This document shows positions 1-64,000 of a DNA stretch of 64,000 nt, in pieces. Source of the DNA: Armatimonadota bacterium (GTDB taxonomy: Bacteria; Armatimonadota; Fimbriimonadia; Fimbriimonadales; Fimbriimonadaceae); NCBI GenBank assembly GCA_018268315.1, contig JAFDWU010000007.1, forward strand, positions 1 through 64,000. The letters are read 5' to 3'. Under the pieces are notes generated by a model. That model saw nothing but the letters and a program-made list of their open reading frames with translations. It did no database searches and was not told where the DNA came from. The position numbers and the translations under genes were made by a program. Each line of letters begins with the position of its first letter. Positions within the stretch are counted from its first letter, which is position 1.

Positions 1-36
1 GAGAAGTTCGATAAGCGTAAATGCCTTTCGACGCAT
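1..36 (-). CDS. Prepilin-type protein, 5' end only
   Basis: Only the first 12 codons lie in the window, reading MRRKAFTLIELL. This is the class III (type IV) prepilin signal: a short basic leader, the prepilin peptidase site before Phe+1, and Glu+5 of the mature pilin. A good Shine-Dalgarno (GGAGGA) lies 10 bases before the ATG at 36. The rest of the gene runs off the left edge, so it could be a pilin, a type II secretion pseudopilin or one of the many prepilin-like surface proteins of this kind of bacterium. The residue before the cleavage site is Ala rather than the usual Gly, which peptidases tolerate. Confidence 0.75.
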   Translation of the reverse strand, partial: MRRKAFTLIELL

Positions 37-187
37 GATGATTGTTTCCTCCGAATTAGGTCTTTCGACCCGATTATTGTAGTGCGAATCTCTTTACAAT
101 CGGCAGCTTTCACTTGTTATTTTTAATGATCGCTTGCCTGTGGTGATGTATTTTACTTTCACACTGTGATGACACGTGTTGTTGGAT

Positions 188-203
188 TACAACTTTCGTG
201 CCA
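188..203 (-). promoter_or_regulatory. Sigma54-like promoter of the partial prepilin gene
   Basis: On the minus strand TGGCACG (197-203), four bases, then TTGTA (188-192) match the sigma54 -24/-12 consensus TGGCAC-N5-TTGCA except that the -12 GC reads GT. It points at the prepilin start at 36 with a leader of about 140 bases. Pilin genes are commonly sigma54 dependent in other phyla. A sigma70-like TACAAT at 76-81 is an alternative. Confidence 0.4.
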
Positions 204-246
204 AAGTTCCGGAGGTCACCGATATAAGTAATGATTTCACTGCTTT

Positions 247-1212
247 TCAGCCCTTATCGGGCCTGAAATAGCAAGAATAGGTGGCTACCTCGTTTCCTTC
301 GGCACGTTTCTGATTTTCGGCGCATTGGGCAAGATTCTGCATTGATGTTTCAAAAACCAAGGGTAAATCACGGGGGTTTCCATCCTTAACAATTCCCATG
401 GCGATCTGCCGGACCGACAGGTCTGCGAAAATGGCCGGTCGTTTCTCGCCCGCGTCCCAGTCAGGGACGTCAATGAGATGCTGGAGAAAGCGATCCCCGC
501 TCTGCGTAGAATCAGCCCTTAGAGATCCAGGGGGAGCGTTGGGGCTAAATCTACAATCGTCCACCTGCCCCATGCAATTCAGAATTGGATTCGAAAAGGC
601 TCGACCGCGTATGTTGGCGGGACCCAGGCCTGACCAAACAAGCGGTACCGAGTTTGGGTTCTGAACGCTGGCCATTGGATATTTATGAAGTAGCCCGTTG
701 AATGTTAGAGAAGTGGGAAGGGGCGCCGGCCAGCCTGATTTCGGAAATACGTCCTCCGTTGACCCCTGCTTCCAATTGAGAACCGGCAATCCATTGGTTT
801 GGATGGACAGAAGGTCCTTAATAGAATAGGGAACGATGGCGTTCGCCCATTGCGACATGCCCGCCTCTTGCCAGGGGAGTGTGCGCCATGCTAGGGGACC
901 GCACCCGTCTGGGCCGTTGCCTTGCGTCACCCCTGCATTGAAGGGAAGCAGGAATGCCGTGTCCATGTGAAGCCCAACGCGCTTCTGTTGGCAGGTCGCG
1001 TCTATCACGACTGAAGCGAGCGGCATCGTGTCATTGGCATCGTAGGTGTATTCGAAGAGTGCGTACGCGATGTGCTCGAGCCTTTCGGCTGCGAAACCTT
1101 GCCGCCCCGCTTCTCGCGCGGTAAGGAGGATGGGGCGCAGCACCGCGGTCAGGATGGCAACGATTGCCACAATGACCAAAAGCTGGGGAATGGTGAACCC
1201 CGTGCGCCGCAT
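247..1212 (-). CDS. Prepilin-type N-terminal cleavage/methylation protein lacking Glu5
   Basis: A 321-residue protein opens MRRTG|FTIPQLLVIVAIVA, a prepilin leader followed by a roughly 25-residue hydrophobic helix and then an AREAGRQ motif. That motif is typical of the large prepilin-like secreted proteins of Planctomycetes and Armatimonadota. The rest is a globular extracellular domain I do not recognise, with several Cys (CQQK, CGPL, CMGQVDDC) that could form disulfides. Mature position 5 is Gln, not the usual Glu. The gene lies head to tail behind nuoF and starts 10 bases after the nuoF stop, with its own -10-like TAAACT. A hairpin at about 245-269 overlaps the stop codon. Confidence 0.75.
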   Translation of the reverse strand: MRRTGFTIPQLLVIVAIVAILTAVLRPILLTAREAGRQGFAAERLEHIAYALFEYTYDANDTMPLASVVIDATCQQKRVGLHMDTAFLLPFNAGVTQGNGPDGCGPLAWRTLPWQEAGMSQWANAIVPYSIKDLLSIQTNGLPVLNWKQGSTEDVFPKSGWPAPLPTSLTFNGLLHKYPMASVQNPNSVPLVWSGLGPANIRGRAFSNPILNCMGQVDDCRFSPNAPPGSLRADSTQSGDRFLQHLIDVPDWDAGEKRPAIFADLSVRQIAMGIVKDGNPRDLPLVFETSMQNLAQCAENQKRAEGNEVATYSCYFRPDKG

Positions 1213-1219
1213 ACGAACT

Positions 1220-1225
1220 AGTTTA
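1220..1225 (-). promoter_or_regulatory. -10-like TAAACT, leaderless start
   Basis: On the minus strand TAAACT ends 7 bases before the ATG at 1212, with no Shine-Dalgarno between. It overlaps the nuoF stop codon, so the prepilin gene can be transcribed separately from nuoF. Confidence 0.4.
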
Positions 1226-2527
1226 CGGCAACATGGCTAGAGCAGGTTCGGATTCCACCATGCTTCGCCCATTCTTAATGAAATACTCGAACTCCTGCGG
1301 GAATACCCGCAGAGCGGCGGCTACGGGCCAAGCGGCCGCATCGCCAAGTCCGCAGAACGAGCGCCCATCAATCTGGCTGCAAATATCAAGAAGCGTTTGA
1401 ATATCATCCTCGCGTCCGCCGCCTCGGCGAATGCGATCGAGAATCTGGAACATCCACTTCGTTCCCTCTCGGCAAGGCGTGCACTTGCCGCAGCTTTCAT
1501 TTGCGTAAAAGAGAGCCGTGCGCCAAATGAAGTTGACGATGCAGGTGTGCTCATTCAGGAACATGCATCCGCCTGAACCGACCATCGACTTTACGTCGGC
1601 CATTTCCTCGTAGCCGATAATCGCTTTTTCGCAGGCTTCGGCATCAATAATCGGGACAGAGCTGCCGCCAGGAACGCATGCCTTGAGTTTGCCGCCCTTC
1701 ATGCCGCCCGCCATTTCCAGTAGCTCCATCAGCGAGGTGCCGAACTCTATTTCGTAATTTCCGGGCTTATTCACATGGCCGCTAACCGAGAAAATCTTGG
1801 TGCCCCTCGAGTTCTTCGTGGACGCGCCCATTGTCGCGTACCAATCGCCACCATTCTGAATGATGAAAGGCGCGCAGGCGTAGGTTTCGACGTTGTTGAT
1901 GACGGTCGGGCGTTCCCACAACCCGGCAACAGTAGGTAGTGGAGCGTGAGGAAACTTCAAGCGTGGCATCCCGCGCTCGCCCATCAGCGAACTCATTAGC
2001 GCGGATTCTTCGCCGCACTCATAGGAGCCCGCGCCAAGGTGGATATGAAGATCGTAATCCCAGCCCGAACCTAAAATATTCTTGCCGAGCAAGCCAGCTT
2101 TGTAAGCCTCATCGATTGCCTTGCGCAAAGCGCGGGCCGCATCGACGAACTCTCCACGAATATAGATGTAGCCAACGTCGGCTTGAGTGGCGAAGCCGGC
2201 AATCGTCATCCCTTCGATAAGAAGGAACGGGGTTTGCTCCATCAACTGCTTGTCTTTGAAGGTTCCCGGCTCGCCTTCGTCCGCGTTGCAGACAACATAG
2301 TGAGGGCCCTTCTTATCCTTTGCGATGCCGTTCCACTTAATCCAGGTAGGGAAGCCGGCGCCTCCACGGCCGCGGAGGCCGCTCTTCTTCACTTCATCGA
2401 TGACCGCTTGACGCTCGCCCTTTACGGCTTTGCGGAGCGCTTCATAACCACCCGTGGCTTGATAGCCCTTCAGAGTGGCGTAAGCGGGATCGTGGGCGTG
2501 CTTGAAGAGGAGTTTTAACTCGGCCAT
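1223..2527 (-). CDS. nuoF: NADH-quinone oxidoreductase subunit F (51 kDa)
   Basis: The 434-residue protein carries NADH oxidation in complex I. GRGGAGF (residues 53-59) and the GAGSYECGEESAL segment (165-177) form the NADH/FMN site. ESCGKCTPC (345-352) plus the Cys of SFCGLGD (392) supply the four ligands of the N3 [4Fe-4S] cluster, so all key residues are present and length is normal. No nuoE or nuoG neighbour is visible: the flanking genes are a prepilin and eno, so complex I genes are at least partly dispersed here. Homologous NAD-dependent hydrogenase or formate dehydrogenase beta subunits are an alternative, but no partner genes support that. Confidence 0.93.
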   Translation of the reverse strand: MAELKLLFKHAHDPAYATLKGYQATGGYEALRKAVKGERQAVIDEVKKSGLRGRGGAGFPTWIKWNGIAKDKKGPHYVVCNADEGEPGTFKDKQLMEQTPFLLIEGMTIAGFATQADVGYIYIRGEFVDAARALRKAIDEAYKAGLLGKNILGSGWDYDLHIHLGAGSYECGEESALMSSLMGERGMPRLKFPHAPLPTVAGLWERPTVINNVETYACAPFIIQNGGDWYATMGASTKNSRGTKIFSVSGHVNKPGNYEIEFGTSLMELLEMAGGMKGGKLKACVPGGSSVPIIDAEACEKAIIGYEEMADVKSMVGSGGCMFLNEHTCIVNFIWRTALFYANESCGKCTPCREGTKWMFQILDRIRRGGGREDDIQTLLDICSQIDGRSFCGLGDAAAWPVAAALRVFPQEFEYFIKNGRSMVESEPALAMLP

Positions 2528-2537
2528 AGCTTGCTAG

Positions 2538-2543
2538 ATTCTA
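2538..2543 (-). promoter_or_regulatory. -10-like TAGAAT before nuoF
   Basis: TAGAAT on the minus strand lies 10 bases before the nuoF ATG and no Shine-Dalgarno is visible. This suggests a leaderless or very short leader mRNA. Confidence 0.35.
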
Positions 2544-2578
2544 CTGGATGAGGACGTTGGGAAGCCGGACGATGCTTC

Positions 2579-3937
<1,359 letters not shown>

Positions 3938-3977
3938 TTAGATTGCTGATGTTGGGGTTAAATCAAAGCGAACTTAT

Positions 3978-4703
3978 ATGGCGCTGTCAATCACTCGCGA
4001 AAACTACGTTCTCCACCGGTTGCATTCGCTTTCAGGCGTAGTTCCGGTCGGGTTCTACATGCTCCAACACCTTACGCTGAATTCCTTTGCTTTCGCGGGG
4101 CCGGAGAAGTTCAACTCAGTTGTCCTGTTTTTTGATTCCATGCCAAAGCATTTCTTGCTCACGCTGGAAATTTGTCTCATTTGGCTGCCGCTGCTATTTC
4201 ACGCGGTGTACGGCACGTTCATCGCTTTTCGCGCGCAGACCAACGTGAATGCATTTCCGTTTTCGCAGAACAAGATGTTTGTGCTGCAGCGGGTTAGCGG
4301 CATCTTCGCATTTCTATTCCTCATCGTTCACGTCATTACGACCACGATCAACGCAAAGATCAATGGCGTGAATGTGATCTTGTTTGACGCTTGGCATGAA
4401 AAGCTCACGAGCACCGGCTATGTTTGGCTGATTTTCTACGTGCTCGGAGTCGTGGCGTGCAGCTATCACCTTTCTTACGGCATCTGGAATTTCTGCATCC
4501 GCTGGGGCATCACCATCAGCGAGCAGGCTCAGATGCGGGTCCAGAAGTTCTCAGCAGGCATGTTCGTTGTGGTTAGCCTCATCGGGATCGTGGCCCTGCT
4601 CGGGTTCCTGCGCGGCACACCGGGCGCCCCCAGCACCGCTGAGGAGTCAGGGCAACCGACGAACACGTCAATCGTGCTTCCGTTCAGCGCGCCGACGGTT
4701 TAG
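3978..4703 (+). CDS. sdhC: Succinate dehydrogenase cytochrome b558 subunit
   Basis: A 241-residue integral membrane protein with five predicted helices, of the Bacillus/Wolinella-type single-subunit anchor of succinate dehydrogenase or fumarate reductase. The N-terminal HRLHSLSGVVPVGFYMLQH, GTFIAF, RVSGIFAFLFLIVHV and SYHLSYGIWNF segments carry the His pairs expected to bind two b hemes. The C-terminal tail (about 25 residues, Pro/Thr/Ser rich) is extra and looks disordered. sdhA and sdhB are not adjacent: upstream is eno on the other strand and downstream is a convergent secreted protein overlapping its stop by 4 bases. No clear Shine-Dalgarno precedes the ATG. Confidence 0.88.
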   Translation: MALSITRENYVLHRLHSLSGVVPVGFYMLQHLTLNSFAFAGPEKFNSVVLFFDSMPKHFLLTLEICLIWLPLLFHAVYGTFIAFRAQTNVNAFPFSQNKMFVLQRVSGIFAFLFLIVHVITTTINAKINGVNVILFDAWHEKLTSTGYVWLIFYVLGVVACSYHLSYGIWNFCIRWGITISEQAQMRVQKFSAGMFVVVSLIGIVALLGFLRGTPGAPSTAEESGQPTNTSIVLPFSAPTV

Positions 4704-5362
4704 TTCGTTGTAAAGGTTAGCTTCAGAACGGGGCGCTTGCCCTCGGGGCCTTCCTTGCTGTAGATCTTCCAGACCGCCATGTGCCCAAGCTCCTGCGGTG
4801 ATATCAGGGAGCAAAGCGCGATTGCAATCGACTTGGTCGGGGTTTCCGATGCCAGTTCAGCGGCGGGACCGAATTTGGTCTTGCCGGTCATCAAATTGAT
4901 GTTGATCGGCCAATCCTTCTTCGTGTCCTCAGTTCCCTGGGGAATGAAGGAGCCGTAGAAATCTTCCGGATCTGGGCTGGGACCGATCTTCATCGTTTTG
5001 TCGTAATCCCAATCCTTTTCGCTGAATTCGGCGCTGACCGGCCTTGCCTCTAAGCGTCCGCGCTTGGCCTCGTCAAGGGTAAAGCTTGGATTCGGGATGT
5101 GCGTAACCTGAAGCGTCGCGCCCGTGATTTTCGCGCCCTTCGGGAGCTTGGAAAGATCGAATTTTAAGTAGGCATAGGAGAACTCGGGATGCTCAGTCGG
5201 AGTTTCAGCCGTGCTGCGTCCTTCCGATCCGAAGATGCGAAGGAAGGAATCGGTCGCAGGGTCGCTCGCATGGGGATAAACCCAGATATCGTCGGTGGGT
5301 TGAAGTTCAAGGGTTTGGGGGGCCTGAAGCCCAGTAAGCAGGAAAGCAAGCGCGGCAACCAT
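4700..5362 (-). CDS. Secreted DNRLRE/CBM96-like beta-sandwich protein
   Basis: A 220-residue protein with a short N-terminal signal peptide (MVAALAFLLTGLQAPQT). A single domain follows, with the hallmarks of the DNRLRE (CBM96-like) fold: YAYLKFDLSKLPKGAKITGATLQV after a DIWVYP start, then a C-terminal KRPVLKLTF strand. Such domains occur on cell-surface or cell-wall proteins and may bind carbohydrate; no catalytic residues are seen. It stands alone, convergent with sdhC (4-base overlap) and divergent from mutS2. A TAGTAT hexamer lies 9 bases before the ATG. Function beyond secreted binding or adhesion is unknown. Confidence 0.6.
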   Translation of the reverse strand: MVAALAFLLTGLQAPQTLELQPTDDIWVYPHASDPATDSFLRIFGSEGRSTAETPTEHPEFSYAYLKFDLSKLPKGAKITGATLQVTHIPNPSFTLDEAKRGRLEARPVSAEFSEKDWDYDKTMKIGPSPDPEDFYGSFIPQGTEDTKKDWPININLMTGKTKFGPAAELASETPTKSIAIALCSLISPQELGHMAVWKIYSKEGPEGKRPVLKLTFTTN

Positions 5363-5371
5363 GACTCCATG

Positions 5372-5377
5372 ATACTA
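5372..5377 (-). promoter_or_regulatory. -10-like TAGTAT, leaderless start
   Basis: TAGTAT on the minus strand ends 9 bases before the ATG at 5362 of the DNRLRE-like gene. Confidence 0.35.
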
Positions 5378-5432
5378 GGGGTGGCTTTCCCGGCGTAGGA
5401 CGATGAACGCTTCATAATCTAACGACTGCGCC

Positions 5433-7766
5433 ATGCATGCCCTCAAAACCCTTGAATACGATTTGATTTTGGAGATGCTCGCTCGCCATTGCGAGACTCC
5501 AATGGGTTTTGCTGCCGCCGAGGCCCTCGAGCCTGACTTCTCCAGCCTTGGCGCATGGGACCTTCTTGCGGCAACCCAGGAGGCTTATGATGTTCTCTCC
5601 CGCGAGTCTGCGCCTGCCCTTGGCGGGGTGAAAGATGATCGACCCGCCCTTAAGAGGGCGGAGAAGGGTGGCGTCCTTAACGGACAAGAACTGGCGCGCA
5701 TTGCGAATGCGCTCGCTGCCATGCGCGGGCTAAAGGCATTGCTTGCGGACACCGAGAAGCTGCCCCAGCTTGGCGCATTGGCTATCGGGTTGCCCTCCCT
5801 GCCGCGGCTTGAGGAGGCGATCAACGATTCCATTGACGACAACGGCGAAGTCAAAGATAGCGCCTCGCCAGCTCTCGGGTCTTTGAGAGCAAAGAAGAAG
5901 AGTTCGCAAAGCCGAATCTTGGAGCGAATTCAAAGCTACGTTTCCGGCAAGGCGCGCGACCTCCTAAGCGATCCAATTTACACCGTTCGTGACGGGCGCT
6001 ATGTGCTGCCGCTGAAAGCAGAGAACAAGGGCAAGATCAAGGGCATCGTCCACGATTCCAGCGCGAGCGGGCAGACCGTCTATTTGGAGCCGGAAGACGT
6101 GCTTCAGCTCAGCAATGCGTTGCGCCAGATTGAATCTGAGGAGCGAGAGGAAGTTCAAAAGATCCTTCGGGCGCTGTCGGAGAAACTTGGTGGCGCAGCA
6201 CCGCAAATTACGGTCGGCATTGAAATGGCCGGTCGCATCGACCTCATTTTGGCCAAAGCGCGGCTTGCTTTCGAGATGGGGGGAGCGCTTCCTGTTCGGC
6301 TGCACAAGCCGCTCATAAAGATCGAGGGTGGTCGTCACCCCTTGCTTGACCGCGAGATCGCGGTGCCGCTGAATATCCAGGTAGGGGTTGGCGAGAACGT
6401 GCTGATCACCGGTCCGAACACCGGCGGCAAGACGGTTTCGATCAAAACGGTTGGGCTGTTTGTGCTGATGGCGCAAAGCGGCCTCTTCCCGCCGGCGCGA
6501 CACATCGAGATGGGCCTGTTCAGCCAGGTTTGGGCGGACATCGGGGATGAGCAGAGCCTTTCGCAGTCGCTGTCCACGTTCTCCGGGCACATCAAGAACA
6601 TCGCCGAAGCGTTGCGGATGCTGCGACCGAACGCGTTGGTGTTGCTGGACGAAGTTGGAGCGGGCACCGATCCGGCCGAAGGCGCCGCCCTGGCGCGGGC
6701 AATCCTCATCACCCTGGCGGGGAAGGGAGCGTGCGTTCTGGCCAGCACCCACTACGGCGAGTTGAAGCAGTTCGCTTACGAGACGGAAGGATTTTCCAAT
6801 GCCGCGATGGAGTTCGATACGAAGTCGCTGATGCCGACTTACAAGCTTTTGATGGGCTCGCCCGGCGCGAGTCAAGCGATGCGAATTGCCGAGCGATACG
6901 GAATTCCTGGCAAGGTGATTGAGACCGCCCGCGAGGCGCTAAGCAGCCAGCAGCAGGACATCAACCGCATGATGGAGAACCTGGAAACCGCGCAGAAGCT
7001 GGCGCGAACCGCTCAGGCGGAAGCCGATCGCCGCACGGCAGAGCTTAGGCGGATGGAAGAGCAGGCAAAGAAGAAGCTGGCGGAAGCCGACGACATCCGA
7101 TTGCGCGCGAATCAGCGGGCAAAGGAAGCTATTGAAGAAGGTTTGCGCGATCTTCGCTTGGAAGCGGCCGAGCTTTTCGACCTTCTCAAGAAGGGCCGGC
7201 AAGATCCGCGGGCACAGGACAGAGTTCGAAAGGGCCTCGCCTCAATTCAGGCCAAGGGCGAGAAACTCACCAAGGGCTTTGACGTCTCTCCCAAGCAGCG
7301 ACCCGGCTACACGCCTCCCAAGCTCGAAAAGGGGCTAAGCGTGACGATTCGCGGTTACTCGCAGCCGGGTGTGGTGCTTGAGGACCCGAAGTCAGGAAAG
7401 GTGCAGGTTCAGGTTGGCGCGGTCAAGCTCACGGTTCCCGTTGGAATGGTGGACCTTGCGAAGCCGGTTGAGCCGAAAGTGCAGAAGCAATCCAACCATT
7501 TGCGACTAAAGCACGCCCAGCACGCGGTCTCGGAGCTTCATATCCGCCATTACCGCGTCGATCAAGCGACCGGCGAGGTTGAGAAGTTCTTGGATAACGC
7601 CGTCCTGGCTGGCCTCACGACCGTGAGAATTGTTCACGGAAAAGGAGAAGGCGTGCTGAGGAACGTCGTTAAGAAAATGCTCGCTGAACATGAAGGTGTG
7701 GCGTCTCATCGCCTTGCCGATGAGACGGAAGGCGGAGATGGAGTAACGGTGGTGACCCTGAAATGA
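5433..7766 (+). CDS. mutS2: Endonuclease MutS2
   Basis: A 777-residue MutS-family ATPase of the MutS2 branch (no mismatch-recognition domain), linked to suppression of recombination or ribosome rescue in other bacteria. The core and clamp helices come first. Walker A GPNTGGKT lies near residue 327, Walker B LLDEVGAGTDPAEG near 405, and the STHYGELK switch follows. A charged coiled coil (about 505-590), a KOW-like segment and a C-terminal Smr nuclease domain (about 690-777) with HGKGEGVLR complete it. The Smr LDLRG motif is altered to LHIRHYR. The stop overlaps the start of cdd (ATGA), so the two are translationally coupled. Confidence 0.95.
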   Translation: MHALKTLEYDLILEMLARHCETPMGFAAAEALEPDFSSLGAWDLLAATQEAYDVLSRESAPALGGVKDDRPALKRAEKGGVLNGQELARIANALAAMRGLKALLADTEKLPQLGALAIGLPSLPRLEEAINDSIDDNGEVKDSASPALGSLRAKKKSSQSRILERIQSYVSGKARDLLSDPIYTVRDGRYVLPLKAENKGKIKGIVHDSSASGQTVYLEPEDVLQLSNALRQIESEEREEVQKILRALSEKLGGAAPQITVGIEMAGRIDLILAKARLAFEMGGALPVRLHKPLIKIEGGRHPLLDREIAVPLNIQVGVGENVLITGPNTGGKTVSIKTVGLFVLMAQSGLFPPARHIEMGLFSQVWADIGDEQSLSQSLSTFSGHIKNIAEALRMLRPNALVLLDEVGAGTDPAEGAALARAILITLAGKGACVLASTHYGELKQFAYETEGFSNAAMEFDTKSLMPTYKLLMGSPGASQAMRIAERYGIPGKVIETAREALSSQQQDINRMMENLETAQKLARTAQAEADRRTAELRRMEEQAKKKLAEADDIRLRANQRAKEAIEEGLRDLRLEAAELFDLLKKGRQDPRAQDRVRKGLASIQAKGEKLTKGFDVSPKQRPGYTPPKLEKGLSVTIRGYSQPGVVLEDPKSGKVQVQVGAVKLTVPVGMVDLAKPVEPKVQKQSNHLRLKHAQHAVSELHIRHYRVDQATGEVEKFLDNAVLAGLTTVRIVHGKGEGVLRNVVKKMLAEHEGVASHRLADETEGGDGVTVVTLK

Positions 7767-8152
7767 GCGAAGCGCTCCTTTTGGAGAAGGCTCAATCCGC
7801 CGCCGAGAAGGCTTACGCGCCCTACAGCAACTATCCGGTTGGCGCGTGCGTGATGACGGAATCAGGCGAGCTTTTCACCGGCTGCAATGTGGAGAACGGC
7901 TCCTACTCGGCAACGGTGTGCGCAGAGCGAGTAGCCATTTTCAAAGCGATCTCCCACGGCGCACGAGTAGTCACCGCTTTGGCTCTCTTTACTGAAAACC
8001 GCGCCCTGCCATGCGGCACCTGCCTTCAGGTTCTCTCGGAATTTGCACGAGACGGTGAAATTCTGATCTATGCGGGAAGTCCGACGGGGTCCGTGAGCTA
8101 CCGCCTCAGCGAGCTGCTGCCGCACGCTTTCCAATTCAAACCGAAACCTTAA
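7763..8152 (+). CDS. cdd: Cytidine deaminase
   Basis: A 129-residue homotetrameric-type cytidine deaminase converting cytidine or deoxycytidine to the uridine form in pyrimidine salvage. The substrate segment GCNVENGSY, the zinc and catalytic CAE (TVCAERVA) and the PCGTC motif with the other two zinc Cys are all intact. Length is standard. It starts inside the mutS2 stop codon (ATGA overlap) and has no promoter of its own in view. Confidence 0.95.
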   Translation: MSEALLLEKAQSAAEKAYAPYSNYPVGACVMTESGELFTGCNVENGSYSATVCAERVAIFKAISHGARVVTALALFTENRALPCGTCLQVLSEFARDGEILIYAGSPTGSVSYRLSELLPHAFQFKPKP

Positions 8153-8192
8153 GCGAACTTGTCCTTCATAAGGTACGGTCTAACACTACGCC

Positions 8193-8939
8193 ATGACAAA
8201 CCTGCGCATTGCCCTTCTCCTTACCCTTCTATTAGGCCTTATCGGTGGCTGCGGTGGTGGGGGATCGTCCGGCGGTGGGGGTGGCAGTCTCACCTTTCGT
8301 GCTGAGGCTACGGATGCAAACGGCAACCAAATCGACCCAACAAACATCGTTGCCAACTCGACTGCTCAGTTCGTAATCGTTGGCTACGACGGAAATGGCA
8401 ACCGCACGGTAATCCACCCAAGCGGCTGGTCGACTTCAGATATTTCTGGCGCAGCGGGTTCGCTGCAGGGCGGCGGTACCTTTACGGCAGGCGCGTCAGC
8501 GTCGGCAATGTACACGGCATCCATTACCTACGGAGCGAATGTTTATGCCGTGAACTATGAAGTTCAAGACCCGGGCGCGATTATCACGGGGAACCTTATT
8601 GATGTTTCTACCGGGCTTGGTATCGAGCAGGTGAGGGTTGACTTCTACAACAGCCTTGGCCAGAAGGTCGGTTTCTCGTATTCTGCCTTCAACGGATTCT
8701 TCCGAGGTGTTGTGCCTACCAGCGCGGCATTCTTCACCCTCGATCCCTCCACGATTCAGCTTTCGCAGTACTACCGGTCTTACGGCTACCTTAGCAAGAA
8801 TTACACGGCGCTTGACAACTCGTGCATTCCGCCAGTTCCGGGCGGACTGGCCATCGGTGTTACGGCACCCCTGCCGGGCAACGTGACGCTGATTCCTTCC
8901 AGCTATCCGCCGCCCCCGCCACCTTCAGGTTGTGGCTAG
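8193..8939 (+). CDS. Glycine-rich secreted lipoprotein
   Basis: A 248-residue protein with a clear type II signal peptide: MTNLRIALLLTLLLGLIGGC, where LIGGC is the lipobox. A GGGGSSGGGGG linker follows, then an Ig-like beta domain (to about residue 130). A second domain starting GAIITGNLIDVSTGLGIEQVRVDFYN resembles a carboxypeptidase-regulatory or CNA-B-like fold. It ends in a Pro-rich tail PPPPPPSGCG. It is probably anchored to a membrane with no enzymatic role evident. It sits alone, tail to tail with the E2 gene. Confidence 0.7.
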   Translation: MTNLRIALLLTLLLGLIGGCGGGGSSGGGGGSLTFRAEATDANGNQIDPTNIVANSTAQFVIVGYDGNGNRTVIHPSGWSTSDISGAAGSLQGGGTFTAGASASAMYTASITYGANVYAVNYEVQDPGAIITGNLIDVSTGLGIEQVRVDFYNSLGQKVGFSYSAFNGFFRGVVPTSAAFFTLDPSTIQLSQYYRSYGYLSKNYTALDNSCIPPVPGGLAIGVTAPLPGNVTLIPSSYPPPPPPSGCG

Positions 8940-8941
8940 GC

Positions 8942-10210
8942 TTACTTAAAGAAGTCGAACTTCTGCAAGCGGTCTCGCACATCGGCAAGGAACCTGCCTG
9001 CGAGCAGACCGTCCACGATTCGATGGTCGTAAGTCAGCACCAGGTGCATCATCGAGCGGATCGCAATCATATCGTTGACGATGACGGCTTCCTTGCTGAT
9101 GGCATAGGTTCCCAGAATGCCCGCCTGCGGCGCGTTGATCATCGGTGTACCAAACAGCGCTCCGTAGCCGCCAGGATTTGTGGTGGTGAAGGTTCCGCCT
9201 TGGACATCGGAAATGCCGAGCGAGTTGGAGCGTGCTCTCTTTGCGATGTCGTCGAGGTCGCGGGCGATCTCAATCAAGTTCTTCTTGTGGCAATCGCGGA
9301 TGACGGGGACGATTAAGCCTTCATCGCCCTTAGAGCCTAACGCAACGGCAACGCCGATGTGGATGCCCTTGTTCATCACGATGGTGTTATCCGGCATGAG
9401 GGCCGCGTTAAGCAGCGGGAATTCGGTGAGGGAATCTACCAGCGCCTTGATGAAGAACGGCGTGTAGGTGAGCTTGACTCCGTACTGCTCAAGGAAGGCG
9501 TCCTTGTTGCGCTCGCGGAACTCGACCATCGGCGTGACATCGACACGAGTAACGGTTGAGACTGTGGGAACCGCCGCGCTTTTCAGCATCTGCTCGGCAA
9601 TCATCTTTCGCATGCCGACGAGTTGAACAAGCTCTTGATCCGGGCCAGCTACCGTCGGGGCGGCAGGCTTGACATCCAACTTGGCGGCGGCTGCGCCGCC
9701 GTTCGGAGCGGCGAGGAAAGCTTCGACATCCTTCTTCGTAACCCGGCCACCGGCGCCGCTGCCAGCGATGGCTCTTAGCTGGGTGTCGGATAGTTGATGT
9801 TGCTTTGCGATTGCCCGTACAACCGGGGTGACCCAGTGTCGGCCCTCAAATTTGGCTGCAGGAGCAGGGGCTGCGGCAGGGGCCGGTATGCTTGCGGCGG
9901 CGGCAGCGACAGGCTCTTTGGCCTTTGCCGGTTCCTTGGCAGCTTCTTGTTTGACTGCGCCAGCCGCGCCGGACTTTTCTTCAATGATTCCCATCGCGGC
10001 GAATACATGAACGGTTCCGCCCTCTGGGATCAAAATCTGCGATAGAACGCCTGACGCGGGGGAGGGAAGCTCGGTGTTGACCTTGTCGGTCATGATCTCA
10101 ACGATCGGCTCGTCTTCCTTAACTTGCTCTCCAACCTGCTTGAGCCAGCGGGCGACGGTGCCCTCGTGAACCGATTCGCCCAATTCGGGCATCAGGATTT
10201 CCACTGCCAT
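8942..10210 (-). CDS. 2-oxo acid dehydrogenase dihydrolipoyl acyltransferase (E2)
   Basis: A 422-residue E2 core enzyme of a pyruvate, 2-oxoglutarate or branched-chain 2-oxoacid dehydrogenase. It has an N-terminal lipoyl domain with the lipoylated Lys in MTDKVNTELPSPASG and an Ala/Pro-rich linker. A peripheral-subunit-binding domain (VTPVVRAIAKQHQL...GRVTKKDVEAF) follows, then a catalytic domain ending in LTYDHRIVDG with the His/Asp pair. The lipoyl motif reads most like branched-chain or mixed E2s, but substrate cannot be fixed. E1 and E3 genes are not adjacent. I chose the ATG at 10210, since a TAAACT hexamer lies 8 bases upstream; an in-frame TTG at 10219 is less likely. Confidence 0.9.
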   Translation of the reverse strand: MAVEILMPELGESVHEGTVARWLKQVGEQVKEDEPIVEIMTDKVNTELPSPASGVLSQILIPEGGTVHVFAAMGIIEEKSGAAGAVKQEAAKEPAKAKEPVAAAAASIPAPAAAPAPAAKFEGRHWVTPVVRAIAKQHQLSDTQLRAIAGSGAGGRVTKKDVEAFLAAPNGGAAAAKLDVKPAAPTVAGPDQELVQLVGMRKMIAEQMLKSAAVPTVSTVTRVDVTPMVEFRERNKDAFLEQYGVKLTYTPFFIKALVDSLTEFPLLNAALMPDNTIVMNKGIHIGVAVALGSKGDEGLIVPVIRDCHKKNLIEIARDLDDIAKRARSNSLGISDVQGGTFTTTNPGGYGALFGTPMINAPQAGILGTYAISKEAVIVNDMIAIRSMMHLVLTYDHRIVDGLLAGRFLADVRDRLQKFDFFK

Positions 10211-10218
10211 AGGCGTCA

Positions 10219-10224
10219 AGTTTA
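10219..10224 (-). promoter_or_regulatory. -10-like TAAACT, leaderless start of E2 gene
   Basis: TAAACT on the minus strand ends 8 bases before the ATG at 10210. The same hexamer and similar spacing precede the prepilin gene at 1212. Confidence 0.45.
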
Positions 10225-10243
10225 CCGTGACAGCGAGTTCAGC

Positions 10244-11812
10244 CTATTCCAGCTCGATTGTGGCGGGCGGTTTGCTGGTGAGATCATAGAAAACGCGGTT
10301 CACGCCCTTCACTTCGTTCACGATTCGGCTGGCCGCTTCTTCCAGGAGATCGAACGGGATATTGACGGCATGGGCGGTCATCGCGTCCTCACTGGCGACG
10401 GCCCGCAGCACGATAGGCTGCTGGTAGGTGCGTTCATCACCCATTACGCCAACGCTCTTAACATCAAGCAGCGCCGCGTAGCTTTGCCAAATCTGGGTGT
10501 GCATGCCCCGCTCTCGAAGGAGACTCCGGAGTATCCAGTCGGCATCTTGGACCATCTTCACCCGCTCAGGGGTGACTTCGCCAAGGATTCTCACGCCGAG
10601 ACCCGGGCCGGGGAACGGCTCGCGGTCCACCATCTCATCCGGCAGGCCCAGCGCCCTTCCGACGGCGCGCACTTCATCTTTGAAGAGCCATCGCAGAGGC
10701 TCGATCAGCTTCATCTGCATCCAATCGGGCAGTCCGCCCACGTTGTGGTGGGTCTTGATCTTGGCGGCGGTTGCGGAGCCAGATTCGACGACGTCGGGAT
10801 AAAGCGTGCCCTGCGCCAGATATTCGCAATCCTGCAATTCCTGGGCATGGTCTTCAAAGACTCTTACAAACTGTTCGCCGATGATCTTGCGCTTCCGTTC
10901 GGGATCCGTTTCGCCCTTTAGGGCAGTGAAGAACTGGTCGCGAGCATTGAAGACTTTTAGGTTGGCTTTGAAGTGGCGGCTGAACGTGTCTTCAACCTGT
11001 TCGGCTTCGCCTTTTCGCAGCAGGCCGTGATCCACGAATACGCAGACCGCCTTATCGCCAATCGCTTTGATGAGCAGCGCCGCCATTACGGCGGAATCGA
11101 CGCCGCCGCTGACCGCGCAGAGAACCTTGCCGTTACCCACCTTCTCGCGGATGGCGGTCACCTGGTCTTCGATGAATGAGGCGCTCGTCCAATCCTGCTT
11201 CAGCCCCGCCTTTTCGAGCAAGAAGCTACCCAGTAGTTCCTTTCCGCTTAGCGTGTGGGAGACCTCGGGGTGGAATTGGACGCCAAACTGCCTGGTTGTA
11301 ACGTTATCGAACCCGGCGACCGGGCAGGTATCGGTGGTGGCGGTGGTCACGAATCCGGGAGGCGGCTGCAAAACCTGGTCTCCATGGCTCATCCACACCT
11401 GCTGATCCAGCATCTTCGACGCTAGAGAGCCGGGGGCCTGGCTGGTTAGGTGGCGCTTGCCGTATTCGGCGTCGTGCGATTGCACTACCTTGCCGCCGAG
11501 CCGTTCGGCCATGAGCTGGTGGCCGTAGCAGATTCCCAAAAGCGGAATGCCTTCAAGCAAGGAGAAATCTACGTTGGGAGCGTTCGGTTCAAGAACTGAT
11601 TTCGGTCCGCCGCTCAGGATCACGGCGTCTGGCTTAAGTTCCTTCAGGCGCTCTGCCGCATTCATCCACGGAACCATCTCCGAATACACATTGAATTCGC
11701 GCACCCTTCGCACAATGAGCTGCGAGTATTGGCCGCCGAAGTCGATGACGAGCACCGTTTGGTGCTTGGTTTTGGAATCGCTGGATGAAGGAAGGGTTTG
11801 TGAGCTAGACAA
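10244..11812 (-). CDS. guaA: GMP synthase (glutamine-hydrolysing)
   Basis: A 522-residue enzyme making GMP from XMP, ATP and glutamine. The class I glutaminase domain shows the nucleophile Cys in GICYGHQ and the His/Glu in FHPEVSHT. The ATP-pyrophosphatase domain has SGGVDSAV. The C-terminal dimerisation domain ends in TSKPPATIELE. All motifs are intact and length is normal. No ATG exists before the conserved core, so translation must start at a non-ATG codon, most simply the TTG at 11812, about 10 bases after the proline dehydrogenase stop. A GAGG about 15 bases upstream could be a weak Shine-Dalgarno. Confidence 0.97.
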   Translation of the reverse strand: MSSSQTLPSSSDSKTKHQTVLVIDFGGQYSQLIVRRVREFNVYSEMVPWMNAAERLKELKPDAVILSGGPKSVLEPNAPNVDFSLLEGIPLLGICYGHQLMAERLGGKVVQSHDAEYGKRHLTSQAPGSLASKMLDQQVWMSHGDQVLQPPPGFVTTATTDTCPVAGFDNVTTRQFGVQFHPEVSHTLSGKELLGSFLLEKAGLKQDWTSASFIEDQVTAIREKVGNGKVLCAVSGGVDSAVMAALLIKAIGDKAVCVFVDHGLLRKGEAEQVEDTFSRHFKANLKVFNARDQFFTALKGETDPERKRKIIGEQFVRVFEDHAQELQDCEYLAQGTLYPDVVESGSATAAKIKTHHNVGGLPDWMQMKLIEPLRWLFKDEVRAVGRALGLPDEMVDREPFPGPGLGVRILGEVTPERVKMVQDADWILRSLLRERGMHTQIWQSYAALLDVKSVGVMGDERTYQQPIVLRAVASEDAMTAHAVNIPFDLLEEAASRIVNEVKGVNRVFYDLTSKPPATIELE

Positions 11813-11821
11813 CGTTCTTGA

Positions 11822-12781
11822 TTAACCTCGGAACATGGATTTTAGAATGAAAAGGGTGTTGGCAGGACGCTCGGCCAAGCGACGCGAGAAATAGGGATAC
11901 CAGGAGTCTCCGAACGGGATGTAGACCCGCACGTTGTAGCCTTCGGACCGCAGGCTTTCCTGCAAATCGCGGCGTATTCCATAAAGCATTTGATATTCAA
12001 ACTTACTCTTATCGACGCGCTCCTTTTCGGCAAAGGCGTTAAGATCGCGAATAATCCCTTCGTCATGGGTTGCGATTGCCGGGTAGGTGGCTTCCTTCAG
12101 CATCAGCTTGGCTTGCTTCAGATACTGCTCGTCAACCTGGAATTTGTCTGGGAATGCGACTTCCGGCGGCTCCAAATAAGCGCCCTTGACCAGTCTCAGG
12201 CGGATGCCGGTGGGCATCAGCTTGTTTAGGTCGTCATCGGTTCGGTGAAGATACGATTGAAGCACGGTTCCGGTGTTCGGGTGGGTGGCGTGCATCTTTT
12301 GAACCAGCTTCACCGTGCGATCCGTGTAGCCGGAAGCTTCCATGTCGACCCGCACGAATCCGCCCTTTTCCGCCGCGAATTCAACCACGCTCAGATAGTT
12401 GCCGTAGGCGAAGTCGTCGGAAATATCCAGCCCGCACTGAGTGAGCTTTATCGATATGTTTAAGTTTTCCGGCTTTCCTTCACTATAAGTTGCGGGATTG
12501 CCGGGTTTGAACTCGGGCAGATCGAACATGCGGCGAACCATCGACAGGTACATCGCACTCGCTCGGTTCGCTTCTTCGGCGCTCGTGGCATTCTCGCCCA
12601 GGTAGTCCAGAGAAACAAAAAAGCCCCTTTGCAGGAGCTCGATGGTTGGGACAAGGGCTTCGTCGAGAGTATCGCCCGCGATGAACCTCTTGACGAGCGG
12701 CTTGAACGTGCGCGAGTGGCGCACCATCCGCTCTACTGGCGGAAGGGCCGAGGTCTTGAGTATGAGAGACCGGACGAGCAT
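11822..12781 (-). CDS. Proline dehydrogenase (monofunctional)
   Basis: A roughly 319-residue flavoprotein oxidising proline to delta1-pyrroline-5-carboxylate, of the short Thermus/Bacillus-type ProDH rather than the PutA fusion. The beta/alpha barrel motifs are visible: VRVDMEASGYTD, LQSYLHRTDDDL, RLRLVKGAYLEP, IATHDEG, and YEMLYGIR-like EYQMLYGIRRDLQ. The C-terminal RVYIPFGDSWYPYFSRRLAERP holds the Arg pair that binds the proline carboxylate. The ATG at 12781 is preferred; an in-frame GTG lies 12 bases upstream. P5C dehydrogenase is not nearby. guaA follows closely and may be co-transcribed. Confidence 0.93.
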   Translation of the reverse strand: MLVRSLILKTSALPPVERMVRHSRTFKPLVKRFIAGDTLDEALVPTIELLQRGFFVSLDYLGENATSAEEANRASAMYLSMVRRMFDLPEFKPGNPATYSEGKPENLNISIKLTQCGLDISDDFAYGNYLSVVEFAAEKGGFVRVDMEASGYTDRTVKLVQKMHATHPNTGTVLQSYLHRTDDDLNKLMPTGIRLRLVKGAYLEPPEVAFPDKFQVDEQYLKQAKLMLKEATYPAIATHDEGIIRDLNAFAEKERVDKSKFEYQMLYGIRRDLQESLRSEGYNVRVYIPFGDSWYPYFSRRLAERPANTLFILKSMFRG

Positions 12782-12796
12782 GTTAACTTGCACAGT

Positions 12797-15687
<2,891 letters not shown>

Positions 15688-15755
15688 CCGGCGAAGGTCT
15701 TGCGGTGTCCCGCAGCAGGCAACATATTTGGCCGCATAATTCGTCAAACCAAATA

Positions 15756-16691
15756 ATGATTTTGCTTTCGCATTTCCAGCAGACCCCCATCAGCTACATC
15801 CTTCCCCAGGATCACGCGGTGCCGTACGAGGTGAAGATTCAATGCGACGGCTATATCCCGATCCTTGGCGGTCAGGAAGGAACGGTGGCGGTGACGATGG
15901 GCGTGAAGGCTCAGGGGCTGCCGAAGGATAGTGATGGAAATGAGCAGGCATCCATCGATTTGACCGCGCTTAAAGTGGTTTTCAACGGCGCTGACCTTCC
16001 ATTCAACGCCGAGAATGCGCGCCCATACTTTCCAAAGACAACCGTCAGCCTAACCCCGGAAGGGAAGGTGACCAAGAATAACGCCCCGAATGTGAACCTT
16101 CCGGTTAAGCTGCCTGGCCTCGATCCGCGCCGGTTTCCTGAAATCACCTTCGTGCCCGTCGAGTTTCCAGTCGGCGGTGTTTCTGAAGGCCAGGAATGGA
16201 CCTACAAGAAGGCATTTGGGGATACGGATGTGACCTACAAGCTCAAAGCCACCAAGGTTTCAAACAACTCGGTGACAGTTGAGATCAAATTGGCCCAGGA
16301 ATATGACGTGATTGAGGACGACTCTCACAACCTGGCGATGGACCCTAAGGACAAGGCGTACGATGTCCATACGGTGTTAAACGGAACCGGGGAAGCGAGC
16401 TTTGACCGCAAGCTTAATTTGGTTTCGCTGGTGAGCATGGAAGCGGTGGCGAACAGCACCGTGGTCGATATCAAATCAAAGGAATCGACGTCGCGGAAGA
16501 TGACCACCCATATCACGACGCGCATCGCAGACGCCGCCACCGTGGCGGCCGATGAGCCGAAGGGCGACTGGGTTCAAACCGCGAAGCTGTACGGCAAGAT
16601 CGCTGTTCAAAAAGCGAGCCAGTGGGCGTCCCGTTCTTGGTCGGAACTGACCCACTGGCTTGTGGCAATGTTTGGTTTCGCTGGGAACTAA
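15756..16691 (+). CDS. Uncharacterised protein
   Basis: A 311-residue protein I do not recognise. It is mostly beta-rich and polar, with conserved-looking segments VPYEVKIQCDGYIPILGGQEG and EGQEWTYKKAFGD, the second resembling the late segment of domains that compute a scaled quantity from two inputs. A C-terminal amphipathic or Trp-rich helix (ASQWASRSWSELTHWLVAMFGF) could be peripheral to membranes. There is no convincing signal peptide. I start at the ATG at 15756; an in-frame GTG 51 bases upstream would run into the ligA promoter region. It is convergent with dps, overlapping by 4 bases. Confidence 0.55.
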   Translation: MILLSHFQQTPISYILPQDHAVPYEVKIQCDGYIPILGGQEGTVAVTMGVKAQGLPKDSDGNEQASIDLTALKVVFNGADLPFNAENARPYFPKTTVSLTPEGKVTKNNAPNVNLPVKLPGLDPRRFPEITFVPVEFPVGGVSEGQEWTYKKAFGDTDVTYKLKATKVSNNSVTVEIKLAQEYDVIEDDSHNLAMDPKDKAYDVHTVLNGTGEASFDRKLNLVSLVSMEAVANSTVVDIKSKESTSRKMTTHITTRIADAATVAADEPKGDWVQTAKLYGKIAVQKASQWASRSWSELTHWLVAMFGFAGN

Positions 16692-17158
16692 AGCGTGTGG
16701 CTTCTCAGCAGCCAGAACTGCTTCTCCATAGTTCTCAGAATTTCGATATAGAGGTCCTGGGTCACCGGATCGGTCTTTCCGCTCTCCTCCATTCGCTGGC
16801 GAATGTTGGTGATGACCTGGCCCATGCGATTGACGACTTCCTTGGCAGCCTCAAGATCCTTCATGAAACCAATCGGGATCTCCTTAATGCCGCTTTGATT
16901 AACAGCGCTTGCCTGTCCGGACACGGATGTGCCTAGCGCGACCGCGCGTTCAGCGACATCGTCATAGAAATTCCTCGTCGATTCCACAATCACATCGAGG
17001 AGTTCGTGGATCTCAAGAAACTGCGGACCACGCAGATTCCAGTGGGCTTGTTTGCCGATCAGGGACAGGGAAATAAGTTCGGTCAGAGTGTCCTGAAGCT
17101 GAGCAGTGGTCTCCTTCAACTTGGCTTCTGACAAAAACGGTGCGGGTGTAGTAGCCAT
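16688..17158 (-). CDS. dps: DNA-protecting ferritin-like protein Dps
   Basis: A 156-residue ferritin-family subunit that would form a 12-mer storing iron and shielding DNA under starvation or oxidative stress. The inter-subunit ferroxidase ligands are visible: KQAHWNLRGPQFLEIHELLD gives the His and Asp/Glu, and FYDDVAERAVALG gives the Asp/Glu pair. The C-terminal helix ends in QFWLLRSHTL. The N-terminal tail is short and not strongly basic, so DNA binding may be weak. The ATG at 17158 follows AAAGGG. A GAGCG-CGAAA-CGCTC hairpin (17192-17206) lies in its leader. Confidence 0.94.
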   Translation of the reverse strand: MATTPAPFLSEAKLKETTAQLQDTLTELISLSLIGKQAHWNLRGPQFLEIHELLDVIVESTRNFYDDVAERAVALGTSVSGQASAVNQSGIKEIPIGFMKDLEAAKEVVNRMGQVITNIRQRMEESGKTDPVTQDLYIEILRTMEKQFWLLRSHTL

Positions 17159-17230
17159 GCCCTTTACTACTCCGCATGGCTATTCTCAGTGAGCGCGAAA
17201 CGCTCCTGTATGGTTAGATCGCTCTCCAAA

Positions 17231-17291
17231 CGGACGCCGACTGAAAGGACGCGGCGTAGCCGAGGCCGAGGGAGGGCATTGGCGGCGTCCG
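17231..17291. repeat. Long inverted repeat between accA and dps
   Basis: CGGACGCC at 17231-17238 is exactly matched by its reverse complement at 17284-17291, with a GC-rich 45-base interior that can fold further. It sits just after the accA stop on the minus strand. It could be an unusual terminator, a processed RNA element or a palindromic genomic repeat. No T run follows. Confidence 0.4.
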
Positions 17292-17299
17292 AAAACAAC

Positions 17300-18301
17300 C
17301 TATCGCGTTTTTGCAAGCGCGTCCACAGGGTTCTCGCTTAGGAATCGGCCCATCTTGCGGAACTTCTCGTAACGCTCCTGTTTCAGCTTCGAGCCGCTCT
17401 TCTTCTTGAGCAGCTTAAGGTGCCTTACGATTGCTTCCTTGGCGAGACCGGCAGCTTCAATCGCATCTCGGTGCGCGCCACCCTTTGGCTCGGCGACGAT
17501 CTCATCAATCAAACCGAACTCCTTCGCCCACGCCGCCGTGAGTTTCAATGCCGTAGCCGCCTGCGCGCCCTTATCCGGCATTCGCCAAAGAATGGCGGCG
17601 CAGCCCTCAGGCGGGATGACGGAATAGATTGCATGCTCCAGCATCAGCACACTGCTTGCGCAGGCGATGCCGATTGCTCCGCCGCTTCCGCCTTCGCCGA
17701 TGACAATGGAGACGCTGGGAACCTCAAGCTCGAACATCTTCAGCATGGAAGCGGCGATGGCTTCGCTGATGCCGCGAGACTCGCTTTCCACGCTGGGGTC
17801 GGCAGCAGGGGTATCGACAAAAGAAATGAGTGGTAGGCCGAAGCGGTCCGCCATTTCCATCAGCCGAATCGCCTTGCGATAGCCTTCAGGCTTGGCCATT
17901 GCGAAGTTTCGGTATTGGCGCTCGGTGATGTTGCGGCCCTTTTGGTGGCCGATGACCATGACCGGCTCGCCGTCAAGATACGCGGGGCCGCCGATGATGG
18001 CGTGATCCGCGCCGAAGCGTCGGTCGCCTTCCAGTTCCGTGAAATTCGTGAAAATTGAGTTGATGTAGTCGAGGGTGTAGGGGCGCTGGTCGGCTCGGGC
18101 AACAAGAACCTTTTCCCACGGCCCCAGGCGGCTGTACATCACCTCGATGTAGTTATCGCGCCGGCGCTCAAATTCGGCGACGCGCTTCAGGAGGTCCTCT
18201 CGCTCAGCTTCTGGCGAAGCTTTGGCCTTTTGCTTCAGCTTCTCGATGTTCTCTTCGACTTCGATAAGGGGTCGCTCCCACTCTTTCCAAGTTTTAGCCA
18301 T
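17300..18301 (-). CDS. accA: Acetyl-CoA carboxylase carboxyltransferase alpha subunit
   Basis: A 333-residue alpha subunit of the carboxyltransferase that moves CO2 from biotin to acetyl-CoA to give malonyl-CoA for fatty-acid synthesis. It shows VLVARADQRPYTLDYI, the GGPAYLDGEPVMVIGHQKGR core, IGEGGSGGAIGIA (the oxyanion-hole glycines), and EGCAAILWR. Length and order are normal. The ATG overlaps the end of accD by 8 bases, so the two subunits are coupled. Confidence 0.97.
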   Translation of the reverse strand: MAKTWKEWERPLIEVEENIEKLKQKAKASPEAEREDLLKRVAEFERRRDNYIEVMYSRLGPWEKVLVARADQRPYTLDYINSIFTNFTELEGDRRFGADHAIIGGPAYLDGEPVMVIGHQKGRNITERQYRNFAMAKPEGYRKAIRLMEMADRFGLPLISFVDTPAADPSVESESRGISEAIAASMLKMFELEVPSVSIVIGEGGSGGAIGIACASSVLMLEHAIYSVIPPEGCAAILWRMPDKGAQAATALKLTAAWAKEFGLIDEIVAEPKGGAHRDAIEAAGLAKEAIVRHLKLLKKKSGSKLKQERYEKFRKMGRFLSENPVDALAKTR

Positions 18302-19103
18302 GCTTTACGAGCCTCCAAGAGAGCATTTTAACGAGATTGGTCAGGGTGGTCCGCATTTCGCGGCGATGGACGATCTTGTCGATCATGCCGTTCTGCAAAA
18401 CCCACTCAGCGGTTTGGAAATCGCTTGGCGCTTTGCTTACGCCCGCCTGCTTGCTCACTCGCGCACCGGCGAAGCCGATGAGCGCGCCCGGCTCGGCAAG
18501 AATTATGTCCGCGATGCTTGCGTAGCTTGCGAGCACGCCCGCCATGGTGGGGTCGGTGAAAACGGAGATATAGGGAACACCGTTCTCACGGCATCGCTGA
18601 ACTGCGGCAGTTGTCTTTGCCATCTGCATCAGGCTAAGTAGTCCCTCCTGCATGCGCGCACCACCCGAGGCGCAGAAGATGATGGCGGGGCAGTGGGCAT
18701 CTGCCGCCCTTTCAAGGGTGCGGGTGATCTTCTCACCGGCCACGCTTCCCATCGAGCCGCCCATGAAGCTGAAATCGGCGACCGCTGCGCTGACCTTCAT
18801 GCCGTCAAGCTTGGCCCAGCCGCTAATTACGGAATCGGTGGCGCCGTTCTTGGCTTGGGCAGCTTCCAGCTTTTCTTCGTAATCCGGGAACTCAAGCGGA
18901 TCGAGGCTGGAGATTTCCTTATCAAGCTCCTCGAAGGATTCGGGATCAAAGGTCGCGGTGATGCGCTGCTTGGCAAGCAGGCGGTGGTGGTGCCCACAGT
19001 GCGGGCAGACCCTAAGAAGCTGCTCGAACTCGACAGAGAAGAGAATTTTCTTGCACTGCGAGCATTGGAGAAATGCTTCCGCCTTCATCGATTTGGTCGC
19101 CAC
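18294..19103 (-). CDS. accD: Acetyl-CoA carboxylase carboxyltransferase beta subunit
   Basis: A 269-residue beta subunit partnering AccA. The N-terminal zinc ribbon CSQCKKILF...CPHCGHH has four Cys. The crotonase-like core includes DPLEFPDYEEKL, SFMGGSMGSVAGEKI, and FCASGGARMQEGLLSLMQM. The start codon is GTG at 19103, 9 bases after TATTAT. A later in-frame ATG at 19088 would shorten the protein by five residues. It begins the accD-accA operon and is divergent from the M23 peptidase gene. Confidence 0.97.
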   Translation of the reverse strand: MATKSMKAEAFLQCSQCKKILFSVEFEQLLRVCPHCGHHHRLLAKQRITATFDPESFEELDKEISSLDPLEFPDYEEKLEAAQAKNGATDSVISGWAKLDGMKVSAAVADFSFMGGSMGSVAGEKITRTLERAADAHCPAIIFCASGGARMQEGLLSLMQMAKTTAAVQRCRENGVPYISVFTDPTMAGVLASYASIADIILAEPGALIGFAGARVSKQAGVSKAPSDFQTAEWVLQNGMIDKIVHRREMRTTLTNLVKMLSWRLVKHG

Positions 19104-19112
19104 GGGCCAACC

Positions 19113-19118
19113 ATAATA
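19113..19118 (-). promoter_or_regulatory. -10-like TATTAT of accD-accA
   Basis: TATTAT on the minus strand ends 9 bases before the accD GTG. It is back to back with the TATAAT of the divergent peptidase gene 27 bases away. Confidence 0.5.
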
Positions 19119-19145
19119 CCTTGCAACGCAGGGCGAGACTTAGCT

Positions 19146-19151
19146 TATAAT
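19146..19151 (+). promoter_or_regulatory. Consensus -10 TATAAT, leaderless start of M23 gene
   Basis: A perfect TATAAT ends 6 bases before the GTG at 19158. TTGCAA at 19121-19126 is a possible -35 with a long 19-base spacer. Transcription would begin at or next to the start codon. Confidence 0.6.
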
Positions 19152-19157
19152 GAACCT

Positions 19158-20222
19158 GTGACGCTCGCAACTACCGTATTTTTGCTGGCCCTTAGGTTGC
19201 CGCCAACGCAGTTGTTGAACCCGCCGTCGGTTGCCGGGGTGGAATACGACGGCGTCACCCTTGAACCTATTTCCGTCGACATGGTGTTTCCGGTGGCTGG
19301 TGAATGCCACTGGGAGGACTCTTTCCTTGCGCCACGGGACCACGGCCGAAGGCACCACGGCGAGGATTTGCTCGCGCCGAAGATGACGCCACTGGTGGCG
19401 GCTTTTGATGGCACGGTTTATCTCAGCCGCGGCCATGGGAACGCCGGATATAGCGTCACGCTGAACGGGGATAACGGCTATCGCGCGTTTTACGCTCACT
19501 TAAATATCGATCGTCCGGGAACTGCGGACGGTAGCGGGCTCGATGAATACGCTTTTGCCGAGGGCCTTAAGAACGGCGATCATGTGAGCACGGGCCAACT
19601 GCTGGGCTATGTTGGAGATAGCGGGAATGCCCGCGGTGGCGCTACCCACTGCCACTTCGAACTGAGCGATCCCGCACAGAGGGTGTTTAATCCTGCGCCT
19701 TCGCTTTCGGTAGCCAGGCGCATCCTTGCTCCCCTTGGCGTGGGTTTGAGCGAACTGGCGACGACGCCGGTGCTGACGATGAGGCCGCTAGGTGTTACAG
19801 AGCCCATTACATTCATCGAGGCGCAGGCTCCAAGCCCCAAACGGTCAGTTCGCCCCAAGGTGGCTGCCAAATTTAATGCGTCTGCATCTCTTGCCGCCGA
19901 ACTAAATGCTCCCCGTTCGGCAGACGGCTTGGGCTTGCTTTCCCAATCAAGCCCGCTTTGCGATATTGCACGCGCGGCGCTGGTGGCTCGAGGGCCAAGC
20001 GCGGCCAAGCGAGTCGTTGAGTATCAGCTTGAGCGTGCCGGATATCGATGGTCGCATCTCTGCGTGGCCGTCGGCCCAGCCTCGAACGCAGCCCAAATAG
20101 TTAAGTCGATCGAGCCCGCCGCGCTCATGGATCCAGGTATGCGCCAGTTTGGCTTCGCCCCTCCGAAAGGAGGCAAGGGAACGTGGGTGATTATCTTGGC
20201 AAGCGGTCTCAACCGGATTTAG
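19158..20222 (+). CDS. M23-family peptidase (LytM-like), secreted
   Basis: A 354-residue protein with an N-terminal hydrophobic signal (TLATTVFLLALRLPPTQLL). An M23 metallopeptidase domain follows at about residues 45-175: HHGEDLLAPKMTPLVA (zinc His and Asp), GNAGYSVTLNG, YAHL, and THCHFEL (HxH). The family cuts peptidoglycan cross-bridges. The C-terminal half (about 180-354) is a low-complexity Ala/Pro/Ser linker followed by a small domain I cannot name. The start is the GTG directly downstream of TATAAT; the reading frame stays open for 465 bases further upstream, but that part is antisense to accD. Confidence 0.82.
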   Translation: MTLATTVFLLALRLPPTQLLNPPSVAGVEYDGVTLEPISVDMVFPVAGECHWEDSFLAPRDHGRRHHGEDLLAPKMTPLVAAFDGTVYLSRGHGNAGYSVTLNGDNGYRAFYAHLNIDRPGTADGSGLDEYAFAEGLKNGDHVSTGQLLGYVGDSGNARGGATHCHFELSDPAQRVFNPAPSLSVARRILAPLGVGLSELATTPVLTMRPLGVTEPITFIEAQAPSPKRSVRPKVAAKFNASASLAAELNAPRSADGLGLLSQSSPLCDIARAALVARGPSAAKRVVEYQLERAGYRWSHLCVAVGPASNAAQIVKSIEPAALMDPGMRQFGFAPPKGGKGTWVIILASGLNRI

Positions 20223-20509
20223 TGGATCGGATTCTGAACCTTATCGGGGATGTGCTCGAGGGCACGGGTTAGCCGTTCAATTTGTGGCCCAACGGTGTCA
20301 AGCGCTTGTAGCGGTTTAGTGGCGTACACCACGAGGCTAACTACCACGGTGGCGCCGATAACCGATCCGAATCCCCAAATCACCGCATAAAGCAATCGAT
20401 AGGCGAGCGTTGGTTGAGCGGTGTTTTTGGCGATGATCTTAAGCTGCTGCTCAACGCGAGCTAACCGAGCTTCGAATTCGATTTCCGATAGGTTGATGTG
20501 TTCAGCCAC
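20219..20509 (-). CDS. Small single-pass membrane protein (DUF5665-like)
   Basis: About 96 residues. The N-terminal part is an amphipathic, likely coiled segment (SEIEFEARLARVEQQLKIIAKN). One strong transmembrane helix (YAVIWGFGSVIGATVVVSLVVY) and a C-terminal helix with a KPLQALDTVGPQIERLTRAL pattern follow. The layout resembles the DUF5665 family. Start uncertain: the GTG at 20509 lies 20 bases after the upstream GNAT stop, while an ATG at 20578 would overlap that gene. It is convergent with the M23 gene by a 4-base overlap. Confidence 0.5.
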   Translation of the reverse strand: MAEHINLSEIEFEARLARVEQQLKIIAKNTAQPTLAYRLLYAVIWGFGSVIGATVVVSLVVYATKPLQALDTVGPQIERLTRALEHIPDKVQNPIH

Positions 20510-20528
20510 AACTGGTTTGACGAATTTT

Positions 20529-21452
20529 TCAAAGATGAAGACTCGCCGATAGGTACTGGCGACTAGAACGAAAGCCATGTCCGCCGTAAAACTTCTTGAG
20601 GGTGGTCCAGTCGATAATGCAGTTGCGCCTGCCACGCCCTTTCAATTCCATGAGCGCGGCGGCCAGCAAGGCGTCGCCTCTTTTGGCTCCGCGGAGGTGC
20701 TTCGAAATGCCAATTGGTCCCAGGCTGCACCAATTCTTTCCGAGGGCAAGATTCCATACTGCGCCGCCAATTTGCGGCCCGGTGGTCTCGTCTTGGATGA
20801 GCGCGAAGCCTTCAATTTTCGAGCCGTCTCGCAAAACCACCACGCAGGAAGGGCCGTTGGCTGCGACTTTGGCCATGACGTCGTACCTCCACCTTCCGGG
20901 AAATTCGCGGAGGAAGAAGTCGTCTAACTTGGGGATTTCTGGCGGCCTTAGAAGGCCGACTCTGATGGCAGGCGGGCCAGGAGGGGGAGTGTAATCGGCG
21001 AGGTCCTGTTCACAATCGAATATTCCGCCACCGAAGTCGAATCCTTCCGACGCCAGCCATTGCGTCAACAGGCTGCAAGTGGTGGGAGCGCCGGGCCAGA
21101 GATGCCCGCTGTCTTGGCCGAACCGCAACTGTTTAAAATCGCCGAGCGCGCTACGCGCCATCTTAAGACATTCTGAAGCTGCGGCGGGATTTCTAAAGGC
21201 AACCGCGCTCAAGTGCGCGTCATCGGGAACTGGACCCGGATACAAGCCGTAACCATTCTTCTTTACAAGGCAGAAGGCGGTAATGCGTTCGCCTTCGGTC
21301 GCAACGTAGGATGCGCTGGGTAGAAAAAGCGGGTGAAGCAGGGTGTGATCGGCAAGTAGATCCGTCTCAATCCAAAACCGGCGAGGGTAGACCGTGCGCC
21401 ACAGCCTATTGAGGTTTTCGGCATCAGATAGCACGGCTTGTCGCAGCGTCAT
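20529..21452 (-). CDS. GNAT-family acetyltransferase, probably two tandem GNAT folds
   Basis: A 307-residue protein. The first half begins LRQAVLSDAENLNRLWRTV, a typical GNAT beta1-alpha1. The second half has a clearer acetyl-CoA site: LGPIGISKHLRGAKRGDALLAAAL, followed by IDWTTLKKFYGGHGF with the conserved late Tyr. This tandem layout with a degenerate N-terminal copy is known in bacterial GNATs whose substrates are undefined. It is divergent from the large STAND-like gene at 21502. Confidence 0.7.
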   Translation of the reverse strand: MTLRQAVLSDAENLNRLWRTVYPRRFWIETDLLADHTLLHPLFLPSASYVATEGERITAFCLVKKNGYGLYPGPVPDDAHLSAVAFRNPAAASECLKMARSALGDFKQLRFGQDSGHLWPGAPTTCSLLTQWLASEGFDFGGGIFDCEQDLADYTPPPGPPAIRVGLLRPPEIPKLDDFFLREFPGRWRYDVMAKVAANGPSCVVVLRDGSKIEGFALIQDETTGPQIGGAVWNLALGKNWCSLGPIGISKHLRGAKRGDALLAAALMELKGRGRRNCIIDWTTLKKFYGGHGFRSSRQYLSASLHL

Positions 21453-21488
21453 AAGGCGTTATGACCTATTCTAACCTAGCGCGGACTG

Positions 21489-21494
21489 CATAAT
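21489..21494 (+). promoter_or_regulatory. -10-like CATAAT of the AAA_35/WD40 gene
   Basis: CATAAT (five of six consensus bases) ends 7 bases before the GTG at 21502, with no Shine-Dalgarno. Confidence 0.4.
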
Positions 21495-21501
21495 AGGGCT
21501 T

Positions 21502-24500
21502 GTGGAACGGCCAGCGCCAACGCCGGAAGAGAAGTTCTTTGTAACCGGAGGAACTCTCTCCCTTAACGCCAGCAGCTACATCGTCCGAAAGGCGGATAAC
21601 GACCTGTTCAACGCGCTACGTGATGGGCGGGTGTGTTACGTGCTTACGTCTCGCCAAATGGGGAAGAGTTCCATCTGCGTACGGACGATGGCCCGTTTGC
21701 AGCAAGAGAACATTCGCACTGCTTTCATCGATCTCACTCGAATTGGTGGCGGCAATGTAACCCCGGAGCAGTGGTATGCAGGATTGCTGGGCGAAGTTGG
21801 CCGCGGGCTCGGCATCCGAAATGAGCTTTTCGCGTTTTGGAAGGAGCGGGAAGCGTTGGGGCCGATGCAGCGATTCTTCGAGGCGCTGATTCAGGTTGCC
21901 TTAAAGAAGATCGAACAGCCGATCGTGCTGTTTATCGACGAAGTCGATTCCAGCAAGAGCGTTCCGTTCTCAACCGATGAGTTTTTCGCCGGCATCCGCG
22001 AGTGCTTCAACCGGCGGGTTCATGAGGAAGACCTCAAGCGACTTACGTTTTGCCTTTTGGGCGTTGCAGTTCCGTCTGATCTCATTTCCGACGCCTCGAC
22101 CACGCCATTTAACATTGGCGAGCGGATTCAGCTTTGCGACTTCACGGCAGAGGAAGCGCGGTCGCTCGCGCCAGGGCTTGGCCCGGACGGGGTGGCGATC
22201 GTTGATCGCATCGTCTACTGGACCGGGGGTCACCCGTTCCTTACTCAGAGCTTATGCGCCGCCGCCGCGGAAAGCGGAATCAAGAAGGCATCCGAAGTTG
22301 ATGAGTTAGTCAGCAGGGCCTTCTTTGGCGCGACTTCGCGCGAGACGAACATCAATCTTGCCGATGTTGGCAATCGAGTTCTCAACAGCGCTGGCGGCGG
22401 GGAATCGGTCGAGCAATACCGGGCGGACATCCTTAGCCTTTACGAAGCAATTCTCGTCGCCAACGTGAATGTTGCCGATGATGAGTCGAACCGCCTGATT
22501 TCGACGCTGAAGCTAGCGGGCTTGATAAAGCCCGACGGCAAGAACCTGACCCTCCGCAACCGAATTTATCAGAAGGTCTTCGGACCCGAGTGGATTGCCG
22601 AGAACATGCCGCAGCAGGAAGTCAAGCGGCAGCGAGCGGCTTTCCTCATGGGAATTATCCGCGCGGGTGCGGTTGGCTTGGGCCTTGGCATGATCATCGC
22701 GGCGCTTGCCCTAAAGGCGTATCAATCCGCGCAAGATGCGCATGTGGCCCAGCTTGAAGCCGAACGGCAGAAGAATCTCGCGATTGAGGCCCGCAAGGAA
22801 GCAACCATCAACGCTGCCGATGCCGATGCGCAGCGGGCGCTGGCCGAACGACGAGCGGCTCAGGTTGTTCATTCGCTAGCGATGGAGAAAGCCGCAAGCG
22901 AGCAAGCAAAGCGAGACCGGGAAAAGGCGATCATGGCAGAGCATCGGGCCGAGATGGAAGCTGCCAGGGCCAAGGTGGCAGAAAGGGAAGCCACAGTTGC
23001 CGCCGCTAAAGAGCGAGAGGCAAAACTTGCCGCCACCATCGCTGCTCAACGGGAAGCGGCCGCGCGCCACGACGCAGAGGATCTGCTTTACGCCTCAAGT
23101 GTAAGGTTAGCGGGCGAGAACATGCGGCTTGGAACCGGACGAGCTGCTTACAGCATTCTTGCCAACCAGCTTGAATCCGATAAGGAAGGGAAGCGACGCG
23201 GCTGGGAGTGGGACTACCTGTGGGGCCAACTGCAGGGAGGCAAGCGCTTCGATACCGGCACCAGCGCCCTTTCGATGCAAGTGACGCCAAAGAATGAAAT
23301 CGCCATCCTGGATGGTGACCTCGTGCTGCGCAAATATAAGCCTGAGATGGCAGGGTTGATCGGCACGATCAATTTGAATCAGGATGGCCAGGGTCTCTAT
23401 GGGGCGATTTCGAACGACGGCAAGATGGTCGCTCGAACAACTTCTAAGGGTGAGGTTGAAGTCTATGACGTCGATACAATGAAGCCCCTTAAGAAGCTCC
23501 AGGTTTCCACTGACCCGGTCGATTTTGTTCGCTTCCAGCCCGTTCAACATCTGCTCTACGCCTCTTCAGGTCAGGAGACGCGGCTTTATGACACGTCGAG
23601 TTGGAGCTATCTGGGCAGCTCATCTGTCACCAACGCGGCCAAGCTCTCGCTTGCGGAAGCTGGGGCCATCCTTGCCGATGGCCGAGCCGTGCTTCCAAAC
23701 TTCGACACGGGAGCGTCCTTCCTTATTCTTCCGGGTCTGCTGCGAGCCGACCCATTTAAGCAGGCGGGAAGCTATCGTCATCTCATCACCATCTCCGCGA
23801 TTCAATCGGCGCATTCGGGCGATACGTTCGCTTCAGGGGATCTCTACGGCACCATCCTCGTAATGGATGCTTCAAAGGCCGCGCCGAAGATTTCGCCTTT
23901 GAACCAAGGCAGCCGCGTTCTCAGTCTTGCCTTTTCCCACAAGGACGACCTCATCGCAAGCGGTGGAATCGATGGCTCTGTAACTGTTTGGAACGCGCTG
24001 AACGGGAAGCGTGTGGCCGCCTATCGGGGCCGCCAAAGTGTTGTCGCCATCACCTTTTCGGCCGACGATCGCAAGGTCTACTTCGGAACGACCGACGGTA
24101 AATCAAGCTTCTTTGATGTTCAGAATTCGCAAAGCCACTGGGAAACCGATGCCCTAGCCGCGAACTTTAATTCTCTGGCGGTGACACCCGATAGCTCAAC
24201 CATCGTTATCGCCCAAGCGCAGCCTTCCTTCTGCCTGAGGTACGTGGATTCGCGTTCGCGTCAACTCAAGGGGCTAACGTTCTTGCCCGCTGCTCCAACG
24301 GCCATTACCATTGCGCCCAAGACGGGACGCGTGTACGTTGGCTACGCCGGCGCTGGGTTTATCGATATTGTCAATAAGGACCGCAAGCTGGCAGGGCGAA
24401 TTCTTCTTCCCGATCACCGATTCCGTTTCCCGATTACCATCTCACCTGACGAGCGCTATCTTGTAGTAAGCGACGGCACATCCGGGCTTTCGCAGGGGAT

Positions 24501-26367
24501 ATTCAACGGCAAGCCGCTCATCATCGACCTTCGAACGCAAGGGGTTGCGCGCCAGCTATCTGGTTGGCACTCTACGGTTATTGCCGCTTCATTTTCTGCG
24601 GATGGCAGAGAACTCTTTGTCGGCGGGGATGACGGCGTCGTCCGTGCCTATGAGACGGGTTCGTGGACGCTGGATAACACAGTGCCAAAGCTCGAGACCT
24701 CAGGGGCTAATCAAGTGCTATCGCTGGCTACATCCAAGGATGGCAACTGGTTGGCAACATCGAATCAAGTCGGCGCAATTCGGCTATACAACTTGAAGAC
24801 CAAGGCAAGCCTGACGCTTCAGGGGCACTCTGGAGAAGTTGACGCCGTCAAGTTCATGCCCGACTCCAAGACGGTGGTGGCGGGAGGTGTCGACGGCACC
24901 GTGCGATTCTGGAATCTACCAACGGGCCGCGAAGTTCTCGTCTTCGATGTCGAACACAAAATCTATTCGCTCGCAGTCTCCCCCAGTGGTGAGAATGTGC
25001 TCGCCCTCACCGACGATGGCCGCCTGAGCACCTGGAATGCGCCTCGGCCGGTTGTTGCAGCTACTCGAGCGAACGATGGCGATACCTCGAGCTTTGAGGG
25101 GCAGCTTGGCGGCAAGCAGCTTTCCGCGATTGATTTGGTAGCCAAGGCCAAAGAAAGGGCGATTAAGAGCGGCAAACGCCTGCTCATCTCTTTTGTCAGC
25201 CCGGATGATCGTTACTCCCGACGATTCATTGCCCTTATGAAGTCGCCAGAGTTTGGGGCGCGGATCGCTCGCAATTACGAAGTGGTGCTGATCAATGATG
25301 AGCTGTCCTTGACGCGTCCGGGCGTGCCGGGCAGCTACGCTCTGCTTGGAGCATATGGCGGAAACTCGTTCCCGTTCTGGGTGATCGTGGACAAGTGGGG
25401 CAACCGCTTGGTCGATTCATACGCGGATCTGGCTTCCGGGCATTTAGGGCAGAACATCGGAGTACCGGTGGCCGATTGGGAGCGTGACTACTTCATGCGG
25501 GTCATCGCGAAGTACGCATCCTTCAGCAAGGAGGATTTGAATGCGATGTCCCGATATCTGTCAGACCAGAACATGGATTACGATGCGGTGGCCCGCTCGG
25601 AAGCCTCGTATCAAGGGTTTGGCAACCGGGTTGATAAGCTAGTCAGCGAGGGGCGATTGGCGGACGCCCTGAAGATCATCGACGCTGGCGTAAAGCTGGG
25701 TGTAAGGCAGTACGGCTTGCGCAACTTAAGAGCCCAGTACCGAGCGCTCCTTGGAGATTACGCGGGAGCTCTTGAGGATTTGGATTACATGAGTTCGTCC
25801 GTGGGTCAGCGCGATACGAACACTCTAAGCAATCTCCTTGTGATGCAGATTGCGGTCGGCGAAAATGCAAAGGCGGTCGATACCGGCGTGAGAATCTCAA
25901 GGTCAATTGAGCAGCCCAATTTGCGCAACTACCTAATTGGCAATACCTTCCGGCGAATAGCCTGGGCGACTAAGCCGACCGACCAAGCGAACCTGGGGCA
26001 ATATCTCCTACAGGCTAACCACCAGGCCGACCCGTCGTCCTTGCGAACAAAGGAGGCTTACGCTTTCTATGAGTTCCGTCTTGGCGCCAAAGAACTTGCG
26101 TGGCAGCTTGTCAGCCAGGTCCTGGCAAGCCCGGGGTTGGGGTATGACCGGTTCCTGAGTACGCACACCCACTATTTGGCAGCGCTCATCGCCTACACGC
26201 TCCATCGGCCGGAAGCTCCGCAACTGTTCGGCGAGGCGGAGCACCTCTTCGACCTTCAAAACAGCCAGTTCATTCGAGGAACGGTTGCGGCTTGGCCCTA
26301 TGCGGATCAGATAGAGATTGAATTGTTCCGGCAGGAGGCGCGCAGGACTCTCAATGTCTCAAAATGA
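21502..26367 (+). CDS. AAA_35 NTPase-transmembrane-coiled coil-WD40-thioredoxin-fold protein
   Basis: A 1621-residue multidomain protein. Residues 1-370 are an AAA-like (AAA_35-type) NTPase with Walker A SRQMGKSS (50-57), Walker B IVLFIDEVDSS (141-151) and a WTGGHPFLTQSL motif. A transmembrane helix spans about 380-403. A long Ala/Glu/Lys coiled coil runs about 410-525, ending near RRGWEWDYLW. WD40-type repeats cover about 560-1190 (for example VTVWNAL, VRFWNLPTGRE). A thioredoxin-like domain (about 1208-1310) lacks the CxxC pair, reading SPDDRYSRRF. The C-terminal 300 residues are helical and TPR-like. The layout resembles nSTAND signalling or conflict proteins. It overlaps the cyclase-TIR-AAA_35 gene by 14 bases. 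Function is unknown. Confidence 0.85.
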   Translation: MERPAPTPEEKFFVTGGTLSLNASSYIVRKADNDLFNALRDGRVCYVLTSRQMGKSSICVRTMARLQQENIRTAFIDLTRIGGGNVTPEQWYAGLLGEVGRGLGIRNELFAFWKEREALGPMQRFFEALIQVALKKIEQPIVLFIDEVDSSKSVPFSTDEFFAGIRECFNRRVHEEDLKRLTFCLLGVAVPSDLISDASTTPFNIGERIQLCDFTAEEARSLAPGLGPDGVAIVDRIVYWTGGHPFLTQSLCAAAAESGIKKASEVDELVSRAFFGATSRETNINLADVGNRVLNSAGGGESVEQYRADILSLYEAILVANVNVADDESNRLISTLKLAGLIKPDGKNLTLRNRIYQKVFGPEWIAENMPQQEVKRQRAAFLMGIIRAGAVGLGLGMIIAALALKAYQSAQDAHVAQLEAERQKNLAIEARKEATINAADADAQRALAERRAAQVVHSLAMEKAASEQAKRDREKAIMAEHRAEMEAARAKVAEREATVAAAKEREAKLAATIAAQREAAARHDAEDLLYASSVRLAGENMRLGTGRAAYSILANQLESDKEGKRRGWEWDYLWGQLQGGKRFDTGTSALSMQVTPKNEIAILDGDLVLRKYKPEMAGLIGTINLNQDGQGLYGAISNDGKMVARTTSKGEVEVYDVDTMKPLKKLQVSTDPVDFVRFQPVQHLLYASSGQETRLYDTSSWSYLGSSSVTNAAKLSLAEAGAILADGRAVLPNFDTGASFLILPGLLRADPFKQAGSYRHLITISAIQSAHSGDTFASGDLYGTILVMDASKAAPKISPLNQGSRVLSLAFSHKDDLIASGGIDGSVTVWNALNGKRVAAYRGRQSVVAITFSADDRKVYFGTTDGKSSFFDVQNSQSHWETDALAANFNSLAVTPDSSTIVIAQAQPSFCLRYVDSRSRQLKGLTFLPAAPTAITIAPKTGRVYVGYAGAGFIDIVNKDRKLAGRILLPDHRFRFPITISPDERYLVVSDGTSGLSQGIFNGKPLIIDLRTQGVARQLSGWHSTVIAASFSADGRELFVGGDDGVVRAYETGSWTLDNTVPKLETSGANQVLSLATSKDGNWLATSNQVGAIRLYNLKTKASLTLQGHSGEVDAVKFMPDSKTVVAGGVDGTVRFWNLPTGREVLVFDVEHKIYSLAVSPSGENVLALTDDGRLSTWNAPRPVVAATRANDGDTSSFEGQLGGKQLSAIDLVAKAKERAIKSGKRLLISFVSPDDRYSRRFIALMKSPEFGARIARNYEVVLINDELSLTRPGVPGSYALLGAYGGNSFPFWVIVDKWGNRLVDSYADLASGHLGQNIGVPVADWERDYFMRVIAKYASFSKEDLNAMSRYLSDQNMDYDAVARSEASYQGFGNRVDKLVSEGRLADALKIIDAGVKLGVRQYGLRNLRAQYRALLGDYAGALEDLDYMSSSVGQRDTNTLSNLLVMQIAVGENAKAVDTGVRISRSIEQPNLRNYLIGNTFRRIAWATKPTDQANLGQYLLQANHQADPSSLRTKEAYAFYEFRLGAKELAWQLVSQVLASPGLGYDRFLSTHTHYLAALIAYTLHRPEAPQLFGEAEHLFDLQNSQFIRGTVAAWPYADQIEIELFRQEARRTLNVSK

Positions 26368-28432
26368 GCCAAGGCATTCTTTAATGACGAATCCGGGGGT
26401 CTTATCAAAATCTGAGGTTGCGCACGTGTTGTTTCTCGACATCGTGGGCTATTCCTTGCGATCGACCACCGAGCAATCGAGACTCCTTGAAAGGCTCAAC
26501 GAGGCGGTAAACGGCTCAAAGACTTTCCAGGCTGCCAAGCTGGCTGACCGGGTCCTGCCGCTGGCCACCGGCGACGGCATGGCGCTCGTCTTCTTCCAGG
26601 AAGTCGCCCATCCGGCTGAGTGCGCCATTGAAATCGTGGCGAATATTGGAAAGGAACTTCCGGTTCGCATGGGTATTCACAGCGGCCTTATCCAGCATCA
26701 GGCGGATATCGCGGGTAACGCAAATGTTGCCGGAGAAGGCATCAATACCGCTCAGCGGGTGATGGATTTCGGAGAAGCCGGTCATGTGCTGCTAACGCGC
26801 ACTTATGCCGATTGGCTTGCGCAGCTTGACCAGTGGCACGGCAAGATCGTTGATTTTGGCGAAGGCGTGGCGAAGCACGGGCAGCGGATAAAGGTTTGTG
26901 GGCTGGCCGCCCCCGGCGTTCGCAATGATGCGCCGGTTGCTCTGGGCGGCAAGACCAGCGAATCAGGCACGCCGGGTCGAAAGCGGGTTGTTATCCTGTA
27001 CAAGCGAAACGCGGAGCCAGATTCGACCTTGCTGAACACGATCCACGACCACTTGGAGCGGCACGGCGAAGACGTGTTTATTGACCGCCACTTAAAGATC
27101 GGCGCAGACTGGGCAGCAAGCATTGAGAAGAAAATTCGCGATGCGGATGTAGTGATTGCGTTGCTTTCCGATTCCTCAGTGCAAAGCGAAATGCTGGAAT
27201 TCGAGCTTGAAACGGTCGCCGATGAGCGGGCGCGACGCGGCAAGCCCCTTCTGCTTCCAATTTTCATTGGGCAAGGGAAGGAGCTGAAGGGCAATATCGG
27301 CTCGATCGTAAACCCGCTTAATAGGGCGGAATGGTCAGGCGAGCAGGATACCGGTCAGCTCTTGACCGCCATTTCAAGTTCAATCACAGAGCCGATGGCT
27401 CCCCAAGAGGAGGAGCTTCATCTTGAGCCCGCCGGGGGAGCGGTGCCTGTGGATTCACCCTTCTATATCGAACGTGCCACCGATGCGGAAGCCTTCGCTG
27501 CCGTCCGCGCCAACGAAAGCATCATCTTGATCAAGGGCCCGCGTCAGATGGGGAAGACCTCTCTGATCTCGCGCCTCGCGCTCTTCACTCGGGAGCAGGG
27601 TTGGCGCACGGCGATGACCGATTTCCAGAAGATCAGCTTTGGCGTTGTGCAGACGCCCGATCTCTTCTACAAGATGCTTGCCGCCACCCTCGCCAAGCAG
27701 TTGCGCTTTAAGTACGACTTCGACGAGGAGTGGATGGACGTCTTCGGTCCGAATCTCAATATGGACAACTTTATGCGGTCCTTATTGGAGGAATCGGAAA
27801 CACCGCTTGTTTGGTTCATGGATGAGGCGGATAAGAGTTTTGGGCTGCCGTTCGCGAGCGATTTCTTTGGTCTTGTCCGCTCGTGGCACAACTCCCGGGC
27901 AACCGAGCCGTTTGGACCTTGGGGCAGGTTCACCATCGTTATCGGCTACGCGACCGAGGCTCACCTGTTCATTCAAGACATGAACCAGTCGCCATTCAAT
28001 GTGGGGCGGCACATAGAGCTGGATTCCTTTAACTACGAGCAAACCATGGCTTTGAACCAGAAATACGGCTCATTGCTGAATCCGGAGCAGATCCACCAGC
28101 TTCTCCAGTTGATTTCGGGGCAGCCGTTCCTTACCCGGCGCGCGTTTGATGTCCTCGCCAGGCATAAGTTCACTTTCGCCGAGCTGATTCAGCAGGCTGC
28201 CAGTGATGAAGGGCCATTTGGTGATCATCTTAAGCGAATTCTGATCAGCGTGACCCAGATACCGGAGGTGACGCAGGCTATTCGATCTTCGGCCTCGAAT
28301 TTAGAGCTAGCGGATTCCGATGCGTCGCAAAGATTGGTTGCGGCAGGCGTTCTCCAGAAGCAAGGGCGCACCCTGGCTTTCAGGAGCCCGCTTTACGAGC
28401 GCTACCTTAAGGCGCACTTCCAGGCTAGTTAG
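26354..28432 (+). CDS. Class III nucleotide cyclase-TIR-AAA_35 fusion
   Basis: A 692-residue fusion. Residues 20-190 are a class III cyclase homology domain: metal Asp29 (LFLDIVGYS) and Asp74 (ATGDGMAL), transition-state Asn131 and Arg135 (GINTAQR). The two substrate-selecting positions are Leu70 and Asn124, which match neither adenylyl (Lys/Asp) nor guanylyl (Glu/Cys) cyclases. Residues 210-340 are a TIR-type domain (RVVILYKRNA..., VFIDRHLKIGADW, VVIALLSDSSVQSEMLEFELE with candidate Glu). Residues 365-690 are an AAA_35 NTPase with GPRQMGKTS (395-403) and FMDEAD (488-493). The ATG at 26354 has AGGA upstream; an ATG at 26384 with AAGG is possible. It is co-expressed with the upstream gene. Confidence 0.87.
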   Translation: MSQNEPRHSLMTNPGVLSKSEVAHVLFLDIVGYSLRSTTEQSRLLERLNEAVNGSKTFQAAKLADRVLPLATGDGMALVFFQEVAHPAECAIEIVANIGKELPVRMGIHSGLIQHQADIAGNANVAGEGINTAQRVMDFGEAGHVLLTRTYADWLAQLDQWHGKIVDFGEGVAKHGQRIKVCGLAAPGVRNDAPVALGGKTSESGTPGRKRVVILYKRNAEPDSTLLNTIHDHLERHGEDVFIDRHLKIGADWAASIEKKIRDADVVIALLSDSSVQSEMLEFELETVADERARRGKPLLLPIFIGQGKELKGNIGSIVNPLNRAEWSGEQDTGQLLTAISSSITEPMAPQEEELHLEPAGGAVPVDSPFYIERATDAEAFAAVRANESIILIKGPRQMGKTSLISRLALFTREQGWRTAMTDFQKISFGVVQTPDLFYKMLAATLAKQLRFKYDFDEEWMDVFGPNLNMDNFMRSLLEESETPLVWFMDEADKSFGLPFASDFFGLVRSWHNSRATEPFGPWGRFTIVIGYATEAHLFIQDMNQSPFNVGRHIELDSFNYEQTMALNQKYGSLLNPEQIHQLLQLISGQPFLTRRAFDVLARHKFTFAELIQQAASDEGPFGDHLKRILISVTQIPEVTQAIRSSASNLELADSDASQRLVAAGVLQKQGRTLAFRSPLYERYLKAHFQAS

Positions 28433-29288
28433 GGGATTCTTCCACCAGCTCTTTCATGCGGCTCCAGGTGGAGCGAAGATCGCTGATGAGTGGGCTCTGC
28501 GCCCTCGCAAGCTCGATCATGCTTAGGTCGATGTCGGTAATGAGCAGATGCGGCTCCGCTACCGGGCTCTCCGCCATTCGCTTGCCCATTGGGTCGATAA
28601 TCATGCTGCCGCCGACAAAGCCTTTGCCGCCTTCGAATCCGCAAAGCTGGCAGTTAGCGCAAAACACGCCATGCTCTTCGCTAACCGCGGTGAGCAGGCG
28701 CTGATATCGCGCAAGGTTGGCAACCGTCTCGCCTGAAAAACCTCGGCCGGGCGAAGCGCTGGGAACAACGATGAGCTGGCAACCGTGGACCGCAAGGAGC
28801 AAGGGCAAGATGCTGTGCCAGATATCTTCACATATCAAAAGGCCAACCTTACCAAATCGTGTTTCGACAATCCCCAAATCGAGTCCCCGCGAAACGAAAC
28901 GTTCTTCATCAAAAACCCCATAGGTGGGCAGAAAGAACTTTCGATACGTCTGCTTGAGAAATGCGCCTTCAGCGCTGAGCTCGAAGTAAGCGGCGCTGTT
29001 GTAAAGGCTTCCTTCTTCTCGCTCGTAAAATCCAATTACGGCATCAATTGGCCGCTTCAGCTTGCCGCTGAGCCTTGATGCAAGCTCCTTGGTGAGTTGC
29101 TCACCGGTGAGGGATGCTTCAAATACGCCGCCTTCAAGGAAGTAGCCACTGAGCGATGCTTCGGGGAAGACGACGAGGTCAACCAGTTCCGATTCGCACT
29201 GGAGAATGATCTCAACGACTTCATCGAGGTTCCGGGCCACTTCGGCTTTGCGTGGGGCTGTTTGCGCACACGCGATGTTCAGGTGCAT
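28425..29288 (-). CDS. Carbon-nitrogen hydrolase (nitrilase superfamily)
   Basis: A 287-residue amidase with the Glu-Lys-Cys triad: VFPEASLSG, YRKFFLPTYGVFDE and LLICEDIWHS. The sequence resembles the glutaminase domain of glutamine-dependent NAD synthetases and standalone omega-amidase-like enzymes, and substrate cannot be told. A Trp-rich C-terminal helix ends the protein. The gene overlaps the end of the cyclase-TIR gene by 8 bases in convergent orientation. TAGACT lies 9 bases before the ATG. Confidence 0.85.
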   Translation of the reverse strand: MHLNIACAQTAPRKAEVARNLDEVVEIILQCESELVDLVVFPEASLSGYFLEGGVFEASLTGEQLTKELASRLSGKLKRPIDAVIGFYEREEGSLYNSAAYFELSAEGAFLKQTYRKFFLPTYGVFDEERFVSRGLDLGIVETRFGKVGLLICEDIWHSILPLLLAVHGCQLIVVPSASPGRGFSGETVANLARYQRLLTAVSEEHGVFCANCQLCGFEGGKGFVGGSMIIDPMGKRMAESPVAEPHLLITDIDLSMIELARAQSPLISDLRSTWSRMKELVEESPN

Positions 29289-29297
29289 ACGAGTCGG

Positions 29298-29303
29298 AGT
29301 CTA
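29298..29303 (-). promoter_or_regulatory. -10-like TAGACT, leaderless start
   Basis: TAGACT on the minus strand ends 9 bases before the ATG at 29288 and overlaps the 3' end of the AddA-like gene. Confidence 0.35.
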
Positions 29304-31559
29304 CTCCGGTGGGAACTGATGGAATTGGGCGCCTCGAGCTTTCGCACCGGCGAGGCTCCCTTTCAAGAGAGAATCGCGATTTCGATTCGTTACGACCACA
29401 AGTTCCTTTTGCGCCCTTGTGAGCGCAACATAGAGTACGCGGACCGCTTCCTCTTTCCGCCGATCCCATTCCTCGGTCACTAACAACTCGCGGTAAAGGT
29501 GCGATCTGTCCCGCTCGGTGTAGCAGACTGTGCGTGTCAGGTTGTCCACCAGCACTTCCTCAAAGCTCCTTGGCTTGCTGACGGCTTCCGCCGTGAAATC
29601 GGGATAGATTACAGTGGGGAACTCAAGACCCTTGGCGGCGAAGATCGTCTCCAGACGAACACCGCCCCCCGCTTCCTTCGATTCCGCTTCGCTAACCCGG
29701 TGGCTGAGGGAAACGACGTCACCCATCTCTTGCGCAAAATCCCGAAGGCCCATTTCGGGACGGCTAGCGGCGATGGCGAAGAGCTTGCGAACGTTAGCAA
29801 TCTTTTGGAGCCTTCTTGGGGAGCTTGCCAGGTTCTGAAGGAACGGAGAGCGGGCAAATATCTCTCCGAGGGCTTCATGGACGGTGATAATCTCCGCGCG
29901 CTCCGAAAGCGGATTGAACCATGCGAGGAATACGTCAACTTTCGCCCGGTCTTCAACTGGCCCGTTGAATTGGGTTAGACCGTCGTAGACCGGTCGCTCC
30001 TTCAACCCACTGAGAGTAGACCAGGTTAGACCGACCACGGGACTGGCGAGCACCGCCAGCATGCTAAAGTCGTCGCGCGGGTCGGAAAGGGCGCGGAGGG
30101 CGTTGGCGCAATCTCGCACTTCAAGCCTGGTGTAGAACTTCTCGTTGCCTCCTGCATCGGTTACCGGCGCGAACTCCTCGATCTGCTGCTTCAACGCCTC
30201 GATCTGCTTGTGCTTGCTAAGAAGAACGCAAATGGAATCTGGGGCCGCCCCTTCATCCACAATGCGCCGCCGCACTTCCTCCGTAACGGCGTCGAGCAGA
30301 CCAGCTTCCTTGCGAGCCTCCGGCACTTCAACGACCCTGATGCCTTCGAACGACACCGGATCGCTGTCGAGGTCGAAAGCTTCGCCGCCTAGCATGGGTT
30401 GGTACCCAGGCATCTTCACGCCCACCACATGATCAACGAACGCCTGAATGCTTGCCTGAGAGCGATAGTTCTTGGTTAGGCTGAGGCTCGTCGACTTCTC
30501 GATCGAGAGCCGGAATAGTCGAGGCTCGGCATCGCGAAAGGCATAGATCGCCTGCTTCATGTCGCCAATCAGCATGATCTGGGCGGACTCAAAGCAGTTG
30601 AGAACTTCGTGCTGGGACGGGCTGAGGTCCTGCGCCTCGTCAATCATCGTAAGCGGATACTGCTTGCGGAACCGCTCCCGAACCTGCGCGGACTCCCGAA
30701 AGAGCTTGACGGTTTTGCGTTCAATGCCGTTGAAGTCGAACCGCTGGTCAGCTTCCATCATCGCGTCCAGAATCCTCCATGCCTCGTACGCAAGGTGGAC
30801 CAACCCGCAGGTTCGCTCCGCGGAGCGGATTACGTCCTCGGGTTTGCCGGCTTTGCCCCTTAGATTGATCCCGAGCGGCTTGGCGGTGGCAGGGCTGATC
30901 TGGTCGGCGGGAATATCCTGCAGCAGCTGCGCTTGCTCATCGGAAAGTTGCCCGAGGAGGAACGCCTTCCATTGCTGAAGCACGTGTTCCGGCGTTCGAT
31001 ACTTGGCGAGCAGTTCATCCGGCTCGATCGTCGTTGATCTCAACCCTAAAACTTGCGCGACAGCCTTGCGAATCTTCTCCCGCACATCTCGCTCAAAGGG
31101 CAGACTAGCCAGCAAGCGAGCAGGGTAGGAGTCGGGTGGGAAATCGGCGACCACTGCTTCCTTAATCGCCCGCTGCAGGTATCGCTGAGTATCGATCTCC
31201 TCAAGAATTTCAAACTGGGGGTCAACGGCGGCAAGCAAGGAGTTTTCCTGCAAGAACCGTTGGCAGAACGAGTGGATCGTTTGTATGGGGCCGGTGGCGG
31301 CAAGCTGGGCCTGTCGGATCATGCCCCGTTTGGTGAACTCGGCCACGATGCGCGACTGCATTTCCGCGGCAGCCTTGCGGGTGAAGGTGATCGCCAGTAT
31401 CTGATCGGGCGAGAGTCCGCTTTCAACCGCGCTCACATATTTGTGCATCAGCACGCCGGTTTTGCCGGTTCCCGCTGAGGCCGAAACCGTTAGACGGGCG
31501 GCGCTACAGGAGATGATTTCGAGCTGCTGCTCACTCGGAAGGAATTCGCGTTGGTTCAC
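29301..31559 (-). CDS. UvrD/AddA-like DNA helicase without nuclease domain
   Basis: About 752 residues of superfamily 1A helicase. Motif I is SASAGTGKTG and motif Ia is AITFTRKAAAEM. Motif II is TMIDEAQDLS, followed by GDMKQAIYAFRDAEPRLF (III), LTKNYRS (IV) and RVLYVALTRAQKELVVV (VI). This is the AddA/RecB family, but AddA and RecB carry a C-terminal nuclease of several hundred residues, and here the protein ends about 30 residues after motif VI. The partner gene directly upstream overlaps and supplies a nuclease. Start uncertain: the GTG at 31559 has GAGG 6 bases upstream inside the partner's end, and a TTG at 31574 is the other option. The pair probably processes double-strand breaks. Confidence 0.85.
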   Translation of the reverse strand: MNQREFLPSEQQLEIISCSAARLTVSASAGTGKTGVLMHKYVSAVESGLSPDQILAITFTRKAAAEMQSRIVAEFTKRGMIRQAQLAATGPIQTIHSFCQRFLQENSLLAAVDPQFEILEEIDTQRYLQRAIKEAVVADFPPDSYPARLLASLPFERDVREKIRKAVAQVLGLRSTTIEPDELLAKYRTPEHVLQQWKAFLLGQLSDEQAQLLQDIPADQISPATAKPLGINLRGKAGKPEDVIRSAERTCGLVHLAYEAWRILDAMMEADQRFDFNGIERKTVKLFRESAQVRERFRKQYPLTMIDEAQDLSPSQHEVLNCFESAQIMLIGDMKQAIYAFRDAEPRLFRLSIEKSTSLSLTKNYRSQASIQAFVDHVVGVKMPGYQPMLGGEAFDLDSDPVSFEGIRVVEVPEARKEAGLLDAVTEEVRRRIVDEGAAPDSICVLLSKHKQIEALKQQIEEFAPVTDAGGNEKFYTRLEVRDCANALRALSDPRDDFSMLAVLASPVVGLTWSTLSGLKERPVYDGLTQFNGPVEDRAKVDVFLAWFNPLSERAEIITVHEALGEIFARSPFLQNLASSPRRLQKIANVRKLFAIAASRPEMGLRDFAQEMGDVVSLSHRVSEAESKEAGGGVRLETIFAAKGLEFPTVIYPDFTAEAVSKPRSFEEVLVDNLTRTVCYTERDRSHLYRELLVTEEWDRRKEEAVRVLYVALTRAQKELVVVTNRNRDSLLKGSLAGAKARGAQFHQFPPE

Positions 31560-34290
31560 GTTCCTCCTCGCCAAAATCGTATGAACGGCGGCAAAGCTCG
31601 CCGTAGCCGCAGTAGCGGCAGTGGCTATCGGTTGGGTCGGGGCGGATGAAGCCTGCCCGTGATCGCTTCAAGGCGTTGTTCACATTGTCGACGTGATCTT
31701 GCCACTGGTCGTTTGCGTTGCCTCCATCATTTGAGCCGCCCTGAATGCGGGCGATGCTCGCGCCGCGCACCTTGGCGTCGAGCCGGGTTTGGAAGGGACC
31801 CTTGTGGCGGTAGTAGGCGACCTTGCCTTCGGTTACCGTATCCACCACGACTGCAACATCGTTGGTCCCTCGATGCCGCTCAAGAAGGCGGAGCAGCGCG
31901 AACTCTTCAAAGTTGTCGATGGCGCTGCCGTCAGGGCTTTCCCAATGCTTGGTGGAGTATCGATAAACGGTTCCCGTCGTTACTCCTCCATGGCTCTTGA
32001 GAACGTCAAAGCGGGCTCTTATGCCGCCCGCCTGCTGCTCAATATCAAGGTCATACGGCCCCGACTCCTTCCATAGCTCACGGGCGACGCTTTCGCGCTC
32101 GATGATGCCCTCGATGAACTGCTCTCGGATGGAGGCGAAGCCCGCCAGCTCCTGCGCATCGGCGTAGGTTGCCGCTTCGGCAAGAAACTCTTCAAATTTC
32201 TGCTCGAGCACTGGGCGGAGCCGCTCCAAGGGAAGGGCCGCGGGGTTGGTCTTCTCTAAAATGCTGGTCAGGCGAGTCCAGGCCGCTCCTCGATCTCTGG
32301 TTTTGATGCCCATTCGGTGGCGGATAAAGAAGAGGAACGGGCAGATGAAGGCATCGTGAAGCTGCCTTGTGGAGAATTTGAAGCCTTCTTCAAGCTTTGC
32401 GGCTTCTGCTGGGAGTTCTATGGCTGGTAGCGGCGCTTCCGGCTGGGCCAAAGCTGCCGCCAGCTCTTGATCGCAGGTAAGAATCGGATCAACCGTCGGG
32501 GCAAACATATCCCTTCTAAAGAAGCGTTCGTTAACCGGCCCTAACCGCCGCGCTTCATCGAGGAAGTAGGAGGGAATCTGCTCCTGCTCTCCCTTTTCGC
32601 GCGCGTATGAGTAGGTCACCGAGGCGGTGGCCATGCCGAGCGCGCGGACGAAGAACATCTGCTCGTCGGCGTAGGAGGCGCTCGAATCCTTCAATTCCTT
32701 GCCGGTTAATTGGCGCAGGACGAGCTTTTCGTCGTCTCGCAGGATTGGGTCTTCGCGCCTTCGGCGCGGCAGTCTGCCCTCCAGCATATCCAGCATGTAA
32801 ACATGCTTTGCCTGCACCAACTCGTCGGGCTCGTGAGTAATCCGGATGCCTGCGTCCAGACTCGGCAGGCTGTATTCCGCGTCTTGCCAGGCCGCCTCGC
32901 AGAGCCGAACGAATGCCCGCAGACTGAACTGAGGGTTTGGGCGCAGGCTTAAAGTCGTTCCCAGCCGAGCAAGGCATTGCCTCATCGCGGCTTCCGCCCG
33001 ACGAGTTCGCTCGGCGTCCGGGCCCTTCTCCAGCGTAGAAGCGGGCAGGTTCAGCAGGGAAGTGAGGTCGATAAGCTGGTCGATCCAGCCTTGAATTTTC
33101 ACCGATGAGCGGAGGGCGGCAAGCCGCCACTCCAGGATCGGGAAGAGCCAAGCGGTTTGCTCGCCGTCTTGGCACTTGGCCTCCAGTTCTTCCCAGGGAA
33201 TCGGGGAAAGCGCTAGATCAAGCATCATTTGCCGCGCGGCCAGACCCTCCTCGGTCTCCACCCCGAAAAATCGGCTTGTGGCGAGAGATGAAAGCGGCCT
33301 GAGATCAAGGGCAGATAGCGCTTTCAGCAGCTTAAGAAGAAACCGCACGTACCCGTTTGAGAGCAAAGGCGCCCTTGCGCTTAGGCGAAGGGGCAGCTTG
33401 AATCGGGCAGCGGAAGCCGCGAGAAAGGGGGCATATGCAGCGACGTCCCGGCAGATGAGGGCGAATTGATCTACTCTCTCCCCACCTTGAATCTTTGATG
33501 CAACATCGCGCAGAACCCACTCAACCTCGTCCTGGATGCCTCCGGCTACGAAGAGGCTCTGCGGCAGCATCGCATCGGGCGCTTTTTCGACGAAGAGGCA
33601 AGCCGAGGGATGGCTTTGAGCGGGGGCATCGCCGCCAAGAAATGGATGGGTTGGAACCAGGCAGTGAACCGCTACGCCTTGGCTCGCCACCCACTCTAAA
33701 AGGCGGGTTGTCGCAGCTCCATCTTCTTCATCCCACAGATAGATCATGCCCTTCAGCCCGTCTGTTTGCAGCTTCTGCTCCAGTAACCCTTCCATCTGAG
33801 CGTGAAGAGTTGTGCGGCGAAGGCGCTCAAGATCGTGCCGAACCGCATCATTAATCTCCAAAAGCCCCTGCAGCTTGGCTTGCAGATGCGGATCTTCAAC
33901 CTGTAGGGAAGACAGCTGCCCAAGTATCTCCGTTTCAGAAAGCTCGATAAGGCAACTTCGGATTGCCTGGTGGGTTCCGGCAAACCGCTCCGATGGCTTG
34001 AACGGCGAGTCGTCCGGTAAGTTGGAACAGGCATCGTGGATCAGGGTAAGAATCAGGCTCTCATCGGCAAATGGCACGGGGGTGATATCGCAAAGTCCGC
34101 GCAGTTTGGAGACGGCGCCCGCAAGGCTTGTAGGTTCTGCGTGTTCCAAACCTTCAAGGATTGCCTGCAGTGCGGGGAGGCGTGTGGGCTTCCGGCAGGC
34201 GACGATCACCGGCCCCTTTTTTGCAAGCGGCCGCAATATCTTGGCAAGCTCTCCGCCGCCGGGAAGGAAGGGGACCGTTCGGACCTGCAC
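31531..34290 (-). CDS. AddB-like helicase-fold and PD-(D/E)XK nuclease protein
   Basis: About 919 residues. The N-terminal 600 residues are a divergent UvrD-like fold without a clear Walker A, as in AddB/RexB. RGRLPRRRREDPILRD-like text (LEGRLPRRRREDPIL) and YSYAREKGEQEQIPSYFLDE match AddB segments. The C-terminal PD-(D/E)XK nuclease starts FSTRQLHDAFICPFLFF and ends with the Cys cluster CRYCGYGELC. With the Cys of FICPF this gives four ligands for the AddB-type [4Fe-4S] cluster. I prefer the GTG at 34290 because CATAAT lies 7 bases upstream; a GTG at 34308 is also in frame. It is translationally linked to the AddA-like gene. Confidence 0.82.
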   Translation of the reverse strand: MQVRTVPFLPGGGELAKILRPLAKKGPVIVACRKPTRLPALQAILEGLEHAEPTSLAGAVSKLRGLCDITPVPFADESLILTLIHDACSNLPDDSPFKPSERFAGTHQAIRSCLIELSETEILGQLSSLQVEDPHLQAKLQGLLEINDAVRHDLERLRRTTLHAQMEGLLEQKLQTDGLKGMIYLWDEEDGAATTRLLEWVASQGVAVHCLVPTHPFLGGDAPAQSHPSACLFVEKAPDAMLPQSLFVAGGIQDEVEWVLRDVASKIQGGERVDQFALICRDVAAYAPFLAASAARFKLPLRLSARAPLLSNGYVRFLLKLLKALSALDLRPLSSLATSRFFGVETEEGLAARQMMLDLALSPIPWEELEAKCQDGEQTAWLFPILEWRLAALRSSVKIQGWIDQLIDLTSLLNLPASTLEKGPDAERTRRAEAAMRQCLARLGTTLSLRPNPQFSLRAFVRLCEAAWQDAEYSLPSLDAGIRITHEPDELVQAKHVYMLDMLEGRLPRRRREDPILRDDEKLVLRQLTGKELKDSSASYADEQMFFVRALGMATASVTYSYAREKGEQEQIPSYFLDEARRLGPVNERFFRRDMFAPTVDPILTCDQELAAALAQPEAPLPAIELPAEAAKLEEGFKFSTRQLHDAFICPFLFFIRHRMGIKTRDRGAAWTRLTSILEKTNPAALPLERLRPVLEQKFEEFLAEAATYADAQELAGFASIREQFIEGIIERESVARELWKESGPYDLDIEQQAGGIRARFDVLKSHGGVTTGTVYRYSTKHWESPDGSAIDNFEEFALLRLLERHRGTNDVAVVVDTVTEGKVAYYRHKGPFQTRLDAKVRGASIARIQGGSNDGGNANDQWQDHVDNVNNALKRSRAGFIRPDPTDSHCRYCGYGELCRRSYDFGEEEREPTRIPSE

Positions 34291-34296
34291 CGATAG

Positions 34297-34303
34297 TATT
34301 ATG
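34297..34303. promoter_or_regulatory. Overlapping divergent -10 elements
   Basis: The 7 bases TATTATG read as TATTAT on the plus strand (7 bases before a GTG at 34310) and CATAAT on the minus strand (7 bases before the GTG at 34290). One symmetric -10 could therefore serve the AddB-like gene and the membrane-protein gene. Confidence 0.4.
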
Positions 34304-34915
34304 AGCACAGTGCGGAAGCGAATCTGGACAGCGCGACGAAAGCTGATGGGGAACTTGATTCCCAGCCTGATTTGGGCGCCTCTTACGATTTACGGCCTCT
34401 ATCTCATTCGCAAGACCGGAGTCATCTTCGGGCCAGGCTTCTGGTTTATCCTCGCAGCGCAGGTGTTGGGCCTGGTAGCGGTTAACTTCTTCGGCCTGTA
34501 TGACAACCAGCGGATGAAGCAGCATATGATGCGCGAGGCGGAAGTGCTGTACCCGCATCTGAGAGGCTGGATGATGTTTGTGGGTTACGCGCCGGACGGC
34601 TACGGAAACCTGCTTGATCCACACAAGGACGTTGGCATTCTCATCCTAACGCCTGACTCGATTGAGTTCGTGGGCGACAGCCACTTAATCTCACTGCGCC
34701 GCAGCCAAGTACTGCGTGTCACTTATCGGGCGAATATTCATTCGCTTGTTGGGCTTGGGAGATGGGTGACTATCGAGGGCCGAAAAGACGGCAAGCTCTT
34801 TGTGCTCCACTTTGAGCCAAGAGAGGCGAAGACCCTCTTAGGCGACCGTCGCCTGAGCAGCAATCTCAAGCAGAAATTGGAGAACTGGCTAATAAGAAGC
34901 GGGCCCCCGGTCTGA
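34301..34915 (+). CDS. Small membrane protein with C-terminal PH-like domain
   Basis: A 204-residue protein with a basic N terminus and two transmembrane helices (about 18-36 and 43-67: LIPSLIWAPLTIYGLYLI and FWFILAAQVLGLVAVNFFGLY). The cytosolic part has beta-rich text (GILILTPDSIEFVGDSHLISLRRSQVLRVTYR, WVTIEGRKDGKLFVLHFEPREAKTLL) resembling bacterial PH/GRAM-like domains. The function is unknown. The ATG at 34301 is the conventional start, but a GTG at 34310 sits 7 bases after TATTAT and may be the true leaderless start. Confidence 0.65.
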   Translation: MSTVRKRIWTARRKLMGNLIPSLIWAPLTIYGLYLIRKTGVIFGPGFWFILAAQVLGLVAVNFFGLYDNQRMKQHMMREAEVLYPHLRGWMMFVGYAPDGYGNLLDPHKDVGILILTPDSIEFVGDSHLISLRRSQVLRVTYRANIHSLVGLGRWVTIEGRKDGKLFVLHFEPREAKTLLGDRRLSSNLKQKLENWLIRSGPPV

Positions 34916-34928
34916 CGACCGAGAGCCC
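34901..34928 (-). terminator. Intrinsic terminator after flagellin
   Basis: A 12-base-pair GC-rich stem (34901-34912 with 34917-34928, two G-U pairs, TGAC/GTCA loop) is followed on the minus strand by GCTTCTTATT. It lies 25 bases after the flagellin stop and overlaps the end of the convergent membrane-protein gene. Confidence 0.65.
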
Positions 34929-34952
34929 TTGCTCGAACCGGAGAATTTCTCC

Positions 34953-36380
34953 TTACTGGAGGAGTCGCAGGACCTGCTGCGGCGACGAGTTCGCCTGAGA
35001 CAGCACCGAGATACCAGCCTGAAGGATGATTTGGCGCTTGGTCAGGTTCGTCGTTTCTGCAGCGACGTCCGTATCCTGAATCGTCGACAGGGTTGCCGAC
35101 AAGTTTTCCGAAGCAACGCCCAAGCTGCGGACGTTCGATTCAAGAACGTTGCGCTGGAAGTTACCGATGTTGCCTCGAGCGGTAGCGATCTGGCTGATAG
35201 CCGCGTCGATAGCGGAAATAGCCGTGTTCGCACCGGAAGCAGTGGTAAGGTCGAGGGCGCCGAGGCCGCCACCAACGATGGACGTGCCGAGGTTCGAAGC
35301 GGCGATCGAGCTAATCGACAGGTTAACCGTCTGGTTAGCGTTTGCGCCTACCTGGAACTGCGAGCTACCGACAACCACCTGGCCAACCGTAGCGTTGGTA
35401 ACCGTTGTTGCGTTACCTGCCGAGGTCAGTCGAAGCGTATTGCCATCTGCGTCGGTAAGGGTAAGGCCGTCGCCGCCGTTCTTGCCGCCAGTGAAGGTGA
35501 CAGTCGTAGCACCGATACCCACCGTTGCGACGCCATCAACACCAGCAGCGGTGTAGAAGCCCGCAGCAGCCTTGAAGACTGCGCCCGAGTCGGTAAGGTT
35601 GATTGCCGAACCAGCGCCGTAGGTGTTCTGCGTAAGCTGGATTCGGGTGTTCGCCACGTCGTAGAATGCGCTGACGCCGGTCTGACCCTGTACTGCGTTG
35701 ATAGCATTAACGAGGGTAGCGGAGGTGTCTGCCGCAGTCGTAGTAACAGTCGTTCCGTTAATCGTGATGGAGCCTGCGCCAACGAGCGTACCGCTGGTTG
35801 CAAGTGCCTTGGAGACCAGGGTTGCCTGTGCAGCAGCCGTGGTGACCGTAACGACAACAGAGTTATTGGTCGTGAGCGCCGTTCCATTGAACGATCCACC
35901 GATGTTCAGGGACGACAGCTTTGAAACGTCGGTAACGGTGGACTGAACGCCCGCGCTTCCATCAAGAAGCTTCTTAGTACCGAAAGCGGTGCTGGAAGAA
36001 ATTCGGTTGATGGACGAAACGATCGAAGCGAGCTGCTGCTGATTTGCCTGAACCTGAGCAGCGCTCAAGGTACCGGTGTTAGCAGAAGCGACCGCGAGGT
36101 TTCGTGCGTCGTTCAGAAGGTTGTTAACTTCGGAAAGAGCACCTTCAGCGGTCTTCGCAAAGTTGATGCCGTCTTGGCTGTTCTGGTTCGCCTGGTTAAG
36201 GCCGCTGATCTGCGCCTGGAAACGGACAGCAGCGATAAGGCCCGCCGGGTTGTCCGCACCTGAGTTGATCTGCAAACCAGTCGACAGTCGTTGAATCGAC
36301 TGCTGATATTCAGACTGAATGTTGTTTACGTTCCGCAACGCGTTAAGCGCCGACGTATTCGTGTTAATTCGAAATGCCAT
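34953..36380 (-). CDS. fliC: Flagellin
   Basis: A 475-residue flagellar filament subunit. The N-terminal D0/D1 region is canonical: INTNTSALNALRNVN, QRLSTGLQINSGADNPAG, and DGINFAKTAEGALSEVNNLL. The C-terminal D1/D0 region is canonical too: LSTIQDTDVAAETTNLTK, ILQAGISVLSQAN, ending QQVLRLLQ. The middle (about 150-370) is a Thr/Ala/Gly-rich variable surface domain with no Cys. No other flagellar gene is in the window. The ATG follows GGAGG with 9-base spacing, and the 5' untranslated region is about 200 bases with GGA motifs. Confidence 0.97.
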   Translation of the reverse strand: MAFRINTNTSALNALRNVNNIQSEYQQSIQRLSTGLQINSGADNPAGLIAAVRFQAQISGLNQANQNSQDGINFAKTAEGALSEVNNLLNDARNLAVASANTGTLSAAQVQANQQQLASIVSSINRISSSTAFGTKKLLDGSAGVQSTVTDVSKLSSLNIGGSFNGTALTTNNSVVVTVTTAAAQATLVSKALATSGTLVGAGSITINGTTVTTTAADTSATLVNAINAVQGQTGVSAFYDVANTRIQLTQNTYGAGSAINLTDSGAVFKAAAGFYTAAGVDGVATVGIGATTVTFTGGKNGGDGLTLTDADGNTLRLTSAGNATTVTNATVGQVVVGSSQFQVGANANQTVNLSISSIAASNLGTSIVGGGLGALDLTTASGANTAISAIDAAISQIATARGNIGNFQRNVLESNVRSLGVASENLSATLSTIQDTDVAAETTNLTKRQIILQAGISVLSQANSSPQQVLRLLQ

Positions 36381-36388
36381 TTATCTTA

Positions 36389-36530
36389 TCCTCCGTGACT
36401 TGTGCCGACCATCCTTGTTCGGCTTCCCGTGCCCTTGGTTCCCCGACCTTGCGAGCCCTTTGCAGGAATCGCTGATTACGTGAAGCCAAACATCCTGTCA
36501 GCATGACCGGATTTCTCCAGCCCGGTTCAT
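36389..36530 (-). promoter_or_regulatory. Flagellin leader with CsrA-like GGA motifs and hairpin
   Basis: On the minus strand the leader has GAACAAGGATGG (36409-36420), 10 of 12 matches to the CsrA consensus RUACARGGAUGU. It also has ACAGGATGT (36490-36498), the Shine-Dalgarno ACGGAGGA (36389-36396), and a stem ATGA(A)CCGG/CCGGTCAT (36503-36530) whose loop shows GGA. In Bacillus, CsrA with FliW represses flagellin translation through such a leader. csrA and fliW are not in this window, so the call is an inference. Confidence 0.35.
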
Positions 36531-36590
36531 GAAGTCTGTTTCCAGATTTGGCACTGGCATTAGCCTGGTAATTTCACCAGTATTTGACAC

Positions 36591-36618
36591 ATGTTAGGCA
36601 TCAAATTGGCTACTGCAA
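36591..36618 (-). promoter_or_regulatory. Possible sigma70-type promoter of flagellin
   Basis: TTGCAG (36613-36618) and TAACAT (36591-36596) on the minus strand are 16 bases apart, predicting a start near 36584. No good sigma28 consensus was found in the 280-base gap. Confidence 0.3.
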
Positions 36619-36639
36619 AGTTGCTGCCTTTTGGGAGGA

Positions 36640-36657
36640 CAGGTTCTGTGGAACCTG
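36640..36657 (-). terminator. Terminator-like hairpin after infB
   Basis: A perfect 7-base-pair inverted repeat (CAGGTTC/GAACCTG with a TGTG loop) lies 6 bases after the infB stop on the minus strand. It lacks a proper T run, so it may only protect the 3' end. Confidence 0.35.
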
Positions 36658-36663
36658 GCAGAA

Positions 36664-38607
36664 TTACTCGTTGACGAGAACCATTTCGTAGGCGTTGATC
36701 ACATCGCCTTCCTGGAAAGCTTCCCATCCTTCAAAGGTTATTCCGCATTCCATGCCTACAGTCACTTCCTTCACATCATCTTTCAGATGTTTCAGGCTGC
36801 TGATCTTGCCTTGGAAGACTTGATCGTTGCCGCGCATGACGCGGCAGAGGCATCCGCGAGTGGCTTTGCCATCGCTGACATAACAGCCGGCGACAATGCC
36901 CTTGCGGGAAAGCTGGAATCGCACCCGAATTTCGATGGTGCCCAGATATTGCTCTTCGAACTTGGGTTCGAGCATGCCCTTGACGGCCTTCTCGATATCC
37001 TCGATCAATTCGTAAATGATGTTGTAGGTTCGGATTTCAACCTTGCGCTTCTCGGCTTCCTTCTTTGCCCCGCCTTCCGGCTTAACATTGAAGCCAACCA
37101 CGATGGCGTTGGATGCGCTGGCGAGGAGGACGTCGTTCTCCGTGATCTGGCCAACCGCGGAGTAGATGATCTTCACGGTGACCTCTTCGTTCGCGATCTT
37201 TTCCAGCATGCCGCGCACGGCTTCAACCGAGCCATGGACGTCCGCCTTGATGATCAGGTTGAGATCCTTAGTGGTGCCTTCGGATAGCCGCGCTCTTAGC
37301 TCTTGAAGCGTGATGCCTCGGTCGGCGGTGGAAAGGGAATCGGTACGAACCTTTTCCTTGCGAGTGTCGGCGATAGCGCGCGCGCTTCTCTCATCGGGCT
37401 CGAATTCGATAACGTCACCGGCGGCGGGAACATCGCTCAGTCCGAGAATTTCGACGGGGGTTGAAGGGCCGGCATCTTTCAGTTTTTCGCCCAAATAGTC
37501 GTTCATCGCCTTGATGCGGCCGAAAGTAGAGCCTACAACCAGCGCGTCTCCAATGTGAAGCGTTCCTTCTTGAACCAGAATGGTTGCCACCGGGCCGCGG
37601 CCCTTTTCAAGCTTGGCCTCGATGACGGTGCCCTTAAGTTCGCCCTTCGGATCAGCGGTGAGTTCCATAACGCCTGCCTGCAGCAGGATCATTTCGAGAA
37701 GATGGGGGACGCCTTCGCCAGTGATGGCGGAGACGGGGCAGACGATAACCTGGCCACCATACTGCTCGGGAATGATATCGAACTCAGGAAGTTGCTGGAT
37801 GACCTTATCTGGGTTCGCATCCGGCCTATCGATTTTGTTGACCGCGACGATGATCGGCACGCCCGCGTTCTTTGCGTGGCTGATGGCCTCCTTGGTCTGC
37901 GGCATGATGCCGTCATCGGCAGCCACCACTAAGATCGCGATATCGGTTACCTGGGCGCCGCGCGCTCGCATTGCGGTGAATGCCGCGTGGCCGGGAGTGT
38001 CGAGGAAAGTGATTCTGCCTTCAGGTAGCTCCACCTGGTATGCGCCGATGTGCTGGGTGATTCCGCCGTGCTCTTTTCCGGCTACGTTAGCCTTTCGGAT
38101 GTAGTCAAGCAGGGAAGTCTTGCCGTGATCGACGTGGCCCATGATGGTGACCACCGGTGGGCGGTGCTGGGCGCCGCTGGATTTCTTCGCTTCCGGCCTC
38201 GCCGTGACAACTGCCTTCTTCGGTTTTGCGGAATCGGCCCAAGTTATGGCGTAGCCGAACGAGGAGACGAGCTTTTCGGTGACCTCATCCTTGAGCGTGG
38301 TGGTAAGCGTTGCGCCACCCATGCTCATCAGTTTCTTGAGGACTTCGGGGGGTGAGACGCCAAGCGCGCTTGCAAGATCACGCGGAGTTCGTCCACGAGC
38401 CATGCTCATCTCTTTTGAACCAATGAGTTCGGTCAGACCCTCGCGGACGATCGCCATAGTGTCGTCATCCACGTCGACGGACGATTGGTCATGGGCGACA
38501 CCAAGCTCATCGAGAACACCGGTCACTTGTCCCGGAGCTAGCTCGAATTCCTTGGCCAGATCTGCTATCGCTACCGTCATGCTGTTAGTCTTTACCTCAG
38601 TTTGCAT
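36664..38607 (-). CDS. infB: Translation initiation factor IF-2
   Basis: A 647-residue GTPase that delivers initiator tRNA to the 30S subunit. Two short N-terminal IF2_N modules (TVAIADLAKEFELAPGQV and TPRDLASALGVSPPEVL) precede the G domain with GHVDHGKTSLLD, FLDTPGHAAF, and NKIDRP. Domain II with ATILVQEGTLHIGD, domain III and the C2 fMet-tRNA-binding domain follow. It is short for IF-2 because the long charged N-terminal linker is missing. The ATG at 38607 overlaps ylxR by 16 bases; an ATG at 38580 would sit 11 bases after the ylxR stop and starts at the domain boundary, so either may be used. Confidence 0.96.
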   Translation of the reverse strand: MQTEVKTNSMTVAIADLAKEFELAPGQVTGVLDELGVAHDQSSVDVDDDTMAIVREGLTELIGSKEMSMARGRTPRDLASALGVSPPEVLKKLMSMGGATLTTTLKDEVTEKLVSSFGYAITWADSAKPKKAVVTARPEAKKSSGAQHRPPVVTIMGHVDHGKTSLLDYIRKANVAGKEHGGITQHIGAYQVELPEGRITFLDTPGHAAFTAMRARGAQVTDIAILVVAADDGIMPQTKEAISHAKNAGVPIIVAVNKIDRPDANPDKVIQQLPEFDIIPEQYGGQVIVCPVSAITGEGVPHLLEMILLQAGVMELTADPKGELKGTVIEAKLEKGRGPVATILVQEGTLHIGDALVVGSTFGRIKAMNDYLGEKLKDAGPSTPVEILGLSDVPAAGDVIEFEPDERSARAIADTRKEKVRTDSLSTADRGITLQELRARLSEGTTKDLNLIIKADVHGSVEAVRGMLEKIANEEVTVKIIYSAVGQITENDVLLASASNAIVVGFNVKPEGGAKKEAEKRKVEIRTYNIIYELIEDIEKAVKGMLEPKFEEQYLGTIEIRVRFQLSRKGIVAGCYVSDGKATRGCLCRVMRGNDQVFQGKISSLKHLKDDVKEVTVGMECGITFEGWEAFQEGDVINAYEMVLVNE

Positions 38608-38897
38608 TCTAATTCTTGTCTTAGGGCCCTCATTGAGTCCCCGTCTATCGTTGCCTTCAGGCTCCGTTTAAGCCGTTCTGCCGTCATTGCGGCCTGAAGG
38701 CATTTGGAGTTTCGGCAAACGTATGCCGATCGGCCAACTGCTTGTTTGGTCCAAAGCTTGGTCTCGCCCCCCGCAACTACTACGCGCCAAAAGGCCGCTT
38801 GTTCGTTTCGGTTTCTGCACGCGATACAGCTTCGGATCGGTTTACTTACTCTTTGCCTCCGTGGCGCCCTTTCCTTCGGCCGCCGCCTGGCTCTCAC
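38592..38897 (-). CDS. ylxR: YlxR-family (DUF448) protein
   Basis: About 102 residues. The conserved core KPIRSCIACRNR, VGRSAYVCRNSKCLQAA and LKRSLKA matches the YlxR family, a small RNA-binding-like protein encoded between nusA and infB in many bacteria and reported to act as a nucleoid or RNase P-associated factor. The start is unclear. No ATG, GTG or TTG lies between the nusA stop and the core, so the gene must begin inside nusA (GTG at 38897 or ATG at 38945). CGGAGG lies just before the core with no usable start after it. Confidence 0.85.
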   Translation of the reverse strand: MRARRRPKERAPRRQRVSKPIRSCIACRNRNEQAAFWRVVVAGGETKLWTKQAVGRSAYVCRNSKCLQAAMTAERLKRSLKATIDGDSMRALRQELECKLR

Positions 38898-39918
38898 TGC
38901 GGATATCGATCTTCCACTCAGTGAGCCTTGCTGCAAGCCGCACATTCTGTCCGCCCTTGCCAATCGCCAGCGAAAGCTGGCTGTCCGGCACGATTACGTA
39001 CGCGGAGCGCTCAACTTCAGTGGTCGCTTCCGTCAGCTTAATCGAATTCACCTTGGCTGGGCTGAGGGCGTTGGTGATGAAGGTAAGCGGGTCTTCGCTG
39101 TACGGCACGATGTCGATCTTTTCCTCGTACAGTTCATCGACGATGGTTTGCACCCGCGAGCCACGAGGACCCACGCATGCGCCAACCGCATCGACGCGCT
39201 CGTCCATGCTGATTACGGCAATCTTGCTTCGCTGGCCGGGTTCTCGCGCCACGCCCTTGATGACCACGACTTCGTCGGCGATCTCCGGCACTTCAAGTTC
39301 GAAAAGCTTGCGAAGTAGGTTCGGATGCGTTCGGCTGACGATGACGCGCAAGTGGCGTCCACTATCGTCAACTCGCAGCACGTAAACCCGCATGCGGTCA
39401 TTCGGCCGGTAAGGCTCGGTGGGCACCTGCTCTCGCTTCGGCAGCTCGCACTCAACCTTGTTGTTCACCGTGATGAATACGCTCTGGCCTTCGCGACGAG
39501 TGACCTGGCCGCTTACGACCTCACCCATCTTCTCGCTGAAAACGTCGTGAATCTTCCGCTGCTCGAATTCCCTTAGCTTCTGGCTGAGAACCTGCTTGAA
39601 CGTTTGCGCCGCAATGCGCCCGAACTGGTTCGGGTCGACTTGGGTTTCGATGAAATCGCCAACCTCGGCATCCGCCTTGCGTTTGCGTGCCTCGGTGATG
39701 CTCATTTGGAAGCTTGGCGACTCAACAATGCCAACGACTTCCTTCTGGATGTAGGCGGTAAAGCCCTTCTGGGAATCGATGGTTACGGCCACTTCGCCGC
39801 GCGCGCCTACATACTGCTTATAAGCCGCCGCCAACGATTGCTCGATTTCTTTCAGCAGTTCCGCTACGGGGATGTCTCTTTCTTGAGCGAGTTGCTGAAG
39901 TTGCTGCATTATTTCCAT
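38842..39918 (-). CDS. nusA: Transcription termination/antitermination factor NusA
   Basis: A 358-residue RNA polymerase-binding protein. The N-terminal domain (EIMQQLQQLAQERDIPVAELLKEIEQSLAAAYK), an S1 domain (GEVVSGQVTRREGQSVFI) and two KH domains (AVGACVGPRGSRVQTI and LAIGKGGQNVRLAARL) are present. The C-terminal acidic repeats of proteobacterial NusA are absent, as in Gram-positives. The Shine-Dalgarno GAGGAT precedes the ATG at 39918. It heads nusA-ylxR-infB, but rimP, normally directly upstream, is replaced by a leader with a terminator and an amidase gene. Confidence 0.97.
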   Translation of the reverse strand: MEIMQQLQQLAQERDIPVAELLKEIEQSLAAAYKQYVGARGEVAVTIDSQKGFTAYIQKEVVGIVESPSFQMSITEARKRKADAEVGDFIETQVDPNQFGRIAAQTFKQVLSQKLREFEQRKIHDVFSEKMGEVVSGQVTRREGQSVFITVNNKVECELPKREQVPTEPYRPNDRMRVYVLRVDDSGRHLRVIVSRTHPNLLRKLFELEVPEIADEVVVIKGVAREPGQRSKIAVISMDERVDAVGACVGPRGSRVQTIVDELYEEKIDIVPYSEDPLTFITNALSPAKVNSIKLTEATTEVERSAYVIVPDSQLSLAIGKGGQNVRLAARLTEWKIDIRSESQAAAEGKGATEAKSK

Positions 39919-39940
39919 TGGCTTATCCTCACGCTGAAAT

Positions 39941-39960
39941 AAAAAAGCGGCTAAGGCCGC
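39941..39960 (-). terminator. Intrinsic terminator/attenuator just before nusA
   Basis: On the minus strand GCGGC-CTTA-GCCGC (39947-39960) is followed by six Ts (39941-39946), ending 22 bases before the nusA ATG and downstream of a promoter-like TACAAT. It either ends the amidase transcript or acts as an attenuator controlling nusA. Confidence 0.7.
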
Positions 39961-39993
39961 CTTTCTAGTCGAAGCGCTTCAAATTGTTACGAT

Positions 39994-39999
39994 ATTGTA
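39994..39999 (-). promoter_or_regulatory. -10 TACAAT of the nusA operon
   Basis: TACAAT on the minus strand predicts a transcription start near 39987. The transcript would contain a GAAGCGCTTC palindrome and then the terminator before the nusA start. Confidence 0.45.
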
Positions 40000-40039
40000 C
40001 CCTGTGGGCGGTAAGAAAGCCTAGGATTTGCTCGGAAAG

Positions 40040-40534
40040 TTAAGGTTTCAGGGGGATGCCGAGGTCGGCTAGCTGGGGCCACGGAAAGCCCAGCGGGTCG
40101 GTCTTTCTGCCAAGTGGCCTTGCGATGTTTGCATGGCTGGTTATCTGCCCAAATTCAAACCTCCGCTTCAGGCTGAGGATGAGATAGCGTAACGCGGTTA
40201 CTTGGGCAGTGGGATAAGGATCCTTGCCGTCGTTAAGATTCACCAGCTCAATGCCCACGGAAAAATCGTTGACGTTCTTGCGGCCCGTTGGGTCCTCGCT
40301 TACCCCCGCGTGCCAGGCGCGGGCGAACGACGAGACGCACTGCACGATGTGCCCATCCTTGCCGATGACGTAATGCGACGAAACTTGGCTGCTCGTGCGG
40401 GTGAATGCGGCAACGGTCGCTTCGAGGGTAGGGATAACCGTCGAATGGATCACGATGGTATCGACCTCGGCGGTTGCCGGGCGCTTACCGAAGTTAGGCG
40501 ATTGAATCCAGTCAAAGGGGAAGTAGGTCACCAT
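40040..40534 (-). CDS. N-acetylmuramoyl-L-alanine amidase (amidase_2/AmpD fold)
   Basis: About 164 residues. TIVIHSTVIPTLEATVAAF holds the first zinc His. SSHYVIGKDGHIVQCVSSFARAWHAGVSE carries the second zinc-region His and the conserved Tyr. SVGIELVN and the C-terminal SHANIARPLGRKTDPLGFPW give the last His and the Lys/Asp region. The family cleaves the amide between MurNAc and L-Ala in peptidoglycan or its fragments. I start at the ATG at 40534, just before the domain; the frame stays open to about 40750, but that overlaps the divergent M61 gene. No signal peptide is visible from this start, so a recycling role is plausible. Confidence 0.85.
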   Translation of the reverse strand: MVTYFPFDWIQSPNFGKRPATAEVDTIVIHSTVIPTLEATVAAFTRTSSQVSSHYVIGKDGHIVQCVSSFARAWHAGVSEDPTGRKNVNDFSVGIELVNLNDGKDPYPTAQVTALRYLILSLKRRFEFGQITSHANIARPLGRKTDPLGFPWPQLADLGIPLKP

Positions 40535-40679
40535 GCTTGCATCGCTACTGTACACCCTCGATAGGTCAAATGGCCCGTTTTGAACTTGGGCTTCGCGGCT
40601 ATGTAAGGTGCACAACCCAAATGTGGCAAACTCCCCTCCGGCCTTGGCCGTCCATTCCGTACTTGCCTTCGGATAATTC

Positions 40680-42149
40680 ATGAAGAGATTTGGCTTCCTT
40701 TCATTGCTGTTTGCCGCTGCGTTCGCTCGTGCCGATATCCGGTACGGCATCGCCCCTGACCTGAATGCGAATGCGCTTGCCGTAAGGGTGCAAGTCGAAA
40801 AGGGATTGGAAGCGCCTGAGTTCGTGATGCCGGTTTGGTGCCCAGGCTTCTACGTCGTCCAGAACTTTTCCACCAAGGTTTACGATGTTCGCGCAACGGA
40901 CGAGATGGGCAAGCGGCTCAAGGTAGACGCGATGGCGAGTTCGTGGAAGGTGGAGAATCCTTCCAAGGGGTTCGTTACCTTCACATACAAAGTCCAAGGC
41001 GACGATCCGGGGCTTGGGTTCTTCGCCGTTCACGTGGACAGCACGACGACTTACATCAACGGGCCCGGCGCTTTCGTTTATCTACGCGGCCATAAGAACG
41101 ACTTCTGCCACCTGACGATTACCAAGCCGCAGAACTGGGAGATCGCTACCTCAATGGATTACGACCAAGACTCGTATCTTGGGCACGGCTACGATGACTT
41201 CGCGGATCATCCTATTCAGCTTGGAATCTTTGAGCGCCGGAAATTCAGCGTAAACGGAATTCCGTTTGAGTTGGTTGTTGTAAGCGGCGACCAGCAGGGC
41301 GTCGGCAGCATCGACGACGCAGCCGGACAAATTGCGCAGCTTGCCAAGCCCGCGCTGAAAATGATGGGATCGCAAGGGTTCAAGCGCTATTTGACCATCT
41401 TGCATCTGGTTGCCGGGAACTTCAGCGGCGGGCTTGAGCACCGCGCATCTCATGTTGAGGCGCTCCAGAACCCAGGCAACCTAATTAGCCCCACACTCTG
41501 GACCCACGAGTTCTTTCACAGCTGGAACGTGAAGCAGATTCGCCCCAAACTGCTCGGCCCGTTCGATTACACGCAGGCGGTGCGGACGCCATCCTTGTGG
41601 TTTGCCGAGGGGGTGACGGATTACTACGCGAAGATCACCGCTTACCGGGCCGGATATCTGAACGAGGACGGCTTGCTGGACGAGCTTAGCCACGAAATTG
41701 GCATGTTGCAGGCCAGCAACAATCGGCTCAAGTACTCGCTTGCTGACGCCTCAATGAGTATTTGGGAGTTCGGCGGCGTATCGGTGGGCGATTTTAGCTA
41801 CTACAACAAGGGCCAAATTGCCGGGCTGGTTTTCGATGCCGCCATTCGAGGGGCAACTGATGGCCGCAAGTCGCTTGACGACGTTATGCGCCTTCTTTGG
41901 ACTCGTTACCGTCTGCCGCAGGCGGGTTACGAGGAATCCGATCTGATGGCCGCGATTGATGAGGTTGCTGGCGTTTCGTTGGACGACTTGTACCGAAAGC
42001 TGATCAATACGACTGACGACGTGCCTTATGACGTTCTGCAGCGGATTGGGCTGAAGGTTTCAGACATGGGCGGGTTCCGCCTGATACACGATTCCGGCAT
42101 GTCGGCGACCGCTCAGCGGCTGTACGAAGGCTGGATTTCGATTCCCTAA
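40680..42149 (+). CDS. M61-family (glycyl aminopeptidase-like) metallopeptidase, secreted
   Basis: A 489-residue protein with a signal peptide (MKRFGFLSLLFAAAFARA). The M61 N-terminal beta domain (VFMPVWCPGFYVVQNF-like VMPVWCPGFYVVQNFS) is followed by the gluzincin core: GGLEHRASH, the zinc site HEFFHSWNVKQIRP, and the downstream Glu in WFAEGVTDYYA. YNKGQIAGLVFDAAIR and later helices complete the catalytic part. The PDZ domain usual at the C terminus appears missing, because the protein ends about 90 residues after the helical bundle. GATAAT lies 2 bases before the ATG. Confidence 0.88.
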   Translation: MKRFGFLSLLFAAAFARADIRYGIAPDLNANALAVRVQVEKGLEAPEFVMPVWCPGFYVVQNFSTKVYDVRATDEMGKRLKVDAMASSWKVENPSKGFVTFTYKVQGDDPGLGFFAVHVDSTTTYINGPGAFVYLRGHKNDFCHLTITKPQNWEIATSMDYDQDSYLGHGYDDFADHPIQLGIFERRKFSVNGIPFELVVVSGDQQGVGSIDDAAGQIAQLAKPALKMMGSQGFKRYLTILHLVAGNFSGGLEHRASHVEALQNPGNLISPTLWTHEFFHSWNVKQIRPKLLGPFDYTQAVRTPSLWFAEGVTDYYAKITAYRAGYLNEDGLLDELSHEIGMLQASNNRLKYSLADASMSIWEFGGVSVGDFSYYNKGQIAGLVFDAAIRGATDGRKSLDDVMRLLWTRYRLPQAGYEESDLMAAIDEVAGVSLDDLYRKLINTTDDVPYDVLQRIGLKVSDMGGFRLIHDSGMSATAQRLYEGWISIP

Positions 42150-42168
42150 ACGCGATATCTGCGGGTAA

Positions 42169-42193
42169 CCTCCTCCAACTCAAATGAGGGGGG
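42169..42193 (+). promoter_or_regulatory. Hairpin pairing with the Shine-Dalgarno of the CsgG-like gene
   Basis: CCTCCTC (42169-42175) can pair along all seven bases with GAGGGGG of the Shine-Dalgarno (42186-42192), with a 10-base loop and one G-U pair. It would mask the ribosome site of the gene at 42204 when folded. Confidence 0.4.
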
Positions 42194-42203
42194 AATTGAA
42201 TAA

Positions 42204-43220
42204 ATGTTGAAGCTACGCTCATCGCTGCTTCTGATGGCCGCTCTTACTGCCGCCGTCGCTGTGTCCGCCACCCAAGATAAGTCCGACAAGAAGGACGGCT
42301 CCTATGTGCTGCCCAAGTACAACGGACCCAAGAAGCGCATTGCCGTCGCGCAGATGTCGATCGATAATCGTTCGCGGGATGCCTGGGAAGGCTGGCTGAA
42401 GACCTATAAGTCGGAGCGGAACATCAATACTGCCGACGACGTGGGCCTACACATGACCGAGATGCTGACAACCGCCCTGATTGATACCAAGCGATTTGTG
42501 GTGCTGGAGCGGGGTGAGGGCGTGAACGACGTTCGCAGCGAAATCAAGCTGACGCAGGAGCTAGGCAACCAGCAGACGCAGGTGAAGGCTGGCAACGTGC
42601 TTGGCGCGCAGATTATCGTGCGAGCTGCCGTCACCGAATTTCAGGCTCATAGCAAGCGACGAGGCGGAGGTTTTAGCATCGGTCCTGTCAAGCTTGGCGG
42701 CGATAACGATGAAGCGAAGCTTGTGCTTGATGTCCGCTTTATCGACGCTTCCACGCTTCAAGTCCTGGATTCCGTAACCGCGGATGGAACCAGCAAATCG
42801 AGTGCGGCGATTGTTGGCTTAAACGTTGGATCATTCAGCGGCGCGGCTGGCGGATCGGATGCCGATCCGGTGGAGAAGGCGACTCGCGACGCGCTGACTA
42901 AGGCGGTCATCAAGATCGTTGAGCGAATGCAGTCGGTTCCTTGGGAAGCCAAGGTCGCCAAGATTAACGACGATGGCGTAATCATCCTGAATCGCGGCGA
43001 AAACGATGGGCTGAAGGTTGGCGATTCGCTGAAGCTGTACAAGGCGGGCGAGATCATCACCGACCCGGATAGCGGCGAGAAGAGCCGTGATCAGGATACG
43101 TACATCGGCGAAGTGACGATCACATGGGTTGGGCCGAAGCTTTCGCGCTGCACACTTAGCGGCGGCAAGCCAGACCCCAAGGTTCAGTACATCGTTCGTT
43201 ACACGGACAAGCAGTCTTAA
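42204..43220 (+). CDS. CsgG/HfaB-family secreted protein
   Basis: A 338-residue protein with an N-terminal signal peptide (LKLRSSLLLMAALTAAVAVSAT). The CsgG-like core follows: KRIAVAQMSIDNRS, LTTALIDTKRFVVLERGE, and LGAQIIVRAAVTEF, with KLVLDVRFIDASTLQVL. There is no lipobox Cys after the signal, unlike E. coli CsgG. A C-terminal domain (about 250-338, INDDGVIILNRGENDGLKVGDSLKLYKAG) resembles a flagellar-assembly T or FlgT-like barrel found on other CsgG-family proteins. Role: outer-envelope assembly or periplasmic adaptor; no curli genes are nearby. The Shine-Dalgarno GAGGGGGG is very strong. Confidence 0.75.
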   Translation: MLKLRSSLLLMAALTAAVAVSATQDKSDKKDGSYVLPKYNGPKKRIAVAQMSIDNRSRDAWEGWLKTYKSERNINTADDVGLHMTEMLTTALIDTKRFVVLERGEGVNDVRSEIKLTQELGNQQTQVKAGNVLGAQIIVRAAVTEFQAHSKRRGGGFSIGPVKLGGDNDEAKLVLDVRFIDASTLQVLDSVTADGTSKSSAAIVGLNVGSFSGAAGGSDADPVEKATRDALTKAVIKIVERMQSVPWEAKVAKINDDGVIILNRGENDGLKVGDSLKLYKAGEIITDPDSGEKSRDQDTYIGEVTITWVGPKLSRCTLSGGKPDPKVQYIVRYTDKQS

Positions 43221-43230
43221 GCCTTTGCGA

Positions 43231-43270
43231 AACCGGTTCGGCGCACTCGCGCCGAGCCGGTTTTGTTTTT
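43231..43270 (+). terminator. Intrinsic terminator after the CsgG-like gene
   Basis: A long GC stem (43231-43244 pairing with 43249-43262, loop ACTC) is followed by TTTTGTTTTT, 11 bases after the stop. Confidence 0.9.
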
Positions 43271-43323
43271 GCGTACTGGCCGTATTGCACCCTCTACGCC
43301 TGTGATATCGTAATGCAAATACC

Positions 43324-43761
43324 ATGTCGCGAAAAAGCGCATCCGTTCGCCCCGTTTTGCTTATAGCCGTAGCCTCTGCCGTGGTTGGTTGCAACAGCTA
43401 CTCCGAGACGAGATATTGCACGGATGCTACGGGCCGTGTGCTTGCCGACGGATACTGCTCGGGAGCGGGCGATTTCGCCGTTTCGCTGCCTGCCGGATAC
43501 ACGCCGCCGGTTCACTGGGTTTACATGCCCCGCAGCAACAACTATTACCGATCCGGCTCGTATCTGAGGGGGTATTCGATGTTTCCATCTGGGCGCGGGC
43601 CGGTGATGGACTCTGGCGGGACGACGATCTCAAACGACGGTCGCTTTAACGGTATCCGTCCAGCGGCGACGGGCGCCGCCCCCGGCGAGGCGGAGATGCG
43701 CTCAGGCGTCACTCGCGGCGGGTTTGGCGGGTTCGGCTCAAGCATGTCGGGCGCCTCGTAG
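43324..43761 (+). CDS. YgiB-like (DUF1190-like) lipoprotein
   Basis: A 145-residue protein with a lipoprotein signal (LLIAVASAVVGC, lipobox VVGC). A Cys/Tyr-rich segment SYSETRYCTDATGRVLADGYC follows, then a Gly/Ser/Arg-rich tail ending GGFGGFGSSMSGAS. The next gene encodes a YgiC-like glutathionylspermidine-synthase-family protein, and in E. coli the DUF1190 lipoprotein YgiB is paired with YgiC, so context supports the call more than sequence does. Confidence 0.65.
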   Translation: MSRKSASVRPVLLIAVASAVVGCNSYSETRYCTDATGRVLADGYCSGAGDFAVSLPAGYTPPVHWVYMPRSNNYYRSGSYLRGYSMFPSGRGPVMDSGGTTISNDGRFNGIRPAATGAAPGEAEMRSGVTRGGFGGFGSSMSGAS

Positions 43762-43765
43762 ACCT

Positions 43766-44911
43766 ATGGAGCGAATCAATATCTTGCCGCGCCCGAACTG
43801 GCAGCAGCGGGTGCAGGAAATGGGCCTCACCTACTACCAAACGCCGGATGGGCAGCCGTATTGGGACGAGTCAGCCTGCTACGCTTTTCACGAAGATGAG
43901 ATTGAGGTCATTGAAGCGGCCACGAACGAGCTTCATAAGCTTTGCCTTGCTGCCTGCGACAAGATTGTAAAAGACAGCCTCTACGAGCGGCTGAAAATTC
44001 CTGAGATGGCGTGGGCGGCGGTTGCGGCCAGCTGGCAGGAGTTTGAGCCAAGCCTTTACGGCCGCTTCGATCTAGCTTACGAGCCGGGCAAGCCCCCTAA
44101 GATGTTGGAATACAACGCGGATACGCCCACTGCGCTTGTGGAAGCGGCGGTTATCCAGTGGCACTGGCTGCAGGACGTCGACGCTCAGAAAGATCAGTTC
44201 AATTCGCTGTGGGAGGCGCTGGTCGAACGATGGAAACTGCTGAGGTCATCGGGCAGGCTTAAGGGCATGAGCGTTTACTTTGCTTGCGCGGAGGAAGAAG
44301 AGGACGTTATGACGGTTTCTTGCCTTCAAGATACTGCTGGTGAAGCTAACGTACTTACAACGTTCATACCCCTTGAAAATATCGGGTGGGATGCAGGGCA
44401 GAGCTGTTTTGTGGATGAGCAGGGAACGCGCATGCGTTCCATTTTTAAGCTCTACCCCTGGGAATGGATGGTCCACGACGAGTTTGGCATCAATGCCGTG
44501 CAGACCCGGGCCGAGACGCAGTGGATTGAGCCGATGTGGAAGATGATGCTTTCCAACAAGGCCCTCCTCGCCATTCTTTGGGAGATGTTTCCCGATCATC
44601 CAAACTTGCTTCCCGCCTTCATCGGATCAGAAGGAACCCTAACGGAATATGTTAGGAAACCTATCTATTCTCGCGAGGGCGCGAACGTTGAGATACATGC
44701 CGGTGGCGGAGTAAATGAATCTACCGGGGGCCGTTACGGCGCCGAAGGTTACGTCTTTCAAGCGCTTGCAAACCTGCCAGACTTTTCTGGTAACCACCCC
44801 GTTATTGGCAGTTGGATCGTGGGCGATACCGCTCATGGAATAGGCATCCGCGAATCGGCCGGGATGGTAACCGATAACCTCAGCCGGTTTGTGCCGCATT
44901 ACTTTGCATAG
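43766..44911 (+). CDS. Glutathionylspermidine synthase-family protein (YgiC-like)
   Basis: A 381-residue ATP-grasp protein: PRPNWQQRVQEMGLTYYQTPDGQPYWDESACYAF at the N terminus, PPKMLEYNADTPT, and IFKLYPWEWMVHDEFG as the ATP-grasp core. KPIYSREGANVEIHAGG and VIGSWIVGDTAHGIGIRES lie near the C terminus. It matches YgiC/YjfC, the synthetase-only branch that lacks the amidase domain of Gss, whose substrate is unknown. The ATG at 43766 is 4 bases after the YgiB-like stop, with no Shine-Dalgarno, so it is probably expressed by coupling. Confidence 0.9.
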   Translation: MERINILPRPNWQQRVQEMGLTYYQTPDGQPYWDESACYAFHEDEIEVIEAATNELHKLCLAACDKIVKDSLYERLKIPEMAWAAVAASWQEFEPSLYGRFDLAYEPGKPPKMLEYNADTPTALVEAAVIQWHWLQDVDAQKDQFNSLWEALVERWKLLRSSGRLKGMSVYFACAEEEEDVMTVSCLQDTAGEANVLTTFIPLENIGWDAGQSCFVDEQGTRMRSIFKLYPWEWMVHDEFGINAVQTRAETQWIEPMWKMMLSNKALLAILWEMFPDHPNLLPAFIGSEGTLTEYVRKPIYSREGANVEIHAGGGVNESTGGRYGAEGYVFQALANLPDFSGNHPVIGSWIVGDTAHGIGIRESAGMVTDNLSRFVPHYFA

Positions 44912-45806
44912 CGCCAAAATGGGCCTCAAGACTATCGACCTGGCCCAGGAATTCTTGAATGCCGCCCTGGGGCCAAGCCCACCAATTGCGCTCGTAAATA
45001 GCCTCGTCTAGGGCGACCGCCTCCCAAACTGCCTTACAAATCCAGTGGCATAGGGCTTCTTTGTAAAAACTGCTTGGTATATCCTGCCATAGCTGGGAAA
45101 GGTAGCCGCGAAAGAAATGGGAAAGCATCTGGGCAGGGAAGGCCTGAAACTCTGCCGCTGGGCGAGCAGTGCGGGCATCGCCCCAATCAAGAATGCCCGC
45201 AAGGCCAGAGCCATCCTGGCGCACGATCACATTCCAAGGATGGAGGTCGTTATGGATCAGCCTCTCAGGGCACGCGGTGGCAATGGCGTCCGCTGCAAGC
45301 ATGTCCAATTTTCGCCGCAATGCATCGATACCCGTTAGGTCTTGCCTGGCAAGGTCCTTCAGTTCATTTACCGGCGGCCGATAAACGTCTCGAGGGAGGT
45401 CTGGCAATACAAGACCGAGCCGCCGCAATTTCGCAGCCTCAGCGCCAACTTCAAAAACGACCTGCTGCGCTTCCACGGAATTTGGATCTAGTTCGCTCAG
45501 GCGAACGCCCTCAACCCACTCATAGAGCGTGTAGGGCGGTAGCCCGTTCCCAACTTCCGATGCTGCCGCCAGAAGTCGGGGAGTTTGCAGTCCCTGGCCT
45601 TCAATTGCCCGCGAGGCAAGGATCTCAATGTGGATGCACTCGACTGCCTCTTCGTCAAGCGGTAGCCTCAGCACCATATTCAGCCCAACTCGGTAGCAGG
45701 CGTTCACCATGCCGTTAGAAGCCAAAGGTGTCACGTCCCCAGAAAGCCCAAGCTTATTGGCGACACGCTGAGCGGCTTCAAGATCGATGGGCCAGGACGC
45801 GGTCAT
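44880..45806 (-). CDS. Aminoglycoside phosphotransferase (APH)-fold kinase-like protein
   Basis: A 308-residue protein of the APH/choline kinase-like superfamily. The N lobe has VTPLASNGMVNACYRVG and LRLPLDEEAVECIHIEILA. The catalytic loop is ERLIHNDLHPWNVIV (Asp and Asn) and the metal motif is GILDWGDA. The substrate is unknown; resistance is not implied, since most such chromosomal genes phosphorylate small metabolites. The 3' end overlaps the YgiC-like gene by 32 bases in convergent orientation. TAATCT lies 10 bases before the ATG, inside the end of the ABC ATPase gene. Confidence 0.82.
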   Translation of the reverse strand: MTASWPIDLEAAQRVANKLGLSGDVTPLASNGMVNACYRVGLNMVLRLPLDEEAVECIHIEILASRAIEGQGLQTPRLLAAASEVGNGLPPYTLYEWVEGVRLSELDPNSVEAQQVVFEVGAEAAKLRRLGLVLPDLPRDVYRPPVNELKDLARQDLTGIDALRRKLDMLAADAIATACPERLIHNDLHPWNVIVRQDGSGLAGILDWGDARTARPAAEFQAFPAQMLSHFFRGYLSQLWQDIPSSFYKEALCHWICKAVWEAVALDEAIYERNWWAWPQGGIQEFLGQVDSLEAHFGAMQSNAAQTG

Positions 45807-45816
45807 GCTTACCGCC

Positions 45817-45822
45817 AGATTA
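45817..45822 (-). promoter_or_regulatory. -10-like TAATCT before the APH-fold gene
   Basis: TAATCT on the minus strand ends 10 bases before the ATG at 45806 and overlaps the stop codon of the upstream ATPase gene. Confidence 0.3.
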
Positions 45823-46593
45823 ACCTTGTTCGGCCAGCCGCTGCTGTTCAGACTTGGCGGTCATATATGCCAAATAGCGGTCCGTGATCTCGTTCGGATC
45901 GCCCTCCGCCTCAATCCGACCATCTTTCAACCAAATGACATGGTTCGCCACCTGCCGGATTGTGGTGGCGTCGTGGGATACAAACAGAATGGTGCCGCCA
46001 TTTGCCCGGAAACTCTGGATGTAGCGGAAGCATTTCTGGGTGAAGGCGTAGTCGCCAACGGAAAGCGCCTCGTCCACGATGAGGACATCGGGGTTCGTGT
46101 GAATGGCGGTCGCAAAGCCCAGCCGGGCCATCATTCCGCTTGAGTAGGTGCGCAAGGGAGCGTCGATCGATGCCTCCAACTCCGCAAACTCGATGATGGA
46201 AGGAATCTTCTCGATCACCTCTTTGCGCTTCATCCCCAGGATAACGCCATTGATGACGATATTCTCGAGGCCGGTGAGGTCGGGATGGAAGCCCGCGCCA
46301 AGCTCAAGCAGCGGCGCTACTCGCCCATTCACTTCAATGGTTCCTTCCGTCGGTCTGTAAACACGGGCGATAAGCGAAAGAAGCGTGCTTTTCCCTGCGC
46401 CGTTGTTGCCAAGAAGAGCAAAGCACTCACCCCACTTGACCTCGAAGGAAATATCCTTCAGAACCTCGCGTTTTTCGATCTCGCCTATACGGTAACGGGA
46501 CATGAAGGCGGTCTTCAGCGAGCCCACGCCTTGGTGGTTGATGATGAACGTCTTTGAGACGTGGCTAACGCGGATTGCTGCGCCTTCTCTCAT
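45820..46593 (-). CDS. ABC transporter ATPase, polysaccharide/teichoic acid exporter type
   Basis: A 257-residue ATPase of the Wzt/TagH/KpsT group: Walker A GNNGAGKS, signature TYSSGMMARL, Walker B DVLIVDEALSVGD, and H-loop FVSHD. It begins with the family-typical SKTFIINHQGVGSLK. It lacks the C-terminal carbohydrate-binding domain of long Wzt proteins. The ATG at 46593 overlaps the permease stop (ATGA); translation from a codon seven triplets earlier is unlikely. It drives export of a cell-surface glycan by the permease at 46590-47453. Confidence 0.93.
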   Translation of the reverse strand: MREGAAIRVSHVSKTFIINHQGVGSLKTAFMSRYRIGEIEKREVLKDISFEVKWGECFALLGNNGAGKSTLLSLIARVYRPTEGTIEVNGRVAPLLELGAGFHPDLTGLENIVINGVILGMKRKEVIEKIPSIIEFAELEASIDAPLRTYSSGMMARLGFATAIHTNPDVLIVDEALSVGDYAFTQKCFRYIQSFRANGGTILFVSHDATTIRQVANHVIWLKDGRIEAEGDPNEITDRYLAYMTAKSEQQRLAEQG

Positions 46594-47453
46594 GGTTTCT
46601 CCAAGAATTTCCACTTATAGCGATTAAAGACCCCGTATCCAAACCAGAGGAAGAAGAAGGAGAAGGCTAGGCATAATAAGCCCTTATTGACCGAAAGCTC
46701 TAGCGGTGGGTGTTTAACACCACCGACTAACACATATTCCGGCGCCTTGACCAGAATCCTGCGATAGGCGCTGATCAGGTAGGCAATCGGGTTGCTGAAA
46801 TACAGATTGTAAATGATCGGCCGCCACTTTTCCGGAATCTGAGCGCTGTAAGCAATGTACTCGGGCGGATAGACGATTGGGCACATGAAGAACAGCAGGT
46901 ATAGCATGATGCCCAGCATGTACTTCACGTCGTCGAAGAACATGTTTAGCGCGCTGAAGAGCAGGCCTAATCCCGTTACCATGCAGAAATTTACAAATAG
47001 CAGTAATGGCAGTAAGACAACGGTCCAAGGAATCGGGAATACCGCCGGGTGGCGCAGCCAAATAACTATGAGATAAGCAAAGAATACGAACAGCGCCAAT
47101 ATCAGGTGAACGAAGTTCGCAATGATATTTGAAAGCGGATATATCTCGCGGGGGAAATATATCTTCTTCATTATTTGCGCGCCAGCGTTAACCGATTGGC
47201 TTGCATCCATTAGCGATTGCTGGAAGAATAGATAGGGAAGCTGCGCGCTAAGCAGGTATGCGCTGAAATTGGGGATGGGGTTGCCCATGATGTACTTAAA
47301 CACCACGGTGAGTACCACCATTGTTGCAAGAGGGTTAATTAAGGACCAAAAGAACCCGGCGACCGAGTTCTTGTATCTTACTTGTAGGTCTCGTCGGACC
47401 ATGGTGCGCAGCAGCTCACGGTACCTCCAGACCTCTCGGATGTCCTCCAGCAC
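46590..47453 (-). CDS. ABC-2 type permease, polysaccharide exporter
   Basis: A 287-residue membrane protein with about six helices: RDLQVRYKNSVAGFFWSLINPLATMVVLTVVFKYI at the N terminus is the classic Wzm/TagG/KpsM start, and CPIVYPPEYIAY follows later. It starts with GTG at 47453, 6 bases after TATCCT. No glycosyltransferases or sugar-nucleotide genes are nearby, so the exported polymer is not known. It shares a divergent intergenic region with tryptophan dioxygenase. Confidence 0.93.
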   Translation of the reverse strand: MLEDIREVWRYRELLRTMVRRDLQVRYKNSVAGFFWSLINPLATMVVLTVVFKYIMGNPIPNFSAYLLSAQLPYLFFQQSLMDASQSVNAGAQIMKKIYFPREIYPLSNIIANFVHLILALFVFFAYLIVIWLRHPAVFPIPWTVVLLPLLLFVNFCMVTGLGLLFSALNMFFDDVKYMLGIMLYLLFFMCPIVYPPEYIAYSAQIPEKWRPIIYNLYFSNPIAYLISAYRRILVKAPEYVLVGGVKHPPLELSVNKGLLCLAFSFFFLWFGYGVFNRYKWKFLEKP

Positions 47454-47459
47454 GCGGGA

Positions 47460-47488
47460 AGGATACCTTCCTGGCAGGTAAGGTATCC
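47460..47488. promoter_or_regulatory. Divergent leaderless promoters within an inverted repeat
   Basis: GGATACCTT (47461-47469) and AAGGTATCC (47480-47488) form a perfect 9-base inverted repeat with a 10-base spacer. Minus-strand TATCCT (47460-47465) is 6 bases before the permease GTG; plus-strand TAAGGT (47479-47484) is 6 bases before the dioxygenase ATG. A dimeric regulator could bind here. Confidence 0.45.
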
Positions 47489-47490
47489 GT

Positions 47491-48330
47491 ATGGCGCGGC
47501 GAGAGCTCGAACCGACTGTGACGGCGGACCTAAAAGACGAACTCGATTACCACGAGTACCTGCATTTGACGACCCTGCTTTCTGCGCAGGAGCCGCTATC
47601 CAGCCCTGCTCACCACGATGAGCTCTTGTTCATCATCCAGCATCAAACCAGCGAGCTTTGGATGAAGCTGGTGGTTCACGAACTGCAAGCGGCGATCGAG
47701 TGGATTCAGCAGGATCAGCTTGAGCCTTGCTTCAAGGTTCTGGCGCGCGTCAAGCAAGTTCAGCGCATGCTGTTCGAGCAGTGGGCGGTTCTGGAGACTC
47801 TCACACCCAGTGAATACATGAAATTCAGGGGTGTGCTGGGCCGCTCCAGCGGGTTCCAGTCCCACCAGTACCGCATGATCGAGTTCCTACTCGGCGCAAA
47901 AGATGACCAGATGCTGAGGTTCTTCAAGCACCGGCCGACCGAATACGCCTCACTTCAAAGGGCGCTGGTTTCGCCCAGCCTCTACGATGAATTCCTTCGC
48001 TATCTACAGCGCAGCGGACTGCCTATTCCCGCGGACCGAGTGAACCGCGATTGGAGCCAGCCATACGAAGCCCACCCCGGTGTCACTGCGGCCCTCGCGA
48101 ACATATATGAAGACCCTGCCAAGTATTGGGGCGCCTACGAGATGGCGGAAAAGCTGGTCGATGTCGAAGAGATGTTCTCGCTGTGGCGCTTCCGCCACAT
48201 GAAGACCGTCGAGCGCATCATTGGCTTCAAGCAGGGAACCGGGGGCAGCTCCGGGGTTCCGTTCCTGCAGAAAGTGGTGTTCTCGCGCCTGTTCCCAGAG
48301 CTTTGGGACGTGCGCACCGAAATCCGCTGA
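47491..48330 (+). CDS. kynA: Tryptophan 2,3-dioxygenase
   Basis: A 279-residue heme enzyme opening the indole ring of L-tryptophan to N-formylkynurenine, the first step of the kynurenine route. It shows [35 protein letters not shown] (substrate His and helix), and [43 protein letters not shown] carries the heme His and the loop. Length is normal. It stands alone: kynureninase and formamidase genes are not nearby. Confidence 0.97.
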
Positions 48331-48332
48331 CG

Positions 48333-48578
48333 CTAGGCTGCCGCAGGTTGTAGGGTGAGAGCGCTGAGTCCGGCGGTCCATCCGTTCTCGCGGCAAATTT
48401 CCGTTAGCTGGTTATACAGCGCAATCTGGAGGGTGCGCCGCTCAAACGGGTCTTCGATCATCTCGATTGTCCGCAGCTTCCGGTCAAGTTGGCAGGCTCG
48501 CTCATCTTCTGATTTCAACCGCAGAAAGATCGCGAACGACTGCAACGCTTCCTGATATCCGTCAAATTTTTCGTCCAT
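48333..48578 (-). CDS. Small uncharacterised helical protein
   Basis: An 81-residue, strongly charged, mostly helical protein (for example ERACQLDRKLRTIEMIEDPFERRTLQIALYNQLTEICRENG) with no signal or membrane segment. I do not recognise it. Its stop is 2 bases from the tryptophan dioxygenase stop (convergent). CCTA-GTCAT-TAGG (48580-48592) lies directly before the ATG and may be an operator. Confidence 0.5.
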   Translation of the reverse strand: MDEKFDGYQEALQSFAIFLRLKSEDERACQLDRKLRTIEMIEDPFERRTLQIALYNQLTEICRENGWTAGLSALTLQPAAA

Positions 48579-48626
48579 GCCTAGTCATTAGGTTCGGGCA
48601 GGACGCCATTTCGATCACCGGGGTAT

Positions 48627-49532
48627 TTACGGTGTTTTCGAATTTTCTTTTGGAATGCGCAGAATTAGGACGCTGTTGCCGCACGATGCGAGCACCGCAA
48701 ACGACGTGCTGCCCATCATCAGGCGATCCCAGAATCCGTGGCCGCGAGCCCCGAGAACAGTGAGATCAGCATGCTTCTCCTTCGCAAGGTCCGAAAGCAC
48801 TTTTGCAGCCTCGCCCTTGGTGACAACTGCTTCTGCCTTGTATCCTGCTGAGCGTAGGCGTTCCGCAATTGCCTCCGTCTTGGAAGTGATGTTGGTTTTC
48901 ACGAACACCTCGGCATCCTGACCCAGGTAGGTCAAGTTTGCATTGAGAATGCGAGCTTCCTCGTGGGTGATGTTGTAGGCGGTGGCGACATAGATTTTGT
49001 CAATGCCCCTTGGTTTCCAGCTCAGAAACTGGTCGATGCAGGACATACAGTACGGCGAGTGGTCCACCGCAAGGATCACCGTCATTGGGTCTTCCGATTT
49101 CACGCAATGTTTGGCGATCAGAACGGACTGGTGCGCGCTCACCGCCAACGTCTGGCTAACGCTTCCGCTTACGAATCTTTCGAGGCCGGTGTGCTCGCGC
49201 GCTTCGACACACAGCAAGTCATAGCCTTCATCGGCTCGATGGCAAAGGGAAGCTGCGGCGGGGCCGAATAGCACTTCGCCATGAGTTTTGAATCCACGCT
49301 TTGCCGCCTGATCGATCGCCCGCGTAAGCCGCTTATTTCCGGCTTCCTTCATCGTCGTCAAATATTCCTCTTCAACGGTCCCGGCGGGGATAATCTCGAA
49401 GGCGGAAAGGGGCATTGCTGGCTCAACTGCGTGAGCCATATGGATGTCGGCAGATTCGAAATTTAATCTAAATAAGGTCTCTAGGGCCAGCGAATCTCCT
49501 GGTCCAAGGTCCAAACCAACGAGTGCTTTCAT
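48627..49532 (-). CDS. Universal stress protein with tandem UspA domains
   Basis: A 301-residue protein with two Usp folds. The first (about 1-145) has lost the ATP motif. The second (about 150-297, starting MTVILAVDHSPYC) keeps the GARGHG...GSTS nucleotide-binding motif near the C terminus and a Cys-rich CMSC loop. Function: stress signalling or ATP-binding scaffold, details unknown. It is divergent from the LuxR-PAS regulator with only 53 bases between, so the two may be co-regulated. Confidence 0.88.
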   Translation of the reverse strand: MKALVGLDLGPGDSLALETLFRLNFESADIHMAHAVEPAMPLSAFEIIPAGTVEEEYLTTMKEAGNKRLTRAIDQAAKRGFKTHGEVLFGPAAASLCHRADEGYDLLCVEAREHTGLERFVSGSVSQTLAVSAHQSVLIAKHCVKSEDPMTVILAVDHSPYCMSCIDQFLSWKPRGIDKIYVATAYNITHEEARILNANLTYLGQDAEVFVKTNITSKTEAIAERLRSAGYKAEAVVTKGEAAKVLSDLAKEKHADLTVLGARGHGFWDRLMMGSTSFAVLASCGNSVLILRIPKENSKTP

Positions 49533-49570
49533 ATCTCAATGCTGACATACGAATTCGGCATCGCTGAAAT

Positions 49571-49576
49571 TAATTT
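49571..49576 (+). promoter_or_regulatory. -10-like TAATTT before the LuxR-PAS gene
   Basis: TAATTT ends 9 bases before the GTG at 49586, with no Shine-Dalgarno. Confidence 0.35.
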
Positions 49577-49585
49577 CGCTTTGTC

Positions 49586-50311
49586 GTGGCTTATCAGGAC
49601 AAAGAAAAGCCAATTCAAAGTATGCTTATCACCGATATGGAAGCCCACCTTCCTTCTGCTGAAGGAGGCCGTGACATCACGAGCCTAAGTGAGCGGGAGC
49701 TACAGTTGCTTAAGCTGGCTGCCCGCGGAAAGACCGACCAGGCGATTGCCAACATGCTTGGCATCAGTTTGGCTACGGTTGGCACTTATTGGGGGCGGAT
49801 TCGCAGCAAGATTGGACAGTTCAACCGAACGGAACTGGTGGCGGTTTATCTGCGCTTCCAGTCTAGGCTGGAGATCGATAATCTTCGCCAAGAGAATCGC
49901 CAACTGATCAACGATTTGAGCACATCTCGGGTTAGCGCGAACGAGATGGCGCACTCCGTCGATATTTTGCGCAGGACGCTGGATTCGTGCCCGAGCCCTA
50001 CTCTGATTGCAAACCTCGAGGGGAAGATTCTTTACGTGAACCAGCAAACGGCGGCGCTGTTTGGCTACTCAGCATCCGAGATGGAGGGTCGCCAGGTGGA
50101 GGATCTCATGCCTTCGCGTTTCCACAAGGCTCACGTAGATCATCGCAACCACTTTGCCCAGCGTCCGCAGAAGATGCAGATGGGCGAGCACTTGGCGCTG
50201 CTGGGGAAGCACAAGGATGGCACGGAATTCCCACTGGCAATCTTGATTGAAGGCGGCGCGCCGTCCGACCGCATCGCGATTTGTTTCCTTCAAGCGCTGC
50301 CGATCGACTAG
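49586..50311 (+). CDS. LuxR-type HTH regulator with C-terminal PAS domain
   Basis: A 241-residue protein with reversed domain order. A LuxR HTH lies at about residues 33-90 (SLSERELQLLKLAARGKTDQAIANMLGIS). A helical linker follows (about 95-135), then a PAS domain (about 136-235, LIANLEGKILYVNQQTAALFGYSASEMEGR and later KDGTEFPLAI). Sensor domains usually precede the LuxR HTH. The PAS ligand is unknown. The start codon is a GTG after TAATTT. It is convergent with the SARP-like regulator (4-base overlap). Confidence 0.85.
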   Translation: MAYQDKEKPIQSMLITDMEAHLPSAEGGRDITSLSERELQLLKLAARGKTDQAIANMLGISLATVGTYWGRIRSKIGQFNRTELVAVYLRFQSRLEIDNLRQENRQLINDLSTSRVSANEMAHSVDILRRTLDSCPSPTLIANLEGKILYVNQQTAALFGYSASEMEGRQVEDLMPSRFHKAHVDHRNHFAQRPQKMQMGEHLALLGKHKDGTEFPLAILIEGGAPSDRIAICFLQALPID

Positions 50312-51627
50312 CGATATTCCGGAAACGCTTTCATGCGATGGCGATCCCATGCGGTGATCGCCAAGAACCCTCGCTTTCGAGCTTCTAGCGCCTTTTCAAG
50401 GTTGTCGGCCCGAGAACGAGCGTTCCTTGCCAGCACGGCCTTGATTTCCCATGCATAAATCCTAAAGCCGCTTGACGGCCCCGTAAACGGAGAGGTGAGA
50501 ACCTCCTGGCAAAGCTCAGAGTTGTGGGTCGCGGCCGACTCCGCCAAAAGACAAGTCATCCTTGTTCGCCAGTGGCGATGCTGAGGCATTGTGCGGACAC
50601 GCTCAACAAGCTTGAGCGCGCTCTCCGGTTTGCCGCAAGTTGACTCAAACCACGCAAGGTTCGCCGCCAAATACGCGTATTCGTACGGAGTACTTACAGG
50701 ATCGCAGGAGGCGAGCGCCGTCCGCATTTCACGCAGTCCTTTCGTGAAATGACCTGCGTGAATTAAGCACAAGCCTTGCCCATGCTTCAGCCGAGTGTTT
50801 TGGGCCATGCTGCCCCGTTTAGATGTGATCTCATAGATGCGATCCATCTCCTTGATGGCGATATCCGGGCTGCCTCTGAGAATCTGAAGAGCTGCAAGAT
50901 AGAACGAAGCCTCGACAAACAGCGCGAGATCCTTGTGCTGGATCGCCAATTCTTGGGCTAGGCGAAGATCTTTTTCTGCGCCGCCCGAAACAATATCGAC
51001 GCTTCGCGCCGCCCCGCGATGAAACAATCCCCAACCGTAATTCGGGGTGGAGGTTGGCGTCTTGTTAAGACACTCGTTAAGGATTTCGCTAATGGCGGTT
51101 GGGCGGGCAGCGTGCACCAGTTCCGTGCATGCCCGCACCGTATCCAAGGCTGCCCGGGGCCGGTTTTCCACGCACCAGCGCAACACCGCGACCAAGCTCT
51201 CAGCGGCATCTTCAAAATTGCCTGACTGCGATGGCGTGAATGCTGCAAGCCGAAACCTTTCAAAGAATGGCTCGGTCAGCTCCTTAAGCGCGCCGGTACG
51301 TCCGGCGCCGTGAGTATCTTCAATTCCCACAAGCTCAACTGCATCAGTGTCCAGCGAAAGCTCCGTTCGTCCCATTACAAGCCACGGCCAGCCAAGCGGA
51401 CGGCAAAGATGGAGGGTCTGGCGAAGGCTGAGGCGGGCGGCGTCTTTCTTGGCCGAGGGCCACAGGTTGGCGGCAATTGATGAGCGGCTGGCTGAGTGCC
51501 CAGGCGTTAAGGCAAGAAACGCCAGAAGGGACTTAACTTTGCGTGACGGCAACTCGCATGGCTGGCCATCCGGCGAGAAGACGCCGAGGTCAGAGCCAAT
51601 TTCGATACGCCACTTACCATTTCCCAC
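50308..51627 (-). CDS. SARP/BTAD-like regulator with TPR-like repeats
   Basis: A 439-residue protein. The N-terminal 90 residues are an OmpR/PhoB-type winged helix (LPSRKVKSLLAFLALTPGHSASRSSIAANLWPSAKKDAARLSLRQTLHLCR). About 330 residues of helical TPR-like repeats follow, containing Cys- and Trp-rich segments. There is no AAA/NB-ARC core. This matches the SARP style of activator and its target genes are unknown. The GTG at 51627 directly follows the pgi stop (adjacent codons), so it is probably co-transcribed with pgi. Confidence 0.75.
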   Translation of the reverse strand: MGNGKWRIEIGSDLGVFSPDGQPCELPSRKVKSLLAFLALTPGHSASRSSIAANLWPSAKKDAARLSLRQTLHLCRPLGWPWLVMGRTELSLDTDAVELVGIEDTHGAGRTGALKELTEPFFERFRLAAFTPSQSGNFEDAAESLVAVLRWCVENRPRAALDTVRACTELVHAARPTAISEILNECLNKTPTSTPNYGWGLFHRGAARSVDIVSGGAEKDLRLAQELAIQHKDLALFVEASFYLAALQILRGSPDIAIKEMDRIYEITSKRGSMAQNTRLKHGQGLCLIHAGHFTKGLREMRTALASCDPVSTPYEYAYLAANLAWFESTCGKPESALKLVERVRTMPQHRHWRTRMTCLLAESAATHNSELCQEVLTSPFTGPSSGFRIYAWEIKAVLARNARSRADNLEKALEARKRGFLAITAWDRHRMKAFPEYR

Positions 51628-53247
51628 TTAAGGCTGCTGCTTCCAAACGCGATACTTCTGAATAAGGGCGTTGGTGGAGGCGTCGTGCGCGGGCGCCGCG
51701 CCCGACTCCAGCTCTCCGATGATGCGCTTGGCGAGGACTTTGCCAAGCTCCACGCCCCACTGGTCAAACGAGTCGATGTTCCAGATGACGCCCTGGGTGA
51801 AGACGCTGTGCTCGTACATTGCCACCAGCTTGCCCAAGTTGCGCGGGGTTAGCTGTTCCAGTAGGAAGGTGGAAGAGGGCCGGTTGCCGGGGAACGTGCG
51901 ATGGGGTATCAGGTTCTCCTTCACGCCCTCCGCCCTTACTTCCTCGGCGGTCTTGCCGAAGGCAAGGGCCTCGGACTGGGCGATCACGTTTGCGATCAAA
52001 TAATCGTGGTGCTGGCCCAGCGGGTGTAGCGGCTTCGCGAAGGCGATGAAATCGCATGGAATGAGCTTGGTGCCCTGGTGGAGAAGCTGATAGAAGGAGT
52101 GCTGGCCGTTTGTGCCCGGCTCGCCCCAATAGATCGCGCCGGTTTGGTGGTCAACCACGGTGCCATCAAGATGCACGCGCTTGCCGTTAGATTCCATCGT
52201 GAGCTGCTGTAGGTAAGCGGGGAAGCGCTTCAGGAACTGCTCATAGGGCAGCACCGCGCAGGTTTCGGCGCCAAGGAATTGGCTGTACCAAACCCCGAGT
52301 AGGCCCATCAATGCAGGGATGTTTTGCCGCCACGGAGCGGTTCGGAAATGCTCGTCCATCTCATGAAAGCCCGCAAGCATCTCGCGGAAGTTCTCGGGGC
52401 CGATGGCGAGCATGGTGGAAAGACCGATGGCGGACTCCATCGAGTAGCGTCCCCCGACCCAGTCCCAGAAACCGAACATGTTGGCGGTATCGATGCCGAA
52501 CTTGGCGACCTCCTCCGCGTTAGTGGAAACCGCGACGAAGTGCTTGCTGACCGCGCTCTCGTCTTGCAGCGCCTCAATAAGCCACTCGCGGGCGGAGTGG
52601 GCATTGGTAAGGGTTTCAAGCGTGGTGAAGGTCTTGCTGGAAACGATGAAGATGGTCTCTTCGGGGTTCAGATCCAGCGTCGCCTCAGCGAAATCGGTGG
52701 CGTCGATGTTGCTGACAAACCGGAAGGTCATGTCCCGCCGACTGAAGAACCGGAGGGCTTCGTAAGCCATCACCGGACCGAGGTCGGAGCCGCCGATGCC
52801 GATGTTGACCACGTTCTTGATGGCTTTGCCGGTATGGCCGCGCCACTCGCCGCTGCGGACGCGGTTTGCGAACGCGCTCATCTGGTCCAGAACTTGGTGC
52901 ACGCCAGGGACAACGTTCTCGCCATCGACGAAGATTTCGGCGTTCTTCGGCGCGCGCAGGGCAGTGTGAAGTACGGCGCGGTTTTCGGTGATGTTGATCT
53001 TCTGCCCGCTGAACATCTCCTCCGTGCGGCCCCTTAGGTTCGATTCATCGGCAAGCGCTACGAGCGCACCCAGGATCTCCTCGTCAATCAAGTGCTTGGA
53101 GAAGTCGAAGGCGATGTCGACTGCTTCGAAGGAGAACTTGTTAGCTCGGCGCGGATCGCCGGAGAACTCGGTGCGAAGGTTCATCGACCGGGCGCGGTCT
53201 GCAAGGCGGGTAAGAACGGCGCGCGCGCTGGAAGGTGCTGTTTGCAT
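51628..53247 (-). CDS. pgi: Glucose-6-phosphate isomerase
   Basis: A 539-residue enzyme interconverting glucose-6-phosphate and fructose-6-phosphate. It shows [31 protein letters not shown], the signature [30 protein letters not shown] (catalytic Glu) and a late catalytic Lys in KVLAKRI. It is full length, belonging to the long GPI branch. AGGA 9 bases before the ATG serves as Shine-Dalgarno, with TACACT just upstream. Confidence 0.97.
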
Positions 53248-53327
53248 GGTAGTTGGTCCTAGTGTATCGAAATTAGAGGACGGTCCTTAACCTCGTCTAG
53301 CGCCCCCAAATAACCGGTTAACGCAGG

Positions 53328-53696
53328 TTAGCGTCCTTCGATTAAGGCGACCAGCTTCTTCGGACCGACCAGCCGATACGCCTCGACCAACAGCCCCTCA
53401 ACCTCGTCCCAATCCTTAACCGCGTCAAGATTCACCGCGATCCACCCGGCCGGCCCCACGTAGGGCGGACGGTAGAACATTACGGGGTCGGCCTGAATCA
53501 GTGCCTCCTGCATTCCCGGCGCGGCGGGAATCCAAATCGCCACCCGAGGATCGCCGTGGTGATGGTCCACAAACGAGCCGATGGACTTCTTGCCGCGTAT
53601 GAACCAGGTGGGCGAGCCATGCGAGAGCCGCTCCTCGATCTCCGGCAGGCTTAGGCAAATCGCTCGAATTCTCGCAAGATAGGCTTCCGCGCTCAC
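53328..53696 (-). CDS. MmcQ/YjbR-family protein
   Basis: A 122-residue protein of the MmcQ/YjbR (CyaY-like fold) family: RAICLSLPEIEERLSHGSPTWFI at the N terminus, AIWIPAAPGMQEALIQADPVMFYRPPYVGPAGWIAVNL in the middle. The family has a DNA-binding-like double-wing fold and unknown function. The start is a GTG at 53696. It lies between pgi and the divergent peptide permease genes. Confidence 0.85.
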   Translation of the reverse strand: MSAEAYLARIRAICLSLPEIEERLSHGSPTWFIRGKKSIGSFVDHHHGDPRVAIWIPAAPGMQEALIQADPVMFYRPPYVGPAGWIAVNLDAVKDWDEVEGLLVEAYRLVGPKKLVALIEGR

Positions 53697-53730
53697 CCAG
53701 CATGCATACCCAATGCACTAACCGCGCGGC

Positions 53731-53736
53731 TATACT
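53731..53736 (+). promoter_or_regulatory. -10 TATACT, leaderless start of the permease pair
   Basis: TATACT ends 8 bases before the GTG at 53745. Confidence 0.5.
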
Positions 53737-53744
53737 TTTGGGCT

Positions 53745-54692
53745 GTGCGAATCCTCAAGCCGTTAGCCCAAAGGCTGCTTTATGGATTGCTGAGCTTGCT
53801 TCTGGTCTCGGTAGTCACTTTCTGGGCGAGCGAGCAGATTGGGGACGTTGCGGTTATCCTTGCCGGCGAGAAGGCCTCGCCAGAAACCGTCGTTCGAATT
53901 CGCCATAGCCTGGGCCTGGATCAGCCTGCCCCTGTTCGCTACGGGCGGTACCTGAACAACGCCGTGCATGGCGACTTCGGAATGAGCTTCCACGGCACTC
54001 ATGAGCCGGTGAAGGACATCATCGCGCGCGACTTGCCAATGACCGCCCGCATCGCCTTCATGGCCATCCTGCTTTCGGCTATCGTGGGCATCTTCCTCGG
54101 CACAGTGGCAGGCGTCTATCAGAACCGATTTCAGGATCGCGCGGTGCTCATTGTCTCGACGCTGGGGGTAACCCTGCCTAATTTTGTGCTCGCGCCGTTC
54201 TTGGTCTACTTCTTCTGCCTGAAAATGGACCGTCTTCCGCAGACATGGGAGCAGAACCGGGTCGCCGCGGATTACATGTATCTTATTCTGCCGGTGGTGG
54301 TGCTTTCCGCCCGCCCGGCGGCGTTGCTTACGCGGCTTACGCGCGCCAGCTTCATCGATACCATGCAGCAGGAGTACATCCGCCTCGCTATCGCAAAGGG
54401 AGTGCCGCGCATGCGCCTCATAGTGCGCCATGCCCTGCGCAACGCGATTTTGCCGGTAGTGACCGCTATCGGAACCAGCTTTGGGTTCTTGCTCACCGGC
54501 TCGTTCGTGGTTGAGAACTTCTTTGGGCTGCCGGGGCTAGGGAAGGAGACCATCGAGGCGATCTCCAAGCGTGATGTGATGGTGGTGCAGGCTTGCGTGT
54601 TCGTCACGGGGGCCATGTTCATCGTGGTGAACCTGATCGTCGACATTTTGCTCCCCATCTTGGACCCCCGCATTCGGGAGGCGCAGATTTGA
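53745..54692 (+). CDS. Peptide/nickel ABC transporter permease (DppB/OppB type)
   Basis: A 315-residue membrane protein with six helices. RILKPLAQRLLYGLLSLLLVSVVTFWA starts the protein. PVRYGRYLNNAVHGDFGMSF is the periplasmic OppB motif. The EAA loop KGVPRMRLIVRHALRNAILPVV contacts the ATPase, followed by SFVVENFFGLPGLG. It pairs with the DppC-type gene, sharing a TTGA overlap. ATPase and binding-protein genes are not adjacent. Confidence 0.93.
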   Translation: MRILKPLAQRLLYGLLSLLLVSVVTFWASEQIGDVAVILAGEKASPETVVRIRHSLGLDQPAPVRYGRYLNNAVHGDFGMSFHGTHEPVKDIIARDLPMTARIAFMAILLSAIVGIFLGTVAGVYQNRFQDRAVLIVSTLGVTLPNFVLAPFLVYFFCLKMDRLPQTWEQNRVAADYMYLILPVVVLSARPAALLTRLTRASFIDTMQQEYIRLAIAKGVPRMRLIVRHALRNAILPVVTAIGTSFGFLLTGSFVVENFFGLPGLGKETIEAISKRDVMVVQACVFVTGAMFIVVNLIVDILLPILDPRIREAQI

Positions 54693-55501
54693 GGCAGCGC
54701 CTGCGTAAAGACCCGCTGCTGCTTGGCGGAATGGTGTTCCTCGTTTTGCTTGTGCTCTTCGCCGTTTTCGGCCCTCACCTGAGGCACGATCCGTTCTTGC
54801 AGAACGGCGGCACCCATTTGCCGCCCGGCGGCGATTATTGGCTTGGAACTGACACGGTGGGCCGAGACACCTTCTCCCGCCTTGCCTACGGCGCACGGCT
54901 CTCGCTTTATATCGGCCTCGTTGTGCAATCCATCAGCCTCGGTGTGGGCATCCTGATGGGCGTGCTGGGCACTTTCTCGCCGAGATGGCTTGGCTCGCTG
55001 ATTATGCGGTTTACGGACGTGATGTTCGCTTTCCCGGACATCCTGCTTGCCATCCTCATCATCACGGTGGTTGGCATGGGGGTTAAGCCTGTCATCGTCG
55101 CCCTCAGTATTACGGCTTGGCCGGCAATCGCAAGGCTTGTAAAGACTCAGCTCGCAACCTTGAAGGATAGGGAATTCGTGGTGGCGGCGCGGGCCTCCGG
55201 CGCATCGACCGCATATCTGGTCTTCAAGCACGTTCTGCCCCAGCTGTGGGGCATTTTGATGGCGGTCACGATGGTGGAGCTGGCGGGCACGATCCTTTCC
55301 GAAAGCACTCTCAGCTTCCTCGGCATTGGGATCCAGGCGCCCGACCCCAGTTGGGGCAGCATGATCCAATCCGCGCGCATGCAAATGAACTCCTATCCGA
55401 TGGAGCTTTTGTATCCTTGTGTGATCCTTTCGCTGACTATCTTTGCGCTAAATTTCGTCGGTGATGGCTTGCGGGCGGCGCTAGATCCGAAATCAAGCTG
55501 A
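54689..55501 (+). CDS. Peptide/nickel ABC transporter permease (DppC/OppC type)
   Basis: A 270-residue partner of the DppB-type permease. It has RKDPLLLGGMVFLVLLVLFAVFGPHL, then the OppC signature HLPPGGDYWLGTDTVGRDTFSRLAYGAR. The EAA loop RASGASTAYLVFKHVLPQLWG and the STLSFLGIGIQAPDPSWGSM motif follow. I start at the TTG at 54689 that overlaps the dppB-type stop (TTGA); the open frame upstream of that lies inside the partner gene. No binding protein or ATPase is in view, so the complex must be completed from elsewhere. Confidence 0.92.
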   Translation: MRQRLRKDPLLLGGMVFLVLLVLFAVFGPHLRHDPFLQNGGTHLPPGGDYWLGTDTVGRDTFSRLAYGARLSLYIGLVVQSISLGVGILMGVLGTFSPRWLGSLIMRFTDVMFAFPDILLAILIITVVGMGVKPVIVALSITAWPAIARLVKTQLATLKDREFVVAARASGASTAYLVFKHVLPQLWGILMAVTMVELAGTILSESTLSFLGIGIQAPDPSWGSMIQSARMQMNSYPMELLYPCVILSLTIFALNFVGDGLRAALDPKSS

Positions 55502-55505
55502 CGTA

Positions 55506-55552
55506 TTAAGAATTTCCTTCGTCCTTTCAGTCGAAACTGGCAAATTTCTTAA
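55506..55552. repeat. Imperfect inverted repeat upstream of purF
   Basis: TTAAGAATTT (55506-55515) and AAATTTCTTAA (55542-55552) are inverted copies with one indel, located between the permease stop and the purF promoter. It could be an operator or a weak 3' hairpin. Confidence 0.3.
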
Positions 55553-55576
55553 CTCTCATCCCATGACAAAAACCGA

Positions 55577-55582
55577 TATACT
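55577..55582 (+). promoter_or_regulatory. -10 TATACT, leaderless start of purF
   Basis: TATACT ends 6 bases before the purF ATG and only CCCCCT lies between. Transcription would start at the ATG. Confidence 0.55.
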
Positions 55583-55588
55583 CCCCCT

Positions 55589-57088
55589 ATGACGGACTGG
55601 CAAGCTGAGGACAATCCCAAAGAAGAATGTGGCGTTCTTGGCGTTTACTCGCCAGATGAAGATGCCGCTCGTGTCGCTTTCTTTGGGCTATTCGCCCTTC
55701 AGCACCGCGGCCAGGAGTCTGCTGGCATCGCCGCTAGTGACGGCCACGAGGTGCGAATGCACCGAAAGATGGGCCTCGTCACCAACGTTTTTAACGATGA
55801 GAGCATTCTCACGTCACTGCCGGGCCACCTTGCTATCGGCCACACGCGCTACAGCACCACCGGCGCGAGCGTAAGCCGCAATGCCCAGCCAATTTTCTGC
55901 CAGGACCAGGCCGGCCTTGTCGCCGTCGCCCACAACGGCAACCTCACAAATGCCCAGGAGCTTGCTGAAGAGCTGCAAGAAGCGGGAGAGACCCTAGAGA
56001 GCACCAGCGATAGCGAGCTGCTTGCGCGCATGCTGGTTCGGAATCTGGATAAGGGAATTGAGGAAGCGGTCCGCGTGGTGATGCGCAAGGCATTGGGCGC
56101 TTACAGCGTTACCGTGCTGCTGCCCAACGCGGTGGTTGCGTTCCGCGACCCTTGGGGCGTTCGCCCGCTTACGGTAGGCAAGCTGAACGACAACGGATTC
56201 TTCTTTGCCAGCGAGACTTGCGCGTTCAATGTCGTCGGCGCAGAGCCGACTCACGAGCTTGCACCCGGCGAGATGGCGATTGTCGAGAACGGCGAGATGC
56301 GGATCGTGGTTGGCGTGCCGCCGACCTCGCATAAGATGTGCCTCTTCGAGTTCATCTACTTTGCAAGGCCCGATAGCAAGATGTACGGCGAGCTGCTTTA
56401 CCGAGTGCGCGAGCGGATGGGCGAAATTCTTGCCGAAGAGCACCCGATTGAAGCCGATCTCGTCATTCCCGTTCCCGATAGCGGCGTGCCGGCCGCGCTA
56501 GGCTTTAGCGCCCACAGCGGCATTCCGTACCGCGAGGGCATGATGAAGAGCCGCTACATCCACCGCACCTTCATCCAGCCCGACCAGCGACTGCGCGAGC
56601 TTGGCGTCAGGATGAAGCTCTCGCCGCTTAAAGAGCACTTGAAGGGCAAGAGTATCGTGCTTGTTGATGATTCGATTGTCCGCGGCACCACGACCAAACA
56701 GATCGTCAAGCTGCTGAGAGAGTCTGGGGCAAGAGAAGTGCATGTTCGCATTACCGCGCCTCCGATCCAATTCCCGTGCTTCTACGGCGTGGATATGGCG
56801 ACGAGAGAAGAGCTTGCTTCCGCCAAGATGACGGTCGAGCAGTTGCGAGAGCATCTCGGCGCGAATTCGTTGGGCTTTCTCTCCATTGCGGGTGCTGCCC
56901 GTGCCACCGGCCAGCCACAAGGCAAGTTCTGTTTGGCCTGCTTTAACGGAAAATACGAGATTCCCATTTCGGACCGATCGAAGATTGTCCAGGCAGGGCA
57001 ATCGAAGGACCACGTGGGCAACATGGTTTCATTAACGCAGGCCGATCCGCAGGCGGCTTCAAATCTGGTTGAAGCGTTCGTGATGTAA
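55589..57088 (+). CDS. purF: Amidophosphoribosyltransferase
   Basis: A 499-residue enzyme making 5-phosphoribosylamine from PRPP and glutamine, the first step of purine synthesis. A short propeptide ends in EE before Cys14 (ECGVLGVYS), the N-terminal nucleophile, so maturation by cleavage is expected. The class II glutaminase (HRGQESAGI, GHTRYSTTG, HNGNLTN) is followed by the PRPP site VDDSIVRGTT. Cys in FPCFYGVD and CLACFNG bind the [4Fe-4S] cluster as in the Bacillus type. It stands alone behind a leaderless promoter. Confidence 0.97.
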   Translation: MTDWQAEDNPKEECGVLGVYSPDEDAARVAFFGLFALQHRGQESAGIAASDGHEVRMHRKMGLVTNVFNDESILTSLPGHLAIGHTRYSTTGASVSRNAQPIFCQDQAGLVAVAHNGNLTNAQELAEELQEAGETLESTSDSELLARMLVRNLDKGIEEAVRVVMRKALGAYSVTVLLPNAVVAFRDPWGVRPLTVGKLNDNGFFFASETCAFNVVGAEPTHELAPGEMAIVENGEMRIVVGVPPTSHKMCLFEFIYFARPDSKMYGELLYRVRERMGEILAEEHPIEADLVIPVPDSGVPAALGFSAHSGIPYREGMMKSRYIHRTFIQPDQRLRELGVRMKLSPLKEHLKGKSIVLVDDSIVRGTTTKQIVKLLRESGAREVHVRITAPPIQFPCFYGVDMATREELASAKMTVEQLREHLGANSLGFLSIAGAARATGQPQGKFCLACFNGKYEIPISDRSKIVQAGQSKDHVGNMVSLTQADPQAASNLVEAFVM

Positions 57089-57107
57089 ATTCATCAATCC
57101 GATTGGA

Positions 57108-57124
57108 TATTTTTCGCGAAAATA
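57108..57124. promoter_or_regulatory. AT-rich palindrome upstream of the EAL gene
   Basis: TATTTTTCGCGAAAATA is an almost perfect palindrome centred on TCGCG, 37 bases before the EAL start and 20 bases after the purF stop. It has the look of an operator for a dimeric repressor; the regulator is unknown. Confidence 0.35.
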
Positions 57125-57161
57125 CCTGCTGATCTGATCGTATTTAGCCGAGTAACTTGGT

Positions 57162-58280
57162 ATGCAACCCGAGTCTTGGCTTGGTTTTACGACCAGCCGG
57201 TGTAACTCTTGTAGCGAGAAAGCCTCGTGCAATTATGAGCACGCGGTTCTCATTTTGGGAACATCCAACGCTGCAATCCGAGACACGGTGGGCAAGGTCT
57301 TACAGACTAACCAGGTCAACTTCGATTTCGCAAGGCACGGATTCTTCCGCATCGCATCCTGCCATCACCCTTCCGCAAGCATCTTCAATATGCTATCAGG
57401 CGCAATGTCGGCAAACGACCTTGATGAGCTTAAGGGAATCATCGCCAAGGGAGATGCAGAACTGGGCCCTTCCGATGTGCTTCGGATGGTTCCGGTGCTT
57501 CACCTGATGCACGAAGAGGAAAGCTCCTGGCTGAAGGCCCTTATTCGCGAAGAACGGTTGCTGACCGCTTTCCAACCCATATTTGATTTGAAGTCTGGAC
57601 GCGTGTTCGCGCACGAATGCCTTATGCGAGGCAAGATGCCTGATGGCGCGATCGTGGCGCCGGCTAAGATGATTCCGCTTGCCCGCAAGGCGAACCTCAT
57701 GCACTTTCTGGACCGCCTCGCTCAGATGACGGCATTCCGAAGCGCGGTGAAGGAAGGAGTCAAGAGCCACCTGTTTGTAAACTTCAACCCAAGCACCGTA
57801 CTTGGACCGAATTCGATTTCTGCTTTGCTGGACCATCTGCTGGAAACGAATATCAGTCCGCAGCAAGTAGTTTTCGAAGTCACCGAATCTGAGGAAGTGG
57901 CGGACGTCCACAACCTCATCCACATCATGTCCTACTACCAGGAGGCAGGTTTCAAGATTGCGTTGGATGACCTCGGCTCTGGTTACAACGGCTTGAATTT
58001 GCTATCGAACCTGCGACCCGACTTTGTGAAGTTGGACGCGGGCTTGATTCGCCAGGTAGACATGGATCCGTTCCGCCAGACGATCGCCTCGCAGATGCTC
58101 TCGCTTGCTCGCAAGCTGAATATCCGAACGGTTATCGAGGGCATTGAGACGGAAGGCGAGCTCGCCTGGGTTATGGCTCAGGGTGCGGATTACGGTCAGG
58201 GCTATCTGCTCGGCCGCCCGGACTTCAAGAAATACCCGGAAGACCAGGTTCATCCGTTCATCCAGCCCGCTGCCGCTTAA
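57162..58280 (+). CDS. EAL-domain c-di-GMP phosphodiesterase-like protein
   Basis: A 372-residue protein. The N-terminal 110 residues carry a Cys cluster ([10 protein letters not shown]) that may bind metal and a domain I cannot name. The EAL domain (about 125-365) has HECLMRG in place of the EAL triplet context (Glu kept), [34 protein letters not shown] and QGYLLGRP. The catalytic Glu, Asp pair and Lys appear present, so it probably degrades c-di-GMP. It overlaps sucD convergently by 4 bases. The PilZ protein at 59823 is a possible partner in signalling. Confidence 0.88.
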
Positions 58281-59164
58281 ACCGCTGCGCCGATCTTCTG
58301 TAGCGCCTGCTTAACGAGGCCCGCCATTTCGCTGGTCTTATCCGCGACGACTGCTCCTGCGCGCTGCAAGGAATCCACCTTTGATTGCGGAGTGCCCGTG
58401 TTGCCGCTGATGATCGCGCCTGCGTGACCCATGCGCTTGCCAGGAGGCGCGGTGCGCCCAGAGATAAAGGCAACCACCGGCTTGGACATCGTGGCGATGT
58501 ACTCCGCGGCAATCTCTTCGTCGCTGCCGCCAATTTCACCCACCATGACGACTGCCTTGGTCCTGGGGTCGGCTTCGAACATCTTCATCACGTCGATGAA
58601 CCGGGTGCCGATGATCGGATCGCCGCCGATGCCGACGCAGGTGCTTTGCCCGAGACCCGCGCGGGTGAGTTCCCAAACGATCTCATAGGTAAGGGTCCCG
58701 CTGCGGCTAACCATGCCGACCTCGCCGGGAGTGAAAATGTGGCCGGGCATAATGCCCATCTTGCATTCGCCAGGGGTGATGATTCCTGCGCAGTTTCCGC
58801 CCAGCAATCGGGTTTTGCCGTTAGCTTTTAACCGGTTCACTACGCGGATCATGTCGCTGACCGCGATGCCTTCCGTGATCAGGGTCACGAAGGGAATACC
58901 GGCGGCTTCCGCCTCAAGCACCGCATCAGCGGCGAAGGGGCCGGGGACAAAGACAAGACTTGCGTTAGCGCCAGTTTTATCCACTGCTTCTTGTACAGAA
59001 TCGAAAACCGGAACGCCGTCAAAATCGGTTCCGCCTTTGCCGGGGGTTACGCCTGCCACCACGTTCGTGCCGTATTCAATCATTTGGCGCGTGTGGAAGC
59101 CGCCTTCGCGGCCGGTAATGCCGGAAACCAATACCCGGGTGTCTCGGTTGACTAGGATGGACAT
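58277..59164 (-). CDS. sucD: Succinyl-CoA ligase alpha subunit
   Basis: A 295-residue subunit of the TCA-cycle enzyme that makes succinate and a nucleoside triphosphate from succinyl-CoA. The CoA-binding Rossmann part [20 protein letters not shown] is followed by [19 protein letters not shown] and the phospho-His loop [10 protein letters not shown]. It is full length. The beta subunit gene sucC is not adjacent. TATCAT lies 9 bases before the ATG. Confidence 0.97.
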
Positions 59165-59173
59165 CGAGTGTAA

Positions 59174-59179
59174 ATGATA
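59174..59179 (-). promoter_or_regulatory. -10-like TATCAT, leaderless start of sucD
   Basis: TATCAT on the minus strand ends 9 bases before the sucD ATG. Confidence 0.45.
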
Positions 59180-59272
59180 CTTCGTTTTCCCCTTTTCAGC
59201 TTGGCGGAGTCAGAGACGGGGCAGTGGTCCCAAAAACTCAAAATTCCCGATTCGAAATGGGCCTAATCGTGG

Positions 59273-59278
59273 TAAGTT
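59273..59278 (+). promoter_or_regulatory. Extended -10-like TGGTAAGTT of the riboswitch transcript
   Basis: TAAGTT preceded by TG (59270-59278) lies just before the aptamer, giving a start near 59285. No clear -35 is seen. Confidence 0.3.
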
Positions 59279-59284
59279 ATTTAT

Positions 59285-59428
59285 GTGGCTGCAAAGCCAA
59301 CCGTTTAATTCGCTGAGAGGCGAAACGGGGGACCCGTACCATCGGGGTGAATGAATCGGAACGATCGATTCTAGGGTAGCTCTTGGCCCGAACCCGACAG
59401 CTAACCCCGTCGACGAGCAGAGTCAACT
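59285..59428 (+). ncRNA. ydaO-yuaA type c-di-AMP riboswitch aptamer
   Basis: The conserved ydaO-yuaA core blocks occur in order: CGCTGAGAGGCG (59311-59322), GGGGGACCC (59327-59335), GGGGTGAAT (59344-59352), AGGGTAGCTCTT (59373-59384), and CCGAACCCGACAGCTAACC (59388-59406). These match the family consensus closely. This RNA binds c-di-AMP and usually turns off cell-wall or potassium genes. A GTCTTCA-CTTGT-TGAAGAC hairpin (59436-59454) follows. The boundaries are approximate. No recognisable target gene follows on this strand. Confidence 0.88.
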
Positions 59429-59626
59429 TGGCCTGGTCTTCACTTGTTGAAGACACGGCGGATGTGGGACGACGTTGTCATAATCGCATCCGCACAAGGT
59501 TGCTGGCTTCGCGTTTTGCGGTCGCAGAGGCGAAAAGCGCTTCTGAAGCGGACTTAGGGCTGGCAACGTTGCTTAGCTCCCGTGGAGGAATCGTTCTAGC
59601 CAACTGTTAGCACCTCCTGTTGAGCT
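59429..59626 (+). other. Transcript between the c-di-AMP riboswitch and its terminator
   Basis: About 200 bases hold no convincing gene. One frame open from 59464 (GTG) to 59610 would encode 48 residues ending GLATLLSSRGGIVLANC; another ATG at 59462 gives about 31 residues. Neither has a Shine-Dalgarno or a recognisable product. GGAGG (59584-59588) can pair with CCTCC (59613-59617). It may be a very small protein gene or a non-coding RNA. Confidence 0.4.
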
Positions 59627-59651
59627 AGGCCCCTCGAAAGAGGGGCCTTTT
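59627..59651 (+). terminator. Strong intrinsic terminator of the riboswitch transcript
   Basis: A 9-base-pair GC stem (59627-59635 with 59640-59648) with a GAAA loop is followed by TTTT. Confidence 0.9.
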
Positions 59652-59655
59652 AAGT

Positions 59656-59816
59656 TTAGCCTGGGCCCTTTGGCCTACTTTTCCGTAACCGGAACCTGGC
59701 TGAATGCGTCGGTGTTACTAAAGGTAGCAACTCCTCCTACCCCAAAAGGGAATCTGATCCCCTGATTCCCAGCGAGGCCGACTCACTCCCCCGGGTCGGT
59801 CTCTTTCTTTTTGTTT
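59656..59816 (+). ncRNA. Candidate structured small RNA
   Basis: The 160 bases between two strong terminators have no open frame of note. They fold into GGTAG/CTACC (about 59723-59741), a perfect GGGAATC-N9-GATTCCC (59748-59770) and the terminal stem. No promoter is certain, so it may be a primary sRNA or a read-through tail. I do not recognise a known RNA family. Confidence 0.35.
59774..59816 (+). terminator. Intrinsic terminator with long T tract
   Basis: GAGGCCGAC (59774-59782) pairs with GTCGGTCTC (59795-59803), including one G-U pair, and is followed by TTTCTTTTTGTTTT. It stops plus-strand transcription just before the convergent PilZ gene. Confidence 0.85.
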
Positions 59817-59822
59817 TGGTGG

Positions 59823-60446
59823 TTACTTTGCTGCGGCGATGAATCGTTCTTTAAGCAGCGCGGGATGCAGCGCTTCTTCAAAAATCAGCCGCGCCTCGGG
59901 GCCTTGGTTCCCGACGTTGATATCCTTAACCCACGCCATCAAATCAAGGTCGCCGTCGATGCGAAGGCAAACGCGGTCGCCCTTGCTTGGCAAGCGGAAG
60001 ACCTTTACCCGCGCGCCGTGGCGGCTGATGTCCTTCAGTACAGCAGGTTCGCCTTCGAGCTTCGCGGGCAGGTGGTCCAGATTGAAAATGCGCTCCGACT
60101 GTCGGCGCTCCCGAGCGTGAAGCTGGGAAGGCGCAGCGATGATAACTTCGCCTTCATCCAGGCTAAGCGCGGCGGTGCGGAAGAGCGCGGTGCCGCGGGG
60201 AAGCGAGACCTCGGCGATCATCGATTCGCCTGCCGTCAGCGAGGTCTCTTGGTCAAGGAATTCCAGCCGCCACCGATTACCACCCATCGCGGAAATGCGA
60301 CACTGGGTGAAGCCGAACCGGTGGCGAAGACGCACGTTCATGCCAACCTTGGGTTTAGGCTGCTGAAGAAACTGCCAAATTTGGGTTACGCAATAAGCGG
60401 CGAGCGCGGCGATTGCGAAGTAAGCCAGTGTTTGCATGAAGTCCAT
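59823..60446 (-). CDS. Membrane-anchored PilZ-domain protein
   Basis: A 207-residue protein with one N-terminal transmembrane helix (TLAYFAIAALAAYCVTQIW). A YcgR-like N domain (about 33-105) precedes a PilZ domain (about 110-200). The c-di-GMP motifs are intact: RRQSER (RxxxR) and DISRHG (DxSxxG). It is therefore a likely c-di-GMP receptor. The ATG lies next to the stop of the TPR gene upstream (ATGAAATG arrangement), so it is the last gene of a three-gene operon. Confidence 0.85.
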   Translation of the reverse strand: MDFMQTLAYFAIAALAAYCVTQIWQFLQQPKPKVGMNVRLRHRFGFTQCRISAMGGNRWRLEFLDQETSLTAGESMIAEVSLPRGTALFRTAALSLDEGEVIIAAPSQLHARERRQSERIFNLDHLPAKLEGEPAVLKDISRHGARVKVFRLPSKGDRVCLRIDGDLDLMAWVKDINVGNQGPEARLIFEEALHPALLKERFIAAAK

Positions 60447-60447
60447 T

Positions 60448-61905
60448 TCATTTTCCGTTTGGCTTCTCCGGGTCTTCTTTGATCATGTCGAGATGCCGTA
60501 TCGCCTCGTTGAGATCGATGCGCGCGTCGGAGAGGCTGTCCTCATCCTTCGTTTGCAGATAACTCAGCAGAGTCGATACAGATTGAGATAGCAAATTCTG
60601 GGCCAATTCACGGTGGCCGTTGGCAGCCGCCTCAAATTCTCGCTTCTTGAGGACCGCCAGCACCTCTGAAGTGGTGATGAGCTGGGACTGGATTTCCTGC
60701 AGCACACGCGGCGCATCGGGAGTTGCCGGGTTGGCGGTGATCTGCTGCATCATCGCCCGCACATCGCCGGTTAGCTGCTTCAACTTACGGTGTACGGTCT
60801 TGTTGGTAAGGCGCAGAGGCATCGCATTGATGGCATCGCCGGTCAGCCTGGCTTCAAGCTCATCCTTGTGGCCAACAAGCATGCAGGCAAGAATGAAATC
60901 GGAGCGGGTTGAACTGGACCACTCCTTCTCAGGAATCTGGTTCAAGTGGTCAAGGGCTTGGTCGCCTTTCAGCCGCAGGATTGCGGTCTCGGCGAGCGCC
61001 TCAAGCACCAACGGAGACTTCGGCTTGCGTGCAATCGCCTCGTTAAGGTCTTGCTCGGCCCTTTGGGGGTTCCCGCAGGCGACCCACGCTCTGGCGGAAA
61101 TGATGCGCAACGCAATATTGGCGGGATCGACGGTGAGGCCAAGCTGCGCTTGTCTTGCCGCCTCTTGCGGTTGATCCATCTCCAGCAGCCAGTTGGCGAG
61201 CATGGAGCGCCTTTCAAGGTCGAAGGGCTGAGCATCCACGGCTTCCCGTAGCGCCGAGAGCCCTTGGGCCATGCTGCCGCTCTTGTGAAAGGCGTCCACT
61301 CGCTGACGAAGGGCATCGTTGGAGGGAAGGGTTTCTTCCACCGGCGGTTTTGGCTTAGGTTCGGGGTTTGGCTTCACCAACCCAGGCTCGGGTTGAACCG
61401 GCGTTACTGGCGCGGTGCGCGCTTTGGGGAATACGGTGTCCCGAAGCTTCTCGATCCATGTGTTTGCAATCGAGGCAACTTCATCGGATTGCGAGTTCTT
61501 ACCAGCGACCTTGACCGAAACCAGCAGCTTATCGGACCAGATTTGGCGTCCATCGCGAAATAACTTGCCAATCGCAACCGTGGTTGCGCCGCCCTTCGCG
61601 GAAACCGAGAAGACGTAATTCGCTTTGAGCTCGCCCGCGTGAGCCATGACGTATTTCAGGGTCGGTGATTCAGGCGGATCGCTGATCCTGCTGGCCAGCA
61701 GGGCGTCTCGAAAACTGGGGTCGAGGAAGCTCCAACTCATCGCCTCCATCAATCCTGACTTGTTAAGCGCCTCCGCCATGGCATCGGCAACTCTCACGGC
61801 GGCTGCGTTCGGCTTGCCGCCGAAGTCATCGAAGACAATCGCGCGATCCGCCGCAAAGGCGAGTTGGCAGGAGATTAGGAGGAGGCTAGTAGTGGCGAGG
61901 CGCAA
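60448..61905 (-). CDS. Secreted TPR protein
   Basis: A 485-residue protein with a signal peptide (MRLATTSLLLISCQLAFA). An alpha/beta N domain (about 20-155, resembling CsgG/TolB-N-like sensor folds: ADRAIVFDDFGGKPNAAAVRVADAM) and a Pro-rich linker (EPKPKPPVEE) follow. TPR repeats run about 205-350 (for example QPEEAARQAQLGLTVDPANIALRIISARAWVACG-like text), with a C-terminal helical part. It is likely a periplasmic scaffold. It lies between the zinc-ribbon/TPR gene (3-base gap) and the PilZ gene. Confidence 0.75.
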   Translation of the reverse strand: MRLATTSLLLISCQLAFAADRAIVFDDFGGKPNAAAVRVADAMAEALNKSGLMEAMSWSFLDPSFRDALLASRISDPPESPTLKYVMAHAGELKANYVFSVSAKGGATTVAIGKLFRDGRQIWSDKLLVSVKVAGKNSQSDEVASIANTWIEKLRDTVFPKARTAPVTPVQPEPGLVKPNPEPKPKPPVEETLPSNDALRQRVDAFHKSGSMAQGLSALREAVDAQPFDLERRSMLANWLLEMDQPQEAARQAQLGLTVDPANIALRIISARAWVACGNPQRAEQDLNEAIARKPKSPLVLEALAETAILRLKGDQALDHLNQIPEKEWSSSTRSDFILACMLVGHKDELEARLTGDAINAMPLRLTNKTVHRKLKQLTGDVRAMMQQITANPATPDAPRVLQEIQSQLITTSEVLAVLKKREFEAAANGHRELAQNLLSQSVSTLLSYLQTKDEDSLSDARIDLNEAIRHLDMIKEDPEKPNGK

Positions 61906-61908
61906 GAA

Positions 61909-63216
61909 TTAACCTCCAAGCAGTTTGATGGCCTGACGGCATGCGCTTAGCGCCTGTTTTTCTAAATTGGCATCGCCGCGCCCGGCGTTGATCGCCCGCT
62001 CATAAGCTTCGGCAGCCCGTTGGTAGCAGCTAATCGCTTCCGCGTTCTTTCCAAGCCGCTCGTAACACTGGGCCAGGCGCTGGTTCGTCTTTCCCGGCTC
62101 CGCGCCAGCTTCAAGCGCTTTCGAGAAGGAGCGCGCGGCGCCTTCGAAGTTCCCAGTCTGGAACTGGTTCCTTGCCGCTTTCATCAGGGCTTCCAGGCCG
62201 TTACCGGTCGGCTGAACCGCTTGGCTGCCTCCAACCGTTGGTGGCTTCACGTGGGTTACCTTCAGCTCGATAATTCCTTGGCCGAGGTCGCTGTTATTGT
62301 CCGACGAGGGTTTCGAAGAAGCGCTGTTAGCGTTTAGGGGGCCAGGATCGACGCTGTTGTCTCGACCGCTGGCGGTAGCAGGTGGAAAGCTTGGACCAGC
62401 AGATTGCGTATTGTTGTTGCCAACCGGAGGGTTTAGCTGCGTGGGGTCAAGATTGAGCTTGACGGGCACGGTCGCATCGTTCGGATTTGGGAGCACCGAT
62501 GGAGTGGTGGTCGGCTTCACTTTGCCGGAATTGTCAGGCGCGCTTGGATCGGCGGGCGTATCCACCGGCGCGGTTGTGCCGGTAGTGTCGCCCCCCTTCT
62601 TGTCATCCGACTTGGGAGCCGGAGCGGGCGCCGTTGGACTCTTTACTTCTGGGAATGGAGTCGCCACTCCGGGAATCGGCTGTGAACGGTCATTCACCGC
62701 GACCTGGTTTGTAGGCTTGCCGCTGGGATATGCGAGGGCCAGCACGATGGCAGCAACCGAAAGCACAAGCACTGCCGCTGAGATGCTCAGAACGAGGTTG
62801 TTGCGCTTTCGCGATTTGCCTTCATCCTCTTCCTTAATTGCGCGATTGGCGATCTGCGCCTTTAGCTGATTCACCTTAAGCTGATCCAGCGCGGAATCCG
62901 GGCTAAGCTCAACTACATGTTCATACTCGGCCAAAGCGGCTTCCAGAGCGCCTTTGCGCTCCAGGCACATTGCCCGCAGCGCGTAGGCGGAGTGATTGGC
63001 AGGGTCCGCGTCGATGCAAGCCTCCGCGATTTGAGTCGCCTCATCCAGCTTGTCCTCGTTCAGAGCTACAAAGCCGTTGGTCAAGAGTTGAGCAGCGCGC
63101 TGACGCACCTCGTGCAAGCTCTCCTCAGGCAAAGACGCCCCGCAGTGCTTGCAGAAAGTGCTATCCAAACTGTTTAAGGTCCGGCATGCCGGACAAGCTA
63201 CGCTAAATACGCTCAT
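61909..63216 (-). CDS. Zinc-ribbon, TPR and transmembrane protein
   Basis: A 435-residue protein. The N-terminal double-Cys zinc ribbon is CPACRTLNSLDSTFCKHCG. Cytoplasmic TPR repeats (about 35-120) are followed by a transmembrane helix (LVLSISAAVLVLSVAAIVLALAY, about 145-167). A Pro/Ser/Thr/Asp-rich linker (about 170-320) precedes a second TPR pair (about 335-435, for example AARSFSKALEAGAEPGKTNQRLAQCYERLGKNAEAI). This suggests a cytoplasm-periplasm bridge that recruits partners on both faces. AAGGG lies before the ATG at 63216, with TAAACT 15 bases upstream. It is the first gene of the operon ending in PilZ. Confidence 0.78.
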   Translation of the reverse strand: MSVFSVACPACRTLNSLDSTFCKHCGASLPEESLHEVRQRAAQLLTNGFVALNEDKLDEATQIAEACIDADPANHSAYALRAMCLERKGALEAALAEYEHVVELSPDSALDQLKVNQLKAQIANRAIKEEDEGKSRKRNNLVLSISAAVLVLSVAAIVLALAYPSGKPTNQVAVNDRSQPIPGVATPFPEVKSPTAPAPAPKSDDKKGGDTTGTTAPVDTPADPSAPDNSGKVKPTTTPSVLPNPNDATVPVKLNLDPTQLNPPVGNNNTQSAGPSFPPATASGRDNSVDPGPLNANSASSKPSSDNNSDLGQGIIELKVTHVKPPTVGGSQAVQPTGNGLEALMKAARNQFQTGNFEGAARSFSKALEAGAEPGKTNQRLAQCYERLGKNAEAISCYQRAAEAYERAINAGRGDANLEKQALSACRQAIKLLGG

Positions 63217-63340
63217 GAACCCTTAACTCTCAGTTTACCAACCAATGGTTCGGTGAACCGCCCTGTAACTAAGACGAGGTTATCGGCAATAAGGGTCGGT
63301 CTTGCTTTCTTGTGGCCCCGCAATCCGTCTGTAGGTACCG

Positions 63341-64000
63341 ATGCACCACATACGGCAGATGATCGAGGAGCGCGAATCGCAAAGCCTTTCGCCGTATGCC
63401 GCCAAGGCCGCCGATAGCCAGGGAAGGCCGACGCCGGAAGAGCAGGACCCGCTGCGAACCGCGTTTCAGCGGGATCGCGACCGCATTTTGCATTCAAAAT
63501 CCTTCCGGCGGCTGAAGCACAAGACCCAGGTCTTCATCTCGCCACAGGGCGATCATTACCGAACGCGCATGACGCATTCGCTGGAGGTCGCGCAGATTGC
63601 GCGCACCATCGGGCGCGCGCTTCGGCTGAACGAGGATTTGATTGAGGCGATCGCCCTCGGCCACGATCTTGGCCATCCGCCCTTCGGGCACGTGGGCGAG
63701 CGGGCGCTGGATGAGGCGCTGCAAGCGGTCCATAAGAAGGGAATAGCGGGCGGACCGGAACGGTTTCTGCACTACGAACAATCGATGCGGGTGGTGGATG
63801 TGCTTGAGAATTTGAACCTGACCGAAGAAACCCGCGCGGGAATTGGGGGGCACAGCAAGGGTCGCAACGACCTAACCACCTTCGATGGCGAGCCAACCTC
63901 GACCTTAGAGGCCGCCGCGGTTAGGATCAGCGACCGCATCGCCTACATGAACCACGATCTGGACGACGCCCTCCGCTCCGGCATCGTCACCGAGATTCCA
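63341..64000 (+). CDS. dgt: Deoxyguanosinetriphosphate triphosphohydrolase-like HD protein, 3' end missing
   Basis: The first 220 codons are in the window and the frame runs off the right edge. [10 protein letters not shown] and [19 protein letters not shown] start the Dgt-type HD fold. [16 protein letters not shown] holds the HD metal site, and LHYEQS and [17 protein letters not shown] follow. Family members hydrolyse dNTPs to deoxynucleosides and triphosphate; bacterial variants may prefer various dNTPs, and some act against phages. An in-frame ATG at 63359 is the other possible start; no strong Shine-Dalgarno precedes either. Confidence 0.92.

What the first reader, a model, noticed from the sequence alone, without database searches (positions are those of the whole stretch)
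21502..28432. Two-gene cyclase-TIR-AAA_35 / AAA_35-TM-WD40 system of unknown function
Two genes overlap by 14 bases. Gene 1 is AAA_35 NTPase, transmembrane helix, long coiled coil, WD40 propeller(s), thioredoxin-like fold and TPR-like tail. Gene 2 is a class III cyclase, TIR and AAA_35 fusion. Both use nearly the same P-loop, RQMGK(S/T)S, so the NTPase domains may be paralogous partners. TIR domains in bacteria are often NADase effectors, cyclases can make an alarm nucleotide, and STAND NTPases with WD40 sense and amplify. A cyclase in the same chain as a TIR differs from Pycsar, where cyclase and TIR effector are separate and linked by a cyclic-nucleotide-binding domain, which I do not see here. 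The combination looks like an undescribed defence or stress signalling module.
Basis: partly seen in the sequence, partly recalled or inferred. Interest (0 to 1): 0.85.

Follow-up and report, generated by a model that had tools for sequence, protein, structure and literature searches.

The report
Paired bacterial immune-receptor-like switch proteins
Two neighbouring bacterial genes encode a matched pair of molecular switch proteins, one anchored in the membrane as a probable sensor and the other carrying two enzymes that make or destroy signalling nucleotides; the pair turns out to be one form of a large, modular and apparently unnamed bacterial family built somewhat like paired plant immune receptors.

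Summary
Gene 1 (21502-26367) is AAA_35, one TM helix, an Ala/Glu/Arg-rich coiled coil, two beta-propellers, a thioredoxin-like domain without CxxC, and a TPR segment. Gene 2 (26354-28432) is class III cyclase, TIR and AAA_35. They overlap by 14 bases. The "unique combination" reading needs widening. Of 115 related small genes, 83 have an AAA_35 partner within 1.5 kb, in four gene arrangements and across at least seven phyla. The small gene's N-terminal head is swapped on a fixed (TIR-)AAA_35 base: cyclase, Ser/Thr kinase, CHAT, winged helix-BTAD, trypsin-like, or none. The partner's tail is also swapped: WD40, TPR, PEGA, PDZ, CHAT. The two AAA_35 types are old, separate groups whose divergences match (Mantel r 0.87). 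The cyclase metal aspartates and the TIR glutamate are kept. The model's best structural match is the plant TIR-NLR RPP1. I read it as a two-part STAND-type transmembrane receptor and executor that works by induced proximity. Defence is possible but not shown: the neighbours are housekeeping genes, no phage record carries it, and one family branch carries DNA-binding heads. I found no description in the papers searched.

The parts
21502..26367 (+). Gene 1, receptor-type partner: AAA_35, TM, coiled coil, two WD40 propellers, Trx-like, TPR (1621 aa, GTG start)
21550..22581 (+). AAA_35 NTPase domain of gene 1, Walker A RQMGKSS, Walker B LFIDEVD
   Evidence: PF14516 E 2.4e-26; motifs
22645..22713 (+). 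single transmembrane helix, N-in by charge (KRQR before it)
   Evidence: sequence; in the family 72 of 77 partners have a TM just after AAA_35, positive charge on the N side in 58 against 5
22714..23226 (+). Ala/Glu/Arg-rich probable coiled-coil stalk, no proline
   Evidence: composition
23251..25047 (+). two seven-bladed-type WD40 beta-propellers (residues about 584-878 and 879-1182)
   Evidence: Pfam; AF2 model; structural match Z 37
25123..25551 (+). thioredoxin-like domain lacking CxxC
   Evidence: relatives are stand-alone Thioredoxin_7 proteins; sequence
25645..25809 (+). TPR-like segment (weak)
   Evidence: PF13371 E 7e-5, below cut-off
26354..28432 (+). Gene 2, executor-type partner: class III cyclase, TIR, AAA_35 (692 aa)
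26354..26367 (+). 14-base overlap of the two genes
26399..26914 (+). class III nucleotidyl cyclase domain; metal Asp29/Asp74, transition-state Asn131/Arg135, base-specifying positions Leu70/Asn124
26978..27388 (+). TIR domain with catalytic-position Glu284
   Evidence: TIR_2 E 6.6e-16; Glu kept in 81 of 88 relatives
27437..28411 (+). AAA_35 NTPase domain of gene 2, Walker A RQMGKTS, Walker B WFMDEAD
   Evidence: PF14516 E 7.8e-76; fold match 2qen Z 21.1

Best explanation
The two genes form a two-part STAND-type (NLR-like) signalling switch. Gene 1 is a transmembrane receptor: its cytoplasmic AAA_35 domain is linked by one TM helix and a coiled-coil stalk to a probably extracytoplasmic sensor of two propellers, a Trx-like domain and TPR. 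Gene 2 is the soluble executor: its AAA_35 domain is the receiving half, with TIR and cyclase in front. A signal at the tail changes the nucleotide state of AAA_35 in gene 1. Through AAA_35-AAA_35 contact this makes gene 2 cluster. Clustering switches on the head enzymes, which both need self-association: the cyclase by dimerising, the TIR by multimerising to cleave NAD. The outputs are a cyclic nucleotide and an NAD-derived product or NAD loss, leading to a stress or growth-arrest response. Shown here: domains, intact active-site residues, adjacency of the partners, matched divergence, head and tail swapping. Inferred: topology, physical contact, enzyme activity, order of events, biological trigger.
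For: Adjacency: 83 of 115 related small genes have an AAA_35 partner within 1.5 kb although order and strand vary (50 executor-first, 12 receptor-first, 19 convergent, 2 divergent). In Armatimonadota genomes with exactly two AAA_35 genes, 17 have them adjacent, 1 apart, 3 undetermined. Matched divergence: Mantel r 0.867 over 79 pairs, 0 of 2000 permutations; 0.831 within Armatimonadota alone; cognate beats swapped in 10 of 11 within-genome tests, several by tiny margins. Receptor and executor AAA_35 are separate groups with Walker A/B intact in nearly all. TM follows AAA_35 in 72 of 77 partners, N-in by charge, against any TM-like stretch in 7 of 79 executors. Tails include PEGA, CarboxypepD_reg and PDZ, families common outside the cytoplasm. 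Active-site residues are kept: TIR Glu in all 24 cyclase-TIR proteins, metal Asp in 25 and 26 of 28 cyclases. Heads change at least 26 times on the executor tree, with at least 4 forced by strong branches for each of cyclase, kinase and CHAT. Top Foldseek match of gene 2 is plant TIR-NLR RPP1, E 4.3e-12 over 549 columns.
Against: No physical contact was tested. The RPP1 match has rmsd 20 A, so the domains match one by one, not as one rigid body. In G031 the two halves are about 1.1 Mb apart and some relatives with full flanks show no partner (L036, L078, L084, L093, L095). The Mantel correlation is partly shared organismal descent. Mechanical ORF calls and local HMMs were used for heads; Pfam was run only on about 20 of them.
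Confidence: 0.6

Rival explanations
1. It is an anti-phage abortive-infection system: the receptor half senses infection, the TIR destroys NAD and the cyclase makes an alarm signal.
For: TIR glutamate kept; TIR, CHAT and kinase heads are the toolkit of described bacterial conflict systems (PMC7159879, PMC8195603); patchy distribution; some cyanobacterial pairs sit on plasmids beside restriction genes or a NACHT gene.
Against: Window flanks are core genes. 127 neighbours of related pairs: the families matched most often in PADLOC are generic kinase models in 3 members. No match in 50,697 phage records and one in viral contigs. No strong PADLOC model for either protein. A large branch has winged-helix-BTAD heads.
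Confidence: 0.25
2. It is an ordinary sensory or developmental regulator of envelope or stress state. The heads are regulatory outputs (cAMP-type signal, phosphorylation, transcription) and the TIR is mainly a scaffold.
For: wHTH-BTAD heads in 22 of 112 executors, an arrangement like SARP/AfsR regulators; own genome has two cNMP-binding proteins that could read a cyclic nucleotide; housekeeping setting; in 7 of 88 TIRs the glutamate is lost.
Against: Glutamate kept in 81 of 88 TIRs and all cyclase-TIR forms suggests an active enzyme; patchy distribution and repeated head exchange are more typical of conflict systems.
Confidence: 0.35
3. The two genes are unrelated neighbours or recent duplicates with no joint function.
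For: Some relatives lack a nearby partner.
Against: Adjacency in several arrangements and phyla, old separate groups, matched divergence.
Confidence: 0.03

Closest known systems
Plant TIR-NLRs (RPP1) and paired sensor/executor NLRs
   Same: TIR followed by a STAND-class NTPase; best structural match of gene 2; two NTPases, one sensing and one executing, encoded side by side
   Different: AAA_35 instead of NB-ARC; sensor is membrane-anchored with WD40 and other tails instead of LRR; extra enzymatic head in front of TIR; pairing by analogy only, complex not shown
SARP/AfsR-type STAND regulators (wHTH-BTAD-NTPase)
   Same: wHTH-BTAD heads occur on the same AAA_35 base in Armatimonadota
   Different: the window protein has cyclase-TIR, not a DNA-binding head; the sensor is a separate gene
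Pycsar (PycC + PycTIR)
   Same: class III cyclase and TIR together
   Different: one chain; no cyclic-nucleotide-binding domain in the pair; AAA_35 NTPases present
MoxR-vWA ternary and STAND conflict systems of multicellular bacteria (PMC7159879, PMC8195603)
   Same: same effector vocabulary (TIR, cNMP cyclase, kinase, caspase-like), NTPase core, beta-propellers
   Different: no MoxR or vWA; core is two different AAA_35 NTPases; sensor tail follows a TM
Rv1900c cyclase domain (1ybt/1ybu)
   Same: closest solved cyclase by sequence and a top match by fold; from memory, it too lacks the canonical substrate-defining lysine yet is active
   Different: fused to an alpha/beta-hydrolase, not to TIR-AAA_35

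Membership tests
Pfam AAA_35 (PF14516) | profile match over curated cut-off, both proteins | tested here: met
   92.8 and 255.5 bits against cut-off 27
STAND-class NTPase | Walker A/B NTPase core with fold like STAND-related ATPases, fused to effector and sensor domains | tested here: met
   VIA 2qen Z 21.1, 2fna Z 20.2; Foldseek RPP1; Walker motifs intact. Formal STAND clade tree not made
Active class III nucleotidyl cyclase | two metal Asp, transition-state Asn/Arg | tested here: met
   Asp29, Asp74, Asn131, Arg135 present
Active class III nucleotidyl cyclase | canonical purine-specifying Lys/Asp | tested here: not met
   Leu70/Asn124; substrate therefore not predicted
Active class III nucleotidyl cyclase | makes a cyclic nucleotide | not testable with these tools
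   needs assay
TIR NADase | catalytic glutamate six residues after the conserved Ser | tested here: met
   S278-EMLEF-E284, invariant in 24 of 24 cyclase-TIR proteins
TIR NADase | cleaves NAD | not testable with these tools
   needs assay
Pycsar | separate effector with cyclic-nucleotide-binding domain next to the cyclase gene | tested here: not met
   no cNMP-binding family among the matches listed for the two proteins; the two cNMP_binding genes lie on another contig
MoxR-vWA ternary conflict systems | MoxR AAA+ and vWA genes | tested here: not met
   neither protein nor the flanking genes scanned match them
Known PADLOC defence systems | strong match to a system's signature protein | tested here: not met
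   gene 2 best E 5e-4 (a TIR-bearing model); gene 1 E 1e-12 over two propeller stretches of a 1972-position model only
Paired NLR-like receptor | two genetically linked, co-diverging STAND NTPases, one with sensor and one with executor domains | tested here: met
Paired NLR-like receptor | the two proteins form a complex | not testable with these tools
   no multimer prediction or assay available

The most novel reading that the evidence does not exclude
A widespread, unnamed class of bacterial transmembrane 'paired NLR': a membrane receptor NTPase and a soluble TIR-bearing executor NTPase whose heads and sensor tails are exchanged like cassettes. In the window form one activated executor releases two different nucleotide signals, a cyclic nucleotide and an NAD-derived product, from a single chain.
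Probability: 0.4. Interest if true: 0.87.

Novelty: new variant of a known kind. Interest (0 to 1): 0.72.

Why it matters
If right, bacteria use split sensor/executor NLR-like pairs across the membrane, with a common NTPase base onto which cyclase, kinase, protease, TIR or DNA-binding outputs are plugged. That would give a simple system for testing how two STAND NTPases talk to each other, a question also open for plant paired NLRs. AAA_35 was found in none of the 14 well-known control genomes, which may explain why it is unstudied.

Tried and rejected
Defence-island test: 127 neighbours of related pairs scanned with PADLOC and Pfam, no recurrent defence partner. Phage and viral-contig searches: none and one. 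Pycsar membership: rejected for lack of a CNBD. Unrelated neighbours: rejected on adjacency and matched divergence. In-place swap at one chromosomal site: the window's upstream GNAT-like gene also flanks a BTAD-TIR pair in G007, but this is the only such case among the loci compared, so it was not used. Structure of the Trx/TPR tail: confidence under 50, not interpretable. Promoter/terminator scan: no more sites than in shuffles. Literature: searches for AAA_35, PF14516 and combinations of domain names found no description of the pair in the library; only open-licence papers are held there.
Full report
What is there. Gene 1 (21502-26367, 1621 aa) and gene 2 (26354-28432, 692 aa) are intact ORFs that overlap by 14 bases. 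The weakest are the Trx-like domain (supported through stand-alone Thioredoxin_7 relatives, no CxxC) and the TPR tail (one sub-threshold hit). They are the only AAA_35 genes in this 2.8 Mb genome. The organism is an Armatimonadota member in the same family as a Fimbriimonas MAG: genome G019 matches record JACOSL01 in contig length and position.

A family of pairs. Searching 101 related genomes and one genome per species in GTDB gave 120 loci. Of 115 different ORFs with AAA_35 at the C-terminus, 83 have a second ORF with AAA_35 at the N-terminus within 1.5 kb; many of the rest lie near contig ends. Arrangement varies: 50 tandem with the small gene first (most often an 8-base overlap), 12 tandem with the large gene first (as in the window), 19 convergent, 2 divergent. 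Adjacency that survives rearrangement is strong evidence of joint function. In Armatimonadota genomes with exactly two AAA_35 genes, 17 have them adjacent, one has them about 1.1 Mb apart (G031), and three could not be judged from the listed rows. Named hosts include Armatimonadota, Acidobacteriota, Verrucomicrobiota, Cyanobacteria, Chloroflexota, Desulfonema, KSB1 and Thioploca. Independent plasmid annotations show the same adjacent genes, named 'hypothetical', 'TIR protein' or 'AAA-like domain-containing protein'.

Two old NTPase types that diverge together. Over 79 complete pairs the nearest neighbour of every executor domain is another executor (79 of 79) and of nearly every receptor domain another receptor (77 of 78). 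Walker A and B are intact in nearly all. Distance matrices of partners correlate at r 0.867 (0 of 2000 permutations). Shared descent contributes, but the value is 0.831 within Armatimonadota alone, and inside genomes with several pairs the true partners fit better than swapped ones in 10 of 11 comparisons, some by very small margins.

Cassette heads and tails. Executor heads by local profiles, spot-checked with Pfam: TIR alone 28; cyclase-TIR 18 and variants; wHTH-BTAD, mostly without TIR; CHAT-TIR 11 and variants; kinase-TIR 6 and variants; cyclase-kinase-TIR 2; trypsin-like-TIR 1. The trypsin-like label rests on my reading of one sequence, not on a Pfam hit. On the executor tree the heads need at least 26 changes, and strongly supported branches alone force at least 4 each for cyclase, CHAT and kinase (quick tree with several long branches). 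Receptor tails checked by Pfam are WD40, TPR, PEGA/CarboxypepD_reg, PDZ and CHAT. The TM follows AAA_35 directly in 72 of 77 receptors, with more positive charge on the N side (58 against 5), so the tail is probably outside the cytoplasm; only 7 of 79 executors have any TM-like stretch.

Active sites. The TIR glutamate is kept in 81 of 88 TIRs and in all 24 of the cyclase-TIR type. Metal aspartates are kept in 25 and 26 of 28 cyclases and the transition-state arginine in 27. Asn131 is replaced, mostly by Glu, in a subclade. The purine-specifying Lys/Asp pair is Leu/Asn in the window. The closest solved cyclase, Rv1900c, is from memory active without the canonical lysine, so activity is plausible and the substrate unknown. 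Pycsar cyclases use yet other residues for base recognition (PMC11224242).

How it probably works. The gene 2 model's best match is the plant TIR-NLR RPP1 (E 4.3e-12; domain by domain, overall rmsd 20 A), and AAA_35 matches archaeal STAND-like ATPases at Z 20-21. The head types found here are, from general knowledge, enzymes or regulators that respond to self-association. The simplest mechanism is therefore induced proximity: the receptor senses, its AAA_35 contacts the executor's AAA_35, the executor clusters and its heads switch on. Contact, activity and trigger are inferred.

Defence or regulation. For defence: TIR, kinase and CHAT vocabulary, patchy distribution, some plasmid copies near restriction or NACHT genes. 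Against: in the window the pair sits beside a CN-hydrolase/AddA block that is adjacent in most relatives of the same family; 127 neighbouring genes show no recurrent defence family; no phage record has it; and a branch carries DNA-binding BTAD heads. I leave this open.

Novelty. Papers on bacterial conflict systems list the same effectors on other cores (PMC7159879, PMC8195603, PMC10907252). No paper found names this AAA_35 pair; the library holds only open-licence papers. I rate it a new variant of STAND-type signalling.

Noticed in passing
L051 (G011), L109: One executor followed or faced by two receptor genes, suggesting several sensors for one output.
   Followed up: no
L034 (G100) 3645-11986: One receptor gene flanked by two executors, a BTAD-type on the other strand and a cyclase-TIR type downstream.
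   Followed up: no
L169 (Nostoc sp. TCL26-01 plasmid): Two AAA-like pairs in a row beside a NACHT gene, a WD40 gene and IS elements.
   Followed up: no
window 20529-21452 and L046 4185-5129: The GNAT-like gene upstream of the window pair also flanks a BTAD-TIR pair in G007, a possible shared site holding different heads.
   Followed up: partly
window 17300-19103 and L082 12228-14052: accA/accD lie within a few kb of a cyclase-TIR pair in both loci, on different sides; may be chance.
   Followed up: no
G031:C1:1994447 and 3084406: Executor and receptor about 1.1 Mb apart in one genome, a natural case for testing action in trans.
   Followed up: no
G000:C5:185446-186003; G000:C3:72690-73106: A second related cyclase domain (437-aa frame) and a second TIR domain (522-aa frame) elsewhere in the genome.
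   Followed up: no
L103, L104, L106, L107, L108, L091, L047: TIR domains with Gln (six) or Ala (one) at the catalytic Glu position, mostly in a Verrucomicrobiota branch, perhaps scaffold TIRs.
   Followed up: no
L165 (IMG/VR contig): A lone TIR-AAA_35 homologue in a viral-contig collection; could be a misassigned bacterial contig.
   Followed up: no
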